Of a DNA stretch of 64,000 nt, positions 1 to 64,000 are shown one piece after another (position 1 is the first letter of the stretch; each line of letters opens with the position of its first letter). The notes under the pieces are model-generated. The model ran no database searches. It worked only from the letters and a program-made list of their open reading frames with translations, and was not told where the DNA came from. The position numbers were made by a program, and so were the translations under genes. The DNA comes from Isoetes taiwanensis (Eukaryota > Streptophyta > Lycopodiopsida > Isoetales > Isoetaceae): positions 7,567,012-7,631,011 of the forward strand of contig JAJEKV010000046.1 of NCBI GenBank assembly GCA_021234155.1, given 5' to 3'.

Positions 1-359
1 CATTTCGTGATAACTCACGACCTAATGTGGAATGGAGGAGCATCCGGCGGTATTACGCCGGTTGTACATAAGTGAGTCCTAGTTTTTGGTTCATGTGCAT
101 ACATACTTTCATGTCTAACACGCTTAATGTTAGTCTCCATTGGTGGTTGTACATCTTCATTCGAGATGTGGACATTGGACACTTACTTGGGATCGAGGGG
201 GATTTGACTTCATCGTGGTTGTGCTTTTGACTCACTGGGGGTGCATAGAGGCCCGAGTCTTAATGAGTTGAATAGGTAGATGCTTCACATTGTATAAGTA
301 GGCATGAGTAAGTACAATATGTGATATTAAACAAATTCCATTGTTTTAGGTTGTTTAGG

Positions 360-539
360 GCTTATATGCTTATCAGAGGAGCACCTCCAGATGCCAGAGA
401 TGCGCTTGCACCTCTTTATATCCGCAACATGGACATTCCACAGCAGGAGGATGATACTAGTTGTGGGGTCCATACGGCATTGTGCATGCGTCTGATCGTA
501 AATGCTTTATTCATTGGAGATCCTCCAAAGATTTGTTAA
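360..539 (+). pseudogene. C-terminal fragment of a Ulp1-like (C48) cysteine protease
   Basis: The frame ends with a stop at 539 and contains a Q-E-D-D-T-S-C-G-V-H run. This matches the Gln...Cys active-site end of SUMO-protease (Ulp1/C48) domains, in which Q builds the oxyanion hole and C is the nucleophile. Only about 60 residues are present. The His and Asp of the triad would lie upstream, in an earlier exon or outside the window. A pyrimidine/AG acceptor-like stretch precedes the block near 350. Ulp1 domains are known passengers of plant MULE transposons, and a MULE-like transposase lies nearby on the opposite strand, so I read this as transposon-borne. A host SUMO protease remnant is the alternative. 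Confidence 0.55.
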
Positions 540-902
540 GGTATTCCGCACATTAATATTCCCTTCTAGTTGTGCACTTAAAATAATGTCGTCACGTAGC
601 TAACCTATTGATGTTGGCATTGTAGATTGGGTCAGATTGGTTCCTACCATTGCATAAAAGACCGAGCGACAAGTGTTTTCTTCAGCCATTGCATTACTTT
701 ATGCTTTGTGGCTCACTAGTAGGCAACATCCTCATGCTTGACTATGTGACATCCTGTATAAAATTTTGACCATGACTGTGGATCCTCTCATGATGTATCT
801 CTTGGCACGTCTCAATGTACCTCTTATTGCATATAACTGTCATAATGCTTTCTGTTACTATTCTATACTTTGATTTTAGGATTTGTAAAGAACCATATCA
901 TT

Positions 903-1515
903 TCATTTGATGCTTTGTAAGTAACCATTTAACTTCGGTATGACTGCTTCTTGAGAATTTGACAATAATTCTAAACAAATATATATCCTAGCATCCATGT
1001 CACTCAAACTATTATGGAAATACAACACGTACTGTAGACCCTCCTCTTGGTCTGCCCCTGGATTGAATGGGAGGTGCTTGTCGGCGAGGACCGGCATCCC
1101 CAGAGTGGAAAAGTGGCATTCTAGCCGCAGCTTGTGATTGTGCATATGAGCCTTTGAAGTTCATAGGTGTTGGTTTATCGGCCAGTTCCTAGCAACCTAA
1201 CATCTAAAAATAAAGGACATCACGGATTATGTGTTGAAGTTCCTCTTCTCCCACCGACATCCACATTGGACAACTTCTCAAGCGTCTCCACGCTTTTTTG
1301 AGCAATTGAATGGCGATGTCACCGTAGAGTTCCAACATTATTTTGAATAGGAACTTGCTCCTCGTATTCATCCCTACCACACCCGGTTGCTTCTCCCGTT
1401 GGATGCAACTGTTCATAAACATGAGGATAATGCCTTGCAAGGAAGTACTTTCGTGGCTAGAAGATGTTTGCATCGAGGCGGTGGGCTTGGACAACCACAA
1501 TAAGTTTGCTTGCAA
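903..1515 (-). pseudogene. Possible 3' exons of the MULE-like gene, function not recognised
   Basis: Two short open stretches (1204-1515 and 903-1145) lie on the same strand as, and downstream of, the transposase exons at 2093-4249. They could be its C-terminal exons, where a SWIM zinc finger would be expected, but I see no clear C-x-C...C-x-H pattern. The assignment rests only on strand and position. Confidence 0.2.
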
Positions 1516-2092
1516 GAGAACTTGATATCCGAAGCCCTAGAGTGGACTCGGACATTATCGAAAGTGCAATTTTTACCAGGATCCTCTAATATAATGGTGT
1601 CTCCTTGTGCTTATTGTAATTTGCAGGGACGCTCTGCTGCGACTAGGGCTTGCCACAATCTCGGCGTGCAAATCTACCACTTGCATCTATCCAAAGTTAC
1701 GGCGACTTAGTATAAACACGGTACAATTAAATACAAAGGGAAAAGCGAACAATTGAAGGACAACTTACCAAGCTCTTGTCATTTGCATACATAGATCAAC
1801 CATCGTGCCTCTGTTGGCACCCCTCCATCTGGGTAGCCAATGAGGGTCGATATAAGGTGGAACATCACGAACATTGACTTTGGCGTTGGAAAAGTTGGAC
1901 CTTAAGAATCGCCCGGTGCATACGTGAGGTTAGTGGTATCGCAATTGGAGTGGGGAACATCCTAGCATATCTTTGCCATTTTCCGTCCCGTGACCACCGA
2001 AAGCACCCGGTTGTGACGCAAATAGCTTGTTGAATAAAATTAATAGCCCGAGGAAAAATGGAATAACATATGCCAATAAAAACAACAAGGTT

Positions 2093-2323
2093 CTATCCAT
2101 ACCTTAGCACTTCCTTGTTTTCTTGGTAGGCATCAATGAGATCATGTAATTGACTAGTGTATTCCTGTGCATTGGTGCAAGTCATCATCGAGGTGAGACG
2201 TTTAAAGAGATCCTTCTTTGGCCGGACCTTTAAACCTAAGAAGCTAATCCCGTATTCAACCCTAGTGGACATACCAAGACAATTCGACTCCAACATACCT
2301 TTGGGAGCAAGTACTTCAGCCAT
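2093..2323 (-). pseudogene. Probable internal exon of the MULE-like transposase
   Basis: An open stretch of 76 codons lies 110 bases downstream of the DDE block on the same strand. It contains a charged, helix-rich tail (DLFKRLTSMMTC, then HDLIDAYQENKEVL) of the sort that follows the catalytic domain in MULE transposases. No catalytic residue can be assigned. It is an exon candidate by position and composition only. Confidence 0.35.
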
Positions 2324-2434
2324 GAACGCTTAGGTGTGAAACCAACATGCGAGAATATGACATGCAATCTTTATACAACCAATATCAGGATCGAAGTAAC
2401 ACAAAGAGCGTGGGGATGACTCACCGTGTTTCCC

Positions 2435-2903
2435 CTAGCCAACAATGTGCATCCTCCCTAACCACGCCCCCTCGATAGCCAAACGCTCTACTTTGTCGAG
2501 ATCTATAGTGATGGCTCTTGGTCTAATAGTCTCCATTGAAGGAACACAACACGCAAAGGCAATACCAAGGGCAAGCCTATCATGATGTTGACAGATGCAT
2601 GTCATTACATAGCATATAGAAAATGGGAATACCCATCCCATTGCGGTTTGGAACATGTGCACTATATAATGGACACCCATACATATTTGTCCTGAAAGTT
2701 GAATCCATGGTCCATGCCGCATTTTGGCTATATCTAACTGTTTGCTCCAGCATCCATGGATCTTGAATAACTACAATCCATGGACGTTTTGTTGGATCCT
2801 CATGGGCAGGCGCAAAGGGCTGGTGGTAAATTACCCTTTGTGACCATACCCAACTATCCATTCCACTCTCTACTTCATCCCAATCAGGACCAAATGATGC
2901 CAC
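2435..2903 (-). pseudogene. MULE-like transposase, DDE catalytic core (two frames)
   Basis: The 2580-2903 frame contains W-T-M-D-S-T-F-R-T-N-x-Y-G-x-P-L-Y, the typical surroundings of the first catalytic Asp of MULE transposases. It continues through a GIPIFYMLC strand. The 2435-2722 frame takes over and carries A-I-T-I-D-L-D-K-V-E, which matches the second Asp region. The third acidic residue is not visible here. The block belongs to a multi-exon gene running 4249 to about 2093. The frame change between the halves is a mutation or a sequencing error. Family membership is solid, but the exact MULE subgroup is not determined. Confidence 0.6.
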
Positions 2904-3104
2904 TGCAATATATATAAAACCGTAACCTTGAGGTCACTCAAGCTTGTAGGGAACAAAACACACCATTACATGATATATGTGAAACAAAAACTTAGGGAGT
3001 GAATGATCGTACCACTTAGGCGCAATTGATATCCAAGGCGCCAGATGTCCTCATGAGCCATCTTGAAACGGTACATCACTTTATCTGTAGGTTTAATGAC
3101 ATTG

Positions 3105-3428
3105 TTATCTCCTTCCCCAAACAGCCTGAAAATCCCTAGTCCCTAATAGCATACTAGTAGCCTCTTCCAACATAGATGGATGTAAGGGGAGGGACCATTG
3201 GTCATCCTCAGACCATGGATTGTGGCCATTATGACCAGTGCGTATAAGTATCTTGGCAATGCTAGAGCCATCCTGAGCAAGATTAACTGGAGAGATTGTA
3301 CGAAGTCTAAATCCACATTGTGCCTTGAAACTTCGTCTAGTTTGCCTCTCTCCTTGCAATCCAGACCTTCGAACTTTGCCTCCTCTATGGCATATATAGT
3401 CAACACATTGCATATCATTTATCCACAC
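3105..3428 (-). pseudogene. Basic DNA-binding-like exon of the MULE-like gene
   Basis: The frame carries a basic run (HRGGKVRRSGLQGERQTRRS) followed by a C-G-F-R-L-R-T segment. This resembles the FAR1/WRKY-GCM1-type N-terminal DNA-binding segments that precede MULE DDE domains. It sits between the N-terminal exon (3440-4249) and the DDE block on the same strand, the expected order. Only one Cys of a zinc site is clear, so the fold is inferred. Confidence 0.45.
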
Positions 3429-3439
3429 CCTACAATGGC

Positions 3440-4249
3440 TTAATTAAACAACCTAACTCTATGCTCTACTTGCAATTCCTCCAAGCGAGCATCAAAGGAG
3501 GCAATGGGCACGTCCTCCTCGTAATAAAATAAATCTGCATTCTTAGTGGGCATCACATGCTTGGTGTTGCATTTGCATGCTGATATGCATTGCCTGATAT
3601 AAAGCTCGGGGATGCCATGGAACTTGGCACCAACTTGCCATGTATTCTTAATGTTATCCAATGTAGGTGATATTGGAAGATGCCCCAGGCCTTCGTGAAC
3701 ATGGGCTCTAACAATGATATCTTCCCAAATATTAACCGGTGGAACATATAGCCATCTTCCAAAGGTCATACGTGTGAGAAAACCAGCATGTGTATCCATT
3801 TGCAGTTTTTGCTGAAAGGACACCCACCTTGTTATTACTTGTGTCTCTTGAGACCTTAGTGAGGGTGAAGCATATCCAGGAGGGAAATTTGGATCTGCAG
3901 CAAGCACATCTTCAATAGAAGGAGGAACAGAATTTACAACACAGTGAATCATCAGATTATATGCAGCCTCTGTAAAGACATAGCCTTCGGCGGAAGTGAT
4001 AAGAGGCGGAGGAGGAAACAGGTCCTTGATCCTATCAACATTTACATCGTCATCACAACCTTCATCTTCTGGATCTTCAAACTCTGCATCTGGAGCAATC
4101 TCCACAAAAGCAAAGTCACTCACCGTTTCATCTGAGTCGTATACAGAAGAATCACTAGAGCTTGACCTAGCACCATAGCCTTCAAGGTTCTGATCCATGC
4201 TGGAACATGAAGCTCTTCCAGAGAATTTGAAGACGAAGGAGGCACACAA
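3440..4249 (-). CDS. N-terminal exon of MULE-like gene with an HHCC-like zinc motif
   Basis: This is the longest intact frame of the region, 269 codons. The first 100 residues are acidic and serine-rich. Around residues 180-235 there is H-V-H-E-G-L-G-H, then about 25 residues, then C-I-S-A-C-K-C. This arrangement resembles the H2C2 zinc domain at the N-terminus of retroviral-type integrases. A DNA-binding-like exon and a DDE core follow on the same strand. An acidic head, zinc domain, basic domain and DDE core would be a coherent transposase. The true start could be a later Met (the MDQN Met near residue 18). I do not recognise the protein by name. Confidence 0.5.
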   Translation of the reverse strand: MCASFVFKFSGRASCSSMDQNLEGYGARSSSSDSSVYDSDETVSDFAFVEIAPDAEFEDPEDEGCDDDVNVDRIKDLFPPPPLITSAEGYVFTEAAYNLMIHCVVNSVPPSIEDVLAADPNFPPGYASPSLRSQETQVITRWVSFQQKLQMDTHAGFLTRMTFGRWLYVPPVNIWEDIIVRAHVHEGLGHLPISPTLDNIKNTWQVGAKFHGIPELYIRQCISACKCNTKHVMPTKNADLFYYEEDVPIASFDARLEELQVEHRVRLFN

Positions 4250-4278
4250 TAAAAAATAAATTCAAAGACCCTCTTTTT

Positions 4279-4376
4279 TCATGGTGGTGCAAAACGCGTG
4301 TGCACCTCGGTGGATGCGATGGAGTGTGGGAATCGGTGCACCTCGGTGGATGCGATGGAGTGTGGGAATCGATGTC
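4279..4376. repeat. Tandem duplication of a ~37-base unit
   Basis: The segment gtgcacctcggtggatgcga plus the following tggagtgtgggaatcg occurs twice in a row, immediately upstream of the MULE-like gene start. It may be a promoter-region duplication, but no further function is visible. Confidence 0.8.
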
Positions 4377-4430
4377 TTTCTTTATTGCACTGGTGTACGT
4401 GAAAGATTCAATGGCAGGGCGGATTTATTG

Positions 4431-4700
4431 CTACCAAGGGAAACCTAGGTGGGTTTTTCCAATGTGAAACCTATATAGGTTTTATTCGACGGAAACCTAG
4501 ACTCGTTACCTTTGAAGGAAACCTAGAAAGGATTATGTGGAAACCTAGGGTAGGTTCCACACGAATGGAAACCTAGAGTAGTTTGTTGGAAACCTAGAGT
4601 AGTTTGTTGGAAACCTAGAATGGTTTTATGGGAAACCTAGAGTAGTTTTATGGAACCAAGTCTAGGTTTCCATTAAAAACCTCTCTAGGTTTCAACAAGG
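4431..4700. repeat. GGAAACCTAG repeat cluster with inverted copies at one end
   Basis: About nine direct copies of (g)gaaacctag lie at 20-30 base spacing. Two copies in opposite orientation (ctaggttt) lie at 4670-4695, exactly where homology to element 1 begins. The unit is not the plant telomere repeat. The inverted end could fold back. Confidence 0.75.
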
Positions 4701-4905
4701 TCCAACCCAGATCGGGCGTAGATGGAACCAGGAAAGCCTTTATCTGCTCAAGGTCCATCCTCATCTGTGACATTTCCTCCTCTGGGGTCATGGGTCCAAA
4801 TGCCTCATACAGGCTCCTTGCCGGGTGCAGCCTAGGCGGACTCTGTTCTTCCCTATGGTTCCGTTGTTGTTGTTCTGCTGATCCTGTGCCTCTAGCTACA
4901 TGCAC
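4690..4905 (-). pseudogene. Start of gag-pol ORF (element 1), truncated
   Basis: The first about 70 residues (MHVARGTGSAEQQQR, then ARSLYEAFGPMTPEEE and RMDLEQIKAFL) are nearly the same as the start of the element 2 ORF at 29891. It begins 167 bases after the ORF-B stop. Homology ends near 4690 at the GGAAACCTAG repeats. No gag core domain is left, so the function is inferred from its position before pol in element 2. Confidence 0.6.
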
Positions 4906-5072
4906 AAGTAGATCATGGCTATATGGTTAGTTTTATTTGTTCTCTTGCATTGTATATGTTTGTTGGTATAGTTGTGGAACAAAATACATCAACAAAACAT
5001 TTAAAGTGCAAAAGAAATTATATTTATATTATATAACATCCTAATACAAAGCCTCCGGGATCAAGAGTCTAA

Positions 5073-6560
5073 CTATTCTTGAAATCGCCGGTAGGATGGG
5101 TTATCCTCAAGGAACTTCTTAACTTGGGCCGTTCCTACCGAGCGTCCCAAGTTCCTAAGGACATTGGTTGACGCCCCGCCCTGTAAGGCTGTCACCAATT
5201 CCTCTACCCTGCGGTCGGAGGTGTAGGCCGCGGTTACTGCCAATCTTTCCTGTCGTCGGTAGGGCACGACGAAGTCGAAGAGGTCAAGTGCCATCGCTCT
5301 CTTGACTAAGACAGCATAGTCAACGTTTGCAGCTATTCAAGCATGCATGCCAAAGCCAGAGAGTGCAATGAGCATAAACATTCCTTCTTCGCCTCGGAGA
5401 CTGAATTTGCGGTGTATCACCGCTATTCTCCCATCCAGCAGCAGGGGAAGGTAGTACCTCAGCGACTTGTCATTGTGTGTTGCTGACGACTCTCCTCCTG
5501 CTTGGCCTCCAGCTCTATGCCTTCCGGCGTATTCATCGACCTCTACCTCAGTGATTTCTTGGTAGTCTCTAATTGTCGAGTCGACTCGCCTGATGTCGAT
5601 TCCTGCTGTCGAGGAGGTCGGCATCAAGATGCTCGTGGTCTTGCCACAGATCCCCATCCGTTCTTGGATGGCATAGAACTCCTCCTCAGATGGCAGTTCT
5701 CGAGCTTCCATAACTTGCCGTATGTTGCTGTAAGCCTGGATATCCGAAGTCGACTGCCCTGTATAGGTGTCGGCTTCTCTCATTTGAAGCGGGAAGTCTG
5801 AGACTCCCCGGACGATGAAGTCGTCTCGTAGTTGGTGCAGCAATTCATCAAGTCGGAACTCCCTCTCCCTGCATTCGGGGAGTCTGGATATCGCTGAGGT
5901 GCAGATACTCCTCACCGTCAATGATGATGGGGGCTAGGCTTGTGATGCCTAGCCCAAGTGGGGCGCGACTTCAGGGTCGCGGCCCGGCCGGGTTGGTTAG
6001 CTCCTCTTCGCTTGCCGTTCTTCCTCCTCGGGTCGAAGCCCGTGTACTCTTTCCTCGCCCGATTCCTCTTCTCGTCCTTCCTTCCTCGCTCTTTGCCGGT
6101 ATCGCAAAAAGCATCTGGTCCGGCGAGGATGCTATGGGGTCCACCTCCATGGGAGGAATAGAGGTTGCCCCCATTGGGTTTTTGTGCTTGTGGGAAAGGA
6201 ATATGGCCAAGGCGCGGTGTAGGAAAATACTTGGTCCTGGCTAACCGCCGAGGACCATGTAATCTGGCAACCTCTGCGGCCTTGTTGATCAAGTACTTGG
6301 CAATGTTTGGAACATCCCCCAAGGCTGCTTGAAGGGATGGGCGGGAAACAAAATAGCCTGTGCAAGGGGGTAGCTGCACTAGGGAGGGTCCTACCCTAGC
6401 TTGGAACTCGGCTAAGACTTGTCTATATGCTGGGGTTGCATGCAGAGTTGCTTGGACATCTATTTCTTTCCTAAAGACTCGGAAGATGTCATTGACATCC
6501 GCCCCAAAGAAGATGGGCACCGGGCGTTTGTACCATCATCCCAAAGTCCGCAGTTGCCAT
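5073..6560 (-). pseudogene. ORF-B of element 1, unknown protein (frameshifted)
   Basis: It starts MATADFGMMV and ends SYRRFQE before a stop at 5073. It is colinear with ORF-B of element 2 in several blocks: DI(F)xVFRKEIDxQATLxATPAY, GPSLVQLPPCT, SLQAALGDVPNIAKYL, ARxLPSEEEFYA, a DVDEYAGRHR-type acidic stretch, RYYLPLLxDGRIAVIHRKFS, and a C-terminal TAAYTSDRRVEELVTALQGG block. Frames change near 6500 and 5920, and at a stop near 5335. I recognise no known domain. Conservation in two elements, including across frameshifts, says it was coding. A capsid-like or chromatin-related role would be guesswork. Confidence 0.65.
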
Positions 6561-6672
6561 GGATCTGGGGAAGATGAGACAAGCAAACAGATGCAGGAGC
6601 GCCTCAGGGAGCTGAAAGATCGCCTAACAGGTCAAGAGCAAACTTGTAGGGTGCTAAGTGAGAAATGGGGAC

Positions 6673-6682
6673 CTATTTATAG
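6673..6682 (-). promoter_or_regulatory. TATA-like box upstream of ORF-B (element 1)
   Basis: The minus strand reads CTATAAATAG, a canonical plant TATA box, about 113 bases upstream of the ORF-B ATG (6560). The same decamer occurs about 100 bases upstream of the H3-like ATG in elements 1 and 2, which makes chance less likely. Confidence 0.5.
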
Positions 6683-6871
6683 AGAAGGGAAAAACCCTAA
6701 TTTTTGGATGACCTAGAAATTTATTGGGGTTGGGCAATTCTGACCTATTAGGAGGTTCAAATGAGGATTTGAAGGCTACTTTTGGGGTTTGAGCATGTTA
6801 AGATCAGCTAATGAATCTATTGCAACAAACTGGAGGTCATTTGGATATGGCATGGTGGAGAAAAAATGAGA

Positions 6872-6940
6872 GGTTCACACGCGCTGCTCGCACCAATAAT
6901 GAACTTTTTATTTTCGGGTCTGGCGCGCGACGGTGAGACA
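6872..6940. repeat. Inverted-repeat module B1 (element 1)
   Basis: A left arm starting ggttcacacgcgctgc and a right arm ggcgcgcgacggtgagac bracket an AT-rich loop of about 34 bases. It is one of eight related modules in elements 1 and 2 and lies about 190 bases upstream of the ORF-B TATA box. Confidence 0.7.
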
Positions 6941-7068
6941 TTGACTCTAATTGGGTTAAGTTTGTCCAATTTGGTGATGTAAGGATCTAATCTCGCTAGA
7001 TTCATCGATGAAGCGAATTGACCCCTTATTTGGTCGATTTGGAGCAGTTTTTGGGTACTTTTGGGGAT

Positions 7069-7135
7069 GGTTCACACGCTGCGCCTGCACCAATAATGAA
7101 CTTTTCATTTTCGGTCCTGGCGCGACGTGTGAGAC
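7069..7135. repeat. Inverted-repeat module B2 (element 1)
   Basis: Arms ggttcacacgctgcgcc and ggcgcgacgtgtgagac can pair with one interior mismatch. The module starts 197 bases from B1 and lies just beyond the 3' end of the H3-like ORF. Confidence 0.75.
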
Positions 7136-7280
7136 ATCCTCTCAATTTTGCTTAAAGTGTCCATTTTAACTAAAACAAAAGCCAGAATTCAATAACTTAA
7201 CTTAATTAAGCAAGATTACACATATTACTTCCTCCAAAACTCTTTACATTAACAAAATTTTTCTATTATGTAGAAAATCT

Positions 7281-8002
7281 TTATGGTCTCTCTCCCTTGA
7301 TGTAGCTAGCAAGATGCATGTCTTGCTTCATCAGGGTCACTCTCTTTGCATGGACTGTGCAAGCTGTCGAATCTTCAAAATGCTGCACCAGTTTCTGTTC
7401 TGTTGCCTCTTGTAATGCCAGCAACATCTCATCCATCACCCGCATCTCCGTGTTGTACTCTTGGATCACCTCGAAACTAGGGGGCTTAACGGTGCACGGG
7501 AATAAAAAAGCTTCTCTCGGAAAAAATGCATGATCTCTCTCAGGGCTTTCCTCTCGCTCTCCTTTCTGCCGGTTCTCTTCTTGCCTGGTGGTCTAGGAGG
7601 CTTGGGCTTCTCTGGTGGCGGCTTCAGTGTCTGGCTCTTCGTCGAATGTCCATCTTCTATGGTTCTAACCCTGTTCTGCTGGTAATATGTGTTGTACGCC
7701 TCCCACTTCGCCATGAAGGCGTTGTGCTCCCTTAGTTTCTTCTAATAGACCTTGACGAGGTCTATCACATACGCCTTTCGAGCTGGCCGCGGTGCTTTGT
7801 TTCGGTCCCACGTCGGGTATGGTGGGGGGCTACCGCTTCCGGGCTGCTCCGGCGGTATTGCCTCGCTCATCACCGGGGTTTAGAAGAGCTTCCATCTTCG
7901 GTGTTGGGGATGAAGTCTTCATCTTTAGAGTCGTCGGAGGAGGGCGGGGGCTGGTCAGCTGATCGTTCGGTGATGACGACCTTGGGGTTAGGGGTCTTTA
8001 TT
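7281..8002 (-). pseudogene. Histone H3-like ORF of element 1, 3' part (linker and histone fold)
   Basis: From 8002 downwards the frames encode a proline/charged linker (PPPYPTWDRNKAPRPARKAY, WEAYNTYYQ) and then the histone fold. KALREIMHFF aligns with H3 ALREIRKYQ. After a one-base shift near 7466, the frame contains QEYNTEMR (H3 QDFKTDLR), ALQEATE, FEDSTACTVHAKRVTLM (H3 [17 protein letters not shown]) and ends IKGERP. By eye 29 of the last 62 residues equal canonical plant H3, including the Cys and His of the LCAIH motif. The N-terminal part lies at 13890-14505, separated by LINE 1. It is a diverged H3-like histone domain, not CENH3: loop 1 is not lengthened. Confidence 0.85.
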
Positions 8003-8377
8003 CCTTGTCTAAGAAGGAGATAAATAACCTTCACACATCCTATAAGGCCTTGGATCCGAAAAAACCAAGCCTATCCTTAACAGAAACATGATTCGTAATG
8101 TGTTTTTTACCTCGAGTTCTTTCTTTCCATCGTTGTTGATTTCCTCCGTAATTTGCCTTTGTATGCCATTCGTGATGCTCCGTAATAGGCTCCATGATCC
8201 GAGATCTGATTTCCACCACAATGTATCCTGTATCGCCTTTTTGTTCCAACCATTCTCTCGGGTTCGAGGTGTACAAGGAAATCGCCCATTTGAATAACCT
8301 TTCGTCTGCTCGTAATCCAGCCCTAACCGCATCACCCGCCTTGACTTCAAAGGCAGGTGGGTTGAACCCAGCTTTTA

Positions 8378-9497
8378 TTGAGTGAAGAAATCTTTAAAAA
8401 CCTTTTTAAAGATGTTGGGGAGTACATTGGAGTTGAGAATGTAACCTGAAAAAGCCCCACGGTTTGGGTTCGCTTGGACTTACATAAAGAAATTCCAAGC
8501 CGTGATCAATTACGTGGATTTCTTTGGGACAAGCAAACAGCTCAAAGTACAATGGTCAGGGCTTCCAATACCATGTAGCATCTGTGGGTTAAGGCTGCAT
8601 GGTGGGGGAGTCTGCATGGGTACAAACAGACCCAAACAGACAACTTATGCAGCAATAAAGGAGCCCATTGGTGGAGAATGGATTACTCCAAGTCTGAAGA
8701 TGAAAGAGAAAAAAATAAAGAGCAACATCAATGGAAGTGTAAAAAGGAAAAGGAAGCAGCAGAAGAAACGGGAATTGGAGATGGACAAGAAAAAGGAAAA
8801 TAAAGAATGGGTCAAAAGAGTTTATGGAGAGGTGAGAAAAGAAGTTTCTCAGGAAGTGAGGGTTCTCAATAAACCTCCACTACAGAAAATGAAGAAACTA
8901 ATGGAGGAGAAATCTACACATCCAAAGGCTGCTGAGACCCCTGCTCAGTTACTCAGGAAAAAGAAAGTGATCATTGTGGAACCCCTAGAACCGGTCCCAG
9001 TTTCGGATTCTGACTCTGATGAAGATCTGCCCAGCAGTGGCATTTATGTAGGCGAGTGTTCGAAATTTTTTGAAGTATCACCTTTGCTTGGTCAGAAGCT
9101 ATTCCATTCACAGAAGGCTGATGATAAGGAACCAGATGTTGTGCAAGAAACTCAAGAGGTTTCAGATCCAGTGAAACCGAGGCGAGAAATTCAGCAAGGT
9201 TCAAATCCAGAGGATTCAAGGAATGAAGATCCCATATTACAGTCCACTCCAACTCGGAGTGAGACACACAATGTTCAGTCCTTAACATTGGGGCTGAATG
9301 AAAAGGAAATGAAAGAACACCCAACTCAGATTCTGCCTACTCCAGGCAAAGAGTTGGGATTTTTCTCCCCATCACAGGAGTTCACTGAAACCTTCCATAC
9401 TCCAGCACCAGGTACGGGCACAAAACTGAAGAACAAAAGACAATTCAATTTCTTTGAAGACGGTCCGGCCAATCATACTCGAACAAGATCCCAATGA
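8378..9497 (+). pseudogene. LINE 1 ORF1, DUF4283/zinc-knuckle RNA-binding protein
   Basis: The open frame from 8502 encodes NYVDFFGTSKQLKVQWSGLP then C-S-I-C-G-L, which resembles the C-terminal half of the DUF4283/zf-CCHC_4 module of plant L1 ORF1. Just upstream, another frame gives TVWVRLDLHKEIPSRDQ, the strand expected before it, so a frameshift lies near 8500. The rest is a lysine/glutamate-rich, low-complexity region (8700-9490). ORF1 proteins of this class coat the LINE RNA. The stop overlaps the ORF2 start as ATGA at 9494-9497. Confidence 0.75.
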
Positions 9498-10579
9498 AGG
9501 TCATCACCTGGAATTTAAGAGGAATCAAGGGCCCCCTGAAGAGGAGGAGGGCTATAATCGCCTTAAGAGAGATGAAGGCAGACATTATACTCATTCAAGA
9601 GCACAGACTCCCTGCTTTTGAGGCTTCTAACCTGGGGAAATGGATCTACCCAGACAGTGACTCAATTTGGACAGCAGCAAATGGGACCAAAGGAGGAATT
9701 GCCACAATTTGGAAGGGCTTCAGTTCAAATGGATGCTTTTGTGACCCAAGTGGAAGATGGTCCTGTGTGTTTCTTAACACTGCAGATGGGAAACTCGGGC
9801 TAATAAACATCTATGCTTCTACTGAACCAAAGGAGAGGGAAATTCAGTGGCAGGAGATGAGAATATGGCAGCAAACACAACAAGTTGACAATTGGCTGAT
9901 AGCAGGGGATTTCAATAATACCCCTTCTTGGGAGCAAAAAATGGGAAAAAAACTAAACATGTCGAAAGGAGAAAGACAAAAATGGGATAATTTCATCTCC
10001 CCTTTTGTATATCAGTCTCCTTCTTCCTCTCAAGTGTTTTCCTGGAGCAATAAGAGAAAAGGAGATGAGCGGGTTTTCTGCCTTCTCGACAGATTCTATA
10101 TTCAGAAACCTTTCTCCGAGATGTGGACAGGAGCTGTAATCACCTCAGATCTAGGAAACTCAATTTCTGATCATTTCCCTCAAGTGTTGGAGACCAGGAA
10201 TGAAATGAATAAAGGAAAAGAAAATGACACCTCCTTCAAGATGAACACTTCTCTGCTGGCAGTTGAAGGTTTCAATGAGGATTTTAAATCCTACTTTTAC
10301 ACTATTCCTCCCTTAGGAAATAGTGGATGCATGAAGAATTTTACAGCAAAGTACAAACAGATAAAAGGATGGATTAAAGAATGGGGAAAGAAATGGTTTC
10401 AGGGAAAGAAAGCAGAAAAACAAGAAATCTACAAGCAGATAAAAGAGGTCAGAGAAAAATTATTTGAAGAGAAGGGCAATGCAGATTTACAACAGTCTGA
10501 GGAAGTTCTGGAGCTGCAGGTTAAGCACATTGAGGAGGATGGAGCTAAATCCCCGCCATCAAATCCAAATGTCCGCTAA
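9494..10579 (+). CDS. LINE 1 ORF2, apurinic-like endonuclease domain
   Basis: The frame opens with MKVITWNLRGIKGP (catalytic N), has LIQEHRL (catalytic E), INIYAS, AGDFNN (D and N), a DRFYI strand and ISDHFP (D-H). These are the ordered motifs of the L1 endonuclease that nicks target DNA to prime reverse transcription. All catalytic positions look intact. A coiled, charged linker follows (GWIKEWGKKWFQGKK) and the frame stops at 10579, where a frameshift breaks the polyprotein. The start codon overlaps the ORF1 stop, suggesting translational coupling. Confidence 0.9.
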   Translation: MKVITWNLRGIKGPLKRRRAIIALREMKADIILIQEHRLPAFEASNLGKWIYPDSDSIWTAANGTKGGIATIWKGFSSNGCFCDPSGRWSCVFLNTADGKLGLINIYASTEPKEREIQWQEMRIWQQTQQVDNWLIAGDFNNTPSWEQKMGKKLNMSKGERQKWDNFISPFVYQSPSSSQVFSWSNKRKGDERVFCLLDRFYIQKPFSEMWTGAVITSDLGNSISDHFPQVLETRNEMNKGKENDTSFKMNTSLLAVEGFNEDFKSYFYTIPPLGNSGCMKNFTAKYKQIKGWIKEWGKKWFQGKKAEKQEIYKQIKEVREKLFEEKGNADLQQSEEVLELQVKHIEEDGAKSPPSNPNVR

Positions 10580-12500
10580 CAACCCCGCATGGATAAGGGT
10601 AACAATTCCTTTTTCTTTAGGGTGGCCAAAACATGTGCTATCTAACAATGGGATCTCAAAAGTACAAAATGAAGATGGAGTCATTCTTGAAAAAGGGAAG
10701 GATATTCAAAACTTCTTCAAAGACAAGTATATGGAGTCAGTATACAAGGAGGAGCGATGGATGAAAAAAAGAGCCCAAGAATTGTTTGATTTGGTGAAGC
10801 AATCGGATTGTATTGATGATGAGGAGTTGCCGGAAATGCCATCGTAAAAATGAAATGGGATACTCTAAGGGGCATGAAAAGTGGGAAAAGTCCGGGCCGG
10901 ATGGATTGCCACGAGTTCTTCATTCACTTTTGGAAAATGCTGAAAGGAGATGTCATTACACCGTGCGGGGAGCCCGGTTCTCAAGACAGCCGTGATCCAA
11001 CCATCAATGCGTGTCCGATTACTCTCATTCCCAAAGTTGAAAAGCCTATTTCGTTTGGAGACCGAGACCCATCTCCTCACAAACTCCACTTACAAGCTCA
11101 TTGTCAAGATCATGGCGTATGTGTTAAAGATGGTTCTTATGAAGAATATTGATCGGGGCCTCGCATGTGTTTTCTCCCTAATGTAAGTATTTTGGACAAT
11201 TATATAGGAGCTTATGAGGGTCTTCACTGGAACAAGTTATCAAAACAGGGCTGCATCCTTTTAAAACTAGATTTCAAAAGGGCTTACGACACCATCAAAT
11301 GGCCTTTTCTTTACAATGCAATGAGTAAGATGGGCTTCTCCATTGGTGGTAATTCAAGATTCATGGCTTCAATTGTGCTGCAGTGGCTCTACAGATTCTC
11401 ATTAATGGCTCCCCCAACCACAAGATTCCCAATTCGAAGAGGAGTGAGGCAGGGCTGCCCTCTTGCACCATACCTCTTCCTCATTGTGGCAGAAATGATG
11501 ACAAGAGCTATCAAAACTATGCTGGTAAACAAAGAAATTCAAGGTCTGGAAATGCCAAACAACCATGATACTCTAACAGCCATGCAATATGAAGATGACA
11601 CATTCTGCTTTCTTAAGAATGATGGCTATAGTATCAGGAATTTTTTAAACATGCTGAGGATCTTTGGAGATGCTTCTGGAGTGCGCTTAAATATGAGTAA
11701 ATGCATTGCAATCATGGAGACAGATGATAAGACCATTGAAGGCATACAATGTTTGGCCAAAGGAACTGCTACCAAGCTTTTGGGACTTCCTCTTGCAAAA
11801 TGATATGAATATGCACCGCTTTGGGCGTGCATTGTAAATGTGGATTAAAAAGAAAACTAACTCAATATCCTTCTACCCTTTCATTGGTCGCGTAATTGAA
11901 ATAGCAAACTCGCCATCATGGCCACTCATGTCTACTTCTCGCCCCAAGCAATAATTGCCGATAAGGGCTCATACAAGGAAATTGAAACAAAAATCCAAAT
12001 TTTATCCGAACAAACATCATAAGGTGGTCCGCATAATCTAGTCAGTCCAAGAAGGAGGGGAGGACTAGGTTGCAAGGATCTCTTTCAACGTGCTCAAGCT
12101 CTAGCAGCCTAAGTTAGTTTGGAGGGCAATTAATGGGTCTAAATCACCGCAATGGTTCTCATAAGATACCGGCTTGAACAGTCCCTTCCAAAGTAAAAAT
12201 ATACCCCATCGCCTTCCCTCGAATCAAAGATTCATCCAATTTCAATTGGCCCCAAACACCTCACAGGTGATGAGAAGAATATTTAATGCATGGAGTCAGG
12301 TCTCTTTGGTTTTCAGAGAAAGCGAGAACAATATGCAATGTCCAGATCTTCACTTTTTCTGGCATATGGGCTTCACCAACATTCGAGACGACTGTCTGGC
12401 TCTTAAGCATCCTTAGAGATACAAAAAATGGGTCCTGGCAGGGGTACATACTTTAGAGGATCTAAGGATTGATAATAGGTGGAAAACTTGGGATGAAATC
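10580..12500 (+). pseudogene. LINE 1 ORF2, reverse transcriptase region (frameshifted)
   Basis: Successive frames give FKDKYMESV, MKSGKSPGxDCHEFFIHFWK (RT N-terminal block), then at 11165-11803 LDFKRAYDTIKWPFL, RRGVRQGCPLAPYLF and MQYEDDTFCF. The last is the catalytic YxDD box. The usual A or S is E, a substitution I would expect to hurt activity. SGVRLNMSKC and KLLGLPL follow, as in plant L1. Several frame changes make this copy inactive as written. Confidence 0.85.
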
Positions 12501-12553
12501 CGCACAACTCTGGGCAACAAGGGGAATGAGATAGGAAAATTTTCAGGAAAGTT

Positions 12554-13677
12554 ATGGAGAAAGTAGTAGACATAACTGATCTAAGGGAGCTCCATACGAA
12601 ATGGACAGTAAAAGGAAAGGAAGGCTATAAGGTTGCTAGAATATACCCTTTGCTACTTAAAAGCTCCAATTTGAAAATTTCTGATAAATGGCAATGTGAG
12701 GAAGAATTGGCTATCAGGATGGCTAGGTCTGGCTGGAAACAGTATTGTGCAAGGAAGATAATTATTTTCAGATGGCTTATCCTTAATCAAAGCCTCACTT
12801 GTAATGTTGCAGCTTCAAAATATAATTCTATTATTGATGCAGTATGTGGTGCAGGCTGTGGGCAGGAAGAAAATCCATTACACATATTCCAGGCCGGTGG
12901 TCGTTGTTTTCTCGAAATGGGTGCAGAATTTAACCAAATTTAACCCCTGCAATACAAGTGGCAGCTTTTCTAAATTTTCTAGATGAAAATAATCCATTCA
13001 CAAAGAACTATTAGATCCATAGCTTTATGGAGCATCCGCTTCACGTAAAATGGGTTACCATGCGTATATGCCTCCAAACTTGAATTGGTTAAAAGGACAA
13101 TTCATTGCAAAGCTGATTGAGACCGCAAGAATTGCCCATAGGAGAGAAAGAGGACTAGAATATGACAGAATGTGGGATAAAATTGGTGCATTCAAGGGTC
13201 TCTTTAACCTTTTCAAATTAGTCTTGCAGGATGGGGACGATATTTGGCATCCAAAACATCTCCTTGGCCTCTTATCTAACTATTTATTTTTCTATTATTG
13301 TATTGCAGAACAATTCAACAAATTGAGAGCTCAAGGCTCCTTCAGGGTGTTCAATCCAGATGAAGAAATGAGTCGGGTAGAGATTGGAGACACATTGGTT
13401 TCACTCAAGACGTACATTGTTAGGGCAAAAGCTTTACGAGAACACCAAGGTGAGGATCCGTGGAAAAGATAACTCTCTCAAGCCTATTTTTAAAAAAAAC
13501 TGCTTTCAGAGCAAAGAAAGGCAAGAGGAAGGCAATATCTATCAGCCTTTTGAACAACACCATGCTCACCATACATGATTTGATGAATCGCCCAGATTTT
13601 GGGGTGAACAAAATAGAGGAGTTTGATCTTGAGATCCGATCCAAGCCAAGCGTAAGTATTTGGTCGGGAGAAGATTA
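12554..13677 (+). pseudogene. LINE 1 ORF2 C-terminus with zf-RVT-like motif
   Basis: The stretch 12554-12943 contains W...R....KIIIFRWLILNQSL and C-G-A-G-C-G-Q-E-E-N-P-L-H-I-F, which corresponds to the C-x2-C-x7-H-x4-C zinc motif of plant L1 ORF2, the final Cys being lost. Further short frames (13050-13472, 13460-13678) extend to about 190 bases before the poly(A). Confidence 0.65.
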
Positions 13678-13863
13678 AGATTATCTTTGTCGCTTTTAAG
13701 CTTTCCAGAACTATCTAGTCTGTTATATTTTTTGCTGATATACATATTAGTACCCTAGATCTCTCCATACCGAGACTATTTATGTTAATGTTAAGAAAGG
13801 GATTTTAAGCTCCTTTTCTATCTCAGATTCATGTTATAATGAATACAAACCGCCTTTTATTCC

Positions 13864-13886
13864 AAAAAAAAAAAAAAAAAAAAAAA
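13864..13886 (+). other. Poly(A) tail of LINE 1
   Basis: A run of 23 A ends the LINE and is followed by the downstream copy of the target duplication. Confidence 0.95.
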
Positions 13887-13889
13887 GGG

Positions 13890-14505
13890 GGGGTCTTTAT
13901 TTGTTTAACCTTCACGAGTTTTCTTTTGCCCACCACCATCAAACTTCCCCTTCTTCTTCTTCTTCTTATTTCATTAGGCCACAACTTTTAGCCTCTCGTC
14001 TTCCCTCTTTCTCTTCTTTTCTACCTTTTTCTCTCGGCGTTCTTTGGCTTCATACTTCTTGATCCCACCTTGAGCTCTTCTTCCTGTTGGCTCGAGCATT
14101 GGCTCCCTCTGTTCTTCTTGCTCCTCTGCTCCTTCTTTCCGGATCGGGCTTGAGTTGCTTTCGTCGATGAATTACGCTCGAGTCGGCGATCTACACTCCC
14201 TCACGAGCCTTGGTTCTCCTTTCTTGCTCTGCTCCCTCCTCTTCCTCTTCGAGCAGCTTGTCCACATCTGCATGCACCTCACCTCTTCTCGGTGGACCTG
14301 CTGAATCCATCTCCACAGTCAGTGCTCACTCCCACAATTTGGGATCCTTCCTCTCGGTGTTCTTAGAAGGTTCTCCCTAAGCTCGATGAAGTCTGGTCCC
14401 TTTGGTTGAGGCTCTCACGACATCCTACGTATCGTGACTAGGATCATGGGCGCTGGGCGATTCACCAGGTCGAGGAACTCGAGCGGTCTGCTTGGTTCTC
14501 GCCAT
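13890..14505 (-). pseudogene. Histone H3-like ORF of element 1, 5' part starting MARTKQTAR
   Basis: The minus strand from 14505 reads MARTKQTARVPRPGESPSAH. The first nine residues equal the canonical H3 N-terminus with its initiator Met. H3 K9 is V and S10 is P. The frame meets a stop about 26 codons in, after which other frames run through a lysine-rich region toward the LINE insertion and join the histone fold at 7281-8002. The start is supported by the identical start in element 2 and by a TATA box about 101 bases upstream. The whole ORF, LINE removed, would be about 440 codons. The early stop may be a true mutation or a base-calling error. Confidence 0.8.
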
Positions 14506-14605
14506 GTTTGACGGTTCGTCGATCCGATGTCGGCGCCGAAAAATCGCCTTAACAAGCGGGAGCAGATTTCTAAGGAAGGAACGTGGAAATGGGGGGATCC
14601 TAGGT

Positions 14606-14615
14606 CTATTTATAG
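14606..14615 (-). promoter_or_regulatory. TATA-like box upstream of the H3-like ORF (element 1)
   Basis: The minus strand reads CTATAAATAG about 101 bases before the ATG at 14505. Element 2 has the same decamer 103 bases before its own H3-like ATG. Confidence 0.55.
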
Positions 14616-14713
14616 ATGGGCAATTTTAGGTCAAATTTGAAGCTACTCTTTTGGGTCACCTAAAACACTTATTATCTTACTACATGGCTAAATTTAAACA
14701 TTCCTAACTCATA

Positions 14714-14781
14714 GGTTCACACGCGTTGCACTGCACCAATAATGGAAGTTTCATTTTTGCTCCTGGCGCGACGGGTGAGAC
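14714..14781. repeat. Inverted-repeat module A1 (element 1)
   Basis: Arms ggttcacacgcgttgc and ggcgcgacgggtgagac flank an AT-rich loop. It begins about 100 bases upstream of the TATA-like box. Confidence 0.7.
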
Positions 14782-14928
14782 ATGGTGGACTCTGATGCTA
14801 AATTTTATACTCTCTAAGCATGTTTTTAGGAATGTAACATACTAATCTAGCTAGTTTTTAGTCTAAAATTCGAATTACCATGTTATTGTTCTGAAATTCA
14901 TCACTTTTCAAGGTGTTTTTTTATTCAA

Positions 14929-14997
14929 TGTTCACATCGTTAAGCCCAGCCCAAAAAATGAGATTTTCATTATTGGTCCTGGCGCGACGTGTGAGAC
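14929..14997. repeat. Inverted-repeat module A2 (element 1)
   Basis: The right arm ggcgcgacgtgtgagac is intact. The left arm (tgttcacatcgttaagcc) is degraded. It starts 215 bases from A1. Confidence 0.6.
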
Positions 14998-15190
14998 CAT
15001 CCTACCTTTGAAGGTTTTGGCTCACTGTCTTTAGTCTTTTTATGTTCTCATTCACTTAACTGTTACTAGCTTAGCATATACTACAAAAATGAGAAATTTT
15101 TTTTTCCCATTTTTCGAGGTTTGAGGATCCTATCGAAGTTAGTACTATGGGAACATGGTCAATGCTTTGCTCTTGGTCTCCAAGAACATT

Positions 15191-15201
15191 GCTCGATACC
15201 A
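15191..15201 (-). promoter_or_regulatory. Degraded primer binding site of element 1 (tRNA-iMet)
   Basis: The minus strand reads TGGTATCGAGC, the tRNA-iMet PBS TGGTATCAGAGC missing one base. It sits directly inside the LTR. Confidence 0.75.
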
Positions 15202-15203
15202 CC

Positions 15204-16797
15204 GCGGATCGCCCTCTACTGTGATACGGTGCACCCACCGTGATACAAACAGAGTTCATCCCCCATACCAGCTCCATGTCGATACAGGCCCTCCACATAT
15301 CATCAAGAACCGTAATGAGTTCCAAAGTGGGAAGAGTGAAGGGGTCATTTTACCCCGCCTCCCTCGTGGCCTACCTAGTCGCGAAGTTTAAACATACATG
15401 TCAAGATACAATATCATCACATATCCACCTCGAAGGGTGTGTACGCCAAAATCTGATAGACAAAGATCAACACAATACATATGGGAATTCCTACCCAAGG
15501 CTCAGACTCGAAGGGATGACTGACGGCTTGGGTCTCTAGAGTTCATTGCAGACAGAATTTATGGCAATTGGTTTGGCTGGCATAAGAACATGGCTTAGGG
15601 TTGTCCACTCCATCCGCCCCTCCCTGTGCACACTTTGCGAGTAGGCTGAAAAGTGTTGGGACTCGATCAGAGCTCACGGGATGCATAGCCAAAGGGGCTA
15701 TTCCCCGGGTTGCATCTCCCCAGCCCGATGGGGCGGTAGGGATCTCTCCTCCGAGATCTACATGCCGACTCAAGGTGACTAGAGGGCCACCGCCCAGATT
15801 CTGACTTGAACCCACCGGAGAGTGACGATCACTCCACTGCAGCCGAGCCCATGCCTTGCCCACACGCAGTGGCAAGCCATTAGACCTAGTCCACAATGAT
15901 CCCCGGTAGACTTTACACACCAGAGGGATCGTTCAAGAGTCAGAACACGAACCTCTTTATAAGCCGCCAGCCCTGCCCCTTCACCCACAAACTGTGTGTG
16001 GCTCCTATGCACAAAGCCTAAAACTCTGGTTGTGCTAGATAGGCTAACCTAGGAGCATCTACTACCAAGCTTTAGGGCCTCTACCCCCCTTCCCAATACA
16101 AGGAGTTCACAGAGGTACATCATCCATATACATCACAGAAGAACTAAAGAACTAGATCTAATCTATATCATAGAGTTAGGTTCTTTAGTTAGAGTCTGGT
16201 ATCTGGGGATCTAAGTGGCTGCTATGGGCAATTTAATAGGCTAAACCTACTGATTCAATGACTGGAAGACGATTTAGGCTATTAAATTGACTAAATACCT
16301 GATCCTTGGCTCGCTCCTCCTGCCCTGAACTCGACCATCCTGCTGAACTGCTTGAAGATGGAACCAACAAGGAAAACTAATGGTGCAATTCGCTCAGCAG
16401 AGTCTGGGAGGCGGTTTTGACTCCTGGAACAAACAAAACAGAGCTCTAAAACCCTATGGACGAAAATGGCAAGTTAGGGTTTCTCCTACCTAAATAGACA
16501 AGGGGTTAGGGCTAGGGTTTCCAATTATCCCTTTAAGCATGTGGGATAATTGGGTATGGCCCACTTGCCTTTAATGGCTAGGTGGCATAAAGGTGTCCAC
16601 ATGGGAAAATGTGCACCTAGATAAATGTGCACATTGGTAGATGTGCACATTAATAAATGCACATACCTTGCAAGTTGCCCCCTAGGGGCTACCCGCCTGG
16701 CTACACGTCAGCGTACACGTCAGTCGGGGTGGCGTGTATGCGTGACGAGGCAGTACAGTATACGTCCTGGGACCGTATACTGTGCCGGAACGTCACA
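15204..16797 (-). repeat. 5' LTR of element 1
   Basis: It aligns over its whole length (1594 bases) with the element 2 LTR at 23974-25560 and ends ...AACGTCACA, the complement of the TGTGACG terminus. The inner end has decayed (cgcggatcg for TGTGACGTC). Many differences from the element 2 LTR fall at CAG/CTG triplets. No second LTR for this element lies in the window. Confidence 0.9.
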
Positions 16798-17791
16798 AAC
16801 TATAAGTTGACATTTGAGAACTCCAAAATATGAAAAAGTTGTCAAACAAATGATGCAGGACATATACTTTTTTTCCTTGGGTCCAAGGTGGAGTAGGTAG
16901 CCTTTGGATTTTTCCTTTTCCCCCTTTTTTTTCTTTACTTTTCTTCTTGGAATAAGCAAGATTTTGCTATCTTCTTTTGAACAACACACAAAAGGGGGGC
17001 CCCCACAAAAGGCGACTGGGAGGAAGGAGGGGATGTTAATGAATCACAACTCTAGTGAATGGCTTTGGCATGCTCTTTGAGTTTTGAACAGCTCTATTCA
17101 AAGCATGCTTAAGAAAAGAAAGATGATGGAGTTGTAAATGATAAGTTTGGTTAACTGATAATTGTATAAGACTCGCACGAGATTTTTCTCAGTGCTTTGT
17201 GTATAAGATTTGTTAATTTAAAAGATTTTAAAGCTGTCAAATTGTTTGAACATGTTAGCTATCCACAATATAATTCTATAGGAAGTGAGATCACTACAAA
17301 ATGGTGAGTACTTACGATAAAAGTTTTGTAATAGGGATGATGTGCTAGTAAGTGTGACCTAGAAAGAGAAGGCTTTGTTGGAAACTCATATCTTAATGTG
17401 ATGAGAAGAATATGATTGGAGCATCAAAGTATTGCATATTAGATGTTGATCCTTCTGTTGGAGAGATAAGAACATTCTTCATGCTTTATCCAAAAATTTG
17501 AAAACTTAAGCAAACTATCTTGGTAGTTCATGTAAGCATCGGAACTTATGAGCAATGTTTTTCAAATCAATTTGATGTGAAAAGTAAAAAGTGAACTAAC
17601 ATTTATCTTGACGCGTTGAATGCGCATAAAGAAAAGATGGATTGGCACAATATTTTTAGCCCACTTAGTGGGGGCTTCTAAAAGTTTTTGGTTGTGGATA
17701 TTCAAACCCTAATTCGTTCCTCCTAAACCCCCCATACCTACCACTAGGCCAAACATTGATTTATTGAAGTATTTGGGGGTTCAAATATAGT
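16798..17791. other. No gene recognised
   Basis: This is AT-rich sequence between the outer end of the element 1 LTR and LINE 2. There are only short unsupported frames and no repeat structure I can name. Confidence 0.6.
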
Positions 17792-18725
17792 TAAGCGTGA
17801 GTTTTTTTTTTTTTTTTTTTTTTGAAGGATGACAAGCTTTATTCACCAACTAAAAACCAGAGCAACATAAAATGCAAAGACAGGATTATAACCCAAGTGG
17901 ACAAACCGATCCAACTGAGCACAACCACCTGCCTATGCAAAAGAATGAATCTGAAGGTAAGTATGCCAGATCAGTACTTTCTTCTCTTGATCAAGAGAAG
18001 AACAATTGTAAGCCATAACAATTTTATTTTATGCCCATCAAGAACAATCTCATCCGCAAAGATCTACGCCTTTAAAGATAAATAACCTCCTTCTCTTCCG
18101 GATTGACCACAAAAAGCCACCACATGCTAGATGAAAAGCTCAAGTTTCGTAGTTTGGGCCAAGCATCGGGATAGATAGCAAGCAAAATTTGTTGGCTAGA
18201 TCGAGACGTGCCAAATAGGGTCAACAATCAAGACCATGCCTACCGACTCACACAAGAAAAACAATGCTCAATACTCTCAACCCTTTGTCGGCATAAAGGA
18301 CAGAGCTCGAAACCGATTGTCCATTTTATGAACTAACTTGTTGACTCGAGGCATCTATGGATCACTTGCCACCACAAAAACTACTACTTTGGGATGAAGA
18401 AAAATTTTATCCCATACCCATATCCAAACACTTTTCCATTGTGGTCGAGGGACTCAAGATGCCACCTATTAGATGGAGGTAGGATTTAATGCAAAAGCAA
18501 TTTATACACGAGGGACACAAACCGCCTTTGGTTGGATATCCCGATGGCAACCCCATACGACTACCTCAACCGGGACCGTAATCCCGTGGCAACAATGCAA
18601 AGAATATGTTTCCAGACATTACTCTATCCCCATCCGACAACAAGAACTTTGTTCTAAATGCTTCCCATGACATGAGATGACCAGACATACCAAGCTGCAA
18701 TAGTGATAATACCAGCTGCTACCCA

Positions 18726-20497
18726 TCATCGTTGTATCTTTGGATGAACAATCACACTTAGAGGCACATTCTCTGGAGTGTCCTGCAAAGGAATCCACCA
18801 GCATGGAGTGGACAACTGGAGACATGCCTCAGGATTAATATGGAAAAGAGACCTGACAGTGTCCCAAGCAGCAAGCAACCCCTTTAGAAAGGGAGAAGCA
18901 TTAGGATACGGGTGCATATGATAAAGCAAAGCCCAAGGAAGGAGGGGCTTAATGGAGGCCTTATGAAATGGGAGACAATGCTGAATCGACTGCACCAACA
19001 ACCTCAGGCCAGGAGAATCATCCTTACCAATAAAAATCCTCCAAATGAACTTTGATATCATCACCTTGCTTTGGAGGTGAAAATCCAACATACCAAGACC
19101 ACCAGCTACCTTAGGTCTAATGCACTTCGCCCAAGCTACCTTGACCACCGCTCCTAACTCATTTCCACCCCAAATAAAATTTCGACGACGCACAATCTCC
19201 TCCATCTTACATCATGGAGCTAACAGAAAGCGTACGCCATGTAGACATGAGTATTACTAAGAACACATCTAGCCACGTTGATTCTACCGCATGGACAGCT
19301 TTAGTCAGATTCCACCAAAACAAGTGCTTTTTGCAACCCACTAATGATTTCATCCCAAGCATCTCAAGCGTAGACGGAATTCCAACCGGGATACCAAGCA
19401 ACTTTGTGGTATTGCCATGCGTAAGAATCTTCTATGGATAGTCCAAAATATGTGGAGGGATGGGACCGCCCAACGCCCACAAAGTCAGTACATTTTGCCA
19501 CCCTACAAGAACTCCCCGATGCTAAGGAGAATGTGTCTAATAATAGCTTAGCATTACGAAGATTCTCACCTCGATAATTAGGAACAAAAAGTGTCATCCA
19601 AGATATTGGTTACATACCTCTTGAGAACCATCGCCCATTGGGAGGCCCCGAATAATGCCATCTTGGGTAGCCACGAGAAGAGCCGGATAATACTTCGCCA
19701 CAATTGTGGAAAAGCAAGGGTGCTAAGGGACAACCTTGCCAATTCCTCTCCCCACTACAAAAATATCCGATGGCTCGCCTCGAAAAGGAGAGATCCGGGC
19801 TGATGTATGGAGCTTCATGATATTCCTTGTGAATGACTCCCCAAACCCAAGTGCAAGAAGACACTTCTCCAAGAAAACCCCAATCAACACTATCATAAGC
19901 TTTAGCAAAATCAAGCTTAAGATACATCGCTTCTATGACCCCTCAGAATCGGGCCCAATATATTCCTTCATATGCAGCAGCCACGTTGTTGAGAATACAA
20001 CGACGGGGGAGAAAGCCAGATTGTGTTGACGAGATAGCGTCAGCCAAGATGTCTCGGACTCTTTCTGCCAATGTCTTGGCAAAGATCTTGTACACAGAGG
20101 AAAGCAATGTAATAGGTCACCAGTCAGAAATAGTCTTGGGTTCCTTGCTCTTTGGAATGAGAGAGATACAACCTGTATTCAAAATCTTATCAAGGCTCCT
20201 AAATCGCTGAAACTCACAAAAGGCATCATATATGTCATCCTCCAACCAGTCCCAGCACTTTTGAAAGAATTCAATAAGAAAGCCATCAAGACCCGGGCAT
20301 TTGTCCCTTTTCAAGAGAGCCACAACTGCTTTTAAGTTTTCCTTCACGATATTAGGCTCAAGAAGCAACCTCTGCTCTTCAGAAACAATGCGACGCACCT
20401 TAATCAACATGGCCAATTGCATGTCCTTCTGAAAGGGCAATGGGTGTCGTGCAAAGAATGAAGAAAAGTGATGATGAAGATACTGCTTAAGATTCAC
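18726..20497 (-). pseudogene. LINE 2 ORF2, reverse transcriptase and C-terminal region
   Basis: Frames 20117-20497 give the RT N-terminal block (VVALLKRDKCPGLDGFLIEF, CISLIPKSKEPKTISDW). Frame 19610-19927 gives LKLDFAKAYDSVDW and WQGCPLAPLLF. Frames 19364-19597 and 18726-19205 give the thumb and connection (GGNELGAVVKVAWAKC, KVAGGLGMLDF). The YADD box itself falls in a damaged stretch and I cannot point to it. Confidence 0.8.
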
Positions 20498-21518
20498 CGG
20501 ATCAGAGATAAGAGCATTAGAGGAAATATGAGATCACATTTTGTCCCATTAAGGGATGCTTAAAATGCCAACTTTTTAAACCAATAAGAGAAGAGCTCCA
20601 AAAAGATATCTCATTCCAAGATATGTGCAAACAGAATTAATGCAACCGCAACTAACTTCAGAGTATCATTTTTCATTATAACTTTTGATCCGTAACTCCG
20701 ATTCAAAAACTTTTTTGTAGCAATGGGTTCGTCTTCACAAGATCTATCTAGTGATAACCCATTCATACATCTTTTACGATATAAATATATAAGAAATAAG
20801 CAAAAATCATATTTTTAAGGTTAACGATATGACCATATTGAAATACATCATAACCATATATCACTAGAAAGATCTTTTCATTCCGATCTAATGCAACAAA
20901 CGCCGCAAACATTTTGACAAGTGGATCAAAAGTTATGGGGAAAAAACAACAAAGAATGAAGTTGTTGGTGCCGCATTAATTGCGCTTAATAGAGGGTAGC
21001 CATTCCATTGGAGGATTCTTATGGGGATGAAATGGATCTCAAATTTTCTAATTCATCCGCCAACACCAAAGAATGTATAGAAGTAGTTTCCTTCTTCTTG
21101 CAACCGCAAAAAGAACCGGGCACATCTATCTCCGCCCCTCCCGCTTTCATTCTTTTTGCTTCCATAGCCTTGATCGAGATAATAACTCGACTCCACTAGT
21201 ATGGACACGAGCTGAGTACTTCTAATTCTTGGTACAATGCGTCAATAGTCCTCTAGCTTCAAATGGCCCGACTCTCCCATATTCTTTTGCAAATGACTTC
21301 ACTGGCAGCATAACGCCATGACAACCCCTGCATGCCCCTACGAGGTGAGAAGGCCCGAGTCCAAGCCCGACTACAACCAAGTTTGAACTCATCATCCTCC
21401 AAGAACTTGCTATTAAGCTTATAGTAGGTCCTGGTAGGTCAATGACAATTAGCCACATCATTAGTTAGAAGTTGTGGATTATGATCGCATACTGAGCTAT
21501 CCGTAAGATTTGAGCGAT

Positions 21519-22176
21519 TTAAAATTCGCTAGCCGAAAGCATTTGACAAGTATTAAAGTATCCTCTATCATGCCTTGCATAAGCTCTGCCAGCTCCTGTC
21601 CAACCATTACACCACATAAAAGACTGATCACCATCAATCTCTATAAGCTGACCATCATGTAAAAGGCGTAGCCATTGTTCTCGCTCGAATCCTTGCACCA
21701 CTTCAGAGCCGCGACCATTTCTATCTCTTTCCAACTCGACCATATTGAAATCACCAACGAGCAATTATGCAACATTCTGTCCAAGCTGGAGAACTTTACT
21801 CCTCAGAGTTGCCCACAAAGCACCACGCTGACGAGGTCTATTATGAGCATATACATTTATCAAACCCCATTCTTGGCCCTTATCTTTCCATTTGATTATT
21901 ATCCATCGCCCGAACCTATCTGTTTGAGTAAAAGTGACATCCATGCACGACTTCCATGCAAGAAGCACACCAGCCTTAGATGCATCACAGCTAGACACCA
22001 AGACATTATAGTCCCGGCCCAAATACATTAGCTACTTTATGTACATCACTGGCGGCGGCATTTATGCTCTTGGAGGCAACAAAAGATCGAGAAAACTTAG
22101 ACAGTAAAGAGACAACCCGCTTCTTTTTATTTGGGGAAGAAGCCACTTCCCTCACATTCCAAGACAACAGGTTCAT
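21519..22176 (-). pseudogene. LINE 2 ORF2, endonuclease domain
   Basis: The start at 22176 reads MNLLSWNVREVASSPNKKKR, the usual WN box opening of an L1 endonuclease. Later frames give GLINVYAHNRPRQRGALW and LVGDFNMVE. The E-containing and SDH boxes are lost or frameshifted. Confidence 0.75.
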
Positions 22177-22363
22177 GTGGCCAAAACATTATGTTCCACC
22201 TCCATACCAATAGAGCCAGCCTCAATCATGTCCATCTCGCATGGTTCAAGGGAGGTCAGCCCACCTCGCCCCGGAAATTGGCAAGGGGAGCCTCTTTGTT
22301 CCACCCTTCCATTGTTTTGTTCAAGACTTGGTGAGGGAGAGCCTCCTCTCGCTTCTACCCCCA

Positions 22364-23081
22364 TTATTTTGTTGGGGTAATCGGCAAGGGAGAGCCTCCC
22401 TCCGCCTCCACCCTTCCATGCAAATTATCGAATCGCCATGACATGAGACACATGTTGACTAGCCTTATTGCGTGCAGCTTTTTCCAATTAACATTTGTCC
22501 ATCCCTCTTGGGCATTTTCATGATGTTTCTTGAACATTTTCATGCCGCTTCTTGCAATTCCCCGGATCTTCAGAAACTTAGCCCTAGCATCCTCTTCAAA
22601 AGCGGGGAGTATGCACAATCTTAGGTGGGATAAGATGGAGCAACAATGAATAGCAAATTGCATTGGCGTAAGGGACAACAGAGGGTAAAGGGGACACAAC
22701 AGAGGTAGGAGGCATAGAGGAAGAAGGGACCATTGCAGGCTTATCTCTTAGCACAAAAAAATTTGCAAATAAAGCAAGTTGAGGAAATAAATCAGCAAGC
22801 TGAGGGCCATTGAGCAACTGCAAAGCATACTTCAGAAAGATAGGGCCACTTTTCACAACCACACAGTCAGGAAGACCATGACCAGAAGGAAGAGAAACAC
22901 AAATTTTAGCACCATCAACAATAGAATGGGCAGATGAGTACCCAGACCATTAGCAATACTGATAAGAAACTCCAGCACCAAGAGATCAGGAGGAAGATTA
23001 GGAATAGAAAACCAACATGGCATCCTAAGAGCAGGAATCGTACCAGGAGAAAATCCAGGCGAGTAAGGCTGGTACAAAATA
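22364..23081 (-). pseudogene. LINE 2 ORF1 (DUF4283-like), 5' truncated
   Basis: The frame read from 23081 contains PCWFSIPNLPPDLLVLEFL and SIANGLGT, the W..I.NLP pattern of the DUF4283 RNA-binding module. It is truncated at the LINE 5' end and frameshifted after about 22860. Confidence 0.6.
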
Positions 23082-23099
23082 TAAGCGTGAGACTTGATC

Positions 23100-23890
23100 A
23101 ATTCAGGATGTTCTAGAATTTTAAAATAGCTCTAAAATCTTTTAGAATGTTCTGGAATGATCTAGACGCTTATAGGCAGCACCCCAATCTAAAAATAGGA
23201 AGTTTTTTTTTACTTTACAAAGAGTCAAAATAGTGTTCTAGATGCTCAGGGTAAATACTCAATTCTAAAAATAGAAAGTTTTGTGAAACTTCTCATTAGT
23301 CAAGATAGAATATTCTAGAATGTTCTAGATGCTCGTCTCAATAAAAAAATGTAAGGTTTTTTGAAACTTTACAAAAAGTGAAAATAGAATGTTCTGGAAT
23401 GTTCCTGATGCTCAAGGTAAGTACCCCAGTCTAAAAAATAGAAAGTTTGTTGAAACTTCTCAACACCCAAAATAAAATATATAGAATGTTCCAGATGCCC
23501 ATGGGTAAGCACCTCAGTCTAAAAATAGAAAGTTTTTTTGAAACTTTGCAAAAACTAAAAGTAGGATGTTGTAGATAGTTCTAGAAAATTCAAGAATATT
23601 CTAGATTAATAGAAAGCTTTTTTGGAAAAATTGCAAAGAGCCAACATAGAATGTTCTAGAATGTTCTATATGCTCAGATGCTCATCCAAGAATAGAAGGT
23701 TTTCAAAATAGGTGACACTTTGAAAATGGTGTGGGCAAGCTTCTCTTGGGTGATGCTTTGGAATTGGTAGTAGGTGTGAGTAAGCTCCTCATGGGGATGC
23801 TTTGGAATTTAGTAGGTGGTCATAAGCTCCTCATAGGAGTAGAAAGTTTTTTGAAACTTTACAAGCATCCATAATAGAATATTCTAGAAC
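23100..23890. repeat. Degenerate tandem repeat carrying heat-shock-element-like motifs
   Basis: Units of 70-97 bases share ...aaaaatagaaagttttttgaaac... followed by a TTCnnGAA run. Blocks begin near 23143, 23234, 23307, 23386, 23483, 23578, 23648 and 23876. The block at 23307 reads AGAATATTCTAGAATGTTC and continues TAGA. Alternating nGAAn/nTTCn pentamers are the HSF binding signature. Confidence 0.7.
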
Positions 23891-23973
23891 ATGGGTGATA
23901 CTTTGAAATTGTAGTAGGTGTGAGTGAGCTCATCATGTGTGATACTTTCAAATTGGTAGTAGGTGTGAGTCAA
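23700..23973. repeat. Minisatellite, part 1 (left of element 2)
   Basis: Repeats of about 45 bases with consensus gtgatactttgaaattggta and gtaggtgtgagtaagctcctcat run up to the outer end of the element 2 LTR. The same unit resumes at 34649 and 37024. Confidence 0.8.
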
Positions 23974-25560
23974 TGTGACGTCCCCTACTCATATACGGTG
24001 CACTCACCGTATATAAACAGGAGTTCATCCCCCATACCAGCTCCATACTGATACAAGGCTCTCCACGTATCACTGCAACCTTGATGAGTTCCAGTGGGAA
24101 TAATGAAGGGGTCATTTTACCCTGTCTCCCTCAGGGCCTACCTAGCTGCGGAAGCGTAAACATACATGTCAGTATACAACAACAACATCGCATAACCATC
24201 TCGAAGGATGGCTCATCACATATCTGCATAGACAAAGATCAACACATCACATATGGGAGTCCTACCCAAGGCTCAGACTCAAGGGGAAGGACTGACGGCT
24301 TGGGTCTCCAGAGTTCATTGCAGACAGAATTCATGGCAATGGATTTGGCTGGCATAAGAACATGGCTTGTGGTAGTCCACTCCATCCGCCCCTCCTGTGC
24401 ACACCTTGCAGAGTAGGTTGAAAAGTGTTGGGACCTGACTGTAGCCCTCCGGATGCATAGCCAAAGGGGCTATTCCTGGGTCGCATCTCCCCAGTTCCGA
24501 TGGGGCAGGTAGGGATCACTCCCACCAGAGATCTACATGCTGATTCAAGGTGACTAGAGGGCCACTGCCCGTACTCAACTGAACTCCATGGAAGGTGTCC
24601 ACCACCCCAAGAGTGTCGAACCCAATGCAAAGCCCGCACGCAGTGGCAGAGCATCAGGCCTAGTCATTATAATCCCCGATAGGCTTTACTACCAGAGGGA
24701 CGTGATCATGAGTCAGAACATGAACCTCCTTGTGAGCCAGTCTAGTCCCTTCACCCACAACCAAATGTGGTTCTTGTACACAGGCCGAATTTACAGTGTG
24801 CTAGAGAGGCTAACTAGGAGCATCAACTACCAGGCTTAAGGTCTCTACCCCCCTTCCCAATACAATGAGTTTACAGAGATACATCATCCATATACATCAC
24901 AGAAGAACTAAAGAACTAGATCTAATCTATATCATAGAGTTAGGTTCTTTAGTTAGAGCTTGGTATCTGGGGATCTAAATGGTTGTTATGGGCAATTTAA
25001 TAGGATAAACCTACTGATTCAATGACTGGGAGACGGTTTAGGCTATTAAATTGACTAAATATCTGATCCTTGGCTCGCTCCTCCTGCCCTGAACTCGACC
25101 ATCCTGCTGAACTGCTAGAAGATGAAGCTAGAAAGGGAAACTAATGAGCTAGATCGCTCAGACAGGATCTGGGAGGCGGGTTTGACTCATGGAGCAAGTA
25201 AAACAGAGCCCTAAAATGGCATGAATGAAAATAGCAAGTTAGGGTTTCCTTTACCTAAATAGACAAGGGGTTAGGGCTAGGGTTTCCAATTATCCCTTTA
25301 AGCATGTGGGATAATTGGGTATGGCCCACTTGCCTTTATTAACTAGGTGGCATAAGGTGTCCACATGGGAAAATGTGTACCTAGATAAATGTGCACATTG
25401 GTAAATGTGCACATAATTAAATGCACACACCTTGCAAGTTGCCCCCTAGGGTGCTACCGCTTGTTACACGCCGGCAGACACGCCGGTCCGGCCAGGCGGT
25501 ACGCTGATTTAGGCAAAGGATAAAGATACCAGGGACCGTATACTGTGTTGGAACGTCACA
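23974..25560 (-). repeat. 3' LTR of element 2
   Basis: It begins TGTGACGTCCCC and ends GGAACGTCACA, a perfect terminal inverted repeat with TG...CA ends, 1587 bases long. Near the start lies a stem ATATACGGTG-CACT-CACCGTATAT (23991-24014). Confidence 0.93.
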
Positions 25561-25572
25561 TTCTCCCCACCT
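25561..25572 (-). promoter_or_regulatory. Polypurine tract of element 2
   Basis: The minus strand reads AGGTGGGGAGAA directly before the LTR TG, the expected primer for plus-strand synthesis. Confidence 0.85.
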
Positions 25573-26435
25573 CGAAATGATGTTGTTCGCAGCATCGTGG
25601 GTCTCCCCACCTTGGGATCTTCCTAACCTGCAATCAACTTGATGCATACAATATATTACTATTATACTTGTACACTTATTAGGATTACCTTAAGTAATAT
25701 TTTTAAAACATTACTACGTCATTACATTATCAAATAACTTATCAATTCATAACTTCGTTAAAGTAATAACTTATTAATCTTACTTAATACAACCATTAAG
25801 TTTATCAAAATTTTAACAATCTTTCGAGGTACTCTTCATTCCTTGCAACACATTCCAACAAAAATTTGTGTTGCAAGTCTTCATAGCTCGACCTCCTTGC
25901 CCTCCGGAGCGCTCTATTGGCTTGCAGGTCGACACTACATTAGTACCATTTTAATTATTAGTAAAATTATGGTTATAAGGGAACCACCCCATCTATCTAC
26001 ATGAATGCATGACTAATCTCCCGGCGTAGGAAGAGGATGCTTTTTCCATCGTGGCCGTGGAGACAGCGCCCTATAATGCCTATATGGCGCTCATGCCTAC
26101 ACCTTTGGTTGCCCAGCGTGGAGGATAGAGTCCTTCCCGTATATGGGGCGTGAAGGATAGGGTCCTCCCCGTAGGCATTGACTAGAGGTGCTTTTCCTAT
26201 CAATGAATTTCTGAATGACCTCTTATCTCTCGAGGTCGTCTACTTCCGTGGGACAGAAGTAGACTTTTTAATCTACCTTCCAACTCATCCAAGCGGAACC
26301 GCGGTCATGCCTACAATGACATTACACCATATCCTAGAGATCATCGTAGTGGTCTCATCATCGGTAACAACGCATGCAACCCATACCTAGCATAGGTTGC
26401 ATGCGTAGATCAATCTTTACTACACATGAATTAAT
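25573..26435 (-). other. 3' untranslated region of element 2
   Basis: No coding frame is supported between the chromodomain stop and the PPT. An AT-rich block (25640-25830) lies next to the PPT. Confidence 0.6.
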
Positions 26436-27962
26436 CTAAACACAAATCGACATGTCTGAGCCGATTTCTTCGGCGATGATCTTGCCGTCCCATTGCTCCA
26501 TGAACTGGGGGTACTGCTTTATTAGACCCTTCTTGAGTACCCATGTCGCGTCTTCCACTGGCAAGTGTTTCCACTTGACCAAATATTGGAGAAACTCTGA
26601 TCTCCTTGTTTTCCTGAAGGCTTTCTCAAGAATCAATTCTGGAACTATCTCCAGCTGCTCTTCTGTCATTTCTAACAACGTTGGAGTATCCAAGACTTCT
26701 TCTGGATTTGGAGTATGCTTCTTCAACAAACTCACGTGGAAGACTTTATGAATCTTTAGGTGTGCTGGTAGCTCCAACTTGTAGGTTTGGTTACCTACTC
26801 TCTTGGCTATTCTGAAAGGTCCAGCCCACCTTGGAGCAAGCTTCTTGCAATTTCCGATGCGGAGCTTCGTCTGCTTCACCTTGATCTTGAGCCAAACGTT
26901 GTCGCCAACTTGGAACTCTCTGACCGTCCGATGCTTGTCGGCGATGCTCTTTTGTCGACTCCTTGCTGCAAGAAGATATCCTCGAACCTCTTCCACCAGC
27001 TGCTGCATGTCGGCCAACATTTGCTGCGAAACCTCTACTTTTGATACAGGATTGTGCCAAGTGTCTGGAATTAAACATTGGTAGCCGTAATTGATCATAA
27101 ACGGCGACATTTGGGATGATTCCTGCTTGATGCTATTATACGCAAACTCCACCAAGTGAATATACTCTTCCCACATACTCTGTTTGTTCCAGACATAGTT
27201 TCGTAGCATATCCTCCAAAATTCTGTTGGTCCGCTCTATTTGGCCATCCGTCTGAGGATGATAGGCCGTGCTCATGGACAGCTTCGTCTGAATCGTCGCA
27301 AAGAGGTCCTGCCAAAAGGCACTCATGAACTTCGGGTCTCTGTCGGAGATGATCTCTCTTGGCATGCCATGGAGCCTGAAGATTTCTTTGGTGAAGAGCT
27401 TCGCTGTATCCATAGCTGTGTCGGTGGTCCTGCAAGGCACAAAGTGTACCATTTTCGACAACTTGTCGACCACAACCATCAAGGCATCTTTCCCTCTTAC
27501 TGTCCTCGGAAGCTTTGTTATGAAGTCCATGCTGATGACCTCCCACTTAACGTTCGGCACTGCTAAAGGTTCCAATGCTCCTGGAATTCGAAGCTTCTCT
27601 GCCTTTGTCTGCTGACATAGCTGACACTCTTTGATGTAGCGAGCTACTTGCTTCTTCATTCCTGGCCAATAATAGCTGCTACGCACTTTAAAATATGTCT
27701 TCATGAATCCCGCCTGGCCAGCTATTGGACTGTTGTGGGTGTCGTGTAGAATCAACTTCCTCACCCCTGATGATTCCGGCACACACAACTTGTTCTTATG
27801 ATACAAAAGGTTACCTTCCTTCTTAATTCTTGAAGATCTCCCTTTCTTTATCTGTTCTTGCCTCCTTGCACAAGCTCGCCCATACTTCCTCGAAGTCTGC
27901 ATCTGTCGGCAAGGTTTCTTCGATCTTCTTACCAAAGTCACTGGTGAGTGTCGAAATTGCAT
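26436..27962 (-). CDS. Element 2 integrase with C-terminal chromodomain
   Basis: This is a 508-codon intact frame. The H2C2 zinc domain (HDTHNSPIAG...C-Q-L-C-Q-Q) is followed by the DDE core: SMDFITKLP (D), ISDRDPKFMS (D) and TAYHPQTDGQIERTNRILED (E). The GPFRIAKRVGNQTYKLELP segment is the C-terminal DNA-binding part, and YLVKWKHLPVEDATWV is a chromodomain-like end. Integrase inserts the cDNA. In chromoviruses the chromodomain is thought to steer it to heterochromatin marks such as H3K9me. All three acidic residues are present. It is the best preserved pol domain here. Confidence 0.93.
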   Translation of the reverse strand: MQFRHSPVTLVRRSKKPCRQMQTSRKYGRACARRQEQIKKGRSSRIKKEGNLLYHKNKLCVPESSGVRKLILHDTHNSPIAGQAGFMKTYFKVRSSYYWPGMKKQVARYIKECQLCQQTKAEKLRIPGALEPLAVPNVKWEVISMDFITKLPRTVRGKDALMVVVDKLSKMVHFVPCRTTDTAMDTAKLFTKEIFRLHGMPREIISDRDPKFMSAFWQDLFATIQTKLSMSTAYHPQTDGQIERTNRILEDMLRNYVWNKQSMWEEYIHLVEFAYNSIKQESSQMSPFMINYGYQCLIPDTWHNPVSKVEVSQQMLADMQQLVEEVRGYLLAARSRQKSIADKHRTVREFQVGDNVWLKIKVKQTKLRIGNCKKLAPRWAGPFRIAKRVGNQTYKLELPAHLKIHKVFHVSLLKKHTPNPEEVLDTPTLLEMTEEQLEIVPELILEKAFRKTRRSEFLQYLVKWKHLPVEDATWVLKKGLIKQYPQFMEQWDGKIIAEEIGSDMSICV

Positions 27963-28446
27963 TGCAGTGCACTCTTGTTGTCAAAGGATGCCTTGAAAGC
28001 GCATCTACTACCACATTGAGCTTCCCTGACTTATAGACTATATCAAAGTCATGCTCTTCGAGGAACTCCATCCACCTTCGCTGCCTCAGGTTGAGATGTG
28101 GTTGCGTGAACACATATTGGAGGCTTTGATGATCCGTGTCCAACTGGAACTTTCTCCCCAACAGGTAATGTCTCCAAATCCTTAGTGCCCTGACAACTGC
28201 AAGCAATTCTTGATCGTGCGTCGGGTAGCACGTTTCGGCGTCGTTCATCTTCCTGGAGTCCTAAGCTACTACCTGCTCTTCCTGCATGAGCACTGCACCT
28301 GTGGCTATCTTACTTGCGTCTGTCGCCACAAGCTTATCCTTCTCTGCGTCTGGCAGGGTCAAGACGGGGGCAGTTGTCAAAGCTTCCTTCAACAATTCAA
28401 ACCCTGCTTGGACTTTCTTGTGCCAATGATCTGCCCAATCTTTCAC
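27823..28446 (-). pseudogene. Element 2 RNase H region
   Basis: Frames 28261-28446 ([17 protein letters not shown]) and 27823-28248 ([22 protein letters not shown], then LDTDHQSLQYVF) show the Ty3 RNase H D, E and D residues. A stop at about 28260 splits the domain. Confidence 0.85.
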
Positions 28447-28572
28447 TTTTTACGCCCTCGTCAAGTCCGTTAGCGGAGCCACTATCTTTGCAAAGTTCTT
28501 CACAAACTTCCTGTAGTACCCTGCTACGCCGAGGAAGCTTCTGACCTCGTGGACATTCTTTGGTGCCGACCA

Positions 28573-29546
28573 CTAAATGACTGCTTCAATCTTGGCAGGA
28601 TCCGTCGAAATTCCTTCTGCTGAGATCACATGACCCAGGTATTCCACCCTCTCTGTTGCAAAGTGGCACTTCGACAACTTGGCATACAACTGGTGCCTCC
28701 TTAGCTTCTTGAGCACTCTCCTTAGGTGTTGTACGTGTTCTTCCAGGGATCTGCTATACACCAAAATATCACGAAAGTATCCAAGAACTCCCTGAAAATG
28801 TCGTTCATGAGCTTCATGAACGTTGCTGGGGCATTTGATAAACCAAACGGCATTACCGTGAACTCATAATGCCCATACCTGGTCCTGAAAGCCGTTTCGT
28901 GGATGTCTTCTTCCTTGATCCTGATTTGATGGTACCCCGACCTCAGGTCTATTTTGGAGAAGACTTTTGCCCCTTGGAGCTGATCCATCAAGTCATCCGA
29001 TATGGGGAGCGCATACTTGTTCTTGATGGTGTGCTTGTTCAACTGCCTGTAATCTATGCACATCCTCAAGCTACCATCCGTCTTCTTCACAAAAAGAATG
29101 GGTGCCCCAAATGGTGAGACGCTAGGTCTAATGAAGCCTAGGTTGAGCAACTCCTGCAATTGCTTCTTTAGCTCCGTCAGCTCCTGCGTCGTCATTCTGT
29201 ATGGAGCCTTGCTTGTTGGCTTTGTACCTGGTTCGAGTGCTATCTCACACTCGACTCCCCTATAAGGTGGAAGCTGCTTGATCTCATCTGGGAAGAGATC
29301 GTGGAACTCTGTAATCAACTTAGCTATCTGCTTTGGCAACTTGCTGAGCACCTTATCTTCCTTGCTTTCTTCTGACTCGGGCTCTTCGAGCTGAAGCTTG
29401 AAGATGTATGCTACTCGCTCGCTCTTTATGCACTTGAGCAGCCGCTTACTAGACATACACTGCATGATGGGGATAACTTCTTTACCTGACTTCTGGTAAT
29501 CTGAGGCCTTTGAGTCCTTTTGTCTGCCGTCTCTACGGTCCTGCAC
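28573..29546 (-). pseudogene. Element 2 reverse transcriptase, active site damaged
   Basis: The frame 28722-29546 has [46 protein letters not shown] (first catalytic D) and [19 protein letters not shown]. The FVxxFxDD box should come next. Instead FLDTF is followed by a few missing bases, and the next frame resumes at [13 protein letters not shown]. The catalytic Asp pair is thus lost in the sequence as given. The corresponding box in element 3 ([12 protein letters not shown]) is whole. Confidence 0.88.
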
Positions 29547-29654
29547 CTGCTCTTCCTCTTCTTCGGAGTCGGAGTCCGAATCAGAGCTTGTGTCGGAGGA
29601 TTCTGTGCTGGGGGACCTCCTTCTCTTGCTCCTCTTCTTGTCCTTCCTCGTCTT

Positions 29655-29891
29655 CTAAGGTGGTGCTTCCGGCAACTGGATATTGTCATTTGGGCCAACT
29701 CCTCCTTGTGCTCCCAAGAAAGCCTTTATTTGCTCAAGGTCCGTTCTCATCTGCAAGATTTCTTCCTCTGGAGACATTGGGCCGAATGCTTCATACAGGC
29801 TCCTTGCCGGGTGCGGCCTAGGCAGAGTCTGTTCTTCCCTACGGTCTCGCCGTTGTTGTTCAGCGCTGCCTGGGCCTCTAGCTGCATACAC
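29655..29891 (-). pseudogene. Start of gag-pol ORF (element 2), gag core and protease missing
   Basis: MYAARGPGSAEQQRR and RSLYEAFGPMSPEEE are nearly the same as in element 1. A stop follows at 29655. Within about 100 bases the sequence enters the pre-RT linker ([16 protein letters not shown]). The roughly 1.5 kb of gag, CCHC knuckle and protease seen in element 3 is absent, so this copy could move only with proteins from a relative. Confidence 0.65.
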
Positions 29892-30059
29892 AGGTAGATC
29901 ATGGCTTTACGGTTAGTTTTATTTATTCTATTGCATTATGTTTGTTTGTTGGTATAGTTGTGGAACAAAATACATCAACAAAACATTTAAAGTGCAAAGG
30001 AAAATATATTTATGTATATATAATATCTTAATACAATGCCTCCGGGATCAAGAGTCTAA

Positions 30060-31596
30060 CTATTCTTGAAATCGCCGGTAGGATGGATTATCCTGGAGAA
30101 ATTTCTTAACTTGGGCGGTTCCAACCGAACGTCCCAAGTTCCTGAGAATATTTGTTGATGACCCGCCCTGCAAGGCTGTCACCAATTCTTCTACCCGGCG
30201 GTCGGAAGTGTAGGCCGCGGTCACTGCTAGTCTTCCCTGTCGTCGGTAGGGTACGGCGAAGTCGAAGATGTCAAGCACCATCGTTCTCTTGACTAAGATG
30301 GCATAGTCGGTGTTTGGAACTAGCCGAGCATGCCTGTCAAAGCCTGAGAGTGCGACAAGCATGAACACTCCTTCTTTGCCCCTTGGGCTGAATTTGCGGT
30401 GTATTACCGCTATTCTCCCGTCCATCAGCAGGGGAAGATAGTATCTCAGCAACCTGTCGTTCTGCGACGTTGTTGATTCGTCGTCCCCTCGGTCTCCGAC
30501 TCTATGTCTTCCTGCATACTCATCGACGTCGATCTCTGTGATTTCTCCATAGTCTCTGACTGTCGATGTGATTCGCCGCAGGTCGATCTCGCCTCTTCTC
30601 TGAACACCTGTGGGGGCTGGTGTCGAAGAACTTGGCATCAGAATGTTTGTTGTCTTGCCACGGATCCCCATCCATTCTTGCATAGCATAAAACTCTTCTT
30701 CAGATGGCAGGTCCCGAGCTTCCATCATGTGGCGGATGTTGCTATATGCTTTGATATGCGAAGTCAACTCCCGGTGTAGGTGTCGGGCGGCTTCTCGACA
30801 CGGGTGGGAAGTCGGAAGCCTCCCCGCCGATGAAGTCATCCGGATCTGGCCGTTGCCGCGTAGATACATCAACTCGTCCAAGTCGGTACTCCCTTTCCTC
30901 GCATTAGGGGAGGTTCGGATGTCACCAGAGTAAGTAGTCCGGCGTCGATGATGATAGGGGCTAGGCTTGTGATACCTAGCCCGACGGGGGATCGATTCTC
31001 AGGGTCTGCCGGTCTTACTCAAAAATTGGCAGTTCCTGTTCTGCTAGCCGACGCTCTTTTTCAGGGTCGAGCTCGACGTAGTCTTCGTCGTCAGAGCCGA
31101 TCGCTTCATCATCTGTTCTTCCCTCTTGTTCTGCTTGGTACTGCAGTCGTAGTTGACCCTCTGCTGAGGAGGCTAAGGGGTCTACTTCCATGGGGAGGAT
31201 CGAGGTGTCGCCCATGAGATTCTGGGCGCGGTGGGAAAGAAAAATGGCTAGGGCAGCGGTGTAGGAAAAATACTTGTTTCTATTAGCTGTTAGGACCATA
31301 TAGTCTGGCAATCTCTGAGCTTTATTGGTCAGATATTTGGCAATGTTGGGGACATCACCTAAAGCTGCTTGAAGGGACTGCCTGGGGACAAAATATCATG
31401 TGCATGGGGGAAGCTGTACTAGGGACGGTCCTACCCTAGCTTGGAATTCGGTCATAACTTCCCTGTAAGCTGGGGTTGCTTGCAATGTGGCTTGGATATC
31501 TATCTCTTTGCGGAAAACCTGAAAAATTGCATTGATGTCTGCCTCAGCTACATGGGCACTGGCGCTGTACCATCGCCTAAAATCAACAGCTGCCAT
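30060..31596 (-). pseudogene. ORF-B of element 2, unknown protein
   Basis: It starts MAAVDFRRWYSASAHV at 31596. Blocks in order are DINAIFQVFRKEIDIQATLQ, GPSLVQLPPCT (stop), SLQAALGDVPNIAKYL, RNKYFSYTAALAIFLSHRAQ, an acidic stretch (DDEAIGSDDEDYVELDPEKE), then an intact 273-codon frame (30060-30881) with RDLPSEEEFYAMQEW, YYLPLLMDGRIAVIHRKFS, DFAVPYRRQGRLAVTAAYTS and SYRRFQE at the end. I find no known domain and no transmembrane segment. Colinearity with element 1 shows it is a real component of this family. Confidence 0.7.
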
Positions 31597-31824
31597 GGAT
31601 CTCGAGGAGATAGGACTAACAAACGGATGCAAAAGCGCCTCAGGGAGCTGGAAAATCGCCTAGAAGGTCGGGAGCAAACTTGTAGGATGCTAAGTGAGAA
31701 TTTGAGGTCCGAATGAGGATTGGGAAGTCAATTTGATGGTTTGAGCGTGAATAGGACGGTCTAATGAACCTATTGCAATAATCTAAAGTCAATTGGGTGT
31801 TGGATGGAAGAGAAAATGCTAGGA

Positions 31825-31892
31825 GGTCTCACACGATGCGCCTGGGGCTCGACCTAATTTTTAGGTTTGGCTTCTGGCGCGACGTGTGAGAC
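31825..31892. repeat. Inverted-repeat module B1 (element 2)
   Basis: Arms ggtctcacacgatgcgcc and ggcgcgacgtgtgagac bracket a loop that itself contains acctaatttttaggt. Confidence 0.8.
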
Positions 31893-32027
31893 ATTTGGCC
31901 TATCTTGGTCAAAACTTGTCCAGTCTGGGTGAACTAAGGGTCAAATCATGCTAGTCTCATCGAGTTAAGCAAGATTGACCCCTTACTTGGTCGATTTGGA
32001 GGTGTTTTGGTCTAGTTTAGATATGAA

Positions 32028-32095
32028 GGTCTCACACGATGTGCCCAGGGCTCGACCTAAATTTTAGGTTTGGCCTCTGGCGCGACGTGTGAGAC
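32028..32095. repeat. Inverted-repeat module B2 (element 2)
   Basis: Arms ggtctcacacgatgtgcc and ggcgcgacgtgtgagac lie 203 bases from B1. The loop holds acctaaattttaggt, a near-perfect inner palindrome. Confidence 0.8.
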
Positions 32096-32242
32096 ATTCC
32101 TCACTACTTGCTCTAAATATGTCCAATTTGACTGAAACAAAAAGCCATTACTCGCTAATTCAACTTAATTAAGTACATTTATACACATAATCTACTAAAA
32201 AACAAACACTTTGTATTAAACAAAATTTTATCATTTACAAGA

Positions 32243-33500
32243 TTAATAAGGCTCTCCTTTTATGACTGGCCAAGTGCATATCTTTCTTCATCAAGGTTAC
32301 CCTTTTTGCGTGAACCGTGCATGCTGTTGCGTCTTCAAAATGCTGCACGAGTTTTTGCTCCGCTGCTTCCTCAGAGGGACTAGCAAAGATCTCACCGATT
32401 ACCCTCATTTCGATTGCTATATTCTTGGGACGACTTCCTTTACGAAGTCTGCGAAGGGAGACGGGGGATAAGGGAAGCCGAAACTCCTCTCGAAGTGCGG
32501 GATCTCCCCGATTGCTCGAAACCCATTTGGGCTTTCCTTTTTTCGGCTTCTTTGGAGGTTTGGGCTTCTCGAGGGCGGCTTTAGGGTCTGCTTCTTAGCC
32601 GGCCCGTCCACTGCGACAAATGTGACCTTATTTCTGGTAGTAGGAGTTATAAGCCTCCCACTTCTTCATGAAATCGGTGTGCTCCTTGACTTACGGTAGA
32701 CCCCACGAAGGGGTCTATCGCGATATGATTCGGGCAGGTCGCGGTGCTTTCTTCCTATCCCAAGTTGGGTAGGGGGGTGCGCTCACGCTTTCCGGGCTGC
32801 TCCTGATCTGGTGCTCCTTCCTCATCACTGGGGGCTTGGAAGAACTCCCACCCTCAAGGTTAGGGTTGAAGTCTTTGTCATCACAGGGAGTGGGAGGTTG
32901 GTTGGTGGCATTTGGCCGTTACGTGATGACGACCTTAATGTTGGGGGTCTTCTTGATTCTTCTCTTGGGCTCCTCCACCTTCTTGCCCTTGAGCTTCTTC
33001 TTTTCCTCGGCCTCCTTCTCTTCCCTTCCCTCTTCTTCAAAAGCCCTTTTCTTTTCTCCGGTGCAGCTCCTTAGCCTCGTGCTTTCGAATCCATGCAGCG
33101 AGTTCTTCCTCCGGGGTACCGGCAGGGAGGGTCGCGCTTTCGAGAATCGGCTCCCCGGTCTTACGCCTTTGCCTCCTGCTCTCGCTCGGCCTTATCTTGC
33201 TTCTCCTTCTCGACCTCCTCGAGTACTCTTTGCATCTCGTCGTCATCGCCCTCCATTTCCTCGATCACTTAAACCGGCGTTGATACCGCGTCCTCTTAGT
33301 TACGTCTGCTGGTCTATCTCCTGGTCTTGTGCTCCCTGCTGGGATCCTTCCCTTTGGTGCTGCTCCTCTGAGACTGTTCCCTCACTCGATGAAGGTTGGT
33401 CTTCTCTCGCAAGAAGACGCTCCTGAAGCATCCGCTGAAGTAGGGCGCTGGCGGTTTCGCCTCCTCGAGGAACCCTAGCAGTTTGTTTGGTTCTCGCCAT
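32243..33500 (-). pseudogene. Histone H3-like ORF of element 2, MARTKQTAR tail plus diverged histone fold
   Basis: It starts MARTKQTARVPRGGETASAL, identical to canonical H3 through R8 but with V-P in place of K9-S10. The first frame runs to 33300 (QRMLQERLLARED, Q/E/S-rich). Later frames are rich in E and K (EEKEAEEKKKLKGKKVEEP, KKTPNIKVVIT) and reach WEAYNSYYQ. The fold starts at AIGEIPHFERSF (H3 ALREIRKYQKST) and PPSPFADFVKEV (H3 [11 protein letters not shown]). It then shifts frame and gives AAEQKLVQHFEDATACTVHAK, RVTLMKKDMHLAS and a stop at 32243. Total about 419 codons. Several frame breaks; an H3 fused behind a long tail is the best reading. Confidence 0.85.
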
Positions 33501-33602
33501 GACTTACGGCTCGTCGATCGGAGGTCGGGCGCCCAAAAATCGCCTCAGAAGGCGGGAGTGATTTTCTAAAGAGGGAACGTACAAATGAGGGGGGGTCTAA
33601 GT

Positions 33603-33612
33603 CTATTTATAG
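33603..33612 (-). promoter_or_regulatory. TATA-like box upstream of the H3-like ORF (element 2)
   Basis: CTATAAATAG on the minus strand lies 103 bases before the ATG, the same spacing as in element 1. Confidence 0.55.
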
Positions 33613-33711
33613 CTTGGGCAATTTTAGGTCAAAATTCAAGTTGCTCTATTTAATGTGCCAGGGCACCTATTGACTTAAAACATGTACTTATTTCAGAGTT
33701 TTCTAAGTACT

Positions 33712-33779
33712 GGTCTCACATGATGCACTGGAGGCCCGAGCTAATAATTAAATCAAGCTTCTGGCGCGACGTGTGAGAC
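33712..33779. repeat. Inverted-repeat module A1 (element 2)
   Basis: Arms ggtctcacatgatgc and ggcgcgacgtgtgagac, about 100 bases upstream of the TATA-like box. Confidence 0.75.
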
Positions 33780-33924
33780 ATTGTGCATTTTTTACTAAAT
33801 TATGTAATTTCTAGGCATATTCCTAGGGGTGTAATATACAAATCTAGCTAATTCTTATCTTAAAACTCGATCTAGCATGTTACCTTGTTAAAATTCATCA
33901 AGTATTAAGGTGATCTTGACCTAA

Positions 33925-33993
33925 TGTCTCACACGATGCGCCCAGGGCTCGACCTTAAATTTTAGGTTTGTGCTCTGGCGCGACGTGTGAGAC
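33925..33993. repeat. Inverted-repeat module A2 (element 2)
   Basis: Arms tgtctcacacgatgcgcc and ggcgcgacgtgtgagac, starting 213 bases from A1 and about 160 bases from the primer binding site. Confidence 0.8.
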
Positions 33994-34141
33994 CTTCTTA
34001 CCTTAGAAAGATTTGGCTCTTTTTTTTAGTCTTTTTATGTTCCAATTCGCCTAACTGTTTTCGAGGTTTGAGGATCCTATCAAGTTAGTACTACTGGCTG
34101 GGAGCATGGCCAGTGCTTTGCTCTTGGTCTCCAAGAACATT

Positions 34142-34153
34142 GCTCTGATACCA
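34142..34153 (-). promoter_or_regulatory. Primer binding site of element 2 (tRNA-iMet)
   Basis: The minus strand reads TGGTATCAGAGC, complementary to the 3' end of initiator tRNA-Met, one base from the LTR. Confidence 0.92.
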
Positions 34154-34154
34154 C

Positions 34155-34648
34155 TGTGACGTCCCCTACTCATATACGGTGCACTCACTGTATATAAACA
34201 GGAGTTCATCCCCCATACCAGCTCCATACTGATACAGGGCCCTCCACGTATCACTGCAACCTTGATGAGTTCCAGTGGGAAGAATGAAGGGGTCATTTTA
34301 CCCTGTCTCCCTCAGGGCCTACCTAGCTGCGGAAGCGTAAACATACATGTCAGTATATAACAACAACATCGCATAACCATCTCGAAGGATGGCTCATTAC
34401 ATATCTGCATAGACAAAGATCAGCACATCACATATGGGAGTCCTACCCAAGGCTCAGACTCAAGGGGAAGGACTGACGGCTTGGGTCTCCAGAGTTCATT
34501 GCAGACAGAATTCATGGCAATGGATTTGGCTGGCATAAGAACATGGCTTGTGGTAGTCCACTCCATCCGCCCCTCCTGTGCACACTTTGCAGAGTAGGTT
34601 GAAAAGTGTTGGGACCTGACTGTAGCCCTCCGGATGCATAGCCAAAGG
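34155..34648 (-). repeat. 5' LTR of element 2, truncated
   Basis: It matches 23974-24468 of the 3' LTR and breaks off after gccaaagg at 34648, where the minisatellite resumes. About two thirds of the LTR, with any promoter at its outer end, is deleted. Confidence 0.92.
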
Positions 34649-34860
34649 ATATAAGAAAGCTTCTAATTGGCAGTAGGTGGCAGTAAGCTCTTCATAGATT
34701 GCAAATGAATGTCGAGTAACATGGATCTGGATGTTAAGCCGCATTGGTGATACTTTCCTCATGTGTGATGCTTTGGAATTAGCAGTAGATATGAGTCTTC
34801 TCATAGGCGAGATTTTGGAATTGGTAGTAGGTGCAAGTTAAGCTCCCAATAGGTCATACT
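34649..34860. repeat. Minisatellite, part 2
   Basis: Same unit family as 23700-23973 (attggcagtaggtggcagta, gctcttcatag). It ends at the copia insertion. Confidence 0.75.
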
Positions 34861-36400
34861 TGTTAGAATTCACATGACACATCCTTTCATGCCAAGTTTT
34901 GACATTTGGGCATGTTATCAGATTTATTTCAGGAGCTACACAATGATCAACATTTAAACCAAATAGGTTGCCAACCCTTTTGCCAATGAACTTTAATTTA
35001 TTGCTGAAAAACACTTTACAATGTAATATCTAGTCAAACAAAACCTTATACCCAAGGTCTACAAGCTGACACACAGAAATCAAGTTTCTAACTAAGCCTG
35101 GCACACAGAGCACATTTTCCAGTTTGACTGCTTTCCCATCAAGGTCGAATAATTCCAGCATCCTAGAGCCCTTGACTTCTTGTAAATCTCCATTGCCTAA
35201 TTGTACGTGTGCTCCATGTAATTTTTTGCAATTCTTGAGTGAATGAGAAGACGAGGTCACTGTCCTCTCAGCTCCTGAATCTATAATCATCATGTTATGA
35301 TTGGTTTTGCCATGCATTAAATGATATAACTCAGCACTTCTTACCTCTTCATCTTCATTGTGTTCGTCCTCATCTCCACGAGCTTCCTGTGCAAGGTTTA
35401 AAGTTGGATTATCCTTTGTACCTTCTTTGCCTTTATATGCACCTGTTACTTTGGTTATTCTGCCCCTGCCCTTTCCTTTGAAACCTTGCCCTCTTGGGCT
35501 TGAGCAATTTGAAGCAAAATGCCCCTTACCTTCACAATTATAGCATACTACCTCTCTCCCTGCTTTCTTATGACAGTCAGCTTTCAAATGACCATATTTG
35601 TTACAATTGTAACATGGACCAATTCTCTCCTTGTTTGCAACATCATTTCCCTTTTTTGTTCTGAATTTTCCAGCATACAACACTTCTGTGGCTTCTTCTT
35701 CCTCTTGACCCATTTGTTTCTGTTCAAACTCAGTCCTTATTATTTGAATGGCATGTTCCTTTGACCTAGCAATGTTTCTCAAAAGTGTGGCTAGATAAGC
35801 ATTATGAGACACTGCCCTTGACAAAGCTAAAAGCTGATACTGTTCATTTAGAATTACCCCTGCTCCTTCTAAATCAGCAATGATTGAATCAAATTTTTCA
35901 AGAAACTCAGTAATATTTTCTTTATCATGAAGTTTCAATTTTCTCAGTTGCTTTTCCAGCACATCTATATCTGGGAAGAGGTTTTGGCTTCATAGTTCTT
36001 AATCATGTATAACCACATTTCACTGGGGCTTAACCCTCTGAGCTTAAGTTTAATAGCAGGCCCAACCTTACAACTAATAATTGCTTGAGCCTCTTTAATT
36101 TTGAGTTCTTCATCTACCTGAATGCTTGCAGAGGTTGTAGAGTCCTTTCCTCCACTTGCTTCAGCATCTCCACCAACCGTGGAACCATCTCTGCTTGAAC
36201 TGGAACTAGCTCCTGCAACATTTGCAGACCCTGCACTAGCATTAGCAGCAGAACGCCTACCTGCATTTGGATCAACCAAATGCCATAACTTTTCAAATTC
36301 CAGAACCTCCTGGATGCTTTGTTTCCAAACTTGGAAACCACTTTCTCCTTTGAAGACCTCAATGGCATTAAGCAAGTTAGCCTCAAATCTACTAGACATG
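34861..36400 (-). pseudogene. Copia gag, protease and partial GAG-pre-integrase polyprotein
   Basis: A start at MSSRFEANLLNA (inside 35965-36435) opens the gag. FQVWKQSIQEVLEFEKLW and LRGLSPSEMWLYMI are copia gag (UBN2-like) signatures. A two-base shift near 35964 separates the second frame (35030-35962), which has the gag C-terminus, C-Y-N-C-N-K-Y-G-H-L-K-A-D-C and C-Y-N-C-E-G-K-G-H-F-A-S-N-C knuckles, and the protease box MIIDSGAERTVTS with VPGLVRNLISV. After a stop, the frame continues with TWHERMCHVNSN, the start of GAG-pre-integrase, and ends at the insertion boundary. Integrase and RT are missing. Only two lesions suggest a young copy. Confidence 0.88.
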
Positions 36401-36420
36401 ATTATCTCTTCTTGGATCTC

Positions 36421-36434
36421 TGGCTCTGATACCA
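36421..36434 (-). promoter_or_regulatory. Copia primer binding site (tRNA-iMet)
   Basis: The minus strand reads TGGTATCAGAGCCA one base inside the LTR end. Confidence 0.9.
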
Positions 36435-36435
36435 A

Positions 36436-37023
36436 TGAAGAATTTTAAACACAATGATTCTAGTAGATAATCTATTCAAAGATAAAATTGAATAGAAAAC
36501 AAGCAAGAACTCTAGCAATTTTCTTACTTTAGTTTGTCTCCAACAATTTCACAATGGCTCTTCAAATGTAAACAATGGTTTATCAAACCTTATATTTGCT
36601 ACAGTAAAGTTACTGTAGCGTAGGTATTGACCAAGCTAATGTAGCTTGGTTGACCTGCATCCGACAGCCCAAGCTTTAGGTTGAATCACCCATCCGGCAC
36701 ATCACACACAATATCACACATAATCAATTTAATACATCTTCTTTGTGTTATAGCCCAGGATCCGGCCGCCTAGGCGTACCGATCGAGCTTGGCTTATCCG
36801 GTGAAACCCAAAGGGGAAAGTTTGAACCAGTTTTCCCCCTTCGATCCATATTAGGTGTCATTACCATATAAAATATGCTCCTTCATTAACCTTATGGTTT
36901 AATGGCTCAAAACCCCTTTCGAATTAAACCACCATCACTTGCATAGGTTAAGCAAATCTCAACCTTAAAACAATGTCTTCAAACTTAACTGAAACACCAA
37001 TTATAACATGAATTATTCTAACA
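36436..37023 (-). repeat. Copia 5' LTR
   Basis: 588 bases, beginning TGTTAGAATAATTC and ending AATTCTTCA on the minus strand. No second copy of it occurs in the window. Confidence 0.82.
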
Positions 37024-37470
37024 ATACTGTGAAGCAATTGTTAATAATAAGAGTGTATAAGCTCCACATTGGGTGATACTTTGAAATTGTAGTAGACATG
37101 ACTTAGCTCCTCATGTGTGATACTTTCGAACTGGCAGTAGGTATGAGTAGGCTTCTCATGCGTGATACTTTGGAGTTGGTAGTAGGGTGTGAGTAAACTC
37201 CCAATAACTGATACTTCAAAATTGGTAGTAGGTGGTAGTAAGCTCCTCATAGTTTGACAAATGCATATTGAGTAATACGGAAATGGATGTTGAGCCACAT
37301 GCATGATACTTTAAAATTGGTATGGATGTGAGTCAGCACCTCATGTGTGATACTTTGGAATTGGCATTAGGTATAAGTCAGCTTCTCATTGGTGATACTT
37401 TGAAATTGGTAGTAGATATAATTAAGCTCCTAATGGGTGATACTTTAAATTTGGTAGTAAGAGTTAGTAG
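37024..37470. repeat. Minisatellite, part 3
   Basis: Eight or more units of the tgatactttgaaattggtag type resume right after the copia target duplication. Part of it (37215-37310) is colinear with 34665-34760, so larger blocks were duplicated too. Confidence 0.78.
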
Positions 37471-37474
37471 CAGG

Positions 37475-37780
37475 GATGTGTAGGCAAGAATAATGTATGT
37501 CTGTATGGGTGTGCATTTGTCCAAGTCGAGGCCAAGGCCGAGGAATGTGTGCATGTATCCTCATGAATGATGCTTTAGAATTTTGGTAACAAGGCATGCG
37601 TATACGTGTTAAATAAGATGTGTAATCAGTGCTATGTGTCCAAGTGAGGCCGAGGAATGTGTGCATGTGTTCTGATGGATGATGCTTTAGAATTTTGGTG
37701 GAAATTTGTGTATGTGTATTAACTAACATGTGCAATCAGTGCTTATGTGTCCAAATCAAGGCGGAGGCCGAGGAATGATG
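37475..37780. repeat. Three copies of a ~110-base repeat
   Basis: Units share gtgtccaa...gaggccgaggaatg followed by gatgctttagaattttgg. The motif gatgctttagaatt also appears in the minisatellite, so the two repeats are related. Confidence 0.65.
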
Positions 37781-40700
37781 CAAAAGAGTGGGCCCTTTTC
37801 TAGTATATATTGATAACGAAATAGTACAAGACTTTATTGCACGCCTCATAATAGGATATTTGGGAAGTATTCATACCACACTCAAGAAGAAGGGTTGATG
37901 AGATACATGAACTTAGTACTTGAGCAAAGGTAGCATGACCTCAGTGCGCTCGCTATGATGATATATTCAGGAGGTAATGGATCTGGGGGCTCGCATATGC
38001 CCCTGGCAACCATTTGATGGGCAGGAAATACTCCATGATGTGTGTATGTATGTATATTTGCATAGCTTGTCAGCAGTCTTATTTTTGCCATGCTTTTTCC
38101 CTCGAAAATCCTTTGGGGTTTAACTTCGAGGCAGCAATACGTCTGCTGCGCTCTTGTATTGGGTCCCATAGGCCGATTGGCTTCCGTGGACGATAAAAGT
38201 CATTCAATTTATTATTTCTCATACTATAGTAGGTCCATCCCCTTTTTCCTCAAATATGAATACTCTGGCATGAACCTATACCTCTTCTAAACAATAGCAG
38301 ATACTAAGGGAACAACCCTTTGTTGAAGGTATTCCTGGCAAACCTTCAACCTCAATGGTCTGTGGCTAAATCCCTGCACAAATCAGCTCAAATTTGCTTG
38401 TGAACAAGCTATCCCTAAACAAGAAAAAATTATTTACCAAACTTTGATTGCCAAATGAGATAAGAAGATGGGAACACTTGCAATAGGTCCTTAGATGGGA
38501 ACACTTGCAATAGGTCCTTAGACTCTGGAAGAGTCTTGCAAAAGTCAAAGGCAAATGGTTGACCAGAACTAGGTGAAAATACGCCTCCCGACTGGGTCAA
38601 TTTTTGGTCAATAGAACTGGCAGAGAGCTCAAATTTGCAGATGAGAGAATGTGAGGATTCTTTTAGAATTTCTTTCTCAGACACCCTCTGTCTAATCTAT
38701 AGGACACGTGCATCATGTTAAAAGAACAGAAAGATTGCTATTGTGTGCACAAATGCAATTTTTTGCAGATTTTTTGTGACAGTCAGAGACAGAGCTAGAG
38801 AACAAGCTTTGAGATGAGGCTTAACATAATTTTTTGACTTTTACGCATAGGAAAGAGCTTGCTAGAGATGGGTACAGGCTGTAGGTGAACAAGACCTGAC
38901 ACAAAATGTTGTTTGGCTAATTTTTTTTTGGATTTTTAGAAGAAATTCCCAGTAACTAAAAATAAGCACTCTAGATTAAAGTTTAAACTAAGATAAGTTA
39001 CATAAACCACAGATACTTTTGTTGTTGAGACTCGGGCACTGCTATGGCATGGATGGAGCTTCTAATACTCGAACTTTGGATCAATACAATGCACATTCTT
39101 CACTAACTTCAAATTTTCATTCAAAGGAGCTTCCAAGATTTACAATAAATGAATTTCCCAGCAATTTGGCATAGGAAAATTCACAAAATGTATGAATCAA
39201 AGGTAATACATAACTTCAAAGGATAATATAAGACTTTATTGCATCAGATCTTCAAGAAATCTGACACAAGGAGGCAATGCAGGGCAAACAGAGGTCATTC
39301 CAAACAGAAAGATGATGGATTTGATCACTCAAGGCGCTGTGGTGCTTAAAGAATCCCTGAAGCCTGATCACACCCTTAAACCCGACAATTTCTGGTCAGT
39401 TCTTGATGAAACGGATCGGATCTGGCCTTTTCCGCCTGCTAGAATCTTTCTTGACCTGTAGAATAGTCAGTTGAGGTGCTGTAGCCATGATTTCCTTAGA
39501 AATTGATGTCCCCTTTTCGAATAAACCCTTTTTGCGTGGCTCCTTTCTTGTCTGACAGTAATAAATGAAGTTTTTACCGTTCTTACTGAGATTCTTGGCA
39601 CGCTGGTTTGGTCATGATTTGCCTGTTAGTTAGGCTAGATTTTTGGATCTTGCCATAAATTTTCTTAGGGTTCTTGAAGAAAAACCAGGATGAATATCCC
39701 ACAGGCGTACAACAAAAAATAGGCTCAGCGGATTTCCATGCGGCGAAATGGGATTGGCCAAAAAATGAAGTGGGTTGTGGGGGGAGGGGGGCAACCAAAC
39801 TAATTTTTTGCAAGAGTGAAGTGTGGCGTGCATCCCGAGAACGCCTAAATCAAGGGTTAGATGTGGTCAAAATGAGAAGTTTTGACCACCTTTTTGCATA
39901 TTTTTTTACAAGCTTTCAGGTGGAAAAAACAAATTTTGAAAATAACCAACTTCATTTTTTTGCCCTTTTTCCATGGTGTAAAGGTGAAGTGGGGCATAAG
40001 GGTGAAGACTTGGCAATGGTGATGATGTGGCATGGTGATGTGGAAGGTAAGGTGTCAAAGAAAATTTCCCTAGGTCAAATCTTGATGAAGTGTACCAAAG
40101 TGTGAATGACACGTGTTAGGTGACTTGGTGATGATGTGGATGAAGTGTGCATGATTTTGATGGTGAGGTGGCACTAAATGGTAACTTTTTGCCCTTGACC
40201 TAGCCTTTCTTCGAGGTAGTCAACTTAGGCTATTTGAGACTTGGTCTTTGACCATTACTTTGGTCTTGAACTAATGATGTGATGAATCTTTTGACCTTCT
40301 CTCCTCTTCTTTTTTCTTTTTTAGAGAATGACCTTTTCAAATTTCTCATGTGCATGGTGATGGATTATGAAGTGTGTGTGTGATGCATGTGTTCACATGG
40401 TGCATGGGCATGAAATATGGAGTGTGTGAGATTTGACCTAGGAAAAAAGACTTGAGCTATGGAAATATGATGAATGGGATGAAGGAAGGATATGAGGTGT
40501 GAGTATGGATGTGGGCAATGCTTTCTTGAGCCAAGAACTTTAAGATAATGTCTCAAAAGGTGACAAGATAACATACTCTTTGGGGGGTCTTCCAATCTTT
40601 GACTAGGGGTCTTCTCTCTTTGACTTCTCTTATAGCCTTTGACTCAAGTCTTAATTCCTTTTGCCAATTTGAATGCTCCTTTGAATGTTCTCCATTGGCC

Positions 40701-40794
40701 TTCAACTTGGTGCTAAGATTTGTCTTCATACCTAAACAATGAGCTCCAAATAGAAAGGTCTTGTGCATGTATCTTGATCTCCTTATGATTTCTT
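37781..40794. other. No gene recognised
   Basis: I see only short frames without recognisable motifs. There is one exact tandem copy of a 27-base unit (gatgggaacacttgcaatag plus gtcctta) at about 38468-38521. Sequence from 39930 to 40550 is rich in gatgtgg/gtgatg short repeats. Confidence 0.5.
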
Positions 40795-41091
40795 GTGAAG
40801 TTGTTCTTACATGCTGCCACAATGTGGCAGCACCCTTGGATCATTCACCTGTTTGGGATACCTCATCCATCCCTTCAAATTGAAATACCAAGAAGAAATT
40901 CTATCATAGGTAAAGTTTCTACTAGATCAAAGGAAACACAGAGAACACAATATTTCCTGGAGTTGCAACTACTTGAACGCATGTTAACTATATATCCTAG
41001 ACATGGCCTTGGAAAAGACACCCCAGAGGTCGGAACTTACGTGGTTTTCTCCAAAAGTGTTTGGAGTGTTTTTTTCTATGATCCCAATTAG
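40795..41091 (+). CDS. Unrecognised short ORF
   Basis: 98 codons with no identified domain. Composition is ordinary for coding DNA (STRSKETQRTQYFLELQLLE) and it is followed by low-GC sequence. It may be an exon of a degraded transposon gene. Nothing around it supports a function. Confidence 0.2.
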   Translation: MKLFLHAATMWQHPWIIHLFGIPHPSLQIEIPRRNSIIGKVSTRSKETQRTQYFLELQLLERMLTIYPRHGLGKDTPEVGTYVVFSKSVWSVFFYDPN

Positions 41092-41419
41092 CGGCATAGT
41101 GTGACGTAGCATTTTGGCATTAAATTATCTGTTAAATTCGAATCATATTTGTATTTATGTCTAGGTTAAATACGGAGCATATAGTATTTGACAAAAGGTT
41201 AAATAAGGAAGATATTGGATATTTATGGTATATTGCATGGCTCGAATTTTGAGACATGCAAATAATGGCATTTAATGATGGTTGATAGGCCTGGAAGTCT
41301 AATCATTCCTACGAATTCTACGTTAAATCCACCATATATCTATTCATGCTTAGTTTGGCGCCCATTCTCCGCTCATTCTCCGTCCAATCTTTGCCAGAAT
41401 TCTCCTCCCGACCTGTGTC

Positions 41420-41893
41420 ATGAAGCGCTCCGCAGCCGAAGAGCCAGAGGTGTCCTCCAAGAGGCGCCTCTTAGGGCTGGAGGAGGTCTTCCCTCCACTC
41501 CAGAGTTTCCTTGCTCTTAATTATTCCGATTCCTCTGATTCCTCTGATGAGGAATCAGAGATTGAGGAAGAAAAGGAACTCTCGGACCAAGAGTATATTA
41601 CTAGTGTTCTTCGGGGATGGATCGGGGACTCGTCTGGAGAGGAGTGGTCGGAGGAAGAAGACGAGGAAGAAGAAGATGCCGAATTTGAAGACGAGTCTGC
41701 AGATTTCAAGGACTTCCTGGAAATGCTGAATGGTAATTGCAGTTGTAGATTAATTTTTATTAGAGTAAACCTAACAGGACTCCTCTTCTTTCTCGTGATG
41801 CAAATGGTGAAGAAGGCGAAGGAAATTGAAATTGAAGGGGCCCCTTTTTTTTATTGTTTTGCTTTTTTTTTTTTGTGCATGCCTCCGGGCTAA
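41420..41893 (+). CDS. Acidic, serine-rich ORF with basic N-terminus, unknown
   Basis: It starts MKRSAAEEPEVSSKRRLLGL, with two basic clusters that could form a bipartite nuclear localisation signal. Residues 36-100 are dominated by S, D and E (DSSDSSDEESEIEEEKEL; EEWSEEEDEEEEDAEFED). The last about 45 codons are hydrophobic and probably not coding, because a GT donor (gaatg/gtaattg) lies near 41730. A TATA-like catatatcta lies about 90 bases upstream. Acidic tails of this type occur in nucleolar and histone-binding proteins, but that is composition only. Confidence 0.4.
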   Translation: MKRSAAEEPEVSSKRRLLGLEEVFPPLQSFLALNYSDSSDSSDEESEIEEEKELSDQEYITSVLRGWIGDSSGEEWSEEEDEEEEDAEFEDESADFKDFLEMLNGNCSCRLIFIRVNLTGLLFFLVMQMVKKAKEIEIEGAPFFYCFAFFFLCMPPG

Positions 41894-42025
41894 TATGTTG
41901 TATATCCCTCCAGCCAGACAGCATGCTTGCTAGCCTCCGGGCTTTTTTGTTTAAAAGATTTCAAGCCTTCGGGCTCTTGTGAAATATGAAAGGCCTTCGG
42001 GCAGAATGTGTAGCCCTATGGGCAA
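41880..42025 (+). ncRNA. Cluster of mini-hairpins with UNCG tetraloops
   Basis: Four GCC-UNCG-GGC hairpins occur in about 120 bases: gcctccgggc (41881), agcctccgggct (41933), agccttcgggct (41964) and gccttcgggc (41993). A variant, gccctatgggc, lies at 42013. C(UUCG)G and C(UCCG)G belong to the very stable UNCG tetraloop class. The cluster follows the acidic ORF, so it would lie in its 3' UTR. Confidence 0.5.
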
Positions 42026-42233
42026 AAATTTTAAATATATGAAATTTTGTTTCAAAGTCATTGCATATATCTAACCTGTCACATTTCTGTAATGATAATA
42101 TTATTTTGTATCGTAATTGTTCTTGCAATTCAAATAGTGAAAAGATAACCTGCTGTTTTCAAATGAAATGGTTTGCATCTCATCTTTACTGAATCTGTTA
42201 CACCAGAACTTCACATCTGAACCTAAAATACAA

Positions 42234-42377
42234 TCAACTTAAAATTCGTGACAACACAGCTTCAGTTAGCATTGGCTGGATTACTGCAGGGTCTGCTACT
42301 GGATCGATACCAAGCACTTGATTGTATATGTACAACAAGTGCTTGCACGTGAATTCTCTAATCCTTTCCATGTGGAT
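42234..42377 (-). pseudogene. Possible host exon end interrupted by element 3
   Basis: The minus strand encodes HMERIREFTCKHLLYIYNQ and VLGIDPVADPAVIQPMLTEA, then a stop at 42234. Element 3 inserted just upstream, at TGGAT. Across the junction the frame continues about nine codons into 55362-55388, to an AATGCAG that could be a splice acceptor. The protein is not recognised. Confidence 0.35.
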
Positions 42378-43952
42378 TGTGACGCTCCCAGAATATATAC
42401 GACCCCCGGCCGTATACATACGGGGACTTTCCCCTCCCATGGCGACCATCGCGCCATGAGCAGGGCCCTCCATCTAACCCGGGCCGTCTACGTAGAGGCC
42501 ATTTCGGTGAAGGAACGGAGGGTCTTTTCATTACGCCGATGAAGCCTACGTCGCGGAAGCATGAATACAAGGGTTAGCACACAGCATAAATCACATATAA
42601 ATAACCACCACGAAGGGTGGCATATCCATCCAAATACCAACGGCAAAGAATATGCATCTAAGACTAAGAAAACACCCAAAACCCAGGTTCTACCCCGGTT
42701 CAGACTCTAGTGGGGGAGCGACCGACTCTTTGGGTCTCGGAGATCGATGAGGCCGAATCTTGGCATGGCGTTGAGTAGCATAGAACATCGGCTAGGGTTG
42801 TCCACTCCATCCGCCCCTCCTGTGCACACTTTGCAGATGGGTCGATTCACGCTATGGCTTCGCTATAGCCTTCCGGAGACGCAGGCTCTAGGGATCACCC
42901 TTTGAGTCTACTCCAGGTTCATGACACCTGGTCCGATGAGGCAGGTCGGGGAGGCGTCCCCTTCCAGGATCACAGTGGTGTCGTGGGTGAGCTAGAGAAT
43001 ACGTGCCGCATCAGCGACCCCGCATCCGTGCGAACTTACTCACCCTAATTCTACTCAAAGTGCATGGTGCCCCATACGGGTCACACCACTACACCCAGGG
43101 AGTGTCAGACCCATACCCGGCCCTCCACGTGACCGGCTATCAGGCCTAGCCCACTGTAGGAGTCTCAGGAGCCTTTTATGCTCGTGCAAGACCCCACCCC
43201 CTACTTCTGCTTGTGTCCCTTATGCGGTGCTAAGCCAGACCATAGCGTCTATGACCCGGTGGGCTCTTGCGCACAGGCCGAAACTAGTAGGGTGTTAAAG
43301 GACTACTAGGAGCATTCTATACTCAAGCTCAGAGGCCCCTACCCCCCTGTTAATCCCTGTTTACGAGAAACTACTAAACTAACTCATAGAGACATCGACC
43401 ATTCCATACAGAGCATAATTCATAATTGAAAAATATTCCTAATTACCAAAGAAGGGTTAATCTCACCCAAAACCAATCAGAAAAGAATACTAGAGTATTA
43501 TTCTACAATTTGCAAGTTATCTACTACTAACCGAGTTTAATTTGGACCCGTTGTCAAGGGGTGCTTCCATGGTCTTTGTCTTGGGGTAGCGGCGGTGGTA
43601 GAGGGTGTCTTGGCGATCACGGGAGCGAATAGCAAGCGCTTCTGGCCTTTCGGTTTGCTCACGGTGCTTTCTTTGGGTCGAAATTGGGCTGATATGAGGA
43701 TGGCGCTTCCCTTTGGTGGCCTAGTTTAGCAATCCTCATGCTAGCCACCCGGGTCATGCCAAATGGCTCCTTCCCACTATGGATTGACTTAATCACATGT
43801 CTTTAGATAATTATCCTTTATAATCTGGTTAACATGGCTAATTAAATCCATTGTGGCCAACCCCCCTAGGTTATCATACCCGGTTGGCGTACCTATACCA
43901 AAGTGGCGTGTTCAATATTTATCGTGCAGGTATAAATACTTGGAACGTCACA
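42378..43952 (-). repeat. 3' LTR of element 3
   Basis: 1575 bases, TGTGACGCTCCC to GGAACGTCACA. It is cleaner than the 5' copy. Confidence 0.93.
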
Positions 43953-43965
43953 TTCTCCCCTCCTT
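43953..43965 (-). promoter_or_regulatory. Polypurine tract of element 3
   Basis: The minus strand reads AAGGAGGGGAGAA immediately before the 3' LTR. Confidence 0.85.
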
Positions 43966-44515
43966 AGAATTTATGCTGTCCTCAGCATTGGGGTTAGTTC
44001 GAAATGTACAAAGAAATACATTACGAAGGAAAGTAATCCGTTATTTTTTTTTCGAGAAGTAATACATATATTCAAACTTTAAGGGTTGCAAAACATTTCA
44101 AGTACGGTGGTGCATTCAACATGATTATCATAATCAAACAGTTTAAGGATCGAAATCCAATACCAACATCAGTCGAATGATAAACAAAACATGAAGGCAA
44201 AACAAAACTGAAGAGGTCGGTTCATCAGTAACCCTCTAGCATGGGCAGGGCACGTACTGCTTACTGGCCTGCACATGTCAGCGTATCAGTTTATATGATG
44301 AAGTTGTGGTTGAAGGGACCATCTCCTTATAATAATTAAAGAACATACTATCTATCAGGGAACCTATCATGTCTACGGTTTGCGGTTCCTTGTGGCATAG
44401 GGATTGGTCAAGTTCCCATTGCAGCCAAGAGGAAAGCGGTCTATCAACTATATGCTTTTGACAGTACACCACGTCCTAGAGAACACAAGGTGATCTCATC
44501 ATCGGTTACTTGTTA

Positions 44516-45229
44516 TTACTTACGATGCATCTTGCCCTCTGAGGCGCTATCCCTAAGACTCAAGCTTCTAAGCTTACCGCCGACTGCGGGGTTGATAGCA
44601 TCGTTGATGGTGCGGCCTTGAGATTCGCGCATGAAATCCGGATAATGTTTGTCAAGGTCTATCTTCATCACCCACGTAGCATCTTCAACTGGTAAGTGTT
44701 TCCACTTAACTAAGTATTGCAACATTTGAGTCCTTCTGGTTTGTTTGTAAGCTCGGTCAAGAAGAGCTTCATGCACTATTTCGAGTTGCTCTTCTGTCAT
44801 TTCTAGGAGGGCTGGGGTCTCCAAAACCTCCTCTGGATCAGGGGTGTGTTGCTTGAGAAGACTCACGTGAAAGACTTTATGGATCTTCAAACGGGGCGGT
44901 AAATCCAAGCGATATGCCTGCTCTCCAACACGGTCAATAATTTTGAACGGTCCAGCCCATCTGGGTGCCAACTTTTTACAGTTACCAATCTTAAGCTTGG
45001 CTTGTTTCACCTTAATCTTAAGCCAAACTGATTCACCCACCTGGAAATTGCGTGGGGTTCTGTGTTTGTCGGCCACACTCTTCTGACGACTGCGTGCCGC
45101 TAATAAATAATCACGAACTTCTTCGACCAGCACTTGCATCTCTAAGAGGAGTTGTTGAGAAACCTCTACTTTAGAGACGGGGTTATGCCATGTATCTGGG
45201 GTAAGGCATTGATAGCCATAATTTATCAT
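44516..45229 (-). pseudogene. Element 3 integrase C-terminus and chromodomain
   Basis: GPFKIIDRVGEQAYRLDLPP and HKVFHVSLLKQHTPDPEE lead into MLQYLVKWKHLPVEDATWV, the same chromodomain-like ending as element 2. The frame is intact for 237 codons, with its start in the middle of the integrase because of an upstream shift near 45240. Confidence 0.88.
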
Positions 45230-45239
45230 AAAAAGGGGA

Positions 45240-45918
45240 CATCATCGGAAGATTCTGCTTCATCTTTGTTATAAGCAAACTCAATCGGATATATGTAGTC
45301 GACCCATTGCGATTGCTTACTCCACACATAACTTCTTAGCATATCCTCTATAATACGATTGAGTGCGTTCGTCGACCATCGTTTGAGGATGATATGTTGT
45401 ACTCATAGCAAGCTTGGTCTGGATGGTGGCAAAGAAATCTTTCCAAAATGCACTTACAAATTTGGGATCCCTATCCGACACAATTACTCGTGGCATCCCG
45501 TGTAATCTGAAGATTTCCTTGGCGAACAGTAGAGCAGTATCATAGGCGGTATCTGTGGTACGACATGGCAAGAAATGAGCCATCTTTGACAATTTGTCGA
45601 CCACAACCATTAAGGCATCATATCCCCAGAGAGTCCTTGGAAGGCCCACAATGAAATCCATGGTTATTACTTCCCATTTGGCATTTGGCACATCCAGAGG
45701 TTGCAACTTCGCTGGAATCAAATGCTTGCTCGCTTTTGTTTCTTTGGCATACGACAACGCCTAATGTATTTGGCAATTTCCTTTTTCATGGAAGGCCAGA
45801 AATAACTGGAACGAATTTTAAAGTAGGTTTTCATAAAACCTGCGTGTCCAGCTATAGGGCTATTGTGTGTGTCATGAAGAATGAGCTTCCGTACTCCTGA
45901 AGTCTCTGGCACACACAA
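45240..45918 (-). pseudogene. Element 3 integrase zinc domain and DDE core
   Basis: Frame 45718-45918 has HDTHNSPIAGHAGFMKTYF. Frame 45317-45757 has TMDFIVGLP (D), VSDRDPKFVS (D) and TTYHPQTM in the place of YHPQTDGQ, after which the conserved E segment is shifted. Two or more indels interrupt the domain. Confidence 0.88.
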
Positions 45919-46047
45919 CTTATCTTTATAATATAATAAGTTGCCCTCCTTCTTATATGCCGCGAAAAGCCTCCGTTACGCATCCGTGCGGCGTCCTTAG
46001 CCAAATTGTCCCAAATGTCACGAGAACTGCGGATCGGTGGCCAAAGG

Positions 46048-46672
46048 TTACGCTCTATCGTTTCCCAAACTCAGCGGTGAGTGTAGAAATGGCATTACAA
46101 TGGGTTGGTCACCAAGGAATGTCGTGATAAAGCATCCATAACCACATTGTGCTTGCCGGGGCTTATACATAATCTCAAAATCATACTCCTCGAGAAATTC
46201 CATCCATCTCCTTTGGCGGAGGTTGAGATTGGGGGCTGGGTGGATAAATACTTGAGGAGACTTTGGTGATCCGGTATCAGCTGGAATCTTCTTCCAAGAA
46301 GGTAGTGTCTCCATATCCGCGGGGGGCGCGGACTACGGCTAACAGTTCCTGATCATGGGTGGGATATCGTTGCTCTATCTCATTCATCTTCTTTGAGTCG
46401 TAAGCAATTACCCTCCCCTCCTGCATTAGGACCCCACCGGTGGCAATTTTACTGGCATCTGTCGCCACTAGCTTATCCTGTTCCGGATCGGGTAATGTGA
46501 GAACTGGTGCTGATGTTAGGGCATCTTTAAGCTGCTGGAAACTCTGCTGAACTTTCGTCTTCCAATGGTCCATCCAATCCTTCACCTTCTCATGCTTTGT
46601 GAGATTTGTAAGAGGAGTTGCAATCTTCGCGAAATCCTTTACAAATTTTCGATAGTAGCTTGCTAACCCCAA
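46048..46672 (-). pseudogene. Element 3 RNase H
   Basis: [20 protein letters not shown] and [13 protein letters not shown] in 46277-46672 show the D and E residues. 46048-46314 carries LRQRRWMEFLEEYDFEI. Frames overlap with shifts. Confidence 0.85.
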
Positions 46673-46725
46673 GAAACTCCGGACCTCGGAAACATTCCCT
46701 GGAATAGGCCATTCCCTTACGGCCT

Positions 46726-47450
46726 CTATCTTTCGGGGTGCTTAGCAATTCCCTCTGCGGAAATGATATGGCCTAAATAATCAACCTTCGGAGTGGCGAA
46801 CTTGCACTTAGAGAACTTGGCATAGAGTTGATGACGTCTCAGCTTTTGTAGGGCCAATCTAAGATGTCTCTCATGTTCTTCAAGGGTCTTAGTGTAGATG
46901 AGAATGTCGTCGAAGAAGATAACAACAAAATCATCCAAGTATTGTCGGAAGACATCATTCATTAGTCGCATAAACATTGCTGGGGCATTAGTTAATCCAA
47001 AAGGCATAACCGTAAATTCATAATGCCCATACCTAGTCTTGGCGGATTTATGGATGTCCTCCTCCTTGATCCTTATCGATGGTATCCGGGCGAAGATCAA
47101 TCTTTGAAATACTTAGCCCCTTATGGCTGATCCATTAGGTCATACGCCCTAGGCAAAGCATAGCGATTCTTGATGGTATGCTTGTTAAGTTGCCGGTAAT
47201 CAATACACATCCTCGGTGAGCAGTCCTTTTTCTTAACAAAGAGAATAGGGCGCCAAAAAATGAAACACTAGGTCGGATGAAACCTAGGTTTAATAGCTCT
47301 TGAAGTTGCTTCTTAAGTTACGCCAGTGCGGAGGACTCATGCGGTGCAGAGCCTTTTGATAGGCTTGGTACCTGGTTCTAAAGCTATTTCACATTCCACC
47401 CCTCTAAAAAGGAGGAAGCTTTCTGAATCTCATCGGAAAAAAGATCACCA
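46726..47450 (-). pseudogene. Element 3 reverse transcriptase
   Basis: The 46726-47100 frame has [19 protein letters not shown] and the catalytic [19 protein letters not shown], both Asp present. N-terminal RT blocks lie upstream in broken frames (47100-47450). Confidence 0.87.
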
Positions 47451-47491
47451 AATTAGCGGAGAAGATTAGCAATCCCCTCTGGGGGCGTCGA

Positions 47492-48200
47492 TTACTTGTT
47501 TTTGCTTAGCATCATTTCGATGGAAGCAAGCATAACGATGCAAAGGAGCTTTTCCTTGTGTATAGCTTTATCTAACTGCACGATGGACATAGGCTGCCGG
47601 GATAGGGTTGAGAGGTTCACCTTTACTTGATTCTGCTTGAGCTCCATTGGTTGCATTGAAGGTAACTTCTCTCTTCTCATGATCTATGTTAAGCTTTTTT
47701 GCCGGATGCGGGAATTCCATACCAACAATGAGGTCATATTTGCCAATATCCATCAATTCACACCTAAAGCAATGGTGCACTGGGAGTTGCATGTTGAGAT
47801 TGATCGGCGACCATGGGTATGCGACTTTACCAGCTGGCTAGAGTAACGAGGTCGGGCCGGGACCTCAATGTTTCTAGACGTAAGACATGGGCCATCCTAG
47901 GAGAAGCAAAATTATGTGTACTTCCCGTATCCATAAGAATTACAAAAGGCTTCTTGTCTATTTGGCCTATGGTAGAAATAACAGCAGGCTGATTTTCAGC
48001 ATTGCCGCTTTCTATAGCCGCAAGGATATGAGACGCACCGTGAATGTAATCGGGAGCTTCCTCCTCGACAGGTTGTGTTGCTTCGAGATCATCCCAGTCG
48101 AGGTCGGCCATGGCCAACTGGGCAGTCTGCGTGACATAAGGGCAGTTCTGCATAAAGTGCCCTGGCCTCATACACCTGTAGCATGCCTTATCCTGGCGGA
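47492..48200 (-). pseudogene. Element 3 gag zinc knuckle and aspartic protease
   Basis: The frame gives C-Y-R-C-M-R-P-G-H-F-M-Q-N-C, a CCHC knuckle, and then VILMDTGSTHNFASPRMAH, the D-T/S-G protease active site. IGKYDLIVGMEF follows in the next frame. Confidence 0.87.
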
Positions 48201-48474
48201 GCTGTTCACGGGCCTCTTTAGGAATGGACTGTAAGAGGTTCCGAACTTCCTTACCGGCATTGTTCTGCTTATCTGGCGTGCTAAAGGCGACTTTCCTGTC
48301 CTGGCGGCCATAAGAGTTCTGCTGAGAGGGTCCCGGACTTGGCGAGCGGGGTTTGTAAGGTGTGACGGGCGTGGTGGCTGCGAAGTAAAGCGCAGGGGCG
48401 TGAATCTTGGTTCTTTGGCGTGTCCTCCTCGAGGCTCAATGCTTTAGCCTCTGCCTCTGCAACTGATTTTGGGT

Positions 48475-49299
48475 CTATGGCCTTAACCCCTCAATATAGC
48501 CTTCCACTGCCCTTTTCTCATTCATACCAGGTACATACAACCTCAGGCGCATAAACTCATCCGTGTAAGCCTGCACGGACATACTCTTCTGCTCCAACCT
48601 GTAAAAAGTCTGGATCTGTTGGCATTTGTGTGCACGGGGCACATAATGCGATTTGAAGGCCTTGGCAAACTTTCTGAAGTTGCATCTGCTCCTGTCCAAA
48701 TGCTTGGCTCTGGCATAGCCCTTCCACCAAATACGGGCAGCTCCTGTAAGGTTGGTGGTGGCAACCTTTCCTGTATCTTTCTCTGTCATTCCGTAAGACT
48801 TCCCAAACTCCTTCATCTCATCCAACCAGGACTCGGCGTTTAGGCCGCCTCGGGATTTCCCATCAAACTGGGCCAATTTCCTATTCTTCCATATACTCGT
48901 TATAGCTGTATCAACCGTCTTACGGTACTCTTTGTCTCGGCGCTTTGCATGGTCACCCGCTGATACCGATGAACCAGAAGATACGGAAGTGGTTGATCGT
49001 GAGGAAGTGGCACTATCCTTAGAGGAACCGGTAGCAGCTTAGCATGAGGCCTCCTCCTTGCGGGTCTGAGGACTAGCTCGGGGAGATGGGCTGTTGTCTT
49101 GGTGGACTCGGTGGTAGCGGAGGTAACTCGGTCCATCCTCACGGGTTTGTTGCGGTGGGTTGGCATGCAATACATAGGCTGTAATTAGCCCTAAGCGCCT
49201 TTTCATTAACATCGGTTCTGTTCGAGGAGTCGACCCTCTTTGGCGTTGGAGGTGTCTGCCAAAGCGGCGTTCACGGGCACCGTCTATATCGAGCATTCA
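48475..49299 (-). pseudogene. Element 3 gag (capsid) domain
   Basis: The clean part (48475-48876) contains AESWLDEMKEFGKSYGM, NLTGAARIWWKGY, FAKAFKSHYVPRAHKCQQI, TFYRLEQKSMSVQAYTDEF and YIEGLRP, all hallmarks of the Ty3 Retrotrans_gag domain that forms the particle shell. The N-terminal part (to 49299) is serine-rich and frameshifted. Confidence 0.88.
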
Positions 49300-49533
49300 T
49301 GGAAGCATAAGCGGGCGTACAATAACATACAATTCTATTTAGATAACAATTCTTTGTGATGACAAGAAAAAGTACAAATAGAACCGATGTTTCATTTCAT
49401 TCAAGTTGAGTACAACAACAAGTTGATTGGTACATGGGTTGGTACGAAGGAGGTATTATCTGATGGAAGTTTTAAACTTCTATCGGCACACAAGCGTAAC
49501 AACAACAAAAACACATAACTTGAGGGACCAAGC

Positions 49534-50000
49534 CTAGGGGTTCGCAAAAGGGCGAGGATCGAGTAGCGGACACTCTCGTCTGACCCTAACGAGCTTGTGG
49601 CGTGCCGGGCTTGGACAATCACTGGTTGAGTATTCCCATGTTGGGCTAACAATAAGAAGATTGAAAAGCCCGCCAAAGCATAGAAAGAGTTGCCATAGGT
49701 GGTCATTGGCGTCCTCAAAAGCCTCGTGCCTGCTCATACTCCAATAGTCCCAGGTACGGCACAGGGTCAACTTCAGGTCCTCAAAAGCTCTGTCCCTAAG
49801 GATGTTAACTATCTCCAACCCTTTGTCAGCATCATAGGGTTCTCCTGGTGGCGGGGGTTCCATCTCATAGCCTTCATCCCATTCGGGATATTCGCCATAT
49901 CTCTGGCCATAGTCCTGCTCTGGCGGCCCGGGATCATCCCTTCTGATCATGTCGGTAATCCTCTCCTCATATTCCCAAAGGGTCTCTTCTGCAAGACAGT
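49534..50000 (-). pseudogene. Small ORF between ORF-B and gag in element 3, unknown
   Basis: A 138-codon frame with a proline/acidic start (PGPPEQDYGQRYGEYPEWDE) and a helix-like middle (FEDLKLTLCRTWDYWSMSRH, EDANDHLWQLFLCFGG). No domain recognised. In elements 1 and 2 the corresponding position holds only the short gag-pol N-terminus. Confidence 0.4.
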
Positions 50001-50237
50001 TGAAATGAATGTAGAGGGTTGTATAGTTTTGTTATAGTTCAAACTTCAATAACCATCAACACATGATAGTAGGAATAATTTTCAATTGTATTCATAAAGA
50101 TAGTCCTTACAATCGATGAAAAGAGAGATGTATCATATTATAAAGTGGCTAAAGAATTTGCCAATGCAAAATTCCACAATCATCACATAATACAAAAATC
50201 GTAGTACAATTAGTTTTAAGAGCTAGGTCCTCCCTCT

Positions 50238-51604
50238 TCATCCGTAGGCGGGGGGTGGTGGAGGCGGTCGGTGTAATGTGAGAGTCACCCAGGGGTCTCT
50301 TTGTAGCAACCGCAATGGATGCAACCTCGGTGGGTAGGCAGCGGCTAATGGGGGGCTGCCGTAAGGAGCTTCATGCTCATCCGAGGTGCGATGTCGACCT
50401 AAGGCCGTCGGGGCAAGATCCCGTCGCCGCAGTACATAAGTAAGCGTACGGTAGGGGGGAGCTTCTTGTGCCCGGTCGGTGTGGAAACGCGGAGGGCCCA
50501 CCATGAAGCTTCAGCCTCCGGCCCCAAATCCCGGGCTATAAAAGAGGACTTGCGGTGTCGAAAGGCTGACAAAAAAAGCGGGTAAGGTGGTTGCCGATAC
50601 CTTCCCTTGCGGGGTCTACGATGTGGCCACCTCCTTATCCAAATCCATGGAAACCTCCTCTTCCTTAAGTTCTGCTGCTCCTCCTTCACATAATGCGGGA
50701 TTATGATATAAATCTTCTCCCTCGTCATCGACCGGAGGGAACCTCAACCATATTGATATTAGGGCGTGAGGTCCCATAGCCGTGAAGGCATCGGTGAGAA
50801 TTTGTGAGGGCCGGCTCACCGCATCGAAGTCCCGAAGGCGTAGTAGAATCTCAGCCGGCTCTATGGTCTCTTGGCGGGGCTGGGGCATTGCTGCACCCTG
50901 GAGGAAGCTCAATAGAAGTGAAGTCGATGAAGTCATCCATGCAATACTGCGCAAGCTCGTAAAAAGCACATGGTCTTTACGCTGCGTCTAAATCCGACCA
51001 TCATGTGATAAGTCGGATAATATCATCCAAGAGTAGATATTCTTGCCCTTGGTGATAAATAAGCGGAAGGGCATCCAGCCACGACAAGCCCTACGGCTTG
51101 CTCCGCGGCGCGGGAGGCAGCTCTAAAGCTAATTGCTTCCAGCGGGCGAAGTAAGCCCATGCCTATGTGTTCGTCTTCCCCTCCTCGGAAGACTTCGAGG
51201 CGGTTGCCTTTCTCTCTGAGGCAAGGTTTCATCCTCGACATATTGGTCCATGAGGGATGGCTAGGGCAAAGGCAACCTCAAGGTATTGCCGACCACGATC
51301 TTTGCTAGCGGGCAAATGTTTGCCCCATCAGACTTCCCCTTCGGCACATGCGCGCATGGGTGTCTCCCCTAGCATCTCCGGGACTACCTCCCCTCCGGAC
51401 TCACGGTGGGGAGGATCCCCAAGAGGATATACAGGAGGAGCATCTCCTCCATGTAGAAGTCTAAAATCGGCGTGTCACGGGTGCCTGCATGTTAGCAAGG
51501 AGGTCCGGTATTTGTGAGCAAAAGGTCATAGCGGGGTCGAAAGGGACTTGCGGATCCCATTGCTCTCCGTCATGGTACCAGGCGATAAGGTCAGCGGCTG
51601 CCAT
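50238..51604 (-). pseudogene. ORF-B of element 3, unknown protein
   Basis: It starts MAAADLIAWYHDGEQWDPQV, matching MAAVDFRRWYS of element 2 in pattern and position, 195 bases after the H3 stop. Later blocks (ETIEPAEILLRLRDFDAVSR, LTDAFTAMGPHALISIWLRF, an acidic EDLYHNPALCEGGAAELKEEE, and a proline-rich end) are poorly conserved with elements 1 and 2. Frames are broken in several places. Confidence 0.5.
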
Positions 51605-51798
51605 GGCGCTAAAAAGGAGGAGAGAGGAAGAAGAACAAACGTAACAGGTGAAATGAAGTTTAAAAGTTCTTTTATTTGAGGCTGATGTCAGCATTCTTTC
51701 ATATTAAATTACGAAATAGATAAAAAAAAATACAAGATAAAAAGTTTTTCTATTAAATACAAAAAAAATATTTACAATGCGGATCCAAGCACAATAGG

Positions 51799-52197
51799 CT
51801 AAGGATGCTCCCCCCGAATCCTACGGGTGAGGGCTAAATCCTTAGGCATTATGGTTACCCTCTTTGCGTGGATCGCGCAAAGATTGGCGTCACCAAAAAG
51901 TGCCACCAAATAGGCTTCAGCAGCCTCTTGGAGCGCCAAAATAGCAAAGGTTTGAAAACGGAGGTCGGTCTTGAACTGCTGCGCGATCTCTCGTACCAGC
52001 CTCTGGAAGGGTAGCTTCCGTATCAGAAGCTGTGTAGACTTCTGGAACTTGCGGATTTCCCGCAAGGCCCGAATGTAGACCGGGTGCCGATGGGGTTTCC
52101 CTTTGTGGGGCGGGTTTTGCGGTGACCGGCCGGTCTTTGGTACCGTCTTAGCCCCAGCATGACCGGTCGGGGAGCTATCCACTCGCTTCTTCTCCAT
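51799..52197 (-). CDS. Histone H3 ORF carried by element 3
   Basis: 132 intact codons from an internal ATG; the frame is open upstream to 52251. Residues 1-37 form a basic proline/threonine-rich tail ([20 protein letters not shown], then PHRH). From [12 protein letters not shown] onward it is an H3 histone fold: [64 protein letters not shown] and stop. By eye about 15 of the last 89 positions differ from canonical plant H3. K56, K79, C110, H113 and K122 equivalents are kept. Position 90 is L as in plant H3.3; position 87 is F and 41 is H. No long loop 1, so not CENH3. A longer N-terminal part may begin near 53034. Confidence 0.95.
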
Positions 52198-52251
52198 TTG
52201 GGGCTGGTATTCTTGCCAAAAGCCCCCGGCGGTCTTTAGTTTCTCCTTGTA

Positions 52252-53034
52252 TTATTTGCCGGTCTTCGGGCTAAACCCTTCCTCGGTGCTTAATGGTCAC
52301 ATGTTACCATGGGGTTGGGCCAACCCACCCCGATTGCCCTCCCGATCTGGCGGGTTCGGTTTTCTGTCGATCCCTCTCATCTGTTCTCAAAGCTTCTCCC
52401 GTTCCTCGGACTCTCCTCGAGATCTTCTTCGAATCGAGCAAAATGTTGGCTCGCGCCGGCGAAGAAGCTTCGACACAGAATGCCGTGGTACGCAGACCCA
52501 TATCGATCTGTATGGTCGTCAGATAATCTATGCTGATATCGGGGATTTCTCCCCAAATAAAGCTGTGGTTATCCTCGTCCCAACGGTATGGGGGAACCTC
52601 AATTGCCCTGCCATCGATGACGGCAAAGCCGTCCCCGAGGTACCTGTACTCTCTTCCCCTGGCCGTATATCGCCTGGCTCAATCTCGAGTTTGGTCGTCT
52701 TCCTTGGCCAAGCCTCACGATACGATCGGCTTCCCTGCTGATGCCCCTCCTCCTCGGTATGCCCTTCTGTTGGGGGATAGAATTTAATGAGCATCATGAC
52801 CATGTCGAGGTTGCTTTCGACAATGGTAAGGGGAGGTGGCGAAGATTCATCGGATAGGGGAATGGCTCGAAATGATAGATAGGATAGGGGATCTATCGGT
52901 TATTCTCAAACACGTTTACTAGCTCATCTAGGGTATGTCAATGAAGGCGGTGCAGCCATGTCTTAGGGTGATCATGGCATAAATCTCCACTATACTCAAA
53001 GTAGAAGGGTCAGGCGGTCTTGGTATTAGCCATA
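52252..53034 (-). pseudogene. Possible N-terminal extension of the element 3 H3 ORF
   Basis: At 53034 the minus strand reads MANTKTA and a stop. It resembles MARTKQTA with one substitution and one lost codon, and lies about 412 codons from the H3 stop, the same total length as in element 2. Charged frames in between ([33 protein letters not shown]) are compatible with a linker but broken. This is a suggestion, not a firm call. Confidence 0.3.
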
Positions 53035-53214
53035 CCGTGGCAATAAGGTCTAGGAAGGCGATGCTGTAGTGGCCCTGGAGAAGGCGGCAAAGGGAAGCTA
53101 GGGTTCCCAAGAACACAAAAGCGTGACGAAGCAAGGTCAAGTCCCGGTGGCGATGGCGGCTGGCTGACTCGGTGAAGGGTGAAGGCAAGGCGGAACAAAT
53201 AACAAGAAGAAATT

Positions 53215-53793
53215 TTAAGCGGCCGGTTAACTTTTTGAAATTTTAAAATTTTCCTATTAACTTTTAATTTTATTATTAAAAAATAATTATCTGCGGAAAT
53301 CGAGGGCCTCTGTCGGGGCGAAATTGCGCATTATCGTGCTCCGCCGGGGGGGTCGTCGAAAAAAAGCGGCGCGAAGTTGACCTGGCGGCCAGCGTTGACT
53401 CCCGTCTCGACCCGGTCGGGCGCCATTTGCATTTTTCGGCTCTTCTACCGTGACTGCAAAGGCGACAAAAAGCAAGCGGGGCGCCGAAGTTGGTTTCGGG
53501 CCTGCCCTTGACCATTTTAAGCCGGGAGGCGGCCAGCCTGGGGTAATTCCGGTATGTCGATCAATGGATGCAACTTCTCCAGATCATTTGAGCTACCCGA
53601 CATTTACAATTCTTCCAATTCTTGGGCCCTCCGATTCGCCCTATCCTTCTTAAAGCTACAATTTCCTAATTTAACCTAACAGAACCAAACAACAAAGAGG
53701 ACTAACAACACATTAACTTAGCCTCCTCCTAACTACAGGTGCTTTCACGAGTTAGTGTTTGGCCGGTGCTATGATTTTCGAGCAACGAAATCC
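53215..53793 (-). other. Leader of element 3, nothing else recognised
   Basis: This lies between the PBS and the putative H3 ORF start. It contains no inverted-repeat modules like those of elements 1 and 2 and no clear TATA decamer. Confidence 0.5.
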
Positions 53794-53806
53794 GGCTCAC
53801 GATACC
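53794..53806 (-). promoter_or_regulatory. Degraded primer binding site of element 3
   Basis: The minus strand reads GGTATCGTGAGCC next to the LTR, close to the iMet PBS TGGTATCAGAGCC. Confidence 0.55.
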
Positions 53807-53809
53807 CTT

Positions 53810-55361
53810 TGTGGCGCTCCCGAATATATATGACGTATACATGCGGGACTTTTCCCTCCCATGGCGACCATCGGCGCCATGAGGCGGGTCCCTCCATCTA
53901 ACGAGACCGTCTCGTAGAGGCGCGGTGGTGAGGACACGGAGGGTCATTACATTACGTAGCCGATGAAGCCTACGTCGGCGGAAGCATGAATACAAGGGTT
54001 AGCACCGCGGCATAAATCACATATAAATAACCACCACGAAGGGTGGCATATCCATCAAATACCAGCGGCAAAGAATATGCATCTAAGACTAAGAAAACAC
54101 CCAAAACCCGGGTTCTACCCGGTTGAGACTCTAGTGGGGGCGGCCCGGGCTGGCTGGGTCTCGGGAGATCGGCAGACGAATCTTGGCATGGCGTTGGCTG
54201 GCATAGAACATCGGCTAGGGTTGTCCACTCCATCCGCCCCTACATTGCACACTTTGCGGATGGGTGCGATTCACGCTGTATGGCCGCTATAGCCTTGGGA
54301 ACGGGCTCTAGGGATCACCCTTTGAGTCTACTCGGGTTCATGACACGGTCCGATGAGGCAGGTCGGAAGGCGTCCCCTTCGGGATCCACCGGTGGTGTCG
54401 TGGGTGAGCTAGAATACGTGCGCGCATCGGCCGACCCAGCATCCGTGCCGACTTACTCACCTAATTCTACTCAAAGTGCATGGTGCCCCATACGGGTCAC
54501 ACCACTACACCAGGGAGTGTCGGACCCATGCCGGCCCTCCACGTGACCCGGCTATCAGGCCTAGCCCACTGTAGGAGTCTCGGGGAGCCTTTTATGCTCG
54601 TGCAAGACCCCACCCCTACTTCACCCTTTGTGTCCCTTGTGCGGTGCTAAGCGGACCATGGCGTCTATGACCCGGTGGGCTCTTGCGCGGGGGCGAAACT
54701 AGTAGGGTGTTAAGGGACTACTAGGAGCATTCTATACTCAAGCTCGGGGGGCCCTACCCCCCTGTTAATCCCGTTTTACGAAACTACTAAACTAACTCAT
54801 AGAGACATCGACCATTCCATCTGAGCATCATTCATAATTGAAAAATATTCCTAATTACCAAAGAAGGGTTAATCTCACCCAAAACCAATCGAGAGAAAAG
54901 AATACTAGAGTATTATTCTACAATTTACAAGTTATCTACTACTAACGAGGAGTTTAATTTGGACCCGTTGTCAAGGGGTGCTTCCATGGTCTTTATCTTG
55001 GGGGTAGCGTGACGGGTAGAGGGTGTCTTGGCGTCCGGGAGCGAATAGCAAGCTGCTTCTGGCCTCTTTGCTCACGGCGCTTTCTTTGGGTGAAGTGGGC
55101 TGATATGAGGATGGCTTCCCTTTGGTGGCCCTAGTTTAGCAATCCTCATGCTAGCCACCGGGTCATGCCAAATGGCTCCTTCCACTATGGATTGACTTAA
55201 TCACATGTCTTTAGATAATTATCCTTTATAATCGGTTAACATAGCTAATTAAATCCATTGTGGCCAACCCCCTAGGTTATCATACCCCAAGGTGGCATAC
55301 CTATCTTAGAGTGGCGTGTTCAATATTTATCATTACCGTGTATAAATACTTGGGCGTCACA
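53810..55361 (-). repeat. 5' LTR of element 3
   Basis: 1552 bases, aligning end to end with 42378-43952. Differences are mostly 1-3 base indels or changes, many at CAG/CTG triplets. Confidence 0.92.
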
Positions 55362-55385
55362 TGGATAATCACGGACAAGCTGCAT

Positions 55386-56100
55386 TACGGCTCCTCCTTA
55401 ATGGATACAATGTATGTGCTATCTTCACGTTTCACTACAAAGTCCACATGCTTATTTTTTCAAGTAGGTCTTTTCTTGGAATGAGAATCCACCTTCATTC
55501 TCTTTTAATGCTCAAATCTCACCTTTCCTTCACGTAATTAACAACCTTCCCCTTCCTTGTCATTTTAAGTTACGCTTTTTATAGAGCTAGCGGGACCTGC
55601 CATGGTGGATCTCGTGCTTTTGCATACTAGATCTTTGCGTTTCTTTCTTTGTCAAGCTAGATTGGGATCTACCACCCAATAAGAATCCCGCGAGCTCAAG
55701 TTTCTCAATTTCTTCATTGGTTAAATCGATTGTCTTTATCCAGCGGGCCACAATGGTGGTCTTTGTGGGGACACACCAATGACTTATCGGAAACTATGTA
55801 CACTCAGCGATCTTGGGACAAAACCACACTATTTGTGATACGTTTGTCCTCGGAATTCCCTTAACCCATAGAAGCAAGGAGCGGCGGTTGGTTGTATACC
55901 CCACGTTAATTAGATTGTTATATTTTTTCCATTTCGACTTCCTCCCTTGTACTTAGGACTTTATTGCACATACGTTTCTTCTAATGGCCCAAAGAGACCT
56001 GTGCACTGACTTCTCTTCCAAAGAATCATTGAAAAGAGTCCTCACTATAGGATCATCCTTACATACTCTGCTAACATTAGTTGCATGTTTGTCTGGACGA
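55386..56100. other. No gene recognised
   Basis: AT-rich sequence between element 3 and the minus-strand gene at 56108, with no supported frame. Confidence 0.5.
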
Positions 56101-56107
56101 TGAGTCC

Positions 56108-57150
56108 CTAATTACTTTGTGAGATCAAGCGTATGCGAGCGTTGCTTCTTGTCGGATCTTTCAAGTTACCATCTGCACCGCTGTCATGCTCTTCAAAGCC
56201 TGCCATTTCAGCTTCCAAGTTTATAACGTTGGTTACCTCCTTAGCCTTAGCACCACTGCTTTGACGATTTTGCAGTCTATTAAATAGATCGACACACACG
56301 GACGATCCTAAGTAGTTGGGTCTATAAATGATTTGTATTTGGTACTTTGAAGAGCGGCTTCTATGAGATCGAAGGGAGGCATCATACAAGGAAAAATTAT
56401 TCTTGTTTTCGATCTTTGCTAACCAACTCCGTGCTTTGCGGTGATAAGTTTGTTTGTGGAATATGTATTGATGTCTGCCAATTCTGTTTGTTGACCATAA
56501 ACCTACCCCATCTGCTGACCCTATGATGCCACCATGATAGCCAAGAACTCAAAACTTTAATATGGTTATCTGAAGTCTTGCCCACCCACCAATCCATTAT
56601 TGAGTGGTATATTTTATCTGCTTCCTCCTCAGTTGCTGATTGATGTTATTTTCTACACAGATCCTTATGGGTATCCCAATATTCCTTTGGCAAGTGTCTT
56701 TCTGTATGTCGACGCATGCATTGTTCAAAATGGAAGTAACACAAACGCTCTTTTTCGGGTCTAATCTCCCCATTGAAGAAAACTTCCGGCGCAATCCAAT
56801 TAGGTTGAGCTTAGATGCGCCATGAACCCAAAGAACTCAGCTTTGGAAAAACCTTTTGCTACCATGACCTTATTAAGCTTCCTCCAAAACTTTTTCTGTG
56901 CCTCTGCATCTTCTGTCTTCATGTCACAAACCGCAATTGTCAATAGGGCTTTAATTCTGCACGTAAAACAAGCTTGTTAAAAAATTATCAATGAACTTGT
57001 TTCATTTGATTTTCACAAACCGCTTACTTATGATCATACACATCATACACATGACAAGCTAAGGTTATCCACCCTTGAATTCGTTTCACATGATCAAAAG
57101 CGCGCAAGCTGTTGATAAGATCACCCTTTGGTCTCATCCCGTTGACCAAA
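56108..57150 (-). pseudogene. 3' exons of zinc-finger transposase-like gene
   Basis: Exon-like stretches read KGDLINSLRAFDHVKRIQGW and ITLACHVYDVYDHK followed by a GT donor, then IKALLTIAVCDMKTEDAEAQ, LNKVMVAKGFSKAEFFGFMA, a frameshifted block, and WWVGKTSDNHIKVLSSWLSW ending near 56397. A last frame (56108-56389) carries NRLQNRQSSGAKAKEVTNVI. The pattern recalls multi-exon transposase-derived proteins of seed-free plants, but I cannot name the superfamily. Confidence 0.4.
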
Positions 57151-57392
57151 TCAACCTATGCGAGGACTAGTTGTAGACATTTTGAAAATGTAACGGCGTT
57201 CATTTAGCGGATCATGGCTGGTAAGGGAATTTAGATCCATGGAAATATTCATATTTGCTTCTTTTCTTTAACTCCAATAAACCTGAAATATCATCTGAAC
57301 ATTGCCTATTTCTTCTCCTCGCATCATCAATCCATCTCTTCAACCTAGACAAGCAAGATTCTTCATGTCAAATAACTTGTTAATATAATTTC

Positions 57393-57878
57393 TTACGTAA
57401 TATCAATATCATACCTTCTCTGATTGCGTAATGGTTCCAACCTTGTCAATAACTCGTTTATTTGATCTGTATCCATCTTTTCGACACTGTCTCCTTCCGA
57501 TGAGCCCATAATTGAACGAACAATTTCATCCATAGCTAATTCATTCTGTTTATGTCTTGGCCCACCAAGATGTAAGGTTGTGTCTGAATTAACTAAGTCC
57601 CTCATCCGCTTGACTTGACTTCTGCATTCTGATTTTTTAATGGGATGTGTATGCTCACCAGTATGGACAGCTAGTCTTGTTTCTGTGATTCTGTTAGGCA
57701 AACAATAGTACATGGACACCAGACAACGTGCCACACAAGTAGGTGGCAGATGACAATATTCACAACTTATAGATCCATGGAATGAAGTTACTTCACCTAT
57801 ATCAGGTCTTCTCTGCAATGCACCTCTCCAGTGCAACTCATTTTGGTTGCCTTTAGTCAATAAATGATCACAAGACAT
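57393..57878 (-). CDS. Cys/His-rich exon of the same gene
   Basis: A 161-codon frame with H-G-S-I-S-C-E-Y-C-H-L-P-P-T-C and C-L-V-S-M-Y-Y-C-L-P, then RLAVHTGEHTHPIKKSECRS. Together with the upstream GTVRFSYCGGHL and KNMSCDHLL segment (57890-57960, other frame) these give several C-x2-C and C-x-H pairs, likely one or two zinc-binding modules. The C-terminal part is helical and acidic (DQINELLTRLEPLRNQRR). Confidence 0.5.
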   Translation of the reverse strand: MSCDHLLTKGNQNELHWRGALQRRPDIGEVTSFHGSISCEYCHLPPTCVARCLVSMYYCLPNRITETRLAVHTGEHTHPIKKSECRSQVKRMRDLVNSDTTLHLGGPRHKQNELAMDEIVRSIMGSSEGDSVEKMDTDQINELLTRLEPLRNQRRYDIDIT

Positions 57879-58079
57879 GTTTTTACACTACAAGTGACCA
57901 CCACAATATGAGAATCTGACTGTCCCATCAAAACTAAGTATGTCAGTCCTGTTGGCATGTGTCTATACATGGGGATCAACCGAATGTTGCATACCTTCCA
58001 TCGGGGTTTTACTGATGGACTGACCTGGCAACTCAAAAACAATTTTTCCATTATAATATTATGGCAGATAGTCCACCTG

Positions 58080-58505
58080 CCTAGGTTTTCCAATTTCCAA
58101 TAACAATTTTTTAAGTTTGCTATTTATAGGACATGATGTTATCTTTAAGTACGTAGAAGTGCATTGGGATGTAGTTGCTCCATTAGAAGAATGGGGTGAA
58201 TCAAGGACAACTGGACAGAGAGGAGATTTGCCTTCAGCAGGAATACCATATACCTCCACAACCGTGCCATTTTTTTCCTCAATCTTAAAAATTCCTAGTC
58301 CAGAAGCACTAACAGATTCAACAACCACAGTGCTAGCTACATTAGATTCTACATCTGTCAAGCTTTGAATCATACATAAATTGCTAGGTAGTACATTGAA
58401 AGTTCTAGACAAATCTGCTGTACTAACCTCACATACTCCATTTTGGAAAGGAAGCAACAATATTTGTTGTAGACCTGAGGCTTTCACTGTGAGGTAAGAC
58501 GCCAT
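58080..58505 (-). CDS. First exon of the zinc-finger transposase-like gene
   Basis: Starts MASYLTVKASGLQQILLLPF at 58505 and stays open for about 140 codons (VCEVSTADLSRTFNVLPSNL; GIFKIEEKNGTVVEVYG). No domain recognised. The start lies about 400 bases from the 74-base palindrome array, and the next gene runs the other way. Confidence 0.45.
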
Positions 58506-58903
58506 ATGGCAAAGTAAAATTTGTATGCCCGTTTAAACTCATTTTAATATGACAGTCCCAATGGTTAATTACAAATTATGCTTGCGTAATTCACGGGTGC
58601 CTCCATCGGTTACATTGCCAGCGGCTGCTTAATTTCAATCCCACTAACCCAGCGGTAATGCATTTTAGTGTTCTCACCTAATTATAAGAAGTGGGTATTT
58701 TTTTAAAACATTTGAATGGGTTGAGCGGTAAATCTTATACCGGCGGATGATGTGCTCTTCGATTGATCCATCACCAAGGCGAGAGAGCAAAAACACAGGT
58801 TGGTATTACATCTTTTCTTTCTAGTGCACTGCGAACATGTCACTGCTGAAGTCTAAAACTGATTATAGTAGGATTTTAGTTTTCTCAAGTTCATTCATTT
58901 CTT

Positions 58904-59474
58904 GAACGGTGCAGTCTTGGATTCGATTTTTTGAGCTGCAGTTTTCAAGCTAGAATTGTCATTTTAATCCATTGATGAGGACTTTCGAGCGGTACCGTTC
59001 GAGTTTTCATAATCTGATTTTATGTTGGAGGTAGCCTATTCAATCTATCCACAATTTCTTGAACGGTGCCGTTCGAGTTTTCATGATACAATTTTATGTT
59101 CGAGGTAGCTTATTCAATCTATCCACAATTTCTTCAACGGTGCCGTTCGAGTTTTCATGATACATTTTTATGTTAGAGGTAGCCTATTAACTCTATCCAC
59201 AATTTCTTGAACGGTGCCGTTCGAGTTTTGATTGCAGAGTTTCCAGTTCGAATTAGCCTATTAAATCTATCCACAATTTCTTGAGCGGTTGCGTTCGAAG
59301 TTTTTATTCTGAGAGTTTCTGTTGAATTAGGCTATTAAATCTATCCACAATTTCTTGAACGGTGCCGTTCGAGTTTTCATTGCAGAGTTTCCAGTTCGAA
59401 TTAGGCTATTAAATCTCTCCACAAGTTTTCATTGCAGAGTTTTATGGTCGACATTTTCTTGAACGGTGCCGTTC
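58904..59474. repeat. Palindrome array at exact 74-base spacing
   Basis: Sites based on GAACGGtgCCGTTC begin at 58987, 59061, 59135, 59209, 59283 and 59357, each exactly 74 bases apart, and a last one at 59461. A half-site lies at 58904. Those at 59061, 59209, 59357 and 59461 are perfect. Between sites lies a conserved spacer (gagttttcat..., ctatccacaatttctt). Confidence 0.9.
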
Positions 59475-59576
59475 AATATTTTCTGGTTTATATTCTGGTT
59501 TTGACTGAGTACTTTTCTGCTTTCCTCATGTATATTTTTATTTCCTGATGACTTCAATGTTGCTGCAGTAGAAGGT

Positions 59577-60460
59577 TATGTACTTCACCCGCAAGAATAT
59601 TGATTACAAAGGTCCAGTCTTTGAGCGCATGAAAACTCCACCAAGAAAGCCTCAAAACAAAGGACAACAACAACAAACTCTGGAGACAGTTCTCAATCTC
59701 TGATTATTGCCCAATCAGATTCTATTATTATTGATAGAAAGATGAATTAGGAGCTCTTGATGTTGTATTGAGACATGGCCTCACATAGTACTAACTATGA
59801 TGCAATAGATGCTACTGAACCTCATCTTCATGTGGCTACTCCCCATAATTGTGAAATTCAGGAAGATGATAATGTGGTAAACTCGGATGAAGGTAAAGGA
59901 GAAACTATTGATGTCATGCAACAACAAATAGGGGATAGTGTTGGGGCTACACAACAATGTGAAGGAGACAATGATGAGCTACCAGCTTCATTCATTGTTA
60001 ATCAAGTATCACAGACATTAAAGGAGCTAGAGATTAACAGGGAATCTCCTCCACCCCTCATTCCATTATGCAGAATACAAATACACGAGGCTGTGATAAT
60101 GGTTACACCAAACTGCCAACAACTATGTGATACTCTACGAAGAGACAGTTATATTATACAAAAAGAGACAATTCATATATTGTCTATAAAGGGACCCAAG
60201 TAAAAAGAGACTCCGATTCAGAGGAATTGTGGAGTTCTTGGGATGACAATTGCAAGTGGAGAAGCGAAAACTTTGAGAGGAACTTTCCAATAATCCACAT
60301 TAGTCTGATCTATCGAGGTAAGATGTTCTTGTCTTTGGGGCGGAACCATCGTACCAATGCATGAATGAGGAAATTTACGAAGATACACATATGCCCCGAA
60401 CATGCACATCGAGTTCAAGCAACCTTTGTGGAGGTCGATAGAAAAGAGAATTTGAACTCA
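59577..60460 (+). pseudogene. 5' exons of methyltransferase-like gene
   Basis: After a ttgctgcag acceptor, MYFTRKNIDYKGPVFERMKT opens at 59577. Frames change at about 59700. 59775-60203 gives an acidic segment (MASHSTNYDAIDATEPHLHV, VNQVSQTLKELEINRE), and a shifted frame runs on to 60460 (DSDSEELWSSWDDNCKWRSE). Unrecognised N-terminal region. Confidence 0.4.
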
Positions 60461-60569
60461 TAAGCGCAATGAGAAGAATTAATGAGTAAGTTAGGAATTT
60501 GTACACAAGTCATAAATAATTTGCCAATACTTATACTAATTCAATGCTTTTTCCATGTATTTGAGCGAG

Positions 60570-61848
60570 AAAAGGAGTTGTAAAGAGAGACACTCAAGGA
60601 TATTTTTATATCACGGTGCACAAAGTGGCAACCGGAGACTTGAGAATGTTTACCAAAGAAGTGACAGAAGAAGAAATAGCAAAAGCTAGAGCAAAGGAAG
60701 TGAAAGTGCTAGGAGAGGAACCTTGGTACCCTCTGACTAGATTCATGCTAGCACAAATCTTATACAAAGTAAGTTAAATCTGGCCCGCAAAAACTGTTTT
60801 GATTGTTGTGTGAACTAACAGCGACTATGTGCAGGCTAATATTGAAAATGACATTGAATTGTTGCTGAAGGTCCACACACAAAACATGCCAGAGTTAAAA
60901 GCACGAGAAAAATCTGAGAAAGAAGTTAGAAGAAGATGGACAAATACGCTACATAAATACTTAGCAATTGTTTGCCCTAGCTTGGGACCAACATGGCTTA
61001 AGGCAGTAACCTCCAAAGATGTGAGCACAAAAGATTTTAAACTGACACTAGAAAAGTTATATGATATGGCCAAGGCAACTGTAGACAATGATGTTAGAAA
61101 CAATTAGATATTGCTTATCACTACTGAGTCAAACCTCTTGAATAGCTACAGAATGCCAGGTAATGACAGGGATTTCCATGAATGGATCAAAAAAGAAACT
61201 TGGTTGGAGCATGTACTAAAAAAAAGTAAGGCACTTCTAAATGCCGTACAAGAGGATGAGCCTGAATTTTTTCATTTAGAGAACACCACAGAAACAATTC
61301 ATACCTGGTTTCGTTACATGAAAATGGAGTACAGGAAGAAGATATTCGTGAACAATGAGAAACACATGTCCCACACCGTTGCTTACGACAATGCGCATGA
61401 TCTTCTCAATTGTGCCAAAAGAACGGTCTTCAGGTAATCTACCATAGAATCTTGTTGAGCTACATTCAAGACTTATTGCTTCAACAAAAAGTTATTCTTT
61501 CTTGTCATTTCCAGGTACATCAAGCATGCTATTCATAGGAAGTATGTGGACAAACTACCAAGTGTTGTCTTGCCATGGAAACAAACAGATGATCAAGGAT
61601 GGATGTACTCAGATAATCTCAATTTGAGATTCAACACAAGGTTAGTAGAATTTGAAATTGAGGAGTGTCCTTGGTGGTTAGATTTTCCAGAGAGTGAGTA
61701 TCCAAAGGAAGAGAAGGATACATGGGCAGTATGTTCACAAACAGATATAGACTCAAATAAGCCATCAAATTCGCAAGATGTGTCAAGTCGGAGATGGAAA
61801 ATACAAAAGAAACGCCAAGGAGAAGTTAAAAAAAAACAAAAAAAGTAG
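60570..61848 (+). CDS. Middle exons of methyltransferase-like gene
   Basis: Exon blocks 60570-60770 (DTQGYFYITVHKVATGDLRM), 60834-61107 (ELLLKVHTQNMPELKAREKS), 61111-61434 (FHEWIKKETWLEHVLKKSKA) and 61516-61848 (YIKHAIHRKYVDKLPSVVLP, WLDFPESEYPKEEKD, ending in a lysine-rich tail) are joined by plausible gt...ag introns (61435-61515 is the clearest, gtaatc...ttccag). Unknown helical domains precede the methyltransferase-like part. Confidence 0.45.
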
Positions 61849-62072
61849 ACGTGATACTCTCATATCAGATGAAGAGAATGTCGAAAACTTGGATAATATT
61901 CATGATAGCCAAGATGTGAACGTAAACAGATATAGTAAGGATACTAAAATATCAGGACATGGACATAAAATACGGTGATTGCCCTATAGGTTATGTATGG
62001 GCAAGTGCATCTGCTTTGGTTTTGCAAGTTTCACTTGGTTCGAGGAGACATCCATTTTAAGGTTCTTAGAAT

Positions 62073-62895
62073 TTGGAAAAGCGGAATAAGCTAGCTGATC
62101 ATGCTTACAAAAGGAATGGTAAGTATAGAGATTGGGGTTGCCACATTGTTTTCTGTGATCTTCCTACAAATCAGTACCCAACATGTGGTCATTCTACAAT
62201 TCCACAATGGAATTCCTGCGACCCCATCTTCATTGAAAATATCACTGCCATTGCAAACTTATGTATGAATGACAATGGCTTTTTCATAGTCATATGCACA
62301 GATGATCAGCTACCTAATATCGATTACAATGCAAGGAAAAGAAATTTGCGAGAGAAGGAGACTGCACCATATATAGGTTCACACCCTGGCGTCACTACGG
62401 GATGAGCTTGGTACAATTAACAATAACCACCTACCTCGCTCGGTGTATTCCAGGGCAGGGCTGAAAACACCACGGATCTCTAAGAATGTCTTCAACCGTG
62501 CAGACCTTAATCAGCATGCATCGACAATTGTGCATTACTTGCCAGATGAAGCCAAGTTATTTGTCTCGAAGAAAAAAAATGACAGGTGTAATCTTGAAAA
62601 ATCAGTCTGTTTCATGGAGTTCATTGTATCCAGCTTTTCCCCCACAAATTCATTGGTATTGGATCAAATGCCCGGTGTTGGTTCACTTATGGAGGCATCT
62701 GCCATTCGTGGTAGACATTATTATGGCTTAGAACAAGATCGAGACATGTATGAAGATGTCAAAGCCAATCGGCTGTCATACAAACACGCAAACAATGAGG
62801 ATAGAATTGTCAAAGAACATGCCTTTGAAGATATTTCTGGAAATGTTGATGAGGCAGACATTGTGGCCGAGGATGTGGATGAACCAGATGACTAG
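62073..62895 (+). pseudogene. Beta-class (permuted) DNA methyltransferase-like domain, degenerate
   Basis: First block: RDWGCHIVFCDLPTNQYP, where D-L-P-T sits at the DPPY catalytic position. GFFIVICTDDQLP follows as a later strand. After a frame break near 62405 comes EKSVCFMEFIVSSFSPTNSL, then VLDQMPGVGSLMEASAIRG and YYGLEQDRDMYED. This matches the beta-class order, in which the catalytic motif precedes the AdoMet motifs (V-L-D-x-x-x-G-x-G-S, then G-x-E-x-D). Catalytic and AdoMet loops both deviate, so activity is doubtful. Amino-methyltransferases of this class modify adenine or cytosine N4. Confidence 0.5.
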
Positions 62896-63399
62896 TTGGT
62901 ATTTCATTCAGAAATATTTCGAGTACTTTCATTGTTTTTTCTTTTTTCACATATATGACTAACTAATCTGCCATTACCAACAGCATGCTGCCATCTTATG
63001 CAGCTCAAGCAGCCTATCTTATGGAGCTGATTGAGTCACCAATTTTGTTACCAGCAAAAAAGAGGATAAGACGATGTATTTATGTAGATGATGAGGCAGA
63101 TGAAGAATGACATGGATTGGTAATTGTTATCTTAGATCGATATTTCTTACGCATGCAACTTATGATTGCAAATGTAGTTGAACTTTATGTTTTATGAACT
63201 GTTATGTTTTACAACAAAGTATCAAAAACAAGTAAACAAGCAAGGTTTCACAAGTACATCTGTCTACAAGCATACCAAGAATATGCATACAAGTAATGTT
63301 TGCAAATATTTTTTAACTTTGTATTTCATGAACTGTTAAAACAAAGCATCAACAAAAAGTGAAGAAGCATTGCTCTACAAGCATACCACGATTCATCTA

Positions 63400-63878
63400 A
63401 ACTGATTCAAGCGGCAATGTTCCACTTTCATTTTCGCATATTATGTCTCCCAGTGTCACTGAATATTCCAGTTTGTTGCCGAAGATCGCCAAGAGATCGT
63501 CGAGTACTTTTGCATTGTGCTGCGTCTTGTCCAGCAATAACAGCACATGTGCTTCCATTTTCTGTTGGAAGAGGTGGTAGTTTCTCTCGAAATGGCACTT
63601 TAGATCATTGTTCAGCCACAGCTCGGTCGTTTTCAGCATTATTTCCAGTGCCTTGCATCTGATTACTTCCCTTTTCGCTGTAGAATGTAATCTACTTGTT
63701 CTTGCTTCCCCATTGCGTCTGCCTCCTCGTCTGCTCCTCCTGTATGAGCCCCCACCTTCTCCAGTCGACTAACGCAGCCTCGGAACTCGGTGCTGTGTCT
63801 TTTTTTGAAATTTCTTAAGATCTCCTTCTGTATGCCATTCAGTCTATCCAGAAGCGATTCAGAGAGTGCTCGCTGCAT
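63400..63878 (-). pseudogene. Unrecognised helical ORF, frameshifted
   Basis: Starts MQRALSESLLDRLNGIQKEI at 63878 and continues, after a stop at 63663, into a frame ending DIICENESGTLPLESV at 63397. Both halves look helical (LLLLDKTQHNAKVLDDLLAI). No domain recognised. The two halves read as one protein with a short break. Confidence 0.35.
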
Positions 63879-64000
63879 GCGTAGGCCATTTTATCCCTGT
63901 TGAAGCCTCGTGGTTACCATGTCTGCTGCGAGATCGCTCTATTCTATCCTCTTCTACTACTCTGTCTTCCCGCCTTCACAATGAAGTATGATAGTGCCGT

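Follow-up and report, generated by a model that had tools for sequence, protein, structure and literature searches.

Transposons that carry a histone H3 gene have been described in Dothideomycete fungi, in which hAT DNA transposons with an H3-like gene occur in Pyrenophora tritici-repentis (PMC3538342) and Pseudocercospora fijiensis (PMC6710886). These hAT-H3L elements have terminal inverted repeats and encode a plain H3-like protein, which was captured from a transcript; 26 copies are given for one fungus and hundreds of RIP-inactivated copies for the other (PMC3538342, PMC6710886), and H3L ESTs were reported in P. tritici-repentis (PMC3538342). Orchid Ty3/gypsy elements carry an ORF for an AlkB-type RNA demethylase (PMC9289625), and plant LTR elements with additional sense ORFs beside gag-pol have been reviewed (PMC7264820). 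The word "histone" is absent from the main text of that review and from the main text of PMC13317346, which deals with plant gene capture. Large DNA viruses with their own histones are also described (PMC9145170 and others). Some DNA viruses of this kind have all core histones or histone doublets.

The elements described here come from the lycophyte Isoetes taiwanensis and were found through a 64,000-nucleotide stretch of contig JAJEKV010000046.1 (hereafter the window). They form a numerous family that carries its own H3, fused to a long extra protein segment and under selection. The nearest precedent is the fungal hAT transposons with H3, which likewise multiply a captured H3 coding sequence; however, the Isoetes elements are LTR retrotransposons, with LTRs, reverse transcriptase (RT) and integrase in place of terminal inverted repeats, an 8-bp duplication and a hAT transposase, and their H3 is fused within an ORF of 411-467 aa that falls into two old classes with low dN/dS. 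As in the orchid AlkB elements, a gypsy lineage has fixed an extra host-type domain and retained it through rounds of replication, although the orchid domain is an RNA-acting enzyme (PMC9289625) and the present one a histone. The additional plant ORFs treated in the cited parts of the review lie between pol and the 3' LTR and include no histone (PMC7264820), whereas the H3-bearing ORF1 lies between the 5' LTR and gag. Like the large DNA viruses (PMC9145170), these are selfish genetic elements with a core histone of their own, of which only the H3 fold was found here. No retroelement encoding H3 was found among the open-licence papers searched, in agreement with an earlier reading of the window from its letters (the sequence-only reading), which knew of no described LTR retrotransposon family with a histone gene.

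The ORF list and Pfam analysis showed that the window holds, at 51799-52197 on the minus strand, an ORF of 132 aa with an H3 fold. The search with PF00125 (Histone), a check that the sequence-only reading had suggested, matched the 132-codon product with 125.5 bits (E 1.7e-36); among the matches listed in a PDB search, each of the best 60 was an H3 chain, the lowest E being 1.5e-46. The last 89 residues agree with plant H3.1 at 74 positions (83%) and with one host H3 at 75. K56, K79 and K122 are all present, as read directly from the translation and the PDB alignment. These results bear out the sequence-only reading, which had described an intact H3-like ORF on the coding strand of its element, about 83% identical to plant H3 over the last 89 residues and with these three lysines kept. 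The AlphaFold model of ORF1 had a mean pLDDT of 56, with much of the H3 part below 50, and lends no support to any reading.

The ORF lies in E3, a Ty3/gypsy element of 13 kb with a chromodomain. TGGAT flanks its paired LTRs on the outside at both ends, as had been read from the sequence. The LTRs are 88.9% identical and have the ends TGTGACG/TGTGGCG...CGTCACA; the genes are on the minus strand, where the 5' LTR is followed by H3, then gag, then pol with its chromodomain. The features of E3 and of two related elements in the window, E1 and E2, are listed in Table 1.

Table 1. Positions of the parts of elements E1, E2 and E3 in the window, with the basis of each assignment.
Feature	Position	Strand	Basis
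E1 upstream part of H3 fold (different frame)	7469-7741	-	
E1 open frame, most of class II H3 fold	7284..7592	-	Pfam Histone, 47.0 bits
E1 MARTKQTAR codons, start of broken class II ORF1	14479..14505	-	
E1 5' LTR (matched extent)	15210..16797	-	83.6% identical to E2 LTR
E2 3' LTR	23974..25560	-	LTR comparison
E2 pol (RT, integrase, chromodomain)	26436..29546	-	Pfam
E2 open frame, C-terminal part of class II H3 fold	32238..32594	-	Pfam Histone, 34.6 bits
E2 MARTKQTAR codons, start of broken class II ORF1	33474..33500	-	
E2 5' LTR piece	34155-34648	-	98.2% identical to 3' LTR over 497 bp
TGGAT target duplication, low end	42373..42377	.	
E3 3' LTR	42378..43952	-	LTR pair comparison
E3 pol remnant: protease, RT, RNase H, integrase, chromodomain (44516-45229)	44516..48171	-	Pfam; similarity to E2 pol
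E3 gag fragment	48475..48876	-	Pfam Retrotrans_gag, Ty3_capsid
E3 ORF2 remnant, protein between ORF1 and gag	50268..51655	-	tblastn with ORF2 of L031, L032
Stop codon of E3 H3 fold	51799-51801	-	
E3 H3 fold, C-terminal 98 codons of ORF1	51802..52095	-	Pfam; PDB H3; gap-free last 89 codons vs L027
E3 ORF1 remnant (N-domain, linker, H3 fold)	51799..53033	-	blastn to L027; indels upstream of H3 fold
E3 5' LTR	53810..55361	-	88.9% identical to other LTR
TGGAT target duplication, high end	55362..55366	.	

The 132-codon ORF is the open C-terminal remnant of an ORF1 of about 411 codons that is otherwise broken in E3. Comparison by blastn with the uninterrupted ORF1 of another copy, L027, showed 77% nucleotide identity from 53033 to 51802, with 68 gap openings, none of them in the last 89 codons; because E3 ORF1 aligns to L027 ORF1 from the ATG at 53033, this is its start, and the ATG at 52197 is internal and not the original one. 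Everything around the ORF had been read as frameshifted, which proved true of the N-terminal part of ORF1 and of much of pol but not of the gag region or of seven gag-pol frames of 88-237 codons that are still open. Compared with a relative, the gag region has hardly any indels, with 4 gap openings over about 1050 bp. The gap-free H3 end had been considered as a mark of present selection; since gag in E3 is also nearly gap-free, this was dropped. For the H3 fold of E3 and L027, dS was 0.33, dN 0.057 and the ratio 0.17, which fits, as expected, a once-selected gene that later drifted.

Between 48000 and 54000, the indel density of E3 against L027/L031 is very uneven, being high in the LTR, the leader, the N-terminal part of ORF1 and ORF2 and near zero in the H3 end and gag; conversion or a mosaic origin is possible. 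A tandem array with a 74-bp unit occupies 58990-59433 of the window.

A tblastn search of the window with the E3 ORF revealed two further H3-like stretches on the minus strand, at 7472-7284 (E 2e-15) and 32372-32268 (E 2e-8), and the frames that hold them exceed the Pfam Histone cut-off (47.0 and 34.6 vs 26.4 bits). H3-like sequence is present at the same place, downstream of the 5' LTR, in both other related elements of the window; in E2 it lies upstream of pol, while for E1 pol is outside the part analysed. About 76% of residues are common to the E2 and E3 pol in the two longest matched pieces. The canonical H3 N-terminus MARTKQTAR is found in E1 at 14505 and in E2 at 33500. A further frame that looks protein-coding is shared by E2 (30063-30998) and E1 (5076-5933), on the minus strand in both, and lies between pol and the H3 part; its pieces are 56-85% identical. 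It had no Pfam match and was not matched by the ORF2 of class I (described below). E1 also contains, between the ORF1 start and the H3 part, L1-like non-LTR frames at 8502-11803 on the plus strand (endonuclease-like and RT-like by eye), and copia-like gag/protease frames were seen by eye at 35030-36435 on the minus strand, just past the end of the E2 5' LTR match at 34648.

The host assembly (1.66 Gb, 1110 contigs) was searched with PF00125. The best 150 of 8705 loose candidates were scored, so that totals are lower bounds, and all 150 were above the cut-off. Fifteen of them match from profile position 2, as canonical host H3 does, and the eight of these that were read were all canonical. Of the remaining 135, as counted by eye from the search tables, 36 have an open frame of 400 codons or more and 5 a stop inside the match. 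Twenty of the 36 long-frame loci were fetched and are here called class I; like the eight class II loci below, all were chosen for long frames.

ORF1 is open in all 20 class I loci, with 411-464 aa from the first Met, and consists of a conserved N-domain, a low-complexity linker, a basic segment (net +13 in L023) and the C-terminal H3 fold, which makes up the last quarter of the 411-467 aa protein in both classes. In L020 the ORF extends beyond the usual stop, and in L014 and L016 a short N-terminal stretch is apparently out of register. According to their N-domains, the copies fall into subfamilies A (12 loci), B (7 loci) and C (1 locus, the relative of E3); the N-domains of B and C share 31-34% with the L023 N-domain, which belongs to A, whereas the H3 folds are nearly invariant: in all 20 copies, the same residue as in one host H3 stands at 64 of the 99 fold positions. 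The ARTKQTARKS tail is lacking, and R stands at the K36-aligned position in 18/20. No relative of the class I N-domain was found at E <= 0.001 among 2219 candidates, and Foldseek found nothing at E <= 0.001 in the PDB or among viral models with query models of mean pLDDT 56 and 68. Upstream of ORF1, the end of an LTR match lies 0.6-0.9 kb away in 18 of the 20 loci and 3.9 kb away in L019; in L024, no LTR match was found. The database protein P0046, from a 3188-bp contig of another assembly, is H3-like, has an unusual tail (MARTKTTPKKSIGHKSVPKKKK...) and ends in GERP; the trees place it weakly as sister to class I (85/83 and 88/83), and it is possibly an element-type H3 of another organism.

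A search with the H3 piece of E1 gave class II, in which 150 of 7617 candidates were scored, again making totals lower bounds, and all had E <= 3.2e-29; by eye, 18 of the 150 lie in open frames of 400 codons or more, and 2 of these 18 have a stop in the match. Eight loci were fetched whole and eight in part. ORF1 is open in all eight whole loci (424-467 aa) and starts with MARTK in seven. Sixteen starts could be read (E1, E2, the eight whole loci and six of the eight partial pieces, the other two not reaching the start in frame): MARTKQTAR is exact in 11, has one residue changed in 4 (one K4E) and is absent in frame in 1 (L046). K9 is not conserved, being K in 7 and V in 8 of the 15 starts with a tail. 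Thus the canonical tail ARTKQTARKSTGGK, absent in class I, is kept in class II from A1 to R8 in 11/16 starts and then diverges. It is followed by a charged insert, a conserved YPTWD...WEAYN stretch and the H3 fold.

The class II fold is 48-52% identical to host H3, and a PDB search with L040 gave H3 chains as the best 60 matches (E 2.6e-23). C110, K115, R116, D123, L126, R69 and R72 are kept in 8/8 copies; K56 is changed to R in 7/8, K79 to N in 8/8, K122 to Q in 7/8 and R63 to P in 8/8. Because R63, K56, K79 and K122 are changed, entry of class II into nucleosomes is doubtful. The genome lists of class I and class II share no place on C907 and C1018, the two contigs compared by eye.

A sample independent of H3 was reached through pol: 85 of 38908 pol candidates were scored, so that pol totals too are lower bounds, 10 were picked by rank regardless of H3, and a 901-bp piece about 5.6-6.5 kb upstream was read for each. 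Class II ORF1 sequence was present upstream of seven of the ten copies and clearly included the H3 fold in five; no ORF1 was found within the 901-bp piece of the other three, a result that leaves room for ORF1 at a different distance. Four pol rows were seen by eye to have a class II H3 row 5.6-6.0 kb upstream on the same strand; they lie on C952, C1088, C1019 and C1034, and the C1034 copy belongs to the ten. The sequence-only reading had asked how many other copies carry the ORF at the same place; it is there in 2/2 window elements, 20/20 class I loci, 8/8 class II loci and 7/10 pol copies.

Three loci were followed downstream, and all three showed the complete order 5' LTR-ORF1 (H3)-ORF2-gag-pol-3' LTR, with LTR pairs 92.7, 95.4 and 95.8% identical over the parts compared, only the second pair being complete. 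In L027/L031, the LTRs are 95.4% identical, the six letters GTGACC stand on both sides, and the 5' LTR is followed by the primer site TGGTATCAGAGC, which we take to be of the initiator-methionine type. Pol frames reach 948 codons in L030, including the chromodomain, and 1107 codons in L032, ending before it. Both the TG...CA ends with a short target duplication (5 bp in E3; also L027/L031) and the domains found by Pfam in E2, E3, L030 and L032 (gag, protease-RT-RNase H-integrase and a terminal chromodomain) are those of Ty3/gypsy chromoviruses. No pol relatives were found among viral contigs.

ORF2, which separates ORF1 from gag, is open in several copies of class I (in L032, 465 aa from Met, 7279-8784, minus strand) and had no Pfam match and no PDB relative. 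A by-eye impression of a second, H2A-like histone fold in it was supported neither by a PDB profile search nor by hhalign against H2A, H2B, H4 and H3, a low-power set-up in which true H3 scored below 3% probability against H2A, H2B and H4. In an IMG/VR contig, L001, a 368-codon frame at 343-1446 has a distant H3-like C-terminal half and could be a viral histone doublet.

Selection on the H3 fold (98 codons) was estimated as dN/dS by the Nei-Gojobori method. The ratio was 0.036 in subfamily A (66 pairs, dS 0.70) and 0.024 in B (21 pairs, dS 0.44), vs 0.017 among six host H3 genes (15 pairs) and 0.127 and 0.151 for the class I N-domain. In class II it was 0.090 for the fold (28 pairs), 0.311 for the insert and 0.049 for the first ten codons (21 pairs). 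Because the class I and II loci had been chosen for long frames, the estimate was repeated on pol-linked copies: three ORF1 pieces that were not frame-selected gave 0.071, 0.074 and 0.076 against seven class II copies, with one pair among the three saturated and two stops in the 216-codon piece of L055.

Comparisons of the class I subfamilies with one another and with the six host H3 genes gave pS 0.80-0.89, and E3 compared with the host gave 0.90; these values exclude a recent re-capture from the six host genes for the copies read. In two trees, the H3 phylogeny that the sequence-only reading had proposed placed class I and E3 in a clade apart from host H3 (98/94 and 98/95). Class II formed a separate branch (100/100), compatible with one or two captures, which cannot be told apart because the branch is very long. 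A longer loop 1 is characteristic of CENH3. Identity with CENH3 was rejected for both classes: the class I alignment to host H3 37-135 contains no insertion, and the single CENH3 in the phylogeny groups elsewhere; class II likewise has no loop 1 insertion. H3 is thus an old, selected gene of the element lineage.

Judged by their sequences, elements with ORF1 may be able to enter or imitate host chromatin. The leading reading, to which we give an even chance, is that the element supplies an H3 variant which partners host H4 in chromatin linked to the element, and that host silencing misreads this chromatin. ORF1 would pair with host H4 and enter H3-H4 tetramers or nucleosomes, both steps being suggested by the fold, which is kept as a whole (64/99 positions in 20 class I copies). 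Nucleosomal ORF1 would thereby put its N-terminal segment on chromatin, and the new or transcribed DNA of the element would gain chromatin with tails that host silencing enzymes could not read normally; this proposed evasion of silencing is suggested by the tail changes. A more far-reaching form, possible and clearly less probable, is that the elements run their own chromatin: an H3 with a rewritten or relocated tail would replace host H3 on the DNA of the element, and new copies would escape or redirect silencing, the two classes having gone opposite ways (tail lost and fold kept in class I; tail kept and fold rewritten at K56, K79 and K122 in class II).

The H3 fold could instead serve as a tether, exchanging into host nucleosomes while the N-terminal segment recruits gag or integrase and steers integration together with the integrase chromodomain. 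The kept H3 interfaces fused to a conserved N-domain, and an integrase that already has a chromodomain, would suit such a role, but the N-domain has no detectable relative and is replaced in class II by the charged insert, and we regard tethering as rather unlikely. A slightly lower place is given to a decoy or histone mimic, in which ORF1 would tie up host H3 chaperones, writers or readers and weaken silencing without lasting deposition. The class II copies speak for it, with an exact ARTKQTAR N-terminus in 11/16 starts, low dN/dS in the first ten codons and a diverged fold that has lost K56, K79 and R63; class I, however, has a near-canonical fold and no tail, and a pure tail decoy needs no fold.

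It is improbable that ORF1 packs element RNA or cDNA in the virus-like particle with the H3 fold as a nucleic-acid binding module, despite its position beside gag and the basic segment before the fold (net +13 in L023). The surfaces of the H3 fold are kept as a whole, and H3 without H4 forms no stable DNA particle.

Far less probable still is a one-off processed copy of host H3, or repeated recent captures, without function for the element. The ORF is intronless and E3 is decayed, as such an origin would have it, but many copies occupy one position in the element, pS to the six host H3 genes is 0.86-0.90, dN/dS among copies is low and class I forms a clade separate from host H3, which refutes this origin for the copies examined. 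The sequence-only reading would have accepted it for an ORF with no other copy and near-identity to a host H3; neither was found, but instead many copies, lasting selection and a saturated distance to host H3. That the H3 fusions are host genes lying beside LTRs by chance has next to no probability and is refuted for E3, L023, L025 and L027: although 17/20 class I and 8/8 class II loci were not followed through to a 3' LTR and L019 and L024 have no LTR at the usual distance, the three followed loci are complete elements enclosing ORF1, and ORF1 lies between LTRs with TGGAT outside in E3, and L027/L031 is flanked by GTGACC.

In genome annotation, open copies of ORF1 risk being mistaken for host H3 genes or being repeat-masked. 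Few host proteins are as strongly conserved as the core histones, the substrate of transposon silencing; a retrotransposon H3 selected over many rounds of copying would be a genomic parasite acting directly in the chromatin layer. Such a gene makes it possible to test the way elements meet heterochromatin, the extent to which relocation or replacement of an H3 tail is tolerated, and any use that the genome makes of its many additional loci coding for H3.
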